Shown here: one piece after another, positions 1 to 64,000 of the stretch
Layout of the letters: each line of letters begins with the position of its first letter
Numbering within the stretch: position 1 is the stretch's first letter
Source: Branchiostoma floridae
Lineage: Eukaryota; Chordata; Leptocardii; Amphioxiformes; Branchiostomatidae
NCBI RefSeq assembly: GCF_000003815.2
Contig: NC_049993.1
Location: 9,915,050-9,979,049, forward strand
Direction: 5' to 3'
Length of the DNA: 64,000 nt
The notes under the pieces: generated by a model
Database searches by the model: none
The model's input: the letters and a program-made list of their open reading frames with translations, nothing else
Told to the model about the DNA's origin: nothing
Translations under genes and position numbers: made by a program

Positions 1-9
1 TCGTGAAAA

Positions 10-997
10 GAGCACCAGGGTTACTTACGTCAGTGGGTCACGAAAAAAATGTGCCCAAATTTCAATTTTTGTGTTCAACTCTGTATCATCCTGCTTGTAT
101 GGGTGTGGTTGTCAAGGATTCAATCTACTAGTATCCTTTTTTCACGTAATCTTTGGTATACAGAACATCCAAGTTTCTCTTCAACATTTGAGGAGAGTAT
201 ATGTGTATTTTGGGTGTTGGATGACCGATTCGAAGTGTGGATGCGGCAAGGAGAGTGCCACGCCGACTGTCGCACGGATAGAGCGTAACAGCGCGTAGCG
301 CTTGTTGTGGTGTATGTATGGCTGCCACAGGAAAAACAAGGTTGGCTATCATCCCAGACAAGACAACCTCAATACTGTGAGATACAGGGACACCATTCTC
401 CATTCAGTATTCAGTCGCAATGTCTTACCCCTTCAATATGCGGTCGAATGACATTCTGTAAGATTACACCGCCCGTCCACGCACACAGTCTGCATTGATC
501 CTTGCTCTGTGTGACGGGCGTTGTAGTCTAACACATGTAGAATTGCATTTGGTCCCCCACACACGCTGACGAGGTATGACATTGCGACTGCATTGAAAAT
601 GGTGTCCCTGTATCTCACAGCATTGAGGTTGTCTTGGCTGGGATGAGGGTGAACTTCGTTTTTCCTGTGGCAGCCATACATACACCACACCATGACACTG
701 CCTCCACCAAGCGCTACGCGCTGTTACGCTCTATCCGTGCGACAGTCAGCGTGGCATTCTCCTTGCCGCCTCCACACCTCGATTCGGTCATCAACAGCCA
801 AAAGGGCACACATACTCTTCTCAAATGTTAAAGATGAACTTGGATGCTCTGTATACCAAAGATTACGTGAAAAAAAGGGTAAATTGAATCATTGACACCC
901 ACACCCATACCAGCAGGATGATACAGAGTTGAACACAAAAATTGAAATTTGGGCACTTTTTTTTCGTGACCCACTGACGTAAGTAGCCCTGGTGCTC
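10..997. mobile_element. Palindromic foldback element built from two inverted decayed Tc1-like copies
   Basis: The two halves are imperfect reverse complements meeting near position 500. The outer ends GAGCACC (10-16) and GGTGCTC (991-997) are followed by matching stretches, for example GTCAGTGGGTCACGAAAAAA near 31 and its complement near 960. Both arms, read toward the centre, encode pieces resembling the C-terminal part of Tc1/mariner-type transposases: a 'DDRFEVWMRQGE' segment on the left arm, and 'LNAVRYRDTI' followed by 'GPNAIL' and 'NARH' on the right arm. These are like the LNAVRYRDEIL and DNARPH blocks known from the family. Stops and frameshifts interrupt both copies, so no active transposase is present. 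It lies in an fzr1 intron upstream of the exon at 1388. No target-site duplication is clear, partly because the window starts at its edge. Confidence 0.8.
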
Positions 998-1387
998 GTT
1001 CCAAGAATTTATAGCCATAAGGAGTTAGATACCATATGAAAGGAAATCACACACGCTTTCTATTGATATATAACACATCAAAATTGATGCAGAAACAACG
1101 GAAATATGATCAGCCAAAGTTAATATTCCAAACTTTTTGTGCCGAGTTTAGTTTTGTAAAGCAGTACTGCCAGGGCAGGCTTGAAATATTCACCTGCAAC
1201 CTACTAGTTGCAGAAAAATTGAGATTGCAGGTGAAATTCTAAACAATTTTGCAGGCTAAAATCATTTGCAGGAAATGGAAATTAAGTATTACAAACTCGG
1301 ACTCTTTTGGTTGAAGTGCCAAAGTGCAAGAATATGATGATGCTATTTTGTATTTATGATGTTAATTTATTTGTTTATCTATTACAG

Positions 1388-3145
1388 GTTTGTGGCCTGA
1401 AGTGGTCTCCAGATCACCAGCACCTGGCCTCAGGTGGCAATGACAATAAGGTAAGAACAAAATCGAGTCTTCCTATATAAGCTTTTTCAATTCAACATCT
1501 TCTCTGAAGTTTGCTGTTTTCTATGTCTTTGTTGAAATCATAAATGTCTAAAAAGATAAATGCACAAATTTACATTATTTACAAAAACCATAACATAGGC
1601 AGGTCAGATATGAAAAGTCCAAATGCATCCCTTGACTGCAAAGGAAAATTAATTTCTTACATGGTAACCTTTGACTTGCAGAGGGAAAATGATCCCAATT
1701 CTAATGCTATGATCCTTTCCTCTCTCCACAGTTATTTGTATGGAACCTGACCAGTGTAAACCCAGTCCAGCAATACACAGAGCACCTGGCTGCAGTCAAG
1801 GCCATCGCCTGGTCACCCCACCAGCATGGCCTGCTGGCGTCCGGCGGGGGCACGGCTGACCGCTGCATCCGGTTCTGGAACACGCTGACATGCCAGCCGC
1901 TACAGTGTGTAGACACAGGCTCTCAGGTCTGCAACCTGGCCTGGTCCAAACATGCCAATGAGCTGGTAGGTTCCTCATGTCTTGTTAGGTTTATGTTGTT
2001 TACAGCGGAGCAAAACTTAGAATTGACAAGCCTACGTAAAGTATACTATCAGATAATGCTGAATATACCAGAAAGTCAAGTTGTCACTTGTTAGGCGTAA
2101 GTCTGTCGTAGTTCGGGGCTCTTCATTTGCATTTCGCACCGCGCTGATGGCTCAATTGACTGGTTGAATTTTGGTGACGCCAGTCATCTACATGTCCCCA
2201 TCAGTTCTGATATATATGAATAGGGCTTTTGATGCTGGCTTTTCTTGTGGACCTTCCCAACATTGGCCGTAACTTGAAACTCCTCAGATAATTTCTCNNN
2301 NNNNNNNNNNNNNNNNNNNNNNNNNNNNNNNNNNNNNNNNNNNNNNNNNNNNNNNNNNNNNNNNNNNNNNNNNNNNNNNNNNNNNNNNNNNNNNNNNAAG
2401 AATGGATACTACTACTACTACTACTATGAAGGTATTTTAATAGAGTAATGATGATGTTTGCCGTCCTCTTACAGGTGAGCACCCACGGGTACTCACAGAA
2501 CCAGATCCTGGTGTGGAAGTACCCCTCCCTGGTGCAGGTGGCCAAGCTGACGGGCCACTCCTACCGTGTGCTGTACCTCGCCATGTCTCCCGACGGGGAG
2601 GCCATTGTCACGGGCGCCGGCGACGAGACGCTGAGATTTTGGAACGTCTTCAGCAAGACTAGGTCTAATAAGGTAAGAGGTTTTCTTCTTGGTTCAGTTT
2701 TTGCAGTGTTGTTTGTTTGTTTGGAACTTGGAACTTAACTGAATAAAGGTGAAGTGCATCCCTTGAAATTAGCATCCCTTGAACATTTCTGATGATTATG
2801 AAGAACTTAATAATACAATTGCTTATGCAAAGAAATTAGTAGTCTATTTCTTTGTTTACTGAATTGCAGTTGAAGATCCTTTGCCACAATAATCTTTTAA
2901 GTAGAGCAAAATTCCAATTATTTGTTTAAAAAAATTCTATATATGTGTTAACCTATTTATGTCATCAACTTTTGATGTACAGTAGAAAGTTTTCTTGTAC
3001 CTAGCTTGATCTGTAATGCGTTGCTAACTTACTCGTAGTCCTTTATGTTTAATATGAGAGTTGTCATTCTGTTTTTACAAAGTTTTTTTTTTCTTTTTTT
3101 CAGGAATCTAAGTCAGTCCTCAACCTGTACACACACATCCGGTGA
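1388..3145 (+). CDS. fzr1: Fizzy-related protein (Cdh1), C-terminal WD40 exons; 5' part outside window
   Basis: This is the activator and substrate receptor of the anaphase-promoting complex, which targets mitotic cyclins and other degron proteins in late mitosis and G1. Four coding exons fit in phase: 1388-1450, 1732-1965, 2475-2672 and 3104-3145, all with AG acceptors and GT donors. They encode about 178 residues of the WD40 propeller, starting '[17 protein letters not shown]', continuing through 'RCIRFWNTL' and '[17 protein letters not shown]', and ending 'NLYTHIR' before TGA. The final Ile-Arg is the IR tail that docks on APC/C in this family. The sequence agrees almost residue for residue with what I know of vertebrate FZR1, rather than CDC20. 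The N-terminal C-box and earlier blades lie left of the window. An N gap (2298-2397) falls in the intron before the third exon. Confidence 0.95.
2298..2397. other. Assembly gap (100 N)
   Basis: Run of 100 N in an fzr1 intron. The right flank is a short ACT trinucleotide run (about 2407-2426), a likely reason for the break. Confidence 0.99.
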
Positions 3146-4464
3146 CCACAGAACAACAGTAGCACCAGTTCAAAGCCAAGGGTACCTCAGGGCTACAGCA
3201 AGAACAACTTTTTTTTTTCAACCTGAACAGTTTCTACACAAGAAAAAAACTGCAGGAAACAGCTTCAAGGTCTAAGGGAGAGAATATTGTTGTACATCAA
3301 AATTATGTCCATGTAACCAACCCTACATATACTTCACTAATCCTGCAGACATGGTATGATTATACAATGTAAAATTATGGTGAAGATCTAACAAGTAACC
3401 TTGCATAATCAATTATGTACAAATCAACAGTAGGCCAGAGGAATATGTCAAGTACCAAAATATTGGAATCAAGAAGTGGCATAAAAGCTGTTCTGATTAA
3501 AAAGTTTATTCTGAGCCAAGTAAGAACATTTTTAGACCCCGGCCCTTTTATTTCAATTCAACCTTCCTTTGTATTAAATTGTTTTTTGACCTTTTATTTT
3601 GAGAGTCTTTCTGATCTGTGGCCACACCACCTTTTTGACATTGATATTGCAAGAGACCTTTTCCAAAAGAAGAAAAAGTCATTTGAAGACAAGAAAACTT
3701 TGGACCCATTGTTGAACTGCCAGTATTACCCTGCTTACAAGTTAGCTTTACGCAAAACTGTTAAGATTTGAGTTTATTCCTCTGCAAAGCATGTGCTTTG
3801 GGTGTAGATACAGACTGTACATTCAAGGGTACCTTTTGTGTATATTTTTTTTTCTTTTTTTTTTAGCAACAAGAAGACTAAAGAAACAATAAGTTTGTGG
3901 TGTAAGGTAAAAGAAAACTGCACCATATGAGACCTCAGTCCTAAAGGATTGACAAGTTGGAGCTATATACGGTGGCAAAATCTTGCTCTGCCCATCCAGA
4001 GATTACTATATTATTGATATGTCCAAGCATGTATTAATACTAGGAGTACACCCAAGAGAAACTGGCACTGTGTATTCAAGATAAAAGAAACTACCTCTGG
4101 TTTACATTACTTCAAACTTGTCGTTAACAACAGCCAAATACTAGGAGCAAAGCTCTTTGTGGTAGTTGTGTTGAAAACCCCCTTTTTTGTTGTTCAAGTC
4201 AACTTTTATGTGTTTGTTTCGTATGTAAAATGAAATATGGCCAACAGAGATGATTTCAGATGTACTTTCAGTTTGGTGTATACCTTGTATTTTAGAAACC
4301 AGTAGAGGCAACAAGGTCTATATAAATGTACCATGTCCCGGATTCTGAGGACTCTAGCAACAAATGCTAACAGAAACGCGATGTAAGGAGAGAGATTTAA
4401 ACTATTGTATGGTTCTGTTATGGTATAAGGGAAATGCCATTTCCTTCACACTATCCCCAATAAA
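3146..4464 (+). other. fzr1: fzr1 3' UTR with poly(A) signal
   Basis: AT-rich non-coding sequence follows the TGA at 3143-3145. AATAAA at 4459-4464 is a plausible polyadenylation signal. Open frames inside (for example around 3415-3771) have no recognisable domain and are not called. The exact 3' end is inferred. Confidence 0.55.
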
Positions 4465-5289
4465 TCATGTAACATCTGTACACAGGGTACATGGAGTTGG
4501 GGTGTGCTTGTGTTTTCCAGTAGTTACTGACCATACCTTTGGAGTTCATGAGTTTGAAACCTGGCTGTTGTGACTCACCCAACATGCATGCTAGTGGATT
4601 ACAGCATATTATACCATATAGCCTATCATCATATAAGCAGGTGACATCCACCAATCAGAAAGCTCCATTGCTTGTTGGTTATGACGCGCCTAACCGGACC
4701 CAATCAGAAGTAGCGGTACACAGGGCATTGACCAATCAGAATGAGTGATATACACGCAGTCAGGGACGGTTCCCAAATGGCGCCACTGTTGAAACACGTC
4801 GGACGCGTAGGATTCGATCATGAACAAAAACTGCAACGCCAAAATGAACAGATAGATGCGCCATTGAGAGTTGTTATGGCAAGGTATATCTTATGCTAAG
4901 GGTACGATGATTAACCCGCCCTAACGTGTATAAGGTGCCATAGTTCATGGTCGGTTCCTATAACCACCGAATGAACGACCGAGCGAGCGAAAGAAAAACC
5001 CTTAAATTCAAACATCACCAGATAATCGTGCTGTGAAGCTTGGATATTAGAATAACTTACTCTCAGACTTATGACATGTATGATATAGTAACAAGAAGCG
5101 TTTCAAATGGGGGCTTCTGATATTACTCAGGAAACTTACAGGCGCGCGTAAGAGGAGCGCGCCTGTAAATTTCCCCACTACTAGGACTCCGCGACTCAAC
5201 CTCTGCTTGGAGAGTATTCTGATATATAGCTAGGTTGTTTGGAATAGCAACACAGATAAACCTCCAGTCTGTTTACATAACAGTTAAGT
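4465..5289. other. Intergenic region between fzr1 and cellulase
   Basis: No coding exon is recognised. It holds a strong hairpin at 5131-5173: arms TTACAGGCGCGC and GCGCGCCTGTAA around a 9-base loop, extended by GGAAA/TTTCC across one mismatch. A solitary terminal repeat of the CTCTCCAAGCAGAGG hairpin family ends near 5216. Otherwise nothing stands out. Confidence 0.6.
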
Positions 5290-5715
5290 AAAGGTCGTCC
5301 TCCAGTATGATCGGAAATAGTTCCGCAGGTGGTTCTAGATTGTTTGAAATACTAGTAGTGCCATAAGTTGTCCTCTAGATTGTTTAAATAAGCGTCTGTA
5401 GTACGATCGGAAACAGTGATAGTGGGTAGTTCTGTCCTCTAGTATTATCGGTACGTTACGCAGGCAGTCTTCTCAGATTGTTTGAAATAGTGACATAAGT
5501 TGTCCTCTAGATTGTTTGAGTTATCAATATACACAAGGTAGTCCTCGGTCCGTAGTACGATCGGAAACAGTGATAGTGGGCAGTTTTGTAGTTTGACACA
5601 TAACATGCCATAGACACATAACATTTAGTTAGCTGTCCGAGGATTATGGTTTGCATGTTATTCGGCAATATTGAGGATTGTGGATGGCATGTTATTCGGC
5701 AATATTGTACAATTT
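5290..5715. repeat. Degenerate tandem repeats upstream of the cellulase promoter
   Basis: Blocks such as GTCCTCTAGATTGTTTGA and TACGATCGGAAACAGTGATA recur at irregular spacing between about 5290 and 5600. At 5653-5706 a 21-base phrase containing GCATGTTATTCGGCAATATT occurs twice. No coding content is apparent. Confidence 0.6.
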
Positions 5716-5882
5716 CTACTAAATTTCCAGCGACCTGAGGAGCCTGGTAGAGGCTGAGACGAATATATACGCACGTGTGAACCCACATTATCAAACTGAT
5801 GGGAATACGCCATATGTCCATGCAGATAACCACAATCTAAAAGTGCCTGATGATCTAAGCCGCACGAGAGAAAAAAACAAAG

Positions 5883-5945
5883 TCGTCCAATCGCAAAGCT
5901 CACCAATACGTGACTACGTACCCCACCAAGCGAATAGTATATAAG
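5883..5945 (+). promoter_or_regulatory. Core promoter of the cellulase gene (CCAAT and TATA boxes)
   Basis: TATATAAG at 5938-5945 lies 36 bases before the start codon at 5982, so transcription should begin near 5968 with a very short 5' leader. A CCAAT motif is present near 5887. A strong TATA box suits a tissue-restricted secreted enzyme. Function is inferred from motif and position. Confidence 0.65.
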
Positions 5946-5981
5946 AAGGGTACCTCCGTGGACAGTATTAGACCAACCAAC

Positions 5982-16685
<10,704 letters not shown>

Positions 16686-16800
16686 TCCCGGGAAGAGGAT
16701 ACAAGCTGAAGAAATCAGTTAAGTTTTTGGAATGAAGACCACCAAGGAAGCCTCTTTCTTCTCACTAAATGCAATGTGATTCTTAGTCTCGTTAGTTCGA

Positions 16801-16806
16801 AATAAA
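16801..16806 (+). terminator. Poly(A) signal of the cellulase gene
   Basis: AATAAA lies 116 bases after the stop codon at 16683-16685. It is the first canonical signal downstream. Confidence 0.65.
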
Positions 16807-18475
16807 TTGAAACTTTACATGGTGCCAGTGTATTGCGTATTTTTGTATGAGATGACAAAGCCTTTGTCAGTAAGCAACAGGAAATGACGTAGGCTTTGAT
16901 TGCAAAGCTATGTGAATGAAGCGTCACTGAAACTGGAATCTAAAAATCAAAAGGACAGACAAGCTGTATTCAACCGTTCATTTTAGGCTTAGACCTTGAT
17001 ACTTGGTTGGACCACCGCAATACCGAGAATCGACAATGCATAAACTATGCTTTCTAGTTTGGGGACATATTTTACTTGATTGCCTGAAATTAACGGTTGA
17101 AGTTTTTTTAGGCCACATTTCAGTTTGACTAATGCTCTATAATAGCTTTCTAATCGATGTGTATACATGTATTTAATATCCAGTCGCTTCATTGAAATAC
17201 TAAGAAAGGGATTTGAAGTCAGAAGATCATTTGTAGCAGTTTTAGACGAAACCATGAAGTAGGAATAGAATGCAGTTCACTCAAGAAGACACTCAAGAAC
17301 GTACGCACAACATACGCATAATAGGTATTAGTTACCTTTATTACATGATCTGATGTACATGCACGTTTTCCAAGCGTCCTCAGTACATCTCAACATTTTA
17401 TACAGTTATGAAAACGATGAAATCTTAAAAGTATGGATAGCATCTTAACTAGATAATCCATAAACACTGTGTTCACTATAAACTTAGAGGGACAGTTGTC
17501 AATAAGATGATGAAATACTTATAACTCCAGTTAAATAACCAGCAGTAAAAACGACAAAGGCATCGCCCTTAAATGCATACAAAACAGCCAAAATATCAAA
17601 TGATGAACGTAGGACAATCATACATGTAGATGTAGTTAGTTATATACATAACTATCCACGACCACTTGGTGCATGTTGTTTTTACAAATGTATGAAATGT
17701 AGTTAAGTATGCAAGTAAGAGTTCATACACCTTTTGTAAACTTGAGTAACACACTATCATATTTAATGTAAACTTGTCTGTTTCTATACACAACGCAGCA
17801 TATGATGTCTGATTTGATAATCTGATATTTTCCTTTCCTCTATACATTCGATTTCTCTTGATAGTTCAAGGCATTTTTCCTGTTCAGAATAGAACTGATA
17901 GAAATCAGTTGAATCTGCTTCTTACATTTCAGTTCTTTGTGCCCTCTAAGTAACAAATATATAGTATCTTTCTATCTACATTGAAAGCAGTCATTGGAAC
18001 TACATTAATTAATTTGTTCACAATATATCATTTGCCATGACACTATTATCAGTACCAATGCGATGTTGGCGCTCAAAGAAAGCACAACATGAGATACAAC
18101 TGTACCAACTCTCTCCTTACCATCAATGGGATTTCAATGGACTGACTAGTTTTAACACTGTCTTCCAAGGTATTTCATTTTCATTTGGTCCATGTTCCAG
18201 CATGTAAAACTAACTTAACGCATCTAAGAGAGAACATAAATGTCACACCGGGATAAAATCCATCTGAATATACATCTGATCAAACTGGCAAAGCGCCTGA
18301 TAGTATCAGGATAGGGCGTGGCCACATAGGTCGTGCGATGGTCGTACGATTGCTACATTCGGGCATTTTGGAGGACAGCCATGTACATGTCTTGCAAATT
18401 TCATCTGCCTTGGTACACAAAAAGCATCAAAATCGCACGACCTATGTGACCTCACCCTTAGAAAACTAATCACTT
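16807..18475. other. Convergent intergenic region between cellulase and DOMON gene
   Basis: No exon is recognised. A TTTATT at 18476-18481 (AATAAA on the minus strand) is a candidate poly(A) signal for the DOMON gene. The hairpin element at 18311-18461 lies beside it. The rest is AT-rich unique-looking sequence. Confidence 0.55.
18311..18461. mobile_element. Small hairpin MITE
   Basis: The ends are inverted repeats: GGCCACATAGGTCGTGCGAT near 18320 and ATCGCACGACCTATGTGACC near 18432. They are flanked by TA on both sides, as for Tc1/mariner-type MITEs. Confidence 0.75.
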
Positions 18476-18657
18476 TTTATTATCTAAATATTGTTTGTAC
18501 TCTATTACTTGCATCACTCAATAGGTATGGTGTTTGTATGGTATGGTACTGTGTCAAACTTCCTTCCATGGTTAGGATGAAAGTTTTAGCGAGTTGCTGT
18601 TGTGCTAATTATTGTTGAGTGTCCAGTGTGTTGACTGGTCCGTGTGTTGGCTGGTCA

Positions 18658-21600
18658 CTACTTCAGTAGTCCCCATATGGCCAGTACCAGGGTCAGAAGG
18701 ACGGCAGCAGAGGGCTTGACGGTGGACCCTTCACCAACAGGACCTTCAAAACAAACATGAAATATGAATAAGTCTTTTTTCTTGATCAGTTTTACTTCAA
18801 ATTTACTTGTTGTGAGTCTGGTCTAAATCTGGTCTGCTATGTAACTGCACATCGTTGTAAAGTTTTAATGAACTGTCTGGGGACGATGTTGTAGCATGTG
18901 TACCATTCAGTATTTACTGTTGGCTTAGTTTTTCGTACTTACCAAAGGACCAGGCGTTATGACACCATATACACATCGGGGCGGGTCATTAACCCTTAAT
19001 TTTTATATGACATAATAGATAATGGAACCAACCAGTTTAAATTGTTTGACTGGACCACCAAAACTAGCCACAATAAGTGGTCACTACATATAGTACAGGT
19101 TTGGCTTTATCAAGTTGATTCAAACTATTGTTAATGTAGCAGACTTCACCCCTTTATTTCCATGACTGACATATAAGACACAAGGTACCCACCTCCACCT
19201 GCTCCACAAGCCCGGATGCAGATCCTCTGTGAGCTGATGATGGGGGTGTTAGCGTGCTGGGAAAAGGTCTCCTCTGCGTGGTTATAGCTGCCCCCTTGCG
19301 GGTAGAACATGTACAGGCAGTTGCTGTCCGTGAAGGCTCGGTCGTTGCTGTCACCTGATTCAAAACAGATTAGCGTAGATAAACATTAGTAGCAGCAATA
19401 ATGATAGAAAATACTTTTCTCGTGTTGTAGAGACAATGTACCTGTCCTTTGGTATAACTCCTAACGATACGTTTCCAAGGGCCTGAATGGACTCTAGTAG
19501 AGACACACTTCAGCCGATTTTGCACGTTCGACCGCAACTGTCCCAAAGTGCAATAAATTTGTTGTTGTAAACTATCGCAGGAAGTGTTAAACAGACACTT
19601 GAAAATGTACAAAACAGAATGCCCAGTTAAGTTATTTAAAACACAATGTTCTGCTTAGAACAGAATACCCAGTTCTTGACTTTGGAACAAAGTTCCCTTC
19701 TTCAGAACAGAATACCCATTCTTCGGAACAGAATGCCCTTCTATAGAACAGATAGAATGCCCAGTTCTGCAGAACATAACGCCTACCCGTGTTCCGTTTG
19801 CGAGTGAAGCTGAGAGTGACCATGCCGTCCGTGAACGAGCCTTGAGGATTCTCAATGTCATCTGTGGAGTCCTCGCCCGGGCGGGAATATCCAGTTGCAA
19901 ACCTGCAAGAAAAGGTCAAGTTAAACAAAATAATGTTAAACGATAGTTGTTTAAAGAAAAAAAGAACAGTTCTAGTTTTGTACATTGAATCACATTGCAG
20001 TTAGCTTGTACATCTCTATGTACCATACATTTTGCATATCTATTTCAGATAGAGCTTTTACTTCTAAAGCATTTTACGATATTTTCCTAAGATAGTGTGC
20101 AAATTTCCTTGATATAGCTGATATGTTTGCAAGTTAATTAGTGTTCTATATATAACCATTAGCCTGCACTTGCAACATTTTCATTCCAACACATACACAC
20201 AATCCAGGCAGTACGCCATAGAAACTACTGACCTATCACTGACGTACACGTCACCGTCGCCATTCACCCAGCCGACAATGGCATCAGTTTGGGCCTGGAA
20301 AAAAGGAAAACATCAGCGAATAGTTCCCTGAAGAACGGTTGACAAAGTATTTAATTAACATCTATGATGCACAATTAATTATACTAATACCGAGTATACA
20401 GAAATGAGGGAGAGTTAGATGTACTCTCCAAGCAGAGGTTAGGCTCAGGCTGTTTTTTAACGTTTTTTTATCGGGCTTTCTATTTTGTCATTTTTCTTGA
20501 AGTACGCCAGCCAATACAAGATACAATACAGAATAGAAAGCCCAATAAAAACGACTAAAAACGTTAACAAATCAACCGGAGCCTAACCTTTGCTTGGAGA
20601 GTATTACTAAGTTAAATGGGCATTAGTAGTACTTACCATGCTTCTGTCCTCGGAGAATCCGATCCCGACCCACCTGTCATTGGGCTGCCTGCTTTGGATC
20701 TGGAAGTCGACCTAAAGAAACCACAGAACGCACCAAACGGGTTGAAGAAGTTTGCAAAATTTTAAAAGGGATCATCGCTCTAACGGTACAAAAATTTCTC
20801 TCAAAGAAACATTTCGCCCTTTCACAATGTCTAAGAATCCTTAAAACACTCCTTATATCTGAATTTGGTTCTCTTAAAGATATTCAATTCCTTTATTGGA
20901 GAGGCCCAAAGCCTTTACAAAAAATACGAGACATTCGCGAAAGACACGTTGAGATACATGTAATGTAAAGACTATATTTCATATTGACTTATTGTCCACA
21001 AATCTACAAAGCATACGTTAAGCAAAAGCAATAATATTTGTGTTCCAAGTCGTTCCGTGGAAAGAAAAATGCACCTTGTCAGTACGGGAGTTGTAAGTCC
21101 AGGACACGGAGTGGTCACAGGCCAGGCCCTGGCAGTTGGCGGGAGAACTCCACCGTCCGCGGCAGTCTCCAGCGATACCGGCCTGGTTCGGGTCCTCTGT
21201 AACAACCCAAACATACGATAAACATGCTTGGTCTTTTAAGCCTGCGTCAGAATTAAATAAAACACCGGCTTAAGTTTTAGATCGGAACTCCAGCCGAATT
21301 TCAAAATCGCCCCTAGCGACGATAGTATTTTTCGTAGTTGTCCCATCACAAATTTGGCTGGGCTCGTTGTGTCCTTCCGGAAATTTATGGTCTCTTCTGC
21401 CTTTTTCGTGCACAGCTGACATTACTCGGAGGTTTCTCAATGCTTGCTGGAGCAAAAAGAGATAGTCAGCAAAGTTTTTCAGACGCTATCAACACTTACC
21501 AAACTTTAGAAAATGTACCACCACGTACCGAAGACGTTGAAAGTAGCGGCGCCCCTCTGTGCTCGGGAGGTGCCGTGGTACTTCAGTTCATCCCGGCGGT

Positions 21601-24600
21601 AAAACCTACAGAAACGGGAGTCAATAACCGTAAACGGCGATTAGAAATGTTCTCATGAATGTTTATGTGTGAAGCAGGCAAGATGATCTGTGTATTTCGT
21701 TTTAAATAACCCTTGCACCTAGCTTAGCCTTTTTGGCATGCAAACATTTTATACAAAATCGATCAAGTAATGGGTCGTTTTCATATGCTCCCGAGAAAGA
21801 ACCTGGTCTATGCACGAATGAACCAGGATGCATGATGAAATTATAAAGGGTGACAATGTGATCAAACACGTTAACAAAGACGACCATGTCCCCAAAACGA
21901 AGGGATACTTGTGGTAGATCGATGTACAATGATTTATCTATTCATTTGTTTCATAATGTGTTATGCTGTAACGTTGCCACACTTTTGGGCACAATCAGCG
22001 GTCGGTTTTGAATCCGGGACCTCTGGGGATTGGGCCAAACACCTTACCGATAGGGCCACACGATGCCACCCCGTGTGGAGCATTCTAGAAAACATTACCT
22101 ACATCAGTTGCTACTCACATGTAGTCCGTGGCGTTGCAGCTCTCCACCGCGGAGCCTGGTCTGTGAACGTACATGCCGTACTCCTGGCCACGGGCGTAGA
22201 TAAAGTGCATCGGAGCATTGTAGAAACTGTGGTCTGGGTCTTCATTGCCTAGAATGGTCAAAGCGGTAAGTTACTATTAGTCAATCCATTTATTAATTTC
22301 TATCATACTCACTACACAAAAGTTACTCATGCAACTCGATAAAGATTTATCCGAGTTTCCAAACTAATCCAGATGCTCGTGTAACGTTAACGTTATCTCA
22401 TTATCTGGGTTTTGAACATTCATTGACATTTCTTGCTTGATAACTGTATATGATACAATATATGACAATTTCTACAACAATCATAAAACAGAGATCCACT
22501 CTACAAAAGACAGTGTGGTATAAGTTGAAATCATGAACATGTAACGTTATATGTACGTGTATAATTTGGGGAAATTTTTAATGTCTATGCACCAATACTA
22601 GTAGTAGACCAATCCTGTCGAACACTATCTCGAACAGATAGAACTCCCTGTTCGGAGGTGTTCGAAATAGAACGATGATCGAACAGGGGCTGGGCTTCGG
22701 GATCGGTCTATTCTTACACAACACAGACTGGGATTTTTTTTCTATTTGCTTTTGGACAGACAAGGACAATGTGGCACTGCACTCAAGTTTTGTAACTTAT
22801 ATCAACAGTGCCACATACACGGTACCCATTTTTACACCTGGGTGAAGTGAGGAAAGTCGTGTAAAGTGCCTTTCCCAAGGGCACAACGTCGGGGGCATGG
22901 CGGGGATCGAACTCAGAACCTCTAGATTTCGAGCTGAACGCTCTACCAGTTACGCCACGCCCGACGCCACTGGGATTTTTGGGAACGCATGAGGCAATGT
23001 TACTCACTGATGAGTTTCCTGCGGAACATGATGGTTGTTTTGCCGTCCCGCTGTTCTCCGTAGGCGGCGGTGAGGCTGTCCCTGCCGTTATACCAGCGGT
23101 CCATCTGCGGTGTGGACCGGTCCCGGGTGTAGTAGTCCCCGATACGGTGGGTGTTCCCTATCGCTGTGCCGATCACCATGTCCACACAGTCCATAGCGTG
23201 GAGGCCTCCCCCTGAGGACAGCACAAGTCAAATATTTTAAAACAAATCGAAAGCATGTCCAGATGAGAAGACATGAAATCGGACGTACCACTGGAATCAC
23301 GGAAATGACTAGGAGGCAAACAAACGACACACAAAATGTATTTTCCTGCGGTTGGGAATATTCCCCATATTAGCTGAAGGTGTACAAAAACTGCGCTGAC
23401 CTCCTTGCTCTGGCTCGCCCTCGGGCTCGGGTTCACCCGAAGGTTCAGGCTCGCCCTCGGGTTCGCCCGAGGGTTCAGGTTCGCCCGAGGGTTCGGGTTC
23501 GCCTTCGGGCTCAGGCTCCGGTCGACCTGCGATAGTAGAAAAACAACACTTCATAGCACTTCATACCTCAATTGCTGATAAAACATTAAGGCCTACGGCA
23601 CGTTTCCAAACTGGGGCCCGGCCAGGCAGCTTTGGGGAACGAAAAGTATGATATAAGAGACACCAAACTACACAAAATGTAAAGAGAATAGATTCGTGGG
23701 CATTATCTGTGTAGATGTTTAGTTATACATGTCTATTTTCGTTTCCACAATTAGCCCAGCCGGGCCCCGGTTTGAAAATATGATGTTAGCCTACAAGGCT
23801 CTTGCCTCCCAGACTCTATGTGGGCCCTTCTCGCAGAAGAGTCTGACCAATGACATGGCTGCTGGAAGCGTGATTTACAATCAGCTAGATTTATGAAGCA
23901 TATGGTGGCATTTCTTTACCAACACAACAGATACTTTAATTCACTCAGATAGAGACGTGGGTTCCAATGGATAGATGTGAAGTTTGAAATGATTCTAGAG
24001 TCTGATCTTTTAGGACCTTAGTTTCTGTAGGCCTTACTTCCGTTTGCCCGGCACTGCCATGGGATGAAGGCTTCTGGCTCGGCCTCGGGTTCGGCCTCGG
24101 GTTCAGCCGAGGGTTCCGCCCGGGGAAAGCGCAGATGGTGGACAGCCCGGCGGCCTCGGTTCTGTAGGCATCAAACGTGTGTCAGTGTCACTGACGAAAG
24201 GCAGTAGATTCTACCTGAAACGTCTGACCGTTTCCAAAATCATACCTAGTTGTTTGAGTAATTACTACTTGACGTATCAAACGTGTTATCTATCGTTTTG
24301 TCATAAAAATTATTCACAATGAAAAGTTCTTAAGAAGTCACACTCGTGCACCATCTCTCTGCAACGGATCGACATTCTAGAAACTTAGCCTTCTAGTTTG
24401 TGAGAGGAGTGAAACAGGCTGCCTTCATCGGGTCACGCCAGCGTTAACCTTTTTTCAGCCGAGACGGGGGACGGTACTAACTTCTGGCGAATTTTGACCC
24501 AATGCTTTAGTCTCGTGCGAAAAAATCTAAACGTTTCCACAGCACCCAGGGCTGTACAACACTGATAGCTGAAGAAGACTGACACAGATTCGGTAGAAAA

Positions 24601-27600
24601 ATCCGGTGAGTGAGACAACAATCTAGTCGTTCAATACTAGATGGATGGACAGTTAGCCTGTGTTTACACAAGCTCTCGCCGGCTGGGCTTAATGACCCCC
24701 TCCCCCCGGCGGCAATCGTAGGGCCGGCCGCTAGGGGCGCGATTTTTGTCAGGCTAGATGGACAGTTACCTGAGGTGCCTGTGTCGGCTCTGCCTCTGGT
24801 TCTGGGGTAGCCTCTGCCTCTGCCTCCGGCTCTGCCTGCGGGTCCGAGCTGAAGTAGGTCACGGGGAAGTTACGGCAGGAGGCCGTCAAACCTGGAATAA
24901 CAAACGAGAAGTTAAGATTTCCTCTCGGATTGGGACTTAAAGCCGGCGGCCTCGTATACCGCCAGTCGTAAGCCTCATACGTTAAACCATTGCATGTAAA
25001 AGAACCCATGGCCATCACAGGTATCGAGAGGAGCAGGGAGTGACCCGATGTGTTTGGCGACAACGCGAGCCACAGTATAATTGCACTCATACCNNNNNNN
25101 NNNNNNNNNNNNNNNNNNNNNNNNNNNNNNNNNNNNNNNNNNNNNNNNNNNNNNNNNNNNNNNNNNNNNNNNNNNNNNNNNNNNNNNNNNNNNNNNNNNN
25201 NNNNNNNNNNNNNNNNNNNNNNNNNNNNNNNNNNNNNNNNNNNNNNNNNNNNNNNNNNNNNNNNNNNNNNNNNNNNNNNNNNNNNNNNNNNNNNCAACAG
25301 TTCTGTAGAAGGTTTTTTAGATAGCTTTTGGTAAGAAGTCTGAAACTCCTACCTTGTGGTCTCCATCCCAGACCAACCCATGTCGTTCCCTCTACCTGCA
25401 GGGCCACTTCGATCTCGTTCCCAGTCTGGAAGAGATTTTTTAGAATGGCGTCAACGGAATGAAGCATATATCTAAAACAAACTGTTACAAATGACCTATA
25501 TTTAATGGTACAAACTACAAAGTGGTGTAAACCACATACTTTTTGTACAATTTGGATACCTATTAAGGCTGCCCGACAGCTTTTGGGATCGCTAAGTAGG
25601 ATATAAAGACAAACAAAACACACAGAACGTAAAATGATTAGTCGTCAGCATAATTCGTATATATTCCTTGATAAACACTTTAATTTTTCGTTTTTCTGCA
25701 AACATCCCGGCCGGGCCCCGGTTTGAAAATTGGACCTTAGCCTAAAGCTGCCAAGTCTCTTCATCTTTAATTCTCACACAAGTAGGACGAAGAACTTGAC
25801 TAGATTGGTAGCCGTCATCTGTTTGGATGCCGTGCAGAGGATACTGTAACGTTACCTATTTGTAATTTGCATGTTCATAAGAGAAGAACGAGAGAATCTG
25901 TAAATATTGTACAGGAAAAGCAGTGGAAGATGAAATGCACTTTATTTGTCATTTTCCACACTACAGTGCCGAAAGAGACAAACTATTCAAACTAGTCAAA
26001 AAAATTTTCCCCAGCATTGCACATCGTACCAAACTACAAAAAAAACTGTTTTCCTGTTAGCACCACCCAATGCATATGTCTCCCAAAATGTCGGGAATTT
26101 CATCCTCCACTGTATACGGAAAAGAAATCAAACCCAATAGTTTTCATTTTAGATTAGAAGTATCACTAATTGATGATCCCTATTTCACTTAATGTCCACT
26201 TTGTTATTGTATCATTATCATCATTGTACTTCCATACATGTATTTTTGCAATTAGCCTTCGGGCATGAGTTTGCAATAAAAGATTATTATAATCTCGAGC
26301 TTGTCTTAAAGGCATACTACGCAGTTTTTTGCGCTCAAATTTGAAATATTCTAGAATTAAGAAATATCAGATTTACTACTACTTTTTGTCACTTTTTGAC
26401 ACTTTTGTGTCATTATTTCACGTTTGCAACGTAAAGGATTAGCCTACAAACATTCCGCTCTAGGCACCCTGTAACCTTGTGTCCCCCCAAGTTAGACCCA
26501 CCGGGTCTTGCTTGCCACTGGTAGGTCCCCCGGGGTGGGGTAATCAGTTAGCACATGCATGGCAGACTGCAGATAAAGAACACAATGGAGACCTTCTTTG
26601 GAAACACCTATCATTCTAAAATAGCATATAATCATGAACTTATTAGTCTATTTCGTAGGATATCAACAAGCTAAGGTCATATTCCCTTCAAAACTGCAAG
26701 AAACCTTGTACAGAAAGCTAGTCTACTGTACTCAGAGGAACTGTCAACTGGCCCCCCACTGGGAAGCCAGGCTGATAAGCAAGAAACAACAACACACAGA
26801 GGCAGTAACCAGCCTGTGCCCATCTGTTTCTTGGAAGATCACAATTTTTATACATCATGCTAATGTGGTGCATTGATGTCGCAGCATCTCTCAATGAATA
26901 TTGGTATGCAATGCTATAGGGTTGATTGAACTAACAATGTAAAGAAAAAGTAGGAAAAGCTACTTTTTGTTTTGTTCAAAAATCCCGTAGTATGCCTTTA
27001 AGAATCCGTTATATGATACATACGTCCATCGTCAGGATCTTCCAGTACATGTCCATCCCGTTCGTGAGTTCCCGGCGGTAGTAGCCGCGGAAGTTGGAGG
27101 GGATCGCAGTCAGCGGGGACTCTGAAAACAAGGAGCACAAAAAATAGTCAATCATAGTGAATATATTAATAACGAATCACGGTATCATCAATGAAAATGA
27201 TACCATTATGAGAAACAATAAACACGGCAATAATGAAAAAGATGGTAGCAAGAGCGAGGGCCGTGCGCATGCAGGTTGGTTAAGGTAAAATTGGAGGTTT
27301 GCAAGTACATTATTTTTAAAAAGATTTTCTGTATCTAAGCTGTACTTCTACATGCACTGAGTACATAAGATATAGGTACATGTATGCGGATTTAACTGTA
27401 CTGATGGTTACCTTCTGTGAATTGTTAGATAAAGATGAATGGATAACGTTTTTACACAGTTACTTGTTCCATGTACAGTCTCTAAAACTCTATATCTTAG
27501 CTGCACCGGGTAGGGATCTAGTATGCAGAATGGAGTATTTCGAAGTTAGAATGTACCTTTCGAGCAGTCGCGTCCAAAGTAGCCACTGTGGCAGTAGCAC

Positions 27601-30600
27601 TGCTTCTTGGGGTACGAGGTGGAGTCCACATTCACGCACACGCCGTTCCCGCTGCAGTCTGAGGCGTTCAGGCAGTCATCTGATGCACAATAGGCAATAC
27701 ATACAAGAAAGGTGAAGATCATGTGAACAGTCATCCTCCTACGCACGGTCCCCAACGGCTAGCTGACTCAGCCTATGGGGCCCTGCTATCTCATGGCCTA
27801 CCCGCAGTTACTTACAGTTCCTCGTCGCCCTGCTTATAAATATTAATGAGCTTACCCTTATATGGGCAGTCAGCCGTTGGGGATCGGGCGTAGAACTTAG
27901 AAGGATGGTGCTATGTAAGACGTAACATGATTGGCTGATAGCTTCCCAGCGGCCTTTGGAGACAGCTTTCGACAACAAAAAGCCCAAGAAAAGCCTATTC
28001 TCCGATTGGTTGACAGCTGGTTTGTGGCGACAATCATAATAACCGCTGGTAGGCCATGAGATAGCAGGGCCCCATAGGCTAATACCGTTGGGGACCGGGC
28101 GTTAGGAGGATGGTGAACAGTCGGACATGGCTAGGGGCAGGGGGTTGTTAGTACGCTGTGTTTTTTTTGTAAGGTATTGAAGAGGGAGGCCCACCCTTTT
28201 GCCTTCCAGTCCATCTACGCCACTCAATACAAGGAAACGTGTATAGTTGAGTTGTCTCAAGATGTTTTAAGGATAGGGCTAAAACATGGACATGTAGGAA
28301 AATCTACCTAATGGGCCATCAGAAGTTTTGAAAAGTTAACTGGAACAACCACGGACTAAATGAATGGACCAAGGACGGTTCCTTGTGGAATGCTACTTTG
28401 TGGAAACAAGGAAAATATGATAGCAGATATGTTGAGACCGCAATTCCTGTGATGCGATAAACCGTGCCACATACTGACCTCTGTACTGACATCTGTCTCC
28501 GCTGTATAGCCTACGGCAGGTGCTGTTCCCACACTGTCCGCCAGGGCACGCTGTGGCAATACAAACATATCACACATTGTATGTTAGAACGCAGTAATAT
28601 CAACAGTAGCGCCGTGTAAGGTGCGTGTATCGATATCAACATCAGGTCTTTGTACGTACACTTGATAATCTTTTTGCATTGCCACAAATGCAACTAGTAC
28701 TATAAAAAAATTCATCTACCATTAACAGCATGCCTGGAAAATGTGCGTCACCTCGAAATAGCTACAGCTGCTCAAAGTGATCAACTCTCACGTCCATAGG
28801 AAAGTTTGGGCTAGTCTCTAACATGTACAACTGTCTCAAATGACAAATTATGATATTTATTTTTAATAAAGTGAAGTAATCTAGTGGAGTCTCATTTTGA
28901 GAAAAGTGACGTACTTGGGCTGCCTGTTGGGACGATAGTGACGTCAGCGCAGCTCCAGAAGATGTAGTCGTTCCCGTTTGTGAGGCGCCACTCTCCCGCC
29001 TGGCGGAGCAGCCGGATAGTGCAGCGGTCGCAGGTGAAGTCAGACGGCAGGGTCAGCTCGTACCTCTGCACGCTGTGCGAAGTACAAGAACAAGACCAAG
29101 AATGATTTTACTGTTTTCCTGTCTTGATCTTAATTCTTTAACCATTTATCTCCACAGCGCAAGTCTGAAATAGGTTAAGTATCTTTCAATGGCTACGAAC
29201 ACAAGCAGTAAACCCGACAAGAAATTTAGACTTATAACGTTACATATGCATTTCATATCACAGTCAAACCGTGTATCAGAGTCCTATGTTTCACATTCTT
29301 TTCCATTCATTGCATTGTATACAGCTTCCAGGAAAGAACTTGTACTTGCAATAAAATTATCATCAGTATCAATCACTAATGACAATGTCATGTACTTTCA
29401 ATCTACTCATGTCATGTCCAGACTACATTTCTTCGTATTTAGGCCAATACATTTGTAATGCTCTAAAAAAGAGAGAATCTATTGTACAGTAACAGACCAA
29501 CTTGTCAAACTTGCATATTACACCATGTCAATACGCCATTTATGTTCACATTTCTATACTATATTTGTATGTAGTTATAGAACTTAGACGAGTATCATAA
29601 TTGTATTAATTGACTTGTTACTGTTGCCTTACAATTGTACCATGTACAAATGTTGTGCAATAAAGTTCATTCATATGTATATATATGTATTATCAGTCCT
29701 TACGTGGCGTCGTGCGCGGCGGCCCAGCCGTCCCCAGGGGTCAGCACCCGCAGGACGTCCGTGGTCGCGTTAAAGTCTGGTCCGGTGTTGTTCAAGATCT
29801 CCAGACGGATCCCTCCCTAACAAAACACAGATGATCGTTAACTATACTACAACAAGCACGCTGGCACAAAGGATATCATCACTTTATCATCACTTTCGTT
29901 AAAGTCTGGCCCCGTGTTGTTCAAGATCTCCAGACGGATCCCTCCCTAACAAAATAGAGAAACAACGTTAACTACAAGAAGCACCCAGTCATGTCAACAA
30001 ATGATATCGTCACTTTATCATCATTTTAATCTAAGTCTGCTACAGTGTTGTTCAGGATCTCCAGCTAGGCGGATACTTCCCTGATGAACAACGTTAACTA
30101 CAGCAAGCACCCAGTCATTAAACAAATGATATCATCACTTCATCGTCACTTTCTTTAAAGTATGGTGCCTGGACATTGAGAGCTGTTCTTAGAAGTGTCA
30201 TATATGGAATGGAGACAGTTGGGAGGCGTGGATCAGCTATGTGTGAAAGGGGCTTACCACTGCAAGAAGCATATAGAAAGTAGCCTATCTCTGCCAGCAA
30301 CATTAGTAATGTCCAAGAAGTATACGCACTGGTCCAGCTTGCCTTCCTCATAATTTTTTCTAGATATATTGTACGTTTTCCAATTTGTCATAGTAGGAAT
30401 GATGTGCCATTAACCAAACTACAGTGCTGGAAATTACCATCTGCAATCAATAGTAAGCAACTTCTTGGTCCTATGAATATGCCCATATGTATAATAGCGC
30501 ATATGTACACCTAGTACCTGTTGACTCCGTTATGTTTCTGCTGTTAACAGCGCAACCTGTCGTACTGCACTGTCATTGCAGCTTGTTCTATTTTTGATGA

Positions 30601-33600
30601 CACAACAAACCCCTTCGTTGCTTTTGGCTGTGGTCTATGAACCATTTAGACCCCAAACAGACAAGCGAGTTGATGCTGCATTGCAAACATTTTTCCATCC
30701 ATGGGAGGGCGAGAGGGGTTGGCTGTGTGATTTATTACGTCGATGAAGGTTTATAGACATCCAGGTAGTAAGATACGCCAAATAGCAATTACTCAAGCAG
30801 CTGGATATGGTTTAGGAAGCCCGGTCAGACATTTCAGATAACGTTCGTTATCTTTCGTAAGTGACACTGATGAAAGTGTCATTTATTGTATTTTGTAACT
30901 ATCGATCGGGGAACGGTCATGGGTCACAGAACAATGCAAATACAAGTAGATGATGCATTCTTTATCTATAGAATACTTGTAGATCGCTTACAGAGAAAAC
31001 ATTTGTTTGAAATCAACAAAGCTCCAACGTGTCGGCAAATTATCAACATAAATCCAATCAAGTTTAGTTTAGTTTTGTACTCTTAAAGCATAGGTTAGGC
31101 TCCGGTTATTTGGGGACGTTTTTCTATGCGTTTTTATCGGGCTCTCTAGTTTGTTCGTGTGTTTTCTTGATGTCTCGCGACCTGTAAAAACGTTAAAAAA
31201 AACAGCCGGAGCCTAACCTCTGCTCGGAGAGTACTGTTGGTCTTCAATGTTTTTAACAACCTTCCCCTCCTCCCAGAAATGTTATATCTAGACATAATTG
31301 CTCGGTGCCAGGTACGGACGGCACGGTTGTCATGACGTCACTATGTATTGAAAAGCTGAAGGGCATTCTTTGCACGCAAGTCACTCAACAACTGCAACAC
31401 CTGCTAATGTATGCATAGACACACGGCACTGAATCACTCAGGACTTATGGTGGCATCTCACTGCTTCAATGACTTTCTGAACCCTTTTACTAATGAATAT
31501 ACTTGCTTTGCATGCTGAACATTGCGATGCCTTCTTAAAATAAATATTATGCTTCAAAGATAATCTAACGTATTTGGAAAACCACAATAAATTGATCTTG
31601 TGAGAGGTATTTCCAAACGGTTGAGCATATAGCTAAAGGTGGTATGTCATTGCACTTGGGGCACCGGTGCGGCACTGCGGGGTTCGAAAGATTCCTCAAC
31701 GAATTTCAGAAATGAAGAACAATTTCCTTACGTTGTGTGTACAGTATTTTGTTGTCTTCTAAGTCATACATTTACGTATTACGCAACATCTAAATTATCT
31801 AAAAAGATCGGCGAAAATGACACAACAGTGCCGCAGTGAACGAACCCTGCAGTGCCGCATCGGTGCCCCAANNNNNNNNNNNNNNNNNNNNNNNNNNNNN
31901 NNNNNNNNNNNNNNNNNNNNNNNNNNNNNNNNNNNNNNNNNNNNNNNNNNNNNNNNNNNNNNNNNNNNNNNAACCATGATATTCATTTTAAGAAGGCATC
32001 ACGTTTTCAGAATGCAAAGCTGGTAGTATGTTGAGTACTTAAAGGTACTAGGTTTCAGAAAGTCATTGAAGCGAAAACGCGGGACAACATTTCACTGTCC
32101 GAAACGTGACTTTGACAGAAACGTCGAGTCACTCGAGTGACTTTAATAGACATCACAGTTTTCATGCTGTGACCTCAGCAGTCCTAGTGAGTGGTTGGTT
32201 TGTCTTATCGAAAAAAAATAAACGATTTGAATGAAATTAAAAGACGGACTGTAACTCAAGATAGCAGTAAATCAAACTTAAAAATGTGGTTAACAGACAC
32301 GATAATTACTTAATCGCCAGGTTTGTTATTGACAGTCTGTGAATGCCACCGGGCAATCGTATGGCTCAAAGGTCACTGGTCTCGGCCTTGCACAATCCGT
32401 GTGATACGCCGGAGGGCAGTTATGTCGGCTGCACAATACAGGTCTACAGTTACTAAAAAACAAAATGATCAAGGTATCATGAAGGGGAAGGCCCGTACCC
32501 TTGCTGAGGTCATAGGGGCACTGTGCTATTAAATCATGTTGTCAATAGGCAACATGTATGAACTACGCCCCCCCCCCCCTTCATCTTGACTATTTTTACC
32601 TAGCCTAGACAAAGAATGGTCTTTAAATTGCATGGCGCTGAAGCCAAAACATGCATAGGGTATGTTGGTAGTGTATTTGCAAACAGGCTGGCAAGTTGAT
32701 GTTCCGGACATGCACGCATTAGCATGTATGGGAGGGGGCATTCAATAGGTGAAAAGGTTCGCTATTGAAAACTTCTGGCTATCTATTCTCTTTACATATA
32801 CCTTTCATTTCACATATCCACGCATGCGCAATAAACATGCGTTCTTCCTCCTTTGCACAATATCCAAAGTAACACGCAGCTACTTATTAAATCAAATTAG
32901 TGTTTCAGTTTTAAAATATCACCAGTTTCCTGAGAACAGAAAAGATTCATTTTCATTTATTTGCTCATCCGGGAAACGCATTTGTTGCTTTAGCTGTTGG
33001 GCGACCTCAACAGAAAAATTACTTCACACATAAAGATAACGGAACGTATGGCAGACATATAAACTAGCACCATATGATAAACAAAAGTTGGCGTAAAAAA
33101 TGAAATTTTCCAAAGAGTGTACGACAAAAGCCAGTTAATTACACAACGGATAACGCACACTTCTGTTAACTGCATGCAATCCCAAAATCCCAAGCCGGTG
33201 CGGTCCAGCTGGATAACTTCGCATTATTGCACTACCCGGATAATTGCATGAAATATGAACTACGCTAACAAATAGGCTGTGCAATTGAACGGTACTGTAG
33301 TACCAAATGACGTCAGTGCTCACCACGTGCGCGTACGCCATGTGCCAGGTGACGTTGAACGTGGAGCCGGCCAGGAAGGTCGTCATCGGGCCCATTCCTG
33401 TGGACAAAAACATATTAGATCATCTTAAGATACAAGAATCTGAGAGTTCTACAAAGAGCCTAGCCTCCTTAGCAGATTTCTGAAGCGGAGGCGGTTATTA
33501 CTCGGGGGAGCGCCGGTTCACAATTTCAAAACCTTTTCCCACCACCACCACAACCGACAAAAATCAACGCCACTGATCCAGAAATCTAGTTTGTGAGTAG

Positions 33601-34476
33601 GTCTTGATGAGATCTTGTAGTGATTCGATTTTGGGCCCCCTAGTGGCTTGATACAGTTTCGATACCTTGAATTTGTGAATGGTGGATAGTTTATATATAT
33701 ATACATGAAGAAAGGTGGATATTAGTAGTTTATACACAATAATCATAAGTCGGAAGACATTCCACTTAGGGTATTCAAGATTTCAATCTTGTTCTCGGGA
33801 ACTTGACCTTACCTCATGCCAAGACAAGTTGCCAGGTTAATGCAAACATTTTATTTATAGTGTTACTTTAGTATTTAATTTAGTATTATTATGTACAGGA
33901 CGTCCAAGCAAACTGAATCAGCTAAAAGGCAAAATATTTCTATTCTTTCATACGTTAAGTGTCACATATATTCAAGACTAAAAAAACAACGGAATCCACA
34001 ATATAACGACATTGCCAATCTTAAAAGTATAGTGCAGGTTCATTGGGGCTAGCGCTGCTGGTTGAAAGCAGCACCTCTTACTGACTTCTGACAAATCCTT
34101 CCGGAATTCTCAAATTGGACACCAGACATACACATATACACATGGAACAAGTATATTTCATAGAGTAGTGACACAGTACTCTTCTCAGTTGGATATATAA
34201 GTCAGTTAGCCGTACCAGCTACTTCAAGGTCCTATTGAGCTCAAGAAGGAGGTTAATGAACTACAGACGACGTTTTCACAAAGAGAGAAAAATGCCAATC
34301 AATTATTTATAAGAAGATCTTTCTCCGTATCGTTTCATTATGGGCACATGTGAGGCTTAAAGAGAAATGCACGCAACTTTGTCGATATTACAGCACTCTC
34401 CCCTATTGCGTCAGACTCCTCAATGAAAACTTGTAGTGTTTTTTAAAGGAATGTCAGTGTAGCGTATTTAATATGT

Positions 34477-34512
<36 letters not shown>

Positions 34513-34577
34513 AAATGATCATTGTACAAAATTGCAATTCAGCCGTTAGGCTGCAACAGTTTTTAATCCAATAAACC

Positions 34578-34638
<61 letters not shown>

Positions 34639-37600
34639 TAGGGTGAAAACTGTCTGTGATCCAGCGCAACCTGGCCCTAACTTTTTGCATCGTTATACAT
34701 AAAATATTGATTACCAAATACCTTAGATACCATACGCGTGAATCAGTCTCGGTCTACATATCAATCGCTTGCCAATACATAAAAGACTGCTTTGGGAATT
34801 AAAAAAGATAGTGACACCCATGTTTATCCCCATGGAGGTTTTCGTATTTTCATATATAGTTTAGTTCGTAGAGTATTAAGATTTATTCTGTATCCTCTTT
34901 TTACAGTTTATATTTATTTGACCATACAGAAGTCACCGTGCTTTTTTGTCGTGCCAATAAAGCTTGCAGTATGAATGCTGTATGAACAGTATATCGTCTT
35001 AAGAAGTAACTGCGACCCTATCTTCTAAATGAATTTAGCTACATCTTGCAATGGAAAGAATTTCACATTTTGTGAATAATGCCGAATTATTTATGATGCT
35101 AATACACTAAAACGCTTTGTATTTTGTTTTTGTTTTGCTCCTGTATTAGTTAAAATGCGTATCCATTCTAAAAATCTCTCTAACACGTGTACAACGTACT
35201 CCCTGTATTTTCCCAAAAATATTCTCCTTAAGCCCCGTTTACAAATCAAGAATTTAGCTCGGCCGAGTTGTCAGCGAGCTCTAAATTACGAGGAGGCATG
35301 AACCTGATGCCTACGAAGAAATGGAAGAGTTTCTTCGTCGAAGGCTCCCTAAAGCCCCCTTTACAAATCAAGAATTTCGCTCGGCCGAGTTGTCAGCGAG
35401 CTGTGGATTACGAGGAGGCATGAACCTGATGCCGACGAAGAAATGGAAGAGTTTCTTCGTCGAAGGCTCCCTAACCTGATTACTAGTAATAACGGATACA
35501 CGCTCATCACACGGCTCCATTGTTTCGGTACCACCTGTACAAGACAGTTATGTCTGTCACGTCCTGTGCTCCTCCCTCTGACGTGAAATTGAAAGGTTCA
35601 GTCACGATCGCCTTTGTTGAATTTCACTCGGCCGTTGAGGCCAATGTTAAGATAACAACAATAGTGCAAAGTCATAAGTCTCCGGCTATACGGATGGTTA
35701 ATTTGAGGCGCGGTCGGTCATGGGCATTCCAGATGAAGTACGTAGCTTTTTGTTTCTTTTATTAACTGATTCAATGAAAAAAAAATCACTTGTATGAAAA
35801 TAAAAACTGGGCCGTGTTTATCCCTCAAACTGATTCAAGAAAAACGAAGATGTTTTTGTCTTTAATTTCGCACGACTTTTGAGGTCAATGTTAAGATAAC
35901 ATCTATATAACTGCAAAGTCATGGACAATACGGATAGTGATTTTACTGGCACAGAAAACTAGCGTCTACCAGGCTCCGCGGATCGGTGGTCTAATTGTAG
36001 GAAGGTGAGGAAACTGATCCTCTGGCCGGCCGACTCCCCTTGCGTAGATCTACAATAGACTCTATTTGTCCAATTTGTACAATTAGACCACCGATCCGTG
36101 GGGCCTGGCAGAGGCTAACAGAAAACCTAAAGCTAACACCATAAGAAACTAGAGTTCGGGGACCTCATACCTCCATGAAATATTTATTGCTTTTTTGTGG
36201 ATGGTATGTATGTTTATAGTCGGTTGTATTTGAGAGTAATGGTTATATAATATAAATGTTATGGGAAAGTAGTGGTGTATTTATTTAATGACACAGAGGA
36301 TGTCCATCTGATTAGTAATTATCAAAATGTGACACTTAATTGTGTAATGTGCGTTTAAGAGGTCGACGGCATATGGTAGCGTGGTGTTCCTTAAGCTTGA
36401 TGTTTGGCATTTAAACTGTCTAAGGTTGTCAGCATTATTGAGGTTCGACTATGTGCCTCAGAGCTGTGTGGTGGGAGGAAGTTGGGAAACTCAGAAAGAA
36501 GAAGGGATGTGGCCAACTTTAGTCAGATGGTGATTTGTTTTTCCACCAATATGTCATAACATCAGCTGTTCACACGGTACAAAAACGAGATGCACACTTT
36601 CCTCTGACAGCCCTACACCAACTGTAAGATGAATACTTGGCGCCAACCCCGTCTGCTAAAAAACAAGTACCATTGGCTACGAAAGAGACAACTAACAACA
36701 ATGAAAAGTTTGTTTCTTCTTCTTTTTTTGCCATACATTGTACCGTGTACGATCGTTGCGCAATAAAGTTCTTCATAACGACATGACCCGCTTGCATTGC
36801 GACGTTTTGCTAGTCACCGTAGCGGTGTGCTCAGCCTGGCACCGTTAATGTAATCGTAAGACCAACAACACGTTTTCATAGTAGTACTTCCCCGAATTTT
36901 CACCGTTACTTCCTGCACGCACCCCTCTCAATCAGTCAGTAAACTCATTGGAGATGTGAAGTACAATAAAGATAATAGAGTATAAATCTGTCAGTCATCT
37001 CTTGTGTTTCTTCCCCTATCAGTATTCGAATTGTTCTTAATGATCCTTAAACGACTCTTAATTCCTCCCAGAATTGTTAGCTAACGTAGCGACAATTTCC
37101 GTTTTTTTTCGGTGACATATGTGCCAGTCACTGCCGTGCCCGGACCAGCCTGTGCGTTTTTGACATATTGAACGGTCAACAATACAGTTTAATTTATTGT
37201 GGTACTTCCCCGAATTTTCACTGCTACTTTCGAGTGCAGGCACCTCTCTCAATCGTATAATTCAATTCTATAAAATAGTAGAATATAAATTATGCCAGTC
37301 ATCTCCCGTGGTTCTCCCTCAAACTGTTCTGAAACGAACCTTATTTCCTTTTAGTGCTGTTACTGTAGCTAACGTAACGACAATACTCGTTTTTCTGTGA
37401 CATATGTGCCAGTCACTTCCGTGCTGGGTCTAGCCTGGTACCGTTGTACGTTTTGTCATCTTTTAAACGACCAACAAAACGCGTTCATTGTGGTACTTCC
37501 CCGAATTTTCACCGCTACTTCCTGCACGCCCCCTGTCAAGGGTCGGGGCTACTGTTTTCTGTTTACTGTGTCAACAATGGCAATATAAATGGTCCGGTTA

Positions 37601-40600
37601 ATTATAAGGACTAGCCTGGATGCCAGACCCCAGCCCGATCTCTATCTATAACGTGTGGGGATATTTTTGAGATCGGTCTTGGGTCTGGTGTCCAGGCTAG
37701 TAAATGACGTTAGGTTAGGTCAAGGACATTAAATAATGTTCTTGTCCGACTCCGCGTTAAACGCGTGGTTCTGAGGCTTTTTACACGTGTTCCTAGTGGT
37801 CTGCATTTTAGAGTAAGATTAAAAGAAACGCAGATCACTTGAAGTACGTTTAAAAGGCCTCAAAATACACAAGCAAATACTGAGCGGGATCCTACCTCTG
37901 CTTGGAGATTAGATCCAATTCAGTATGCCTACCCGTGCGTTATAAGTGTTCGGCGCTCTGGCATTACCAAGTGCTTGAGAACCTTGTTGCCTTTGGCTAA
38001 TGGTTCTTTGATAATTTTGCTCCCGACATCGCGGACCGGTACGGTACCGCCCGTGCTAACAGTTGATTAACCGCTTAGTGACGTGTTCCTCAGCTTGTGA
38101 TTAGAGTATTTTAGAAAACAAACCTGAAGAGTCACCCAGTAGGAAAAATGCATCTGTATTCAATGTAGAAGGTTGTGACGGGTTTTCAATTATATGTATG
38201 TATGACTGTGGCCTAATTATAAAGTAAAGACTAAGAATAATGTGACATTCAAACAATACCGTCAGTGTTCTTAGATCCAGCTCTGATATGTGAATAGATA
38301 TGGACAAAGTCTGTTAAGAACCCGATCGGCAACTAAAGACAAAATGGCGTCGCGCAGACGTCATGGCCAAATCATGTAAAAGTCACTGCGCCATTTCTCC
38401 TTATTTTCAATGAATAAAATGTTTTGATTGCTGTCATTTGCATAATCGTAGACTCTTGTCTGCATCCCTTCTTAAAGGGGTCCTTAGGTAGTGTGTACTC
38501 GACAACCTTTAATGGGCCTTAACTGCCATTAATCGGGTGCCCTCAGGCACTGCACCTCCATGTGACAGCGGTAAACAGTCCGAGGCACCCCGCCCATTTT
38601 TTTGTATCATTTACGCTTCTTTGCCGCTGTGTTCTACAAGCTTAAGTTTATTAGCCGTGAGAGGCATAATTATGAACGATAGAAATGTCATTAGTATTGA
38701 TGATTGTGCCTTTTTGCCACTTCTGGTCATCATTTTTGAAAGCGGCATTTTACCCCGAAAGAAACTTTAAAGTCATTTTGTGAGTGGACATGCGACCAAC
38801 TGGGCCAATTATGACGCATGTGTATAATACATGTAAAATAGAAAGCCAAAGATTCATACGCAGTGTACAAAATACTTTTCTGAGCCTGGTTGCACAGTGT
38901 GCAACCTGGGTCAAAACTAGGTTGCACAACTGAATTTCAAGTTGCACCGCCTAGAATTCACTATTAAAAATGTCCATCTGCCAAGAAATCTGCAATTATT
39001 GACATGTTTGGCTGCTATGAAACGGAACTGCCTCGTTCCATTTATTTCTTCCAAGTAAATTGACAACAAAATCGAGTTCTGAGGCTCAAAATCAAAGTTG
39101 CGCCCTGTGCAACCTGAGTTTAGAAGTAAGTTGCGCCAAGCAAAAAGTGGTTGCAATGTGCAAGTGTGCAAGTGGGTATTTTGCACGCTGATACATGAAG
39201 ACTATGTTTAATATTCACCTTACACCTTTAGAACCAACCGCGCCTCAAAAGTCAACCATCCGTTCAAGTGACGTCCGAGAGAGATCATTGCTGTTTACCT
39301 GACGTTGGCCCCAATGGTTGGGTGAAACTTAAGAAGAAAGTCGTGACTGGGTCTTATTCATCTTTTTTGAGGGGGCGTCGGAGGTATAGGGGAAACGACT
39401 AAGCACAGTAATGAAACAAAGTGATTAAATCCTTATTATAAGAGAGTCATGGCCATCCGTGCAACCAGCAAGCCAGGATGATGATGATGATGATGATAAG
39501 ACTTTAAAACTAATTTCAAACATGAAGAATATTGTGTTCTAATTCTGTCGTTACTCTACATCTAACGTCTTAGACGTGAGGTGAAAGTTAAAAAAAAATA
39601 ACTACTGTAATAGGATAACGTATTGGAAAAGATCGGAACAAAACAACGATACACAAAAGAAAGTCCAATTTGAAACCTGAGACACTCTACATCTATTAAA
39701 CACGATGTTTCTAGACGAATCACAGGATTAGAGACATCGTTGATCTGACAATACAGCGACTGTAGTTTCTCTACGACTCAGGGAACATGGACAGGAGTTC
39801 GTCTTGAATCGTACATCGATTACAAGGTTTTAAATAGAACATAGTAGGTGCTCTATTATCAAGAATCATCAGTTCCTCGGGGCAAATTACTTCCGAGACT
39901 GCGGGCATAAAGAATGATATTTTACGTGTCGTACGTATACGCTGTAGCCATTGTATCAAATCTATATAAATGGCATCTATCATTAATAAGCTAGCGTCTC
40001 CTATGGTATCCTAATAATGTTGTGGTGCATCAGCAGCTGAATACTGACAATGACAACCTGACATATAGAATGTGTAGAAAGATTAGGTTTTAAAGTCTCG
40101 GATTTTCAGCCTGTACCCACCCCAGTTGTCGAAAGCTGTTGTTATACGGTTCTGTGGTTTTCACCCACAAAACAGGACCACCACCACCACACAGACACAC
40201 CGCTCCCGGACCACTACAGAGGTACATGGAGCGGTAGACCATGTCTGTCAGCTTGAAAGGGTTTTGTGGCTGCCAAAATGGAGACTTTTTTGGTCCGTGT
40301 TTTTAAGTTGTCGCCAAGGGCTATTGTAGTGTACGTAGTCCGGGGTAGCTTAATACCGTACGGTTGTGAAACGTGAAACCAGGCAGCGCTACAAGTCGGC
40401 ACGCCAGGCGACTCAAGACCACCGATCCTCCGCGCTCCGTGTGTATTGTGGACACTTTTTTTTTTAGATTTTCCGGGTAGTTTACTGGCTACATTTACGT
40501 CCTTGAACCCGTGCTCATAAACAAGGGAGAAGGAAGCTACACGCAACTGTAGGTAGGTCAAGGATTGTCAACAGCAAAACAAAAATGTTTCTCAAGAAAA

Positions 40601-40848
40601 TACCCGTCTCCTTTCTCTGTGGATTTTGTAAACTGCGATGTAATGTATAACGATAGGTAATAAAATAGATATGATCATGATGAATCAGTAAAGAACGTAC
40701 CAGGTCCGACGCCGCAGGGCGCGCGGGTTCGAGTGTTGTCCAAGAAGTCGAAGGCGAAGCGGCGAGCCGGCGGGAACGTCAGGCGAATGTGGGCGGACGT
40801 CAGTGCGACCAGGCCCGCCAACACGAACAGACCCGTTCGGTAACCCAT
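18658..40848 (-). CDS. GPI-anchor-like His-brace/EGF/double-DOMON protein
   Basis: Twenty exons join in frame (754 residues): 40848-40701, 33397-33324, 29816-29704, 29072-28915, 28550-28479, 27679-27557, 27121-27024, 25425-25353, 24891-24770, 24161-24038, 23526-23401, 23211-23008, 22248-22119, 21605-21529, 21196-21075, 20711-20637, 20294-20233, 19902-19787, 19354-19193, 18743-18658. Signal peptide 1-19; the mature protein would start with His20 ([10 protein letters not shown]). Module 20-164 has PCG (44-46), WHMAYAH (67-73), CDRC (126-129) and FWSCADV (150-156), reminiscent of LPMO/BIM1-like copper proteins. Cys-rich EGF-like modules are at 165-188 and 190-229. DOMON-1 (about 230-290 and 411-545) is split by a Glu/Pro/Ala-rich linker (300-410); it has WVGLGW and [15 protein letters not shown]-2 (548-715) has [10 protein letters not shown] and IVGWVNGDG. 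The hydrophobic C-terminus ([16 protein letters not shown]) suggests GPI anchoring. Function is inferred; the exon 10 acceptor is least certain. Confidence 0.88.
20421..20604. mobile_element. Hairpin MITE, CTCTCCAAGCAGAGG family, copy 1
   Basis: The terminal inverted repeat CTCTCCAAGCAGAGGTTAGG at the left pairs with CCTAACCTTTGCTTGGAGAG at the right. A TA flanks each end, and GAAAGCCC/GGGCTTTC lies inside. It sits in a DOMON-gene intron. Confidence 0.85.
21974..22080 (-). mobile_element. tRNA-like SINE fragment
   Basis: On the minus strand an A-box-like TGGCCCTATCGGTAAGGTG precedes a B-box-like GGTCCCGGATTCAAAAC at tRNA-like spacing. There is no intact cloverleaf, so it is not called a tRNA gene. 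Confidence 0.5.
22749..22972 (-). mobile_element. tRNA-derived SINE (younger copy)
   Basis: Minus-strand head: TGGCGTAACTGGTAGAGCG (A box) followed by GGTTCTGAGTTCGATCCCC (B box), i.e. a tRNA-derived pol III promoter. The body has ACCCAGGTGTAAAAATGGGT and ends in the block complementary to GGACAGACAAGGACAATGTG. A T-rich run at the left is its A-tail. It shares the whole body with 9103-9345. Confidence 0.85.
23401..24161 (-). other. Exons for the acidic Glu/Pro-rich linker of the DOMON protein
   Basis: Exons 24161-24038 and 23526-23401 encode degenerate repeats such as [13 protein letters not shown] and [17 protein letters not shown], with strong GGC/TCG imperfect tandem repeats at the DNA level. 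Together with exon 9 this makes a ~110-residue low-complexity insert between strands of DOMON-1. Repeat slippage probably makes its length variable between alleles. Confidence 0.75.
23587..23800. mobile_element. MITE with GGGGCCCGGC inverted ends, copy 1
   Basis: TTTCCAAACTGGGGCCCGGC near 23605 is inverted as GCCGGGCCCCGGTTTGAAAA near 23760, with GGCCT/GGCTA-like tips outside. A related copy is at 25560-25742. Confidence 0.7.
25094..25294. other. Assembly gap (201 N)
   Basis: Run of N in the intron between DOMON-gene exons 8 and 9. An undetected small exon could be hidden, but exon 8 and exon 9 already join in frame. Confidence 0.99.
25560..25742. mobile_element. MITE with GGGGCCCGGC inverted ends, copy 2
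   Basis: The right end GGCCGGGCCCCGGTTTGAAA and the internal ACAAAACACACAGAACGTAAAA match the copy at 23587. The left end (GGCTGCCCGACAGCTTTTGG) is diverged. A similar but more decayed copy may lie at 16373-16560. Confidence 0.6.
26310..26997. mobile_element. Non-autonomous piggyBac-like element
   Basis: TTAA flanks both ends (26306-26309 and 26998-27001), the target site of piggyBac transposases. The termini are AGGCATACTACG at the left and CGTAGTATGCCT at the right, a perfect 12-bp inverted repeat, extended imperfectly by T-rich sequence. 688 bp, no transposase. It lies in a DOMON-gene intron. Confidence 0.85.
27731..28114. mobile_element. Long-TIR MITE, possibly nested
   Basis: The left block 27731-27812 (CGGTCCCCAACGG, GCCTATGGGGCCCTGCTATC) is repeated inverted at 28030-28112. 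GAACAGTC occurs just outside both ends, an 8-bp direct repeat of hAT type, although the left tip lacks 2-3 bases. A third copy of the terminal block (GCCGTTGGGGATCGGGCGTAG) at 27867-27915 lies inside, suggesting insertion of one copy into another. Confidence 0.75.
29460..29690 (+). mobile_element. Candidate LINE 3' tail
   Basis: TTGTACCATGTACAAATGTTGTGCAATAAAGTTC resembles the phrase TTGTACCGTGTACGATCG followed by CAATAAAGTTCTTCAT near 36738-36775. A shared transcript-like tail at two unrelated loci suggests a retroelement 3' end. No coding part is visible. Confidence 0.4.
29895..30083 (-). pseudogene. Two truncated copies of the 5' part of DOMON-gene exon 3
   Basis: 29895-29949 repeats the first ~55 bases of exon 3 with its acceptor (minus strand GGAGGGATCCGTCTGGAGAT). 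30032-30083 is a more diverged copy. Both lie upstream of the true exon (29816-29704) on the gene strand, with shared intron phrases (AACGTTAACTAC, AAGCACCCAGTCAT). They lack the rest of the exon and a donor. Confidence 0.82.
31088..31233. mobile_element. Hairpin MITE, CTCTCCAAGCAGAGG family, copy 2
   Basis: Left end TAGGTTAGGCTCCGG and right end CCGGAGCCTAACCTCTGCTC are inverted, with the shared core GTTTTTATCGGGCT. The left tip is eroded. Confidence 0.8.
31462..32085. mobile_element. Large inverted-repeat (foldback) element containing an assembly gap
   Basis: The left arm 31462-31686 (CTTCAATGACTTTCTGAA, GATGCCTTCTTAAAAT, GGGGCACCGGTGCGGCACTG) is mirrored by 31841-32085 (CAGTGCCGCATCGGTGCCCC, ATTTTAAGAAGGCATCACG, TTCAGAAAGTCATTGAAG). 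The N run 31872-31971 replaces the middle of the right arm. The spacer of about 155 bases has no coding content. Confidence 0.8.
31872..31971. other. Assembly gap (100 N) inside an inverted repeat
   Basis: Run of N within the right arm of the foldback element at 31462-32085. Confidence 0.99.
34480..34634. repeat. (TA)n and (TC)n microsatellites
   Basis: TATATA run at about 34480-34509 and an uninterrupted TC run at about 34580-34634, both in the first intron of the DOMON gene. Confidence 0.95.
35229..35473. repeat. Two-copy direct tandem repeat, ~120 bp unit
   Basis: A unit beginning AAGCCCC and containing GCTCGGCCGAGTTGTCAGCG and GAAATGGAAGAGTTTCTTCG occurs twice back to back with a few substitutions. 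No coding assignment. Confidence 0.9.
35962..36117. mobile_element. Short MITE with ~35-bp inverted ends
   Basis: GCGGATCGGTGGTCTAATTG near 35977 is inverted as CAATTAGACCACCGATCCGT near 36080, with CCAGGC/GCCTGG further out. No transposase. Confidence 0.8.
36835..37565. repeat. Three diverged tandem copies of a ~300-bp unit
   Basis: GTACTTCCCCGAATTTTCAC occurs near 36886, 37202 and 37493. GTGACATATGTGCCAGTCAC occurs near 37112 and 37397. Aligned surrounding text repeats (CAGCCTGGCACCG / CCAGCCTGTGCG / TAGCCTGGTACCG). Non-coding, DOMON-gene intron 1. Confidence 0.8.
37610..37702. mobile_element. Miniature hairpin (TAGCCTGG family), copy 1
   Basis: ACTAGCCTGGATGCCAGACC at the left and GGTCTGGTGTCCAGGCTAGT at the right form a hairpin of about 35 bp per arm. 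Confidence 0.85.
38862..39192. mobile_element. MITE with CAGTGTACAAAATAC ends, copy 1
   Basis: The left end CAGTGTACAAAATACTTTT and right end GGTATTTTGCACGCTG are imperfect inverted repeats. Subterminal GTTGCACAGTGTGCAACC is itself palindromic. The copy at 42636-42942 shares both halves. Confidence 0.8.
39478..39499. repeat. (GAT)n trinucleotide repeat
   Basis: About seven GAT units in the first intron of the DOMON gene. Confidence 0.9.
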
Positions 40849-43079
40849 CTTGTAGCACTCCAGGTAAGGTTGGAGGATTCTCTAAGCTGTAAATCTTCCG
40901 TTAAAGCTGTGCTGTACCGAGTTCTTTGTGAAGCGGCGTGCGTTCTCGCAGAGCACCCTACAGCTATCCAGGCGTACTCGTACTGAGGGAGGCCACGGTG
41001 TGTTGACCACTAGTATGTAGTGCTACCTGTATGTGCACACCTTTGACAGCTAATACAATAGGGCGATGCCAACTCCGGACGCAGATAGGGGGCAACAGGT
41101 GCCTGCGTGTGAAAGCATTCGGATGGGCGTGGTCTGTAAGTCTTTCAGCAGCGAATAACAAAAACGATTAGCCAATGTCAGCAATTACCAGGAACTGATG
41201 CTACATTTCAGAGTATGATACGTCGTTATAATCTGTCGCGTTCTTCGCTACATGTGTGGAGCGATGACCTGTTTACAACCGTCCTAATTATATATTACAT
41301 TGAATAGCTAGTGTCCTATGCACCTTCGCTAAAAGATGCTAACCTTTACAACTGACGTATTCTAAAGGTTTCTCATTGATTTTACAAATAGACAATATAT
41401 ATTGATGGTCTTCGTTAAGATGTACTTATAGTGTAGCATAGCATTAGTTGTTCTGTCTCTCCCACTGACACTGTAAAGATTCTTTACAGCAACGTTTTAT
41501 GTAACTACTGCATTTAGCCCATATGGGCAAGGTCATGCAAATAAAGATCATTGTCATTGTCATTGTTAAGCAAATAAGTTGTGAGAAGTATAAAAGTCTT
41601 ATCCAAGCAAAGAAAGCCGAAGGGAGAATGCTGGAGTGTCTTTCCAGGACTTTGAAATATATATCCGCTTATATATTTTACAATTGACCAATCATAGGCT
41701 TTTTGGCGTATCTTATTACCTGGATGTCTAACCTTTACCCTCATAAGCTACTTGCTTTACCATTGACCAATCACAGGCTCTGTATTCAATCGGCAGTGGC
41801 CTACTCGATCAGATGCTATGGCGACTTGCAGATGATACGAATGGGTAATTTTGAAGCAGGTCTATAATTACAGATCGTTTGCATTTGTTTTTGTGTCAAC
41901 GAGGTCTACACCTCTATATCTGTAGCTGCATTAATTGAGTGTTCAACTTTTACTGCAATTTCCGGTATTCCTTAAGCTTAAACTTTTCGGAAACGGGGCC
42001 ATGGAACCTATATGGCGGGGCCTCACGATGGAGAGGCTTTAACAGGTTAGCCCAGCTGGCTTTTGACCCAAACAGTCGAGTAGCACTTGAACAATTCATG
42101 TCAATCTCTGCACAGCTGCCAACCTCTCCTGCACATATTTGACCGCGCCCTGGTCAAGTTTTGTTACTAACTTACTTGTAACAAGCCACCTGTCGAGACT
42201 ATATGATATAAATAATAATCGTATGTAAAAATTGTCGAAATCTATGTTCTAGTATGTTAAAGTGGAAGACGAAAAGTCATGCGTGTTCTGTGATTTTGAG
42301 AGAGCATAAATCTATTATCGTCCGAAATCTCGGAGAAAACAGTATTTACATATCTAAAGGTTTTGCCAAGCTCAAGCTGGTAAAGGACTTACTGCAACAA
42401 CAAATAGAAGCCAGAATACTTGGAGATGATGCTATGTGTAGTGTTTCTCAATAGGATATAAAAACCCTAGGTCTCTCCAACAAGATCTCTGTAGTGTCAC
42501 TGACGAAAGACATCGGATGTTGTCTAAAACGTCTGTTTACAAAATCATATCCAGTTGCTCGAGTAATTGCTTTTTGGCTTACCTTATGACCTGGATGTCT
42601 AACGGCTTCACCGATGTAACATTATACATATAGTAGCAGTGTACAAAATACTTTTTGAGCTAAGTTGCACAGTGTGCAACCTTGGGCAAAAACTAGGTTG
42701 CACATCTGATTTTCAAGTTGCACCACCTACAATTCACTAATTTCTGAAAAAAAAGGTACAATACCTGCATACATACATAACCTTTTACTATCATGTTACT
42801 TATAAGCATGTTTGTTTCAAACTAAAAATCAAGTAACTGAGGCTCAAAATCTAGGTTGCACACTGTGCAACCTGAGTTTAGAAGTAAGCTGCACCAAGCG
42901 AAAAGAGGTTGCAATGTGCAAGTGGTATTTTGCGCGCTGCGTAGTCTTTCTGACTTAAAATTAAACATCAATGACACTTGTCATGATCTGCCATATGTTC
43001 ATCAAAACTTGACAAAAGGGAAGGCTAGGATAATGTAAAATGAGAATAATTCAGATAGAAACTGTTGTACTATTGGCTA
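40849..43079. other. Upstream region of the DOMON gene and intergenic DNA
   Basis: It should contain the minus-strand DOMON-gene promoter, but I see no convincing TATA box. (CATTGT)-type repeats after AATAAAG near 41545-41565 look like a LINE 3' tail. The MITE at 42636 and the hammerhead-like motif at 42500 are listed separately. No exon is recognised. Confidence 0.45.
42636..42942. mobile_element. MITE with CAGTGTACAAAATAC ends, copy 2
   Basis: Same termini and subterminal GTTGCACAGTGTGCAACC as the copy at 38862; the central portion differs. No clear target duplication. Confidence 0.8.
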
Positions 43080-43664
43080 TTTATTCTTATGCATCTGCTG
43101 GATTCAGCAGCATCTACTTGTATTACAACATTTGCATTGGACTTGGCCTGAGCACCAACCATTGTGACTACCATCCTTATATAACATAATATTCAACTTT
43201 TTCCCTGAGCATATCGAGGGCATGGCATCTGTGACCAGAAAATTAACAACTCAGTACAGAATTTACTAAGATCTCAAAATAATTAGTCATGATGAGCCAT
43301 GCTCCCCTATAACAGCACATTCTGTACTTACACTTCAACCCCAGGCCATACCAAATTCAATTAGTTGGTTCTTAAATTTCACGAAATAAAATAAAAAATA
43401 GCATGAGGCAAATTTCAGTAACTCATAAGCACAGATTTCCACATGTCTTTCTTCCAGCACTCTAACTTCTGTTGTCCTCTTGCAGAGTTAATACATGTAA
43501 AAAAAACAATTTCATAAAAAATAATGACCATAAACTGCAACCTTCATAAGTGGGTAGATTTCATAAATTGAGAGTCCTCTATGTGCTGTGTCTCTGAAAA
43601 TACATACATGTAGACTTCTGGATGGGAAATAATTTTCTGACATACAGAATTCTCTTTAAGCCAT

Positions 43665-45350
43665 TCATGTCTTTGGTATTGTTACAGAGCAGTGCCCTTG
43701 TAGTGAGATAGGCATTGAGTCTTTCAGGACTATCATGGTACCACAGCTTGCATTGAAACACTGAACTGTAGATTCAGTAGTCTTGGTTGCATGGTTATAG
43801 CCACCGGTAATGTAGATCTCATGCCCACACAGAGTAGCGCTGCTTAGATCCCATGGAACCAGTGGTTCAGTCATTTCTGTATACGAATCCTCCTTAGGGT
43901 CGTAGCACAGAACACAGTCCAACCATCCACCCACCATGAAGATAAGAATGTTGATTGTGCATGCTGTTACACCCTTCTGTGGGGTTGGCAGTGGTGACAC
44001 AAATGTCCACTCCTCTTGAGTAGGGTCATAGCACTGGACTAGATCAGTCCCTCTACCAAGGGCAATCGAGCCTCCAAACACGTACAGCTTTTCACCACAG
44101 TTGGCTATGCCAAAATCACTGACTGCCTGTTTAAGGGGTACTGCTTCGTTCCAACTGTTTGCTGTGGCATCGTACACCTCAGTCGACTCTCTTACAACCA
44201 AGTCAGTAGGAAAACCCTCCTCATAAGAGAGGCCACCAACAACATACACCTGTCCCTGCAAGACGGCCATCTGGTGAAGACACCTCTTTTCCCTTAGGAG
44301 TGGCAGGAAAGTCCATGTATTGAGAGATGAGCTATACCTCCATGCCATTCTCATGCTCCAAGTACCCCCTGTCACAATCACATCACTGCCAAGAACACAT
44401 GCTGCAAACCCTCTGCTCCTCTCGAAGAACACTGGCAGTGTAGTTGTGTCAACGCAGTTGCCAAACACGTCAAGTCTGTACATGTCATTGTGATCTTCAT
44501 CTTCTTTGTCTCCATCTTCACTTATTCCACCGAGAAGGAGAATTTCTCCCTGAAAAGTCTGACAAGATCTTGCATGTGTGGACTGACCCTCCGATAGCTC
44601 CTTAATGATTTCTGTCGCCTCAGCAAACTCCTTGTCTGTCTCTATAATGTTCTTAAGATATTCTGGGTCCAGGTGTGAGAAGCGGACATACTCCAGAAGC
44701 TCCTTGAGGTGTTTCTGTCGTTCCTTGAGGTCATGTCTTGCCCAAAGCATGACGGCCTCGACCACTTCTTCCTCCTTCTTAGCGTAAAGGTCATCATATT
44801 TGATGAGCTTCTGAAGGAAGTTCACAGGCAGCTCAAGGAACTCCTCCATCTTTCGCACTTCTTCAAAATATTTTGCGGCATAACTTCTTGCCATCTCAGC
44901 CAAATATGTACACAGCATCTTGTCTGTCAGTACCCAAATTCCCAGGCATGTTTGAGGACTCATGTGGTCGATCAGGAATCTTTCGCAGTGTTGTTCAACA
45001 GGCCAAATCTGCAGCATGTTGGCTGCTTCGTACAGTGGCTGGATGTTGTCAGTAGTGATGGTGATCCTGGAAGTGTAGGCATAGTCCACCAGCTGTTGCA
45101 GTGCCTCTGCACTCACACCTAATATCTCTATCCTGTCCTTCTTACTCTCGCTGTGAACTCCACAGAACATGGCGTGGAAGTAGTCGGCGTAGGCAGACAG
45201 GACCAGGCGGTGGCAGGGGATCTCCCTCCCTTCCGCACACAGCGTCACGTCGAACATGAGACCCTCCGACCTCAGCCCCTCTAACCGGTTCAGGAACCAG
45301 GGTGGGTACTGGTGGTCACCCGGTCCCCAGTTTGCAAGACTGTCGTCCAT
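43665..45350 (-). CDS. BTB-BACK-kelch protein (KLHL-like), minus-strand paralogue
   Basis: Likely a substrate adaptor for a CUL3 ubiquitin ligase, by family. A single coding exon of 561 residues. BTB domain about 25-135, with 'DVTLCAEGREIPCHRLVLSA' and 'YADYFHAMF' marking the core; BACK domain about 140-240 (ARHDLKERQKHLKELLEYVR); then about six kelch blades from about 270 (GGTWSM, VYVVGG, LYVFGGS, IFMVGGW, IYITGGYN). The start codon follows an AG acceptor seven bases upstream, so the 5' UTR is split; its first exon probably ends at a GTAAGC donor (45955-45950). The partner at 48376 is arranged head to head and has an almost identical BTB/BACK half. Which vertebrate KLHL it corresponds to cannot be decided here. 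Confidence 0.93.
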   Translation of the reverse strand: MDDSLANWGPGDHQYPPWFLNRLEGLRSEGLMFDVTLCAEGREIPCHRLVLSAYADYFHAMFCGVHSESKKDRIEILGVSAEALQQLVDYAYTSRITITTDNIQPLYEAANMLQIWPVEQHCERFLIDHMSPQTCLGIWVLTDKMLCTYLAEMARSYAAKYFEEVRKMEEFLELPVNFLQKLIKYDDLYAKKEEEVVEAVMLWARHDLKERQKHLKELLEYVRFSHLDPEYLKNIIETDKEFAEATEIIKELSEGQSTHARSCQTFQGEILLLGGISEDGDKEDEDHNDMYRLDVFGNCVDTTTLPVFFERSRGFAACVLGSDVIVTGGTWSMRMAWRYSSSLNTWTFLPLLREKRCLHQMAVLQGQVYVVGGLSYEEGFPTDLVVRESTEVYDATANSWNEAVPLKQAVSDFGIANCGEKLYVFGGSIALGRGTDLVQCYDPTQEEWTFVSPLPTPQKGVTACTINILIFMVGGWLDCVLCYDPKEDSYTEMTEPLVPWDLSSATLCGHEIYITGGYNHATKTTESTVQCFNASCGTMIVLKDSMPISLQGHCSVTIPKT

Positions 45351-45541
45351 GACGACCTGAAAAGTTTAAGGAAAATTTTTGGAAAAATTGCATATGTATC
45401 ATTTTGTAAATATAAAATACAACATGGTGTATTCATTATCACCCGTGTTACAAGCTCAGCCATTGGGCGATCCAACCCGCGGGAGGGCTTGGACCAAGGG
45501 TGATATGCAATACACCGTATTGTATTTTATTAATGTTGTAC

Positions 45542-45628
45542 CCTAGCCTGGTTACTAGACCCCAGCTCAAAATTATCTATCGTGTTGGAAATTTTTGAGG
45601 TTGGGGTCTGGTATCAAGGCTAACGTTA
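45542..45628. mobile_element. Miniature hairpin (TAGCCTGG family), copy 2
   Basis: CTAGCCTGGTTACTAGACCC and GGGTCTGGTATCAAGGCTA are inverted around ATTATCTATCGTGTTGG, like the core of the copy at 37610. It lies in the 5' intron of the minus-strand kelch gene. Confidence 0.8.
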
Positions 45629-45956
45629 GTCATACTCACTAACTCAGGGCAAAAAAACAACAAAAATGATTTAGTGGCCAAAATACTCATAAAAAGCTTG
45701 TATATTTGCTCACAAAAGGATAAAACTTTTCACATCCAACCTGCGCCGCACATGCCTCTGTGAAACTTTGAAAGGGCTAAAATTCTGGCCTGCTAACGTT
45801 ACACAAGTATCTGCATATCTGCTGAATCTCCAGTGCCCCCCTCCCCCAGTTGTGCATCACGAAATACCCGGCAAATTGCCATCCATGCATCTCTTACTCA
45901 AGTATCAACATAGTTATTGGTGCAAACACATTACAGCTGATAACATCATGCTTACA

Positions 45957-46200
45957 CTTTGCTAAAGACCTTGCAAATTTTCACGAAAGACAGAAAAGAC
46001 GCGCGGTCAGCGTAGCCACGCTGTAGCTCACCCCTATTTCGCAATGTGTTATGGGATTTTGACCTGGAGTGACCTCTGACGTAATCAACTGTCGATTCCC
46101 AAGAGATTTTGTGGGGATAGGCTTGACTGATTGAGTCCATAATTACTCTGACGTAATCAACAGTTTGTCTTATAAAGGTTAAACAATTAGTCGACCCCCG
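45957..46200 (-). promoter_or_regulatory. Promoter and 5' exon block of the minus-strand kelch gene
   Basis: Sequence here is repeated in inverted orientation upstream of the plus-strand paralogue (about 47440-47708): GTCACTC-AGGTCAAAATC, CACATTGCGA-like block, GGGTGAGCTACA, CGTCTTTTCTGTCTTT. It contains two CRE/ATF-like TGACGTAA sites (46077-46084, 46149-46156). The conservation against decayed surroundings suggests regulatory constraint or recent duplication. Confidence 0.6.
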
Positions 46201-47439
46201 ATTTACGATTTATGGTAAATTTCCCCAAGGCAAGAGATTCTGAATGAATGGTCCGAGTGATGTAATGATTAAGTCCATAATTACTTTTAGTACTCTCCAG
46301 GCAGAGGTTAGGTTGCGGCTTTTTTTTATTACTTTCTTTCAGGCGTTTTTATCGGTATTTCCATTTTGTACCGTTTTCCAGATGTCTCGCGGCCAAGAAA
46401 ACGGTATAAAATAGAAAGCCCGATAAAAACGCATAAAAACAGTTTAACCTCTGCTTGGAGAGTACATAATTACCCAACTGCGCATCAGTCCTCAGGCTAT
46501 ACTGTTATACTCTCCAAGCAGAGGTTTGGTTGTGTTTTGACATGATTAATATGCGTTTTTTATATCGAGCTTTCCATTTGCGTCTTCACCTCGAACTAAA
46601 CGCACAAATTTTCCTCCTAATTTTCTTGTTTCAGCCGCAAACTTAAACACCGCCAAAACTTGATCTTCTTTCGTTCCTCTTTTATGAATCAATATGCAGA
46701 AAAAAGACGGAAACTTTTTTTGGGTAGCCAGAGGAAACAAGAGGAAACCATCTAACATTAAAGTCCTGTTTTGGTGGCCACACTTGGCCAAGGCACGTCG
46801 GAGGTGTTTGTTTTCGACTGTTTTGGCTTTGTCGTGATCAGAGGAAATGATGCTGTCTTCTCGTCTGAAATCGCGGATAAAATCATTAAGTATTCATTAA
46901 GTATTCAAACATTTAAAGGTATTGCTCTAAAGCTCAAGCTGGCAAAAGACAACAACAAATAGAAGCCTCATTGCTTAGAGATGAGTACGATGTGTTTGTT
47001 TTTACGCAGATAATTCACTCAGGAATCCAATGCTATGGCCCGAACACCTGCTGAAGATACGGCAAGAGAAGAAATGTTCGCGGTGATTAAAAAAATGCAT
47101 TAGCGGTGGTTTACATTTGTGGTGAAAACAAAGAACAAAAAAATTAGACAGTAGAAAAATTGCGGTTCGAGGTGAAGATAACCGCGGACATATAAAGCAA
47201 CATTCTCCTTCGATTCTTGAGAAAGACAAATAAATTCGAAACCGGTCGAATACCGTCTCTCTGAGTCTGAGCTGTCATTTTCCCAAAGCTACGCTTGATA
47301 TAAACAAGGAGGTTAAAACCTTTTTTAACCTCCTTGATATAAACCATCTCCTCTTATACTGTAATGCCTGAGGGCTGATGCCCATATTAGGTGATTATGG
47401 ACTTAATCACTCGGACCAGTCGTTCAAAATCCCTTGGGA
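46201..47439. other. Centre of the kelch inverted duplication
   Basis: This stretch separates the mirrored promoter arms. It holds the MITE at 46291-46464, a half copy from 46508, and a hairpin CAAGGAGGTTAAAA/TTTTTTAACCTCCTTG at 47308-47337. The phrase AAGCTCAAGCTGG followed by CAACAACAAATAGAAGCC near 46930 recurs near 42370, so it is repeat-derived. No gene is recognised. Confidence 0.55.
46291..46464. mobile_element. Hairpin MITE, CTCTCCAAGCAGAGG family, copy 3
   Basis: TACTCTCCAGGCAGAGGTTA at the left and ACCTCTGCTTGGAGAGTA at the right flank a core with ATAGAAAGCCCGATAAAAAC. A second copy begins at 46508 (CTCTCCAAGCAGAGGTTTGG) but has no matching right end. Confidence 0.85.
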
Positions 47440-47708
47440 AAAGTTACCGTAAATCGACTATTGAAGTATTGTTTAACCTGAATCACGTAAACTGTTGTTT
47501 ACGTCAGAGTAATTAATCATTCGGCTCATTAGTAAAAAATCTCTTGGGAAAATTTACCGTAAATCGACCAATTTAACTATTGATTACGTCAGAGGGTCAC
47601 TCAGGTCAAAATCTCCAAGTCCCACAACGCATTGCGACTTGAGGGTGAGCTACACGCTGACTGCACGTCTTTTCTGTCTTTTGTGATATTTGCTTTAGCA
47701 AACTTTGT
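47440..47708 (+). promoter_or_regulatory. Promoter and 5' exon block of the plus-strand kelch gene
   Basis: Mirror copy of the block at 45957-46200, with two TTACGTCA sites (47499-47506, 47584-47591). A donor GTAAGC at 47709-47714 probably ends a non-coding first exon that splices to the acceptor at 48368-48369. Confidence 0.6.
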
Positions 47709-48375
47709 GTAAGCACGAGTTGGAAGTATGTAACGCGTTTGCACCAGTATGTTTAATATAAATGGTTATAGAGAGGCATGGATGTCAATTTGTCGGGCAT
47801 TTTCTATTGCACAACTGGGGGAGGGGGGCACATTATACTTCTTTTCAGATACTCAGGCGTAGCTGAGCGGTTAAAAACGGCCCAGAGACAAGTTGCACGA
47901 GGATATTCCTTATTACCGTACCCCCCCAAAATAAGGACTTGATCTGTGTGCTAAAATAGTGCATTAGATGTCAATATTATACAGACTGCCTTATTCAGAA
48001 TATGATATTGCTTAGGTTGCCTTTAAACGTTACCCCTGGATAAAATGTAACCGTGGGTATATTGTAGTATAGGTTATATAGCCTGGCCTATAGTTCTTGC
48101 CCCCTCATCAGCTAATTACACACTTTGAATTATAAAATCAAATGTAATTCCAGTTGAATGAAAATAATATGATGCATTGTCCTAGATTTTTTGGACAATA
48201 AATATCTAAATGCTGTTCCAATTAAAAAAAGGGGGGGGGGGGGCATATAAACGTCATACTAATTTAAAAGCTTGTTGGTAAGCACTTTACTTTGTGTATG
48301 GTTAGACCACATAAAATTCTTTACAAAATGAATGATAGATATGCAATTTTATTGTCCTTTCCTTTTCAGGCCATC

Positions 48376-50055
48376 ATGGATGATTCTAGTCTAAGACTTG
48401 CATACTGGGGTGACCCCCACTATCCACGCCAGTTCCTGAATGGGTTAGAGGGCCTGAGGTCAGAGGGTCTCATGTTGGACGTGACGCTGTGTGCGGAAGG
48501 GAGGGAGATCCCCTGCCACCGCCTGGTCCTGTCTGCCTACGCTGACTACTTCCACGCCATGTTCTGTGGAGTTCACAGCGAGAGTAAGAAGGACAGGATA
48601 GAGATATTAGGTGTGAGTGCAGAGGCACTACAACAGCTGGTGGACTATGCCTACACTTCCAGGATCACCATCACTACTGACAACATCCAGCCACTGTACG
48701 AAGCAGCCAACATGCTGCAGATTTGGCCTGTTGAATCCCACTGCGAAAGATTCCTGATCGACCACATGAGTCCTCAAACATGCCTGGGGATTTGGGTACT
48801 GGCAGACAAGATGCTGTGTACATATTTGGCTGAGATGGCAAGAAGTTATGCCGCAAAATATTTTGAAGAAGTGCGCAAGACGGAGGAGTTCCTTGAGCTG
48901 CCTATGGACTTCCTGAAGAAGTACATCTCAGATGATGACCTTAATGCTATGAAGGAGGAAGAAGTGATCGAGGCTGTCATGCTTTGGGCAAGACATGACC
49001 TCAAGGAACGACAGAAACACCTCAAGGAGCTTCTGGAGTATGTCCGCTTCTCACACCTGGACTCAGAATATCTTAAGAACATCATAGAGACTGACAAGGA
49101 GTTTGCTGAGGCGTCGGGAATCATTAAGGAACTGATGAAGGGTCAGTCCAAGAAGGCAAGATCTTGTCAGACATTTCAGGGAGAGATTCTCCTTCTTGGC
49201 GGAACAAGTACAGATGACGACGATGAGGTAAAAGCTCAGGGTAATATCTACAGACTGGACACCTTTGGCAACTGTGTTGACACCACCCCACTGTACATAT
49301 TAGTGCAGAATAGCAGATGGTTTGCAGCGTGTGTTCTTGGTAGCGACGTGATCGTGACTGGCGGTCTTCGGTCACTAGCGTGGAGATACAGCCCGTCTCT
49401 CAACACGTGGACTCTCCTGGGGCTTCCGGGGCCAGCAAGGAGAGGTCTTCATGGAATGGCCGTCTTGCAGGGACAGGTGTACGTTGTTGGTGGCATGTCT
49501 TACAATCAGGATTCTCTTGAGTTGTTCCTGATGGAGTCTACTGAGGTGTACGATGAAACAGCAGACAGTTGGAACGAAGCAGCACCCCTTAAACAGGCAG
49601 TCAGTAATTTTGGCATAGCCAACTGTGTTGAAAAGCTGTACGTGTTTGGGGGCAAGATTTCCGTTGACAATCTGACAAATCTAGTCCAGTGCTACGACCC
49701 TGCCCGAGAGGAGTGGACGTTTGTGTCACCACTGCCAACACCACAGAATTGTGTGAACGCATGCGCTGTTAACAGCTGCATCTTCTTGGTCGGTGGACAG
49801 TTGAACTGCGTTCTGTGCTACAACACTGAGTATGACGAGTACACGGAAGTAACTGAACTACTGGTTCCATGGGATCTAAGCAGCGCTACTCTGTGTGGGC
49901 ATGAGATCTTCATAACCGGTGGCTATAACCATGCAACCAACACTCCTGTATCTACAGTTCAGTGTTTCGATGTGAACAGTGGTACCATCATGCGCCTCCA
50001 AGACTTGCCTGTTCCACTATGGGGGCACAGTGTTGTAACAATACCAAAGCTATAG
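48376..50055 (+). CDS. BTB-BACK-kelch protein (KLHL-like), plus-strand paralogue
   Basis: 559 residues in one coding exon. I chose the ATG at 48376 rather than an upstream in-frame one because TTTTCAG at 48363-48369 is a splice acceptor and the next residues (MDDS) match the start of the minus-strand paralogue. BTB about 25-135 (DVTLCAEGREIPCHRLVLSA), BACK about 140-240, kelch blades from about 268 (VYVVGGMSY, LYVFGGKIS, IFLVGGQL, IFITGGYN). From the BTB core to 'NMLQIWPVE' the two proteins are identical as far as I can read, and codons are nearly all shared. The kelch half has many replacements and a different loop at the first blade (TSTDDDDEV versus ISEDGDKED). Probable CUL3 adaptor; substrate unknown. 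Confidence 0.93.
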   Translation: MDDSSLRLAYWGDPHYPRQFLNGLEGLRSEGLMLDVTLCAEGREIPCHRLVLSAYADYFHAMFCGVHSESKKDRIEILGVSAEALQQLVDYAYTSRITITTDNIQPLYEAANMLQIWPVESHCERFLIDHMSPQTCLGIWVLADKMLCTYLAEMARSYAAKYFEEVRKTEEFLELPMDFLKKYISDDDLNAMKEEEVIEAVMLWARHDLKERQKHLKELLEYVRFSHLDSEYLKNIIETDKEFAEASGIIKELMKGQSKKARSCQTFQGEILLLGGTSTDDDDEVKAQGNIYRLDTFGNCVDTTPLYILVQNSRWFAACVLGSDVIVTGGLRSLAWRYSPSLNTWTLLGLPGPARRGLHGMAVLQGQVYVVGGMSYNQDSLELFLMESTEVYDETADSWNEAAPLKQAVSNFGIANCVEKLYVFGGKISVDNLTNLVQCYDPAREEWTFVSPLPTPQNCVNACAVNSCIFLVGGQLNCVLCYNTEYDEYTEVTELLVPWDLSSATLCGHEIFITGGYNHATNTPVSTVQCFDVNSGTIMRLQDLPVPLWGHSVVTIPKL

Positions 50056-50632
50056 ATGGTTAGAAGAGATTTCTTTGGCAGCAAATTATAGATTGAGGAT
50101 GTTATGCATCTACAGATTATGATTTATTTTGATTTCATTTTATTTCATTTTACGATTTATTTATTATATTTTCAGAGGCACCACACAAACAGGACTAGGG
50201 ACTTGATGGAAGAAATCTTCCCACTTGAAAGGTTATTATGATAACGTATTGTGTGGTTTTTCACAAAAATGGACTTTAGTGCACTATGAGGACTGGTGTA
50301 GTAGGTATTATATGCTTGAATGTATGTGAGCCATATCTGAGTCTCTCAGTGTAAATTGATTTATACTTTTTCATCTGCTAGTCCAAAGGAACTAAAGTGT
50401 TGCTGAATTTAGCAGAATTCATATTTAAAAGAGGTTAATTTCGCAATGCCAAAGTCATAAGCTGGTGAAAAGATGTGTCGCTATCTTGTTTGAACCAGGT
50501 GCTATTGATCAGTGATATTGTATATCAAACTATATGATTATTTATTATTGCAAATTTGATTTTTTTTTTAATTTTTGATTTTGTTTGAAAACTCAGCAAA
50601 ATGACAACACTTGTAAGTTTGAGTGCTGGAAG
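50056..50632. other. Downstream region of the plus-strand kelch gene
   Basis: AT-rich 3' UTR-like sequence. No canonical AATAAA is obvious in the first few hundred bases. Nothing else is recognised. Confidence 0.5.
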
Positions 50633-51750
50633 TAGTGGTGCGTACCTAAACTCAATTTCAGGTTCAGGTCCGGATTCAGGTCCAGCAGTTTAGGTTCAGG
50701 TCCGGACTTAAAGTCCGGACCTGAACCCATCATTGCATATTATGTGCATTTTTGCATTGCCGCGCCAGTGGCAATGCCTTGTGGCCACGCGCCAGCGGCA
50801 ATGCCTTGTGGCCACTATTTTCTTGGTTGGATGGTTGGATGGATCAATGGTTCAAGCAATGTTAACCCAGCCCTTCCAAAGCCCCTTCCAAAGGCCCTTC
50901 TTTTTGCTGGAAGGTGACAGTTCAAAATTAGTAATGACCATTCGATACAATGACCATACTCATATGTAGTTGACCCCTAAGGGTACACAAACATTAGGGA
51001 GGCAAGCCAATCCACTGGACCACGCTCGCTCGCGGCTAATCGCTCGCTCGCTCACTCGCGGCTAATCGCGGCCGAGTTTCATGGCTTAGTTAGACAATGG
51101 TACATTCCAGGCGAGTATTAAAACTCTCTTCTAGACGCATGTTACTGTATGTGGTCCAGCGTAATAAAATCTATGCTTTAACTCACCATGTTTATATAAA
51201 GATATATCACAAATTGCATCAGAAGGAACTTATTTTGTAATTAAAAAATAATGCATATTCATTGTGGGTCAAAAAGTTTTACAAAACCTCTTTAATGTGC
51301 CAATAATTCATGTGACATAAATTATGATAATGAGGTAAATTTCCAATATCCCCTTTTGCTGCATTTCCTACTGAAGAAGCTAGGTGTCGCTCTCAGCAGT
51401 TCAGTCATAAAATACGCGGCAATGCACAGCTTTTCTTAAAAGATTTCTTGTTTTTAGGGGGATGGTGCATATAAAATTGCATGTTAGCATGAATTGAAAT
51501 GCAATGTGAAAAATACATGAAAATGATAGACAGCTAGGGTAAACACGAACTGTTTTTTGTCTTTTTCCAGTGCAAATTTCACTGTCTATGGAAGGTTTCA
51601 GATGGTTTAGAACAAAAAAAGGGAACATAAGTGACAGATTGCTTTTTGCAAGTCCGGACTTGGCTCCGGACATTTAGGTTTTTTTTTTGGACTTGGACCT
51701 AAACATTTTTAGGTCCAATTCCAAGTCCGGGCTTTAGGTACGCACCACTA
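50633..51750. mobile_element. Non-autonomous hAT element with perfect 8-bp target duplication
   Basis: The ends TAGTGGTGCGTACCTAAA (50633-50650) and TTTAGGTACGCACCACTA (51733-51750) are perfect 18-bp inverted repeats. GCTGGAAG occurs immediately outside both (50625-50632 and 51751-51758), the 8-bp duplication typical of hAT transposons. Subterminal AGGTCCGGA-type repeats sit in both ends. 1118 bp, no transposase. The intact duplication suggests a fairly recent insertion. Confidence 0.93.
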
Positions 51751-51758
51751 GCTGGAAG

Positions 51759-54369
51759 AAAAGCTGGAATGTGACTACTCACAGAAGAAAACTGTGTGCT
51801 GAGGTAGAAAAATTTGCCTCTTGCTGATGTTTTTTTTTTAAAATCCAAGAACCAACCAATAACATTTGGTATGGCCTGAGATTGAAGTTTAAGCACAGGA
51901 TATACTGTTATAGGGGCACATGGTTTATTATATTGATCTCTCAGTAAATTCTGTAATCAGTTGTAAATTCTATGGTCACAGACAGAGGCCATGCCCTCTA
52001 AATCCGCTCAGGGAAAATGGAACTATTATATTATATGAGGATGTTGCTGATAATACATGTATGTTGGTGCTCCAATGCAAAACCAAAGCAATGGTGTAAT
52101 AGATGCTGCTGAATCTAGCAGGCACTAATATAATGATAAATAGGCAATAATATACAACAGTACCTGTGTTGTTTCTATTTGATTGATTATTCTTTGGTGA
52201 ATATATGGGAGACCATGACAAGTGTCGTAGATGACATTTTTAGATGTGAAAGACATGCAACTTATATATGCACACACCAAGCAAGGAATTTCCTTCATTC
52301 TACAACACAGTTATACAAATGTACATCGCAGTACAAAAGACACACCAATCTTATCGTTGAAGGTACTAGTGCTTGTAGTTTGACAGGCAAACAAACATGG
52401 CAAAGGACCACGCTGTACTGTAATTAGTTCCTGAAGACATCATTTTGCATGAGGAGGAGAAAGTAGGCATTCGCAGTGTTTAAAGTTGATGAAGGAAACA
52501 ATGTAGTACCAGCAGTACAATGTACATTTTTTTTAGTAATGTAAATGGGATTACTGAAACACAAACAAGTAGTACAGTCTTCTGTCTCCTGAGATTTGAA
52601 CCCGGACACGACAGCTCACAAAACCAATGCAATACCCCTACTTGTAGGCTAAAAAATACAGACCGAGTAGACTGGTCAGTTAGTAGAGCATGAACCCCAC
52701 TGTAAGTGCTACAGTAAGACAGTGCATGTTTACAGTGTAGGGAGTTTGCAGTGTATGAGGAGTGATCACGAAACCCACAAACCTAAAACCACTGCAAATA
52801 TTTCATGATTCACAGTACCTGATAAAACAGGTGTGACTAAGTCAGGCCTGTGAATTGGAAGGGGATTATTCTTACTTTGCGTGTCTTACTGCTTTCAGCC
52901 CACTTATAAACAGATGTACGGATTTTCAAAGAGTCAGACATAAACAGATTTGATTCTCCTTGCAGAAAAGATTAACACAAATCTTGGGTCTTCTCATTTA
53001 TCTATAGAAAAGTTTGAACTGTTTCTGTGTAACAAGAAGAAATCAGCCTTTGTTGAACAAGAAAGTCTTAGCAATGCTTTTAAGACACTTCAAGCTGGAT
53101 ACCTGAGTTTTTATTTTGAAATGTACTGTAGATACCCTGTGTGGTAAGTTTGGAAAGACTCAATTTTGCAGTAGGGGAAAATAGGGTGTTCATGATGGTT
53201 TTAAGTTTGCAGTGTAGGTGTAGGTGGAAGACGGAGCAAGCGCGTTTCTGGTGGTCTAAAGGTATTGGTGAAGATGTCACAACTAAACCTGCAAACATTA
53301 AACCACCAAAACATTTAGAAATCACTTATTGAAATTGGATACCTCAGTTGCAGGGAACACAGAACAGCAGAGATAACAATAGTGTGATGTAAACAACCAT
53401 TTAATTATGATTGGCCTGAGGAAGTGCTGTGCCAATAATGAGGTGACCTAAATACTTAATGAAGAGGAGACGAATTCTCAGAAGACAAAAGAAAGGAAAC
53501 CCTCGATTCACATGATTGATCAGCATCTCAGATTACTGACAGGAATGTCCTGGATCTAAGGTGATAAGTTCCCCCTAGGTTACAATTCCCTTGATGATGC
53601 TAATCAATGTGTCTTGATTTGTAATCATGAGTCTTCATACTGTAATTTGATCTAAGCTCACGGAGATCAGAATACAGACAAGAAAGTTCTAAGGTGACAA
53701 GTTCCCCTTGGTTGCCATTCTCTTGATGACACTAATTAATGTCTTAATTTGTAATAATGAAAGTCTTCATACTGTTATTGGATCTAGGATCACAGAGACT
53801 TAATTCATGGTAGGTCAGAGGAGATATTTGCAGTGTTTTTAAGTTCGCAGTAGTTGAAACAACTAGTGATGCAATGCAGTACAGAGCAAGTTTGCATTGT
53901 GAAGAGTATGTGGTGAGAGCTCCACTTAAAAATAAAACCATGAATATTTTGAAATTTACTGCAAATTGGTACAAACGTGTTATTCTATTCTTTCTAAAGT
54001 TTGTCTTGAAGAAAAGATCATGATTCAAAAGACTGCTCGAACCTTGTGCAAACAGAGATTCAAACAACTAGTTTGTATTCATCACTACTTGGAACACCTG
54101 TTACACCAAATAACATGTTCTGGAGAAATGGTTAACCAGGTCAAGTGGTGTCACTTATTTGGATAGGAATGTTAGTCCCTCTGACAAGCTTGCCATACTG
54201 TTGGACTCAAGTGTCTGCCCATTAAGAACTGGTTCAACTAACCCAGTGGCACACAAATACCTGCCAACATTTGGGTAGTCTGTCTGCTGCCTTCCTCAGG
54301 GTAGTTCCACTTCCCACTGCTAGGTGGCGCTGTAGTGGTGGTATGCAAAGGACCTTGCTACTCAGTGAT
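51759..54369. other. Intergenic stretch without recognised genes
   Basis: Only short random-looking frames. Near 52590-52640 a minus-strand GGGTTCAAATCTC-type B box hints at a decayed SINE. Two paragraphs around 53540-53640 and 53690-53790 repeat each other (AAGGTGA-AAGTTCCCC, TTGATGA-GCTAAT, GAGTCTTCATACTG), an old ~155-bp duplication. Confidence 0.5.
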
Positions 54370-54370
54370 T

Positions 54371-55311
54371 TACTGGAGCGGCTGGAGCTGATGGGGCTGA
54401 AGCGGCTGGAGCTGAGGGGGCTAGAGCGGCTGGAGCTGAGGGGGCTAGAGCGGCTGGAGCAGAGGGGGCTAGAGCGGCTGGAGCTGAGGGGGCTAGAGCG
54501 GCTGGAGCAGAGGGGGCTAGAGCGGCTGGAGCTGAGGGGGCTAGAGCGGCTGGAGCTGAGGGGGCTAGAGCGGCTGGAGCTGAGGGGGCTAGAGCGGCTA
54601 GAGCGGCTGGAGCTGAGGGGGCTAGAGCGGCTGGAGCAGAGGGGGCTAGAGCGGCTGGAGCTGAGGGGGCTAGAGCGGCTGGAGCAGAGGGGGCTAGAGC
54701 GGCTGGAGTTGAGGGGGCTAGAGCGGCTGGAGCTGAGGGGGCTAGAGCGGCTGGAGCTGAGGAGGCTAGAGCGGCTAGAGCGGCTGGAGCTGAGGAGGCT
54801 AGAGCGGCTGGAGCTGAGGGGGCTAGAGTGGCTGGAGCAGAGGGGGCTAGAGCGGCTGGAGCTGAGGGGGCTAGAGTGGCTAGAGCGGCTGGAGCTGTAA
54901 GGGCTAAAGTGGCTAGAGCGGCTGGAGCTGAGGGAGCTAGAGTGGCTTGAGCTGAGGAGGCTAGAGCGGCCGCTGAGCGGCTTGAGCTGAGGGGGCTTGA
55001 ATGGCTAGAGCGGCTGGAGCTGTAAGTGGCTAGAGCGGCTGGAGCTGAGGGAGCTAGAGTGGCTTGAGCTGAGGGGGCTAAAGTGGCTAGAGCGGCTGGA
55101 GCTGAGGGGGCTAAAGTGGCTAGAGCGGCTGGAGCTGAGGGGGCTAGAGTGGCTTGAGCTGAGGGGGCTAAAGTGGCTAGAGCAGCTGGAGCTCAGGGGG
55201 CTAAAGTGGCTAGAGCGGCTGGAGCTGAGGGGGCTAGAGTGGCTGGAGCTGAGGGGGCTAGAGCGGCTGGAGCTGCTGGAGCTGAAGGGGCTAGAGTGGC
55301 TGAGGGTCTGT
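54371..55311. repeat. 24-bp minisatellite (GCTAGAGCGGCTGGAGCTGA unit)
   Basis: About 940 bases of a 24-base unit made of GGGGCTAGAGCGGCTGGAG and CTGAG, with 12-base half units and scattered substitutions (CAGAGG, AGTGGC variants). It stays open for 209 codons in one frame (54271-54900), reading RGLERLEL repeats, and as Ala/Gly/Glu repeats in another. No domain, signal or splice context supports coding. Confidence 0.93.
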
Positions 55312-55315
55312 CAAC

Positions 55316-55510
55316 AGAATGTCCCAGTAGCTCAATTGGTAGCAGCTTCCAGTTGAGCTCCTCAGGTTCCAATTAGCTAGTAACTGGGAGAAGGGTATCT
55401 AGTTGGAGCAGTACCGTCTTTTGGAAGAGACGTAAAATGGGGGTCCCTGTTCAAGTGCCTCGAGCATGTTACAACAGCCTTATTATTCAGATGGGCTGTA
55501 ATAAGACTGA
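55316..55510 (+). mobile_element. tRNA-derived SINE
   Basis: AGTAGCTCAATTGGTAGCAG is an A-box-like tRNA start. The body has GTACCGTCTTTTGGAAGAGA and CGTAAAATGGGGGTCC, then CATGTTACAACAGCC. It starts exactly where the minisatellite stops. Confidence 0.75.
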
Positions 55511-57335
55511 AAGAATCAAATCTTAAGTACAGCCTTTTCTCTTTTTATTATGTGCAAGAAACATCAACGATATAACAACTGTGAGAAATAGCCATCTGCA
55601 AACATATATATATACAAAACATTGACAAGAACACAATTGTTAATCAACTAAGGAACAAAAACAGAAAACATGTTGTTCTTGATTTTATCATATTTTTGAA
55701 GGAACAATACTGAATATATTCCACACGTAGCTGTCAATTTGCTGGGAGGTTCATTTCTTTGTTCTGCATAATTATCATGATATTGTGGCTGATGCTCCAA
55801 CTCTGTTGTGAGAAACTTAAGGAAAACACAACAACAACAACAAAATAAAAACAGAATACTAATTGCCTAAGCTACAAGGGTGCAACATAGCACCTTTCTA
55901 CATGAAATCTAAAGAACATTTATATTGATGTGAACGCATTTATTCCAGCATAGTACAGTTCACTTTCAAGAACAGACTCAACTAACTCTAGTCAAAAGTA
56001 ATGCTTGAGCTGTGCCTACTGGCAACATACACATGGATAGAGAATGTTTTAAGCACACACATTTGCTTTATACAACCTGAGTTAAGTTTGATCTTGATTG
56101 AAGTACAATCGGTTCTAATCTACACAGTGACAGGGACAACAATAGCATCATCCACAGCATGGGAAAGAAAAGTGCCTCCATATATGGTGCTATTACTCCT
56201 TAGCGATTAGCTCATATACAATCCTCACATATCTCTTTCAACACTTCCTCCCTTTCTTCTTTCCAAGATTTCAGTTTTCTTCATCTCACTACTTAAACAT
56301 TGCATTTTGTCGTAACGTGAAATCAAATTTCTTTTAGGCTGTCTATCCTTCTTTAGTGAACTTATCCATGCCAATTTCTATTTTACTTACTGCCTTCTCT
56401 TAGTTTTGTTTTGCTTCATCTCTATCTTTTTTTTTTATAACAACCAAACCAAATTCCATAATGCTTGTTGAAATGTAGAAATTAGTACCATTGCTAGTGT
56501 GGCATACAAAGCACACTCTAGTCTAAGTAGAACATGTTGACCAAACAAGATACAATGTACATTTATGAATAGACATCCAGGTAAACAATACTCAAATGTA
56601 ATTCCATCCCTACAACTGGATAAAAAAACGGAGAATTGCATCTGGAGGTTTCAAGTGACAGCCATCATTCAACTTCAGTGTCACTGGAATAAACTGGCTG
56701 AAGAATTCAATACACCTACCTGGAAAAAAACAGCTGAGCATGTCAAAGTCACTACACTCATAAAGACTGTATCTTTGACATGTTCCTCTGCTTGTCTTTG
56801 AAGTACTGAAATGTTTTGTCAGTTCATTCTAGTGACACTGAAGAAGAGTGATGAATGTCACTTGAAATGTCTGCAAGTAATTCTCCATTTTTTGTTTAGT
56901 AGTAGAGATTGAATTGTATTTGAAGATAGATTATGTACTACATATGTAAGCTTGCATGATAATGATGGGAATGGCAAAAGCAGATTATTTCTTAGACTTC
57001 TTAAGAAAAAGCAGGTTCTTAAAGCTATATAACACTCTTAGTCATCATCAATATGACTAGAATATACTTCATAAAACAAGAGCTCAGTTTTCTTCTTTCT
57101 TCTTTACAATTGAACTATGCTGGAGGTTCTCAACTTTTGTAAGATCACTACCATTTCATGACCTAACCGGTAGATATGTCCCTTTATTCTGTCCTTGAAA
57201 AACACTACAAATAAACAAAAACATGTCAAGGTACGTCAGCTAACTGTATCAAACTGTGACATTGTAAAATATATATTTTCTAGCAAATATATAAACGAGA
57301 AATCTACGGACATGTTGACCAAAACTTTGTATATC
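55511..57335. other. Region downstream of paip1
   Basis: No exon is recognised. The hammerhead-like motif at 56838-56869 lies here, with the repeat phrase CAGTGTCACTGGAATAAA upstream near 56678. TTTATT at 57336-57341 is AATAAA on the minus strand and is a candidate paip1 poly(A) signal. Confidence 0.45.
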
Positions 57336-57484
57336 TTTATTCTTTGACTTTTCAAAGAATATTCTCTTTCCTGATTCTACTTTTCGGTCTCTTCAAGATG
57401 ACATATCTACAAGTAAGTCATGACAATGGCATTGTCTAAGTTTGATAAGTGTTTTTGTTGGTGGACCTTAGTCAGTAACTTGAG

Positions 57485-60400
57485 TTATATCTGTTCACTG
57501 TCTCGGAGGAAGTCTTCAAAGGCCATGGCTGCTTCTTCATCCATCTCAGTTCCATCCTCAAGCTCAAATGGAGGGCTACAAGGAGGGGAGAATTGATAAA
57601 AAATATCACCAAAATCGAGTTCAAATGTCCAAAACAATATTGTCTACAGATAACAAGCATATAGTGTGCAGTATTTAATCTTAGAGGGGTGAAATGCACT
57701 CCCGAAGATGGCAGACTTATGTCTGCAATACAGTCTATATTGTAGAATGCCCAACTGCCACCACCTGGAGCCTCGTTCTGGTGCCATGACCCCGGATGAC
57801 CCCAGAAATCCAACATGGCCACCATAACTGGAATTAACTCTATTACATATCAGCCACTAGTATGTCAAGACAATGATAATGAATGTCATGTTTTGATTTT
57901 TCGAATATCATTCTGATGATAATAAAAAAACATACAGTCCTATGGACGCACATGAGGTAAATGCTGTCGTATTGAGTTAGCACCAAAGGGCAGCCACTCC
58001 AGACCATTGTGACGGTTGTATTGAGGTCATCTGAGTTAGCGCCAAATCGCAGCCACTCCAAAGCCTTGTGGATTTAGCCCCGGCTATTGTTAATTCCTCA
58101 AAATTCAGCTCCTGGCTGCCAGGAGAGAGTGGTCTGCCCACACAATAACAATTAAATTGAAGACAGGAAAAAAGATGACTCACTATGCCCCATCATAGTA
58201 CTCCTCCTCCCCATCAGCTGGGTAGTAGTCTCCGTAGTCACCATAGTCTCCATAGTAGTCCTCTGCTGCTGCACCTTCCCAGAAGGCTTGGGTATTGCAA
58301 TATGTTGCATGTAAAATCGACTCTCAGAATTTGCCCAGGTGCCATAATACTGTCACATCAAAAAACATTTGCTATATAATAGAGGTCTTCTGATGTTAGG
58401 TCCCATAATCTTTCAATTGGGGTTTACATTTACAAAGCATATCAGTGAGAAAGAAAGAATGTATGTATCTTATTGATATTTGGATCTGTTCACAAGTTCA
58501 TGTGCATAATTCTATTGCCTAAATGTTTAAAGTTTGACTGCCCAGTGTTACACATACACTTTGCAGGAATGTAACGGTCTGTAATATTAAACCTTAGCAC
58601 ATACAATTCTAGGAGTTGTCTAAAGCTTTCAATAATATACCCGTGTCTGTGAGCTCAATGGGTCTACAGCTTCATTATTTCAGTATCAGGGGGTCCAATA
58701 TCAATGGAACTACAGTAAACTGTAACCATTGTAGTGCTTTACCTGTGTCAGTGGGACCAATGGGCCTGCCATCCTTCCCAAAGTAGACAGGTTCTAGAGT
58801 TTGCAGATGGGAGGGTAGGGAGGCCTCAGCTGCGGGGGCTGACTCCTCCTTGTTCCAGTTTTTGGCTCGCAGCTCCACAACCGTTACTACTAGCAGCAGC
58901 ACGTTTCTTGGGAAAAATATCAAAACATAGATGAGCAAATAGGCTGTTTCTTCTACCAGCTTCTAATAGCTCAATTATCTAGTCCAAAGAGACTCTGCCC
59001 AGCATGCCCCACATGGTAAGGCTCATTACATGACATCATCACTAGATGGAATTGGAATAAGTGTCTTAAGACAATTTTTATATTAAGGCAAGCCATGTAG
59101 TAATCAGATGGAACCCTGGCTATGATAGACATTGTGGTAAATATTGATTTATGAGTCGTACATGGAAATTGAAAGTGTTTATTGTTAACTTGACTTCATT
59201 TCTGTAATTTCATGGGGTTGAACAATTGTAGTTTTTTATCCTTCAATGCCAAATATCGATGCAAGGGCAAGTGAGCAGAAAAAAGGGGAAGACAACATCA
59301 TGTCACATTGCTGCACTACATTGTATATAGAAGTTTAATGTGATCTCTGCATATTTGTAACTGACTCAATGACTCCATAATTTGCATATTTGTGACATAC
59401 TGATGATGTGATTTACATAGTGCAACCTACTTGCTAATGTCACTTCTCCTTTCAGCAGCACTTTTCTTAAGTTTGGAGAAAATCTCGTCCATTTCCTTCT
59501 TACTCTCCTCCACATTCTCCTCCTTCAGGTCCAAGTAGTCTTCAAAGGCACCTCCAGTCAGCTGGGGAGTTAACAAATGGAAATGTAAGTGGCTCAGTGG
59601 TTAAGCAATCCCACTGCTTGATCATATGTAGGGTTGGACAAGTCCACTAGTCCGATTGTCCCGGGCAAGTGAAAGTGTCTATCGGGCAAGTGACAGTGTC
59701 TATCGGGCAAGTGAATGTCCTTCCCCACTTGTAGGTTCGGGCAAGTAAGATTTTCCATGAAATTTTGATATACTTGTTGCTTATCACAGTTACCGCATCA
59801 AGCATTGGTCAACACAGAAAAATAGAGCCAATGATAAAAGAATTCCATTGCTGCACGTGAAAATACATAGTGAAAAATGTTAGTTAAATTTTTGGGCCAG
59901 CAGAAAGCTGGTTTGGGCAAGTAAATCTTGCATGTACTTGCCCGATAGGACAACCCTGAAGTGAATGTTAGAAAAGTTGTTAAACTCTGATATGGATCAA
60001 ATTCTATGGATCTATGGGCCTGAGTCCGATCCCAGGGTCGGCTCGTTTGGGACAAGTTGTAAGGGATTGTATTTGTCTTTCGGAATTGACGTGGGGTCCC
60101 GTGTTGGAAAAGCTGACTCGAGCACGCAAAACAGCCTCACTACAACTACTGGCTCCAATAATACATAGAGGTGAATTAAGGAATTCAAAAAATTAAAAAC
60201 ATTTGGGATGAAAATTTGGCTACCTGCTATAGTGTCAAAAAAATACAATGGATACTGGTACAAACAATGTCTGAAAAGTACATGTATATACATGTACATT
60301 TCTTGCTTGCAAGTTTAGCTGTATTCAACTTATAAGTACAAGTCATGGAAATAGATACAACATCAGAAGAAATTGGACTTCACTTTCAATCTAGTCTGTG

Positions 60401-63400
60401 TAACACCATCTTTCACCGAGTTTCACTCTAATACATAATTTCGGCGTGTTACATCGTATTTTCTGTCGCCGCCGATCGAAGCTGCCATCTTGAAAATCCC
60501 GCTCCGTCTGTCACGTGACCCCGGCAGTGGTTGCGCAATTTCGCATAAGGTTCGTGCAAATCTCATAAGGTTCATGTGAATCACAGTGATTCGTGCAAAT
60601 TTCATAATATTCGTGCGTTTTTGCATAGTGAGTCGTGTGAATTTCATAATATTCGTGCGTTTTCGCATAGTGATTCGTGTGTATCACATAAAATTATATT
60701 CGTACGAATTTCATAGGGTTCGTGCAAATGCTTAGGCACCCCTGATGTCCTACCTTTAGAGCCTGGGCAGCACATCTCAGTGTGCTATCAGAAGGATGGT
60801 CCAGAAGTGTGTTGATGAGGTCTCTCAGGGCCTTCCTCAGGATAACCATACGCTGCTGCTTACCGTTAACATGGATCTATACCGGGGAAACACAGTTCAT
60901 AAAAAAATCATTTCTATGTTACATGAATGGCAAAACTTCTCCATTTTTACCCTTTCTATCTGCTCCATTTTCTACTGGTACCACCTCATTTAACCCTTGG
61001 TAGGCTGCTCTCAGTACACCCCCAGTCTCACCCCCAAAACAAGGTATTATGTTGGGCTGGCTGAGTTTGAAACTTCATTACCGCAAACAATTTTAAACCC
61101 TGATTCACCATATCATGTTTATGGACTCTAGGAAGAATCAGATTTTACATGCAACAAGTAAAGTCTAATGGAAACCAAAATTAACAAACAAACACCTAAT
61201 CCCACCTGCAGTGCTAGGAAGAGTTCTGCCATGATGAGTGTGTATTACTGTAAATGCATTTAAGTTCGCGGGGATTTAATTTCGCGGTAGTGGGAAAATG
61301 GAATTTTCGCGGTGGTTTTAATTTCGCGGTAGAACCATGCACTGTAGTCTCTTACTGTTATGGAAAAATGTTTGCAGTGGTTTTAAATTCGCGCTGAAGC
61401 AGCCACCACAAAAACCGCGAACATTAATCTACCGCGAACATTTCTGCATTTACAGTATAACAACTGAACATACCTGTAGTGCTAATGAAGAGTTTAGCCA
61501 TGAAGAGTGTGTATTAGGGCTGGGTACCGGTACAGAAAATTCAGGTCCAGGTCCGGTTCAGGTCCAGAGGATTAGGTCCAGGTCCGGACCTGAACCTGGA
61601 CCTGATTACAGTAGAACAGCAGTACTATGTCATGCATATGAAATTTTGGAGAGATAGATTCAAACACAGGTCTCTATGAGTGTTTAGCTGTAGATGGGAA
61701 TGATAGCTATCTATACTCAAATAACTAATATGCAGGAAGGAAACGGATATGTTTTAAATACTGGTTCTTTTGCCTGAATCAAAATTATCTCGTTTGTTTT
61801 GCTGCGCGGCGATCGCCAGGTGTTGTTGTCATTGTATGGTGGATTTCGGCTATTCAAGCTCAAGGAAATAAGCTGAGTATGGGCACAACGGAGCGACAAA
61901 TATATAGGTAACTTGATTTGCGGTTTACTTGGTTTTAATTTTTGTTCCCAAGTTAGGCAAGTGTAAATTTACGCCAGTGCAAGTATATACAATCATGTGT
62001 CGCATCACTAGCCACTTAATTAAGTTGTAGGCTAGCCACTGTTGACACTTACCCAAAACTAAGTACCTTAACTGACATCTCCGTCTATTGATACATCCTT
62101 TAACCGTTTTAACTTCGAGATATTATTTACAGCTGCATGTAGCAGCTCTGTTTGGTCGTAATATATTATTAGTCTTGGTCTTGGACCGAAGATTGCCAGT
62201 AGCGATAGTCTGTTACTGACGTGAATTTTGGAATCGGTCCAACATCCGGTCCACGGATTTTTTTCAGGTCCGGTTTTTTCGGACCGGTCCAAGAAGAAAA
62301 AACGGTTTTGTACCGGTACACTGTACCGATACCCAGCCCTAGTGTGTATTAAAACACTTGAACATACCTGCAGTGCTAATGAAGAGTTTAGCCATGAAGA
62401 GTGTGTATTATAACACCTGAACATACCTGTAGTGCTAATGAACAGTTTAGCCATAAAGAGTGTGTATTATAACACCTGAACATACCTACAGTGCTGATGA
62501 AGAGTTTAGCCATGAAGAGTGTGTATTATAACACCTGAACATACCTACAGTGCTGATGAAGAGTTTAGCCATGAAGAGTGTGTATTATAACACCTGAACA
62601 TACCTACAGTGCTGATGAAGAGTTTAGCCATGAAGAGTGTGTATTATAACACCTGAACATACCTACAGTGCTAATGAAGAGTTTAGCCATGAAGAGTGTG
62701 TATTATAACACCTGAACATACCTACAGTGCTGATGAAGAGTTTAGCCATGAAGAGTGTGTATTATAACACCTGAACATACCTACAGTGCTGATGAAGAGT
62801 TTAGCCATGAAGAGTGTGTATTATAACACCTGATCATACCTGTAGTGCTAATGAAGAGTTTAGCCATGAAGAGTGTGTATTATAACACCTGAACATACCT
62901 GTAGTGCTAATGAAGAGTTTAGCCATGAAGAGTGTGTATTATAACACCTGAACATACCTGTAGTGCTAATGAAGAGTTTAGCCATGAAGAGTGTGTATTA
63001 TAACACCTGAACATACCTGTAGTGCTAATGAAGAGTTTAGCCATGAAGAGTGTGTATTATAACACCTGATCATACCTGTAGTGCTAATGAAGAGTTTAGC
63101 CATGAAGAGTGTGTATTATAACACCTGAACATACCTGCAGTGCTAATGAAGAGTTCTGCCATGAAGAGTGTGTATTATAACACCTGAACATACCTGTAGT
63201 GCTAATGAAGAGTTTAGCCATGAAGAGTGTGTATTATAACACCTGAACATACCTGTAGTGAAGAGTTCTGCCATGAAGAGTGTGTATTATAACACCTGAA
63301 CATACCTGCAGTGCTGATGAAGAGTTTAGCCATGAAGAGTGTGTATTATAACACCTGAACATACCTGAAGTGCCAGGAAGAGTTCTGCCATGAAGAGTGT

Positions 63401-63644
63401 GTATTATAACACCTGAACATACCTGAAGTGCCAGGAAGAGTTCTGCCATGAAGAGTGTGTATCTCTCCAGCCTGTGTAGTCTGGTGCGATCTTTTACCGC
63501 CTCTTCACGCTGTTCAAACTCCACGTGACATCGCTTCAGCAGGTGCTGCCGGAAGTTCCCTGTCTCGCTGGACACTGTCAGGTTGTGGGACAGGTGGTCG
63601 CAGAGCACAGCTCCCGTGTATCTAAAGTTGGGCTGCTCACAAGC
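57485..63644 (-). CDS. paip1: Polyadenylate-binding protein-interacting protein 1, C-terminal six exons (5' end outside window)
   Basis: PAIP1 is a translation activator: it binds poly(A)-binding protein and, through an MIF4G domain, eIF4A/eIF3. Exons on the minus strand join in frame: 63644-63423, 60876-60754, 59561-59431, 58906-58743, 58286-58184, 57575-57485. The first two encode the MIF4G part (FRYTGAVLCDHLSHNL, GNFRQHLLKRC, RYTLFMAELFLALQ, then LRDLINTLLDHPSDSTLRCA). The next two give LTGGAFEDYLDLKE and VVTVVELRAKNWNKEE. An acidic Tyr/Gly-rich stretch (EDYYGDYGDYGDYYP) follows. The last exon ends MDEEAAMAFEDFLRDSEQI, the PAM1-like acidic PABP-binding motif. Segment order matches vertebrate PAIP1 throughout. 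The first exon is bordered by tandem copies of its own 5' edge (63645-64000) and 3' edge (61203-63423). Confidence 0.9.
59632..59955. mobile_element. Candidate hAT-like MITE with internal 21-bp repeats
   Basis: The left end AGGGTTGGACAAGTC and right end GGACAACCCT are inverted. CGGGCAAGTG occurs about three times at 21-base intervals near 59670-59720, and inverted near 59935. No target duplication seen. Confidence 0.6.
60526..60735. repeat. Degenerate TTCGTGCAAATTTCATAA repeats
   Basis: Phrases like TTCGTGCAAATTTCATAAT and TCGTGCGTTTTTGCATAGTG recur about nine times in 200 bases beside a paip1 exon. Non-coding. Confidence 0.8.
61248..61455. mobile_element. TA-type MITE inserted in a 59-bp repeat unit
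   Basis: CTGTAAATGCATTTAAGTTC at the left and TGCATTTACAG at the right are inverted ends, flanked by TA (61246-61247, 61456-61457). Removing it restores the unit phrase GTGTATTATAACA. Internal CGCGG/CCGCG blocks. 208 bp. Confidence 0.88.
61515..62341. mobile_element. Non-autonomous hAT element inserted in a 59-bp repeat unit
   Basis: The ends TAGGGCTGGGTACCGGTAC and GTACCGATACCCAGCCCTA are inverted. The 8-bp GTGTGTAT flanks both ends (61507-61514, 62342-62349) and is part of the 59-bp unit, so the insertion postdates the array. Subterminal AGGTCCAGGTCCGG repeats resemble those of the hAT element at 50633. 827 bp. Confidence 0.92.
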
Positions 63645-64000
63645 CTAAACAAACAAACAAACATCAGTACAGTCATTGTCAGGTTGTGGGACAGGTGGTC
63701 GCAGAGCACAGCTCCTGTGTATCTAAAGTTGGGCTGCTCACAAGCCTTAACAAACAAACAAACATCAGTACAGTCATTGTCAGGTTGTGGGACAGGTGGT
63801 CGCAGAGCACTGCTCTTGTGTATCTGAAGTTGGGCTGTTCACAAGCCTAAACAAACAAACAAACAAACAAACATCAGTACAGCCATTGTCAGGTTGTGGG
63901 ACAGGTGGTCGCAGAGCACTGTTCTTCTGTATCTGAAGTTGGGCTGTTCAAAAGCCTAAACAAACAAACAAACAAACATCAGTACAGTCATTGTCAGGTT
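63645..64000 (-). pseudogene. paip1: Three truncated tandem copies of the 5' edge of a paip1 exon
   Basis: The block from TCATTGTCAGGTTGTGGGAC to CTCACAAGCCT (the exon start and its acceptor, minus strand) recurs with a period of about 105 bases near 63745, 63846 and 63955, separated by AAACAAACAAACATCAGTAC. Only the copy at 63644 continues into the rest of the exon. The array runs off the window edge. Confidence 0.85.

Follow-up and report, generated by a model that had tools for sequence, protein, structure and literature searches.

A putatively tethered amphioxus protein combining a candidate histidine-brace copper domain with a putative haem-binding DOMON on one chain

Several described systems bear on the protein reported here. 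In the AA15 LPMO TdAA15A, copper is held by a brace of His1 and His91, with Ala89 near the copper and Tyr184 in the axial position (PMC5823890). In LaX325 and Bim1 an Asp borne by a Gly-rich loop serves as a copper ligand (PMC7529816); X325 proteins are typically GPI-anchored (PMC8615602), and Bim1 has the Cu(I) importer Ctr1 as its partner (PMC7924993). One review records X325/Bim1 from fungi only and AA15 from bilaterians (PMC10952591), and work on Didemnum describes a tunicate-wide LPMO orthologue group (PMC8704543). Electrons for LPMOs can come from fungal cellobiose dehydrogenase (CDH), an established donor: a rate of 67.2 per second is given for the reduction of LPMO9F by a CDH cytochrome (PMC4507011); the haem ligands of PcCDH are Met65 and His163, spaced by 98. 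Among DOMON domains, those that bind haem keep a Met and a His, both of which are absent from sugar-binding DOMONs and from dopamine beta-hydroxylase, and the insect CYBDOM CG8399 has the motif SxDxxMGxD with Met286 and His379 as ligands (PMC10691727). The closest architecture is an early branch of a 2019 LPMO tree, made up of sequences that join DOMON and EGF modules to LPMO_10 (PMC6950343). Its domain set equals that of our protein, which probably belongs to the same family, and the passage on this branch is silent on proteins, organisms, ligands and mechanism. Beyond the branch, no publication was recognised as describing our protein, as judged on titles and the starts of abstracts. New here are the ligand set conserved between two copies of the gene, a split DOMON, the paralogue itself and a GH9 neighbour.

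The locus was compared with each of these systems. Our protein has in common with TdAA15A a predicted N-terminal His, a second His in the matching strand and a CxxC (PMC5823890), but the similarity is very weak (E 0.03-0.05), Tyr71 stands opposite Ala89, the chain is multidomain and its LPMO_10 score is borderline. Like X325/Bim1/Cbi1 (PF20238), it would begin with His and end in a GPI-like tail, and pieces of both copies pass the Pfam model (PMC7529816, PMC7924993); it differs in giving no clear Asp signal, in that H73 is not favoured by that model, in its EGF and DOMON modules and in being an animal protein. The second of its DOMON domains (DOMON2) resembles the CDH cytochrome 4qi3 in the position of a Met and in the stretch RFATGY..P (PMC4507011), whereas a flavin dehydrogenase domain is lacking, the CDH cytochrome model PF16010 is narrowly missed and the paralogue has no FATGY stretch. 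DOMON2 also shares SxDxxM and a Met-His spacing of 93 with the animal CYBDOM proteins (CG8399/FRRS1; PMC10691727), but our protein has a GPI-like tail in place of their cytochrome b561 membrane part, and the next conserved Asp lies at another spacing.

We favour the reading, with a probability of roughly 0.56, that this is a tethered histidine-brace copper protein with its own b-type haem donor on the same chain. Signal cleavage would expose His20; this residue and His73, perhaps also the nearby His68, would hold copper as a histidine brace in the LPMO/BIM1-like domain, which EGF modules would connect to two DOMONs in a secreted, membrane-tethered protein. DOMON2, and less certainly DOMON1, would bind b-type haem through a Met and a His, as in the fungal CDH cytochrome, and an extracellular reductant, for instance ascorbate, would supply the haem with electrons. 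The reduced haem would then turn Cu(II) into Cu(I) on the same chain, for use in oxygen activation on a polysaccharide or for transfer to an importer. The gene, its architecture, the family matches and the conservation of candidate ligands between copies are seen directly; the cleavage site, the fold, the binding of copper and haem, the route of the electrons and the reaction at its end, be it oxygenation or copper delivery, we infer from the sequence. The earlier note had proposed a membrane-tethered copper oxidase or carrier with its own electron-transfer modules; at the level of sequence this holds for the LPMO/BIM1-like domain, the brace-aligned His and one Met/His DOMON. If the reading is right, a histidine-brace site and haem donor on one chain would make the electron supply of an animal copper protein testable with a single construct. 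Since the scores of the copper domain place it between LPMOs and Bim1-type carriers, its chemistry would be informative on the relation of the two functions.

The gene lies in a window of 64,000 nucleotides of Branchiostoma floridae DNA, the whole stretch that was analysed (C15:9915050-9979049), to which all positions below refer unless a chromosome is named. It occupies 40848-18658 on the minus strand, where 20 exons form one open frame of 754 amino acids ending in TAG. Each of the 19 introns begins with GT and ends with AG, and the motifs quoted with the 20-exon model of the earlier note are present, which bears that model out. Exon 11 has two donors, both in-frame: 23401, the better consensus, is preferred and used in the final 754-aa model, and the weaker 23392 would add three residues. 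The order of parts is a signal peptide (1-19), a copper-type domain (20-159), EGF-like modules, DOMON1, DOMON2 and a GPI-like tail; the signal peptide and the tail were assigned by eye. Exon 1 (40701..40848) encodes the signal peptide and the start of the copper domain, including the His20 codon (40789..40791), exon 2 (33324..33397) the strand with WHMAYAH (67-73), exon 3 (29704..29816) a further part of the copper domain, and exon 4 (28915..29072) its end, with CDRC (C126-x2-C129) and FWSCADV (150-156); the first of the located motifs, PCG, lies at 44-46. Intron 2 also holds two partial duplicates of exon 3 on the same strand, one of 58 bp at 96.6% identity (29897-29954) and one of 32 bp at 87.5% (30033-30064). 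Exons 5 and 6 (27557..28550, minus strand) encode two EGF-like modules. These stay below the Pfam cut-offs in the window protein (EGF_2 17.4 against 22.1 bits, EGF_Teneurin 19.1 against 24.3), and a 295-aa piece of the paralogue passes both models (EGF_Teneurin 29.8, EGF_2 24.7). The two proposed DOMON domains are confirmed by Pfam, which finds two DOMON stretches in the full protein with 156.7 bits against a cut-off of 32.7. DOMON1 (21529..27121, minus strand) is encoded by exons 7-8 and 12-14 and is split by exons 9-11 (23401..24891), which encode GLTASC and then a Pro/Glu-rich insert. The insert lies at the same position in both copies, between GWRPxGLTxxC and LHAMDC. It contains a basic RGRR segment (24038-24161, minus strand), matched by RSIRR in the paralogue, and we take both to resemble a proprotein convertase site. 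DOMON2 spans exons 15-19 (19193..21196), and exon 20 (18658..18743) encodes the hydrophobic, GPI-like tail and the stop; by eye, a similar tail is present in the paralogue.

The paralogue emerged from a search of the whole genome (513-Mb assembly, 431 contigs) with residues 20-287, which returned the gene itself and one further locus, on C4 at about 9.896-9.900 Mb. We modelled its first eight exons, and the second half of DOMON1, DOMON2 and the tail were taken as open frames. As far as it is assembled, its domain order is that of the window gene, and each of the eight junctions compared has the same intron phase in both. No counterpart of window exon 13 turned up; the assembly has a run of N there. 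This second copy bears on whether the LPMO-like and DOMON parts could be two separate genes wrongly joined. The first intron is long (7.3 kb), assembly gaps lie inside introns 2 and 8, and the model is known from genomic DNA alone, all of which would suit such an artefact. However, every exon join is in-frame, and the paralogue keeps both the order of the parts and the intron phases; we regard a false fusion as very improbable and rejected it. A third locus, C4:10238759-10240230 on the minus strand, is a DOMON2-like gene up to 64% identical by exon to window DOMON2, with no copper domain in the 20 kb examined, which include 353 N. Searches of the whole genome, exon by exon, with the PF20238 and PF03067 profiles gave no matches; matches arose in none and in one of 14 controls, respectively, and the searches missed the window's own gene too, and are insensitive because they proceed exon by exon. 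A TdAA15A fragment likewise matched nothing in the genome, a result that says nothing about the absence of AA15. Among contigs of other origin, none of 105 pattern matches in viral sequence and none of 103 in bacterial and archaeal sequence was confirmed as a relative.

We compared the copper domains of the window protein and the paralogue, which are 49% identical. After its signal peptide the paralogue continues with a 26-residue stretch and, further on, FYSCSDVTV. The two signal peptides resemble each other in their hydrophobic cores, and the residues before the candidate first His are T-x-A in the window protein (H20) and A-x-G in the paralogue (H21). Immediately before this His none of five residues is identical between the copies, and from the His onward 16 of 19 are. 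This onset of conservation supports the His as the first mature residue, and His20 is probably the mature N-terminus; in the paralogue another His would come first if cleavage took place two residues upstream. Mature His1, His49 and His54 (precursor 20, 68 and 73) are invariant, as are W48, A51 and Y52 of the exon 2 strand, and H109 is not. Both candidates for the second copper histidine that the earlier note had named, His68 (codon 33342..33344) and His73 (codon 33327..33329), are thus kept in the paralogue.

The family of the copper domain was assessed with Pfam, at cut-offs of 27 bits for PF20238 (BIM1-like) and 23 bits for LPMO_10, and the scores varied with the piece scanned. PF20238 was passed by three of four window pieces (full protein 31.0, residues 1-164 29.7, residues 1-230 34.4; mature domain 26.5) and by two of five paralogue pieces (1-158 28.4, 1-200 31.3; mature 26.1, with 1-245 and 1-295 not listed). 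LPMO_10 was passed by the mature window domain only (23.3); residues 1-164 and 1-230 reached 22.8 and 20.7, the full protein was not listed, and neither was any of the five paralogue pieces. Shuffling the mature window domain abolished both matches in five of five cases. The domain therefore resembles both families better than shuffled sequence does; it is a borderline member of each, and the assignment of residues 20-159 as an LPMO/BIM1-like domain is borderline too. The earlier proposal of a His-first module of this kind stands as a matter of sequence matches and a probable N-terminal His, with PF20238 reached by pieces of both copies and PF03067 (LPMO_10) by one piece of one. An X325 or LPMO label taken from a Pfam match alone was rejected, as both matches are borderline and the two models disagree on the second His.

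To place the candidate ligands, we compared the sequence of the domain with PDB chains. Its best PDB sequence match was TdAA15A (5msz), a weak one with E 0.051 for the single sequence and 0.032 for a two-row profile, and unrelated chains scored nearby (E 0.098 and 0.16 with the single sequence, 0.081 with the profile). In this weak alignment H73 stands opposite residue 91 and Y71 opposite residue 89, and the CxxC matches. We then scored 20 single Ala variants in the Pfam models, 17 in the window domain and three in the paralogue. In LPMO_10 the largest losses came from H73A (-7.1 bits), C153A (-5.4), F150A (-5.2), D155A (-4.7) and W67A (-4.4), followed by W151A (-2.1) and H68A (-1.2). Y71A gained 2.8 bits, the other nine window variants stayed within 0.8, and H20 falls outside the LPMO_10 match. 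In PF20238 the losses were C153A -8.4 (with the match also shortened), W151A -4.4, H20A -3.2, D155A -2.0, F150A -1.9, H68A -1.7 and D88A -1.6 bits, and H73A gained 0.7; the paralogue variants H21A, H71A and H76A changed the score by -3.1, -1.3 and +0.3 bits. Thus H73 and a Phe at a conserved position stand out in the LPMO_10 model, and H20 and, weakly, H68 in the BIM1-like model. The F150 column may be the axial Tyr/Phe position. As to which of the two histidines completes the brace, LPMO_10 favours His73 (-7.1 against -1.2) and the BIM1-like model leans to His68 (-1.7 against +0.7); together with the alignment to TdAA15A, this suggests His73 as the second brace His. Tyr71 counts against the reading that we prefer, because TdAA15A has Ala89 at this place and LPMO_10 prefers Ala.

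One sharper form of that reading is copper acquisition like that of fungal Bim1/Cbi1, in which the DOMON haem would reduce bound Cu(II) and Cu(I) would pass to a CTR-type importer. Pieces of both copies pass PF20238 where LPMO_10 takes one piece of one, the tail recalls the GPI tethering of X325, and Bim1's partner Ctr1 imports Cu(I). However, the Asp ligand of X325/Bim1 (PMC7529816) left no clear trace: none of eight Asp-to-Ala changes cost more than 2.0 bits in PF20238, the largest loss being that of the Asp of CADV, and the family is listed for fungi only in the review cited above. On this evidence we consider copper acquisition unlikely.

We next turn to the DOMON domains. The full protein scored 26.5 bits in the CDH cytochrome model PF16010, just short of the cut-off of 27. 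Searched against the PDB, DOMON2 found the CDH cytochrome 4qi3 with a weak E of 0.06. Met613 (codon 20639-20637) stands opposite chain residue 74 of 4qi3, which we take to be the haem ligand, and RFATGY-x-x-P is common to both. Three of the seven PDB matches listed were CDH (E 0.06, 0.12 and 1.3); the others were two nucleases, close behind at E 0.12 and 0.14, dopamine beta-hydroxylase and a piece of factor H. With a DOMON2 profile the only match was dopamine beta-hydroxylase, a protein whose DOMON is haem-free (PMC10691727), which speaks against our reading. Met613 and His706 (codon 19256-19254) are invariant in all three DOMON2 copies, and His698 is found in two of them. Their spacing of 93 equals that between Met286 and His379 of CG8399, and the SEDRSM of DOMON2 fits SxDxxM. 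DOMON2 therefore has the Met/His pair of haem-binding DOMONs, as far as sequence can tell. In DOMON1, Met417 (23194-23192) is invariant in both copies and His507 (22165-22163) follows 90 residues further on, but it does not fall in the alignment column of His706, and the corresponding exon of the paralogue did not turn up; with its insert removed, DOMON1 matched only unrelated proteins in the PDB. A firm haem assignment for DOMON1 was rejected, and we keep Met417 and His507 as possible ligands. Of the Met/His ligands sought in each DOMON, the pair in DOMON2 was thus found and that in DOMON1 is a possibility.

The same residues bear on whether the protein might be an adhesive or matrix component, its domains binding sugar or protein and its redox residues being relics. 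Extracellular proteins do contain EGF and DOMON modules, sugar is a ligand of some DOMONs (PMC10691727), and every redox claim made for our protein is drawn from sequence. By contrast, roughly every second position differs between the copies, and yet they agree at the candidate copper and haem ligands; H109 and H698 are not conserved in this way, and we hold this alternative to be rather doubtful.

The gene for this protein has a neighbour that may be relevant to its chemistry. Exons of a CBM2-GH9 endoglucanase lie at about 5982-16350 on the plus strand (GH9 200.3 bits against 27.7, CBM2 35.7 against 24). This is the next recognised gene downstream, convergent and about 2.3 kb from the end of the copper/DOMON gene. 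The genome search, whose counts are lower bounds, found GH9 at two places, in the window and on C13 near 16.55 Mb, and so found none beside the C4 paralogue. In animals, gene order says little about function, and the pairing of the two genes, noticed after the fact, is suggestive. It enters into the other sharper form of our preferred reading, in which the protein would be an LPMO-type oxygenase acting on cellulose, chitin or an algal wall, in the gut or on the body surface, with electrons from its own DOMONs. The LPMO_10-type columns at H73, F150, W67, C153 and D155, the AA15 LPMO as best PDB match and the cellulase gene next door, one of two GH9 loci that the genome search turned up, all fit such an enzyme. 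However, LPMO_10 was passed by one piece alone (23.3 against 23), Tyr71 replaces Ala, no GH9 place was found near the C4 paralogue (these counts being lower bounds), and the neighbour was spotted in hindsight; an oxygenase is possible, and we propose it tentatively. That the locus amounts to a chordate one-chain oxidative polysaccharide system, an LPMO and CDH-type cytochromes tethered to the cell surface beside the CBM2-GH9 cellulase that they would assist, we consider a distinctly unlikely conjecture; on that view, functions divided in fungi between LPMO and CDH genes would be united in one membrane protein of an animal.

The remainder of the window holds further features. Within the GH9 gene, near-identical tandem copies of an exon, sharing a 16-residue stretch, lie at about 12270-12829 on the plus strand; three were counted by reading, and four profile matches fell on the same stretch. 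Between GH9 exons, a long open frame at 14519-15637 on the minus strand looks by eye like a LINE reverse transcriptase. Exons of a WD40 gene of the CDC20/Fizzy family are found at about 1705-2735 on the plus strand. On the other side of the copper/DOMON gene, two similar intronless BTB-BACK-Kelch frames lie in inverted orientation at 43668-45365 (minus strand) and 48268-50052 (plus strand), the first of which was assigned with Pfam.
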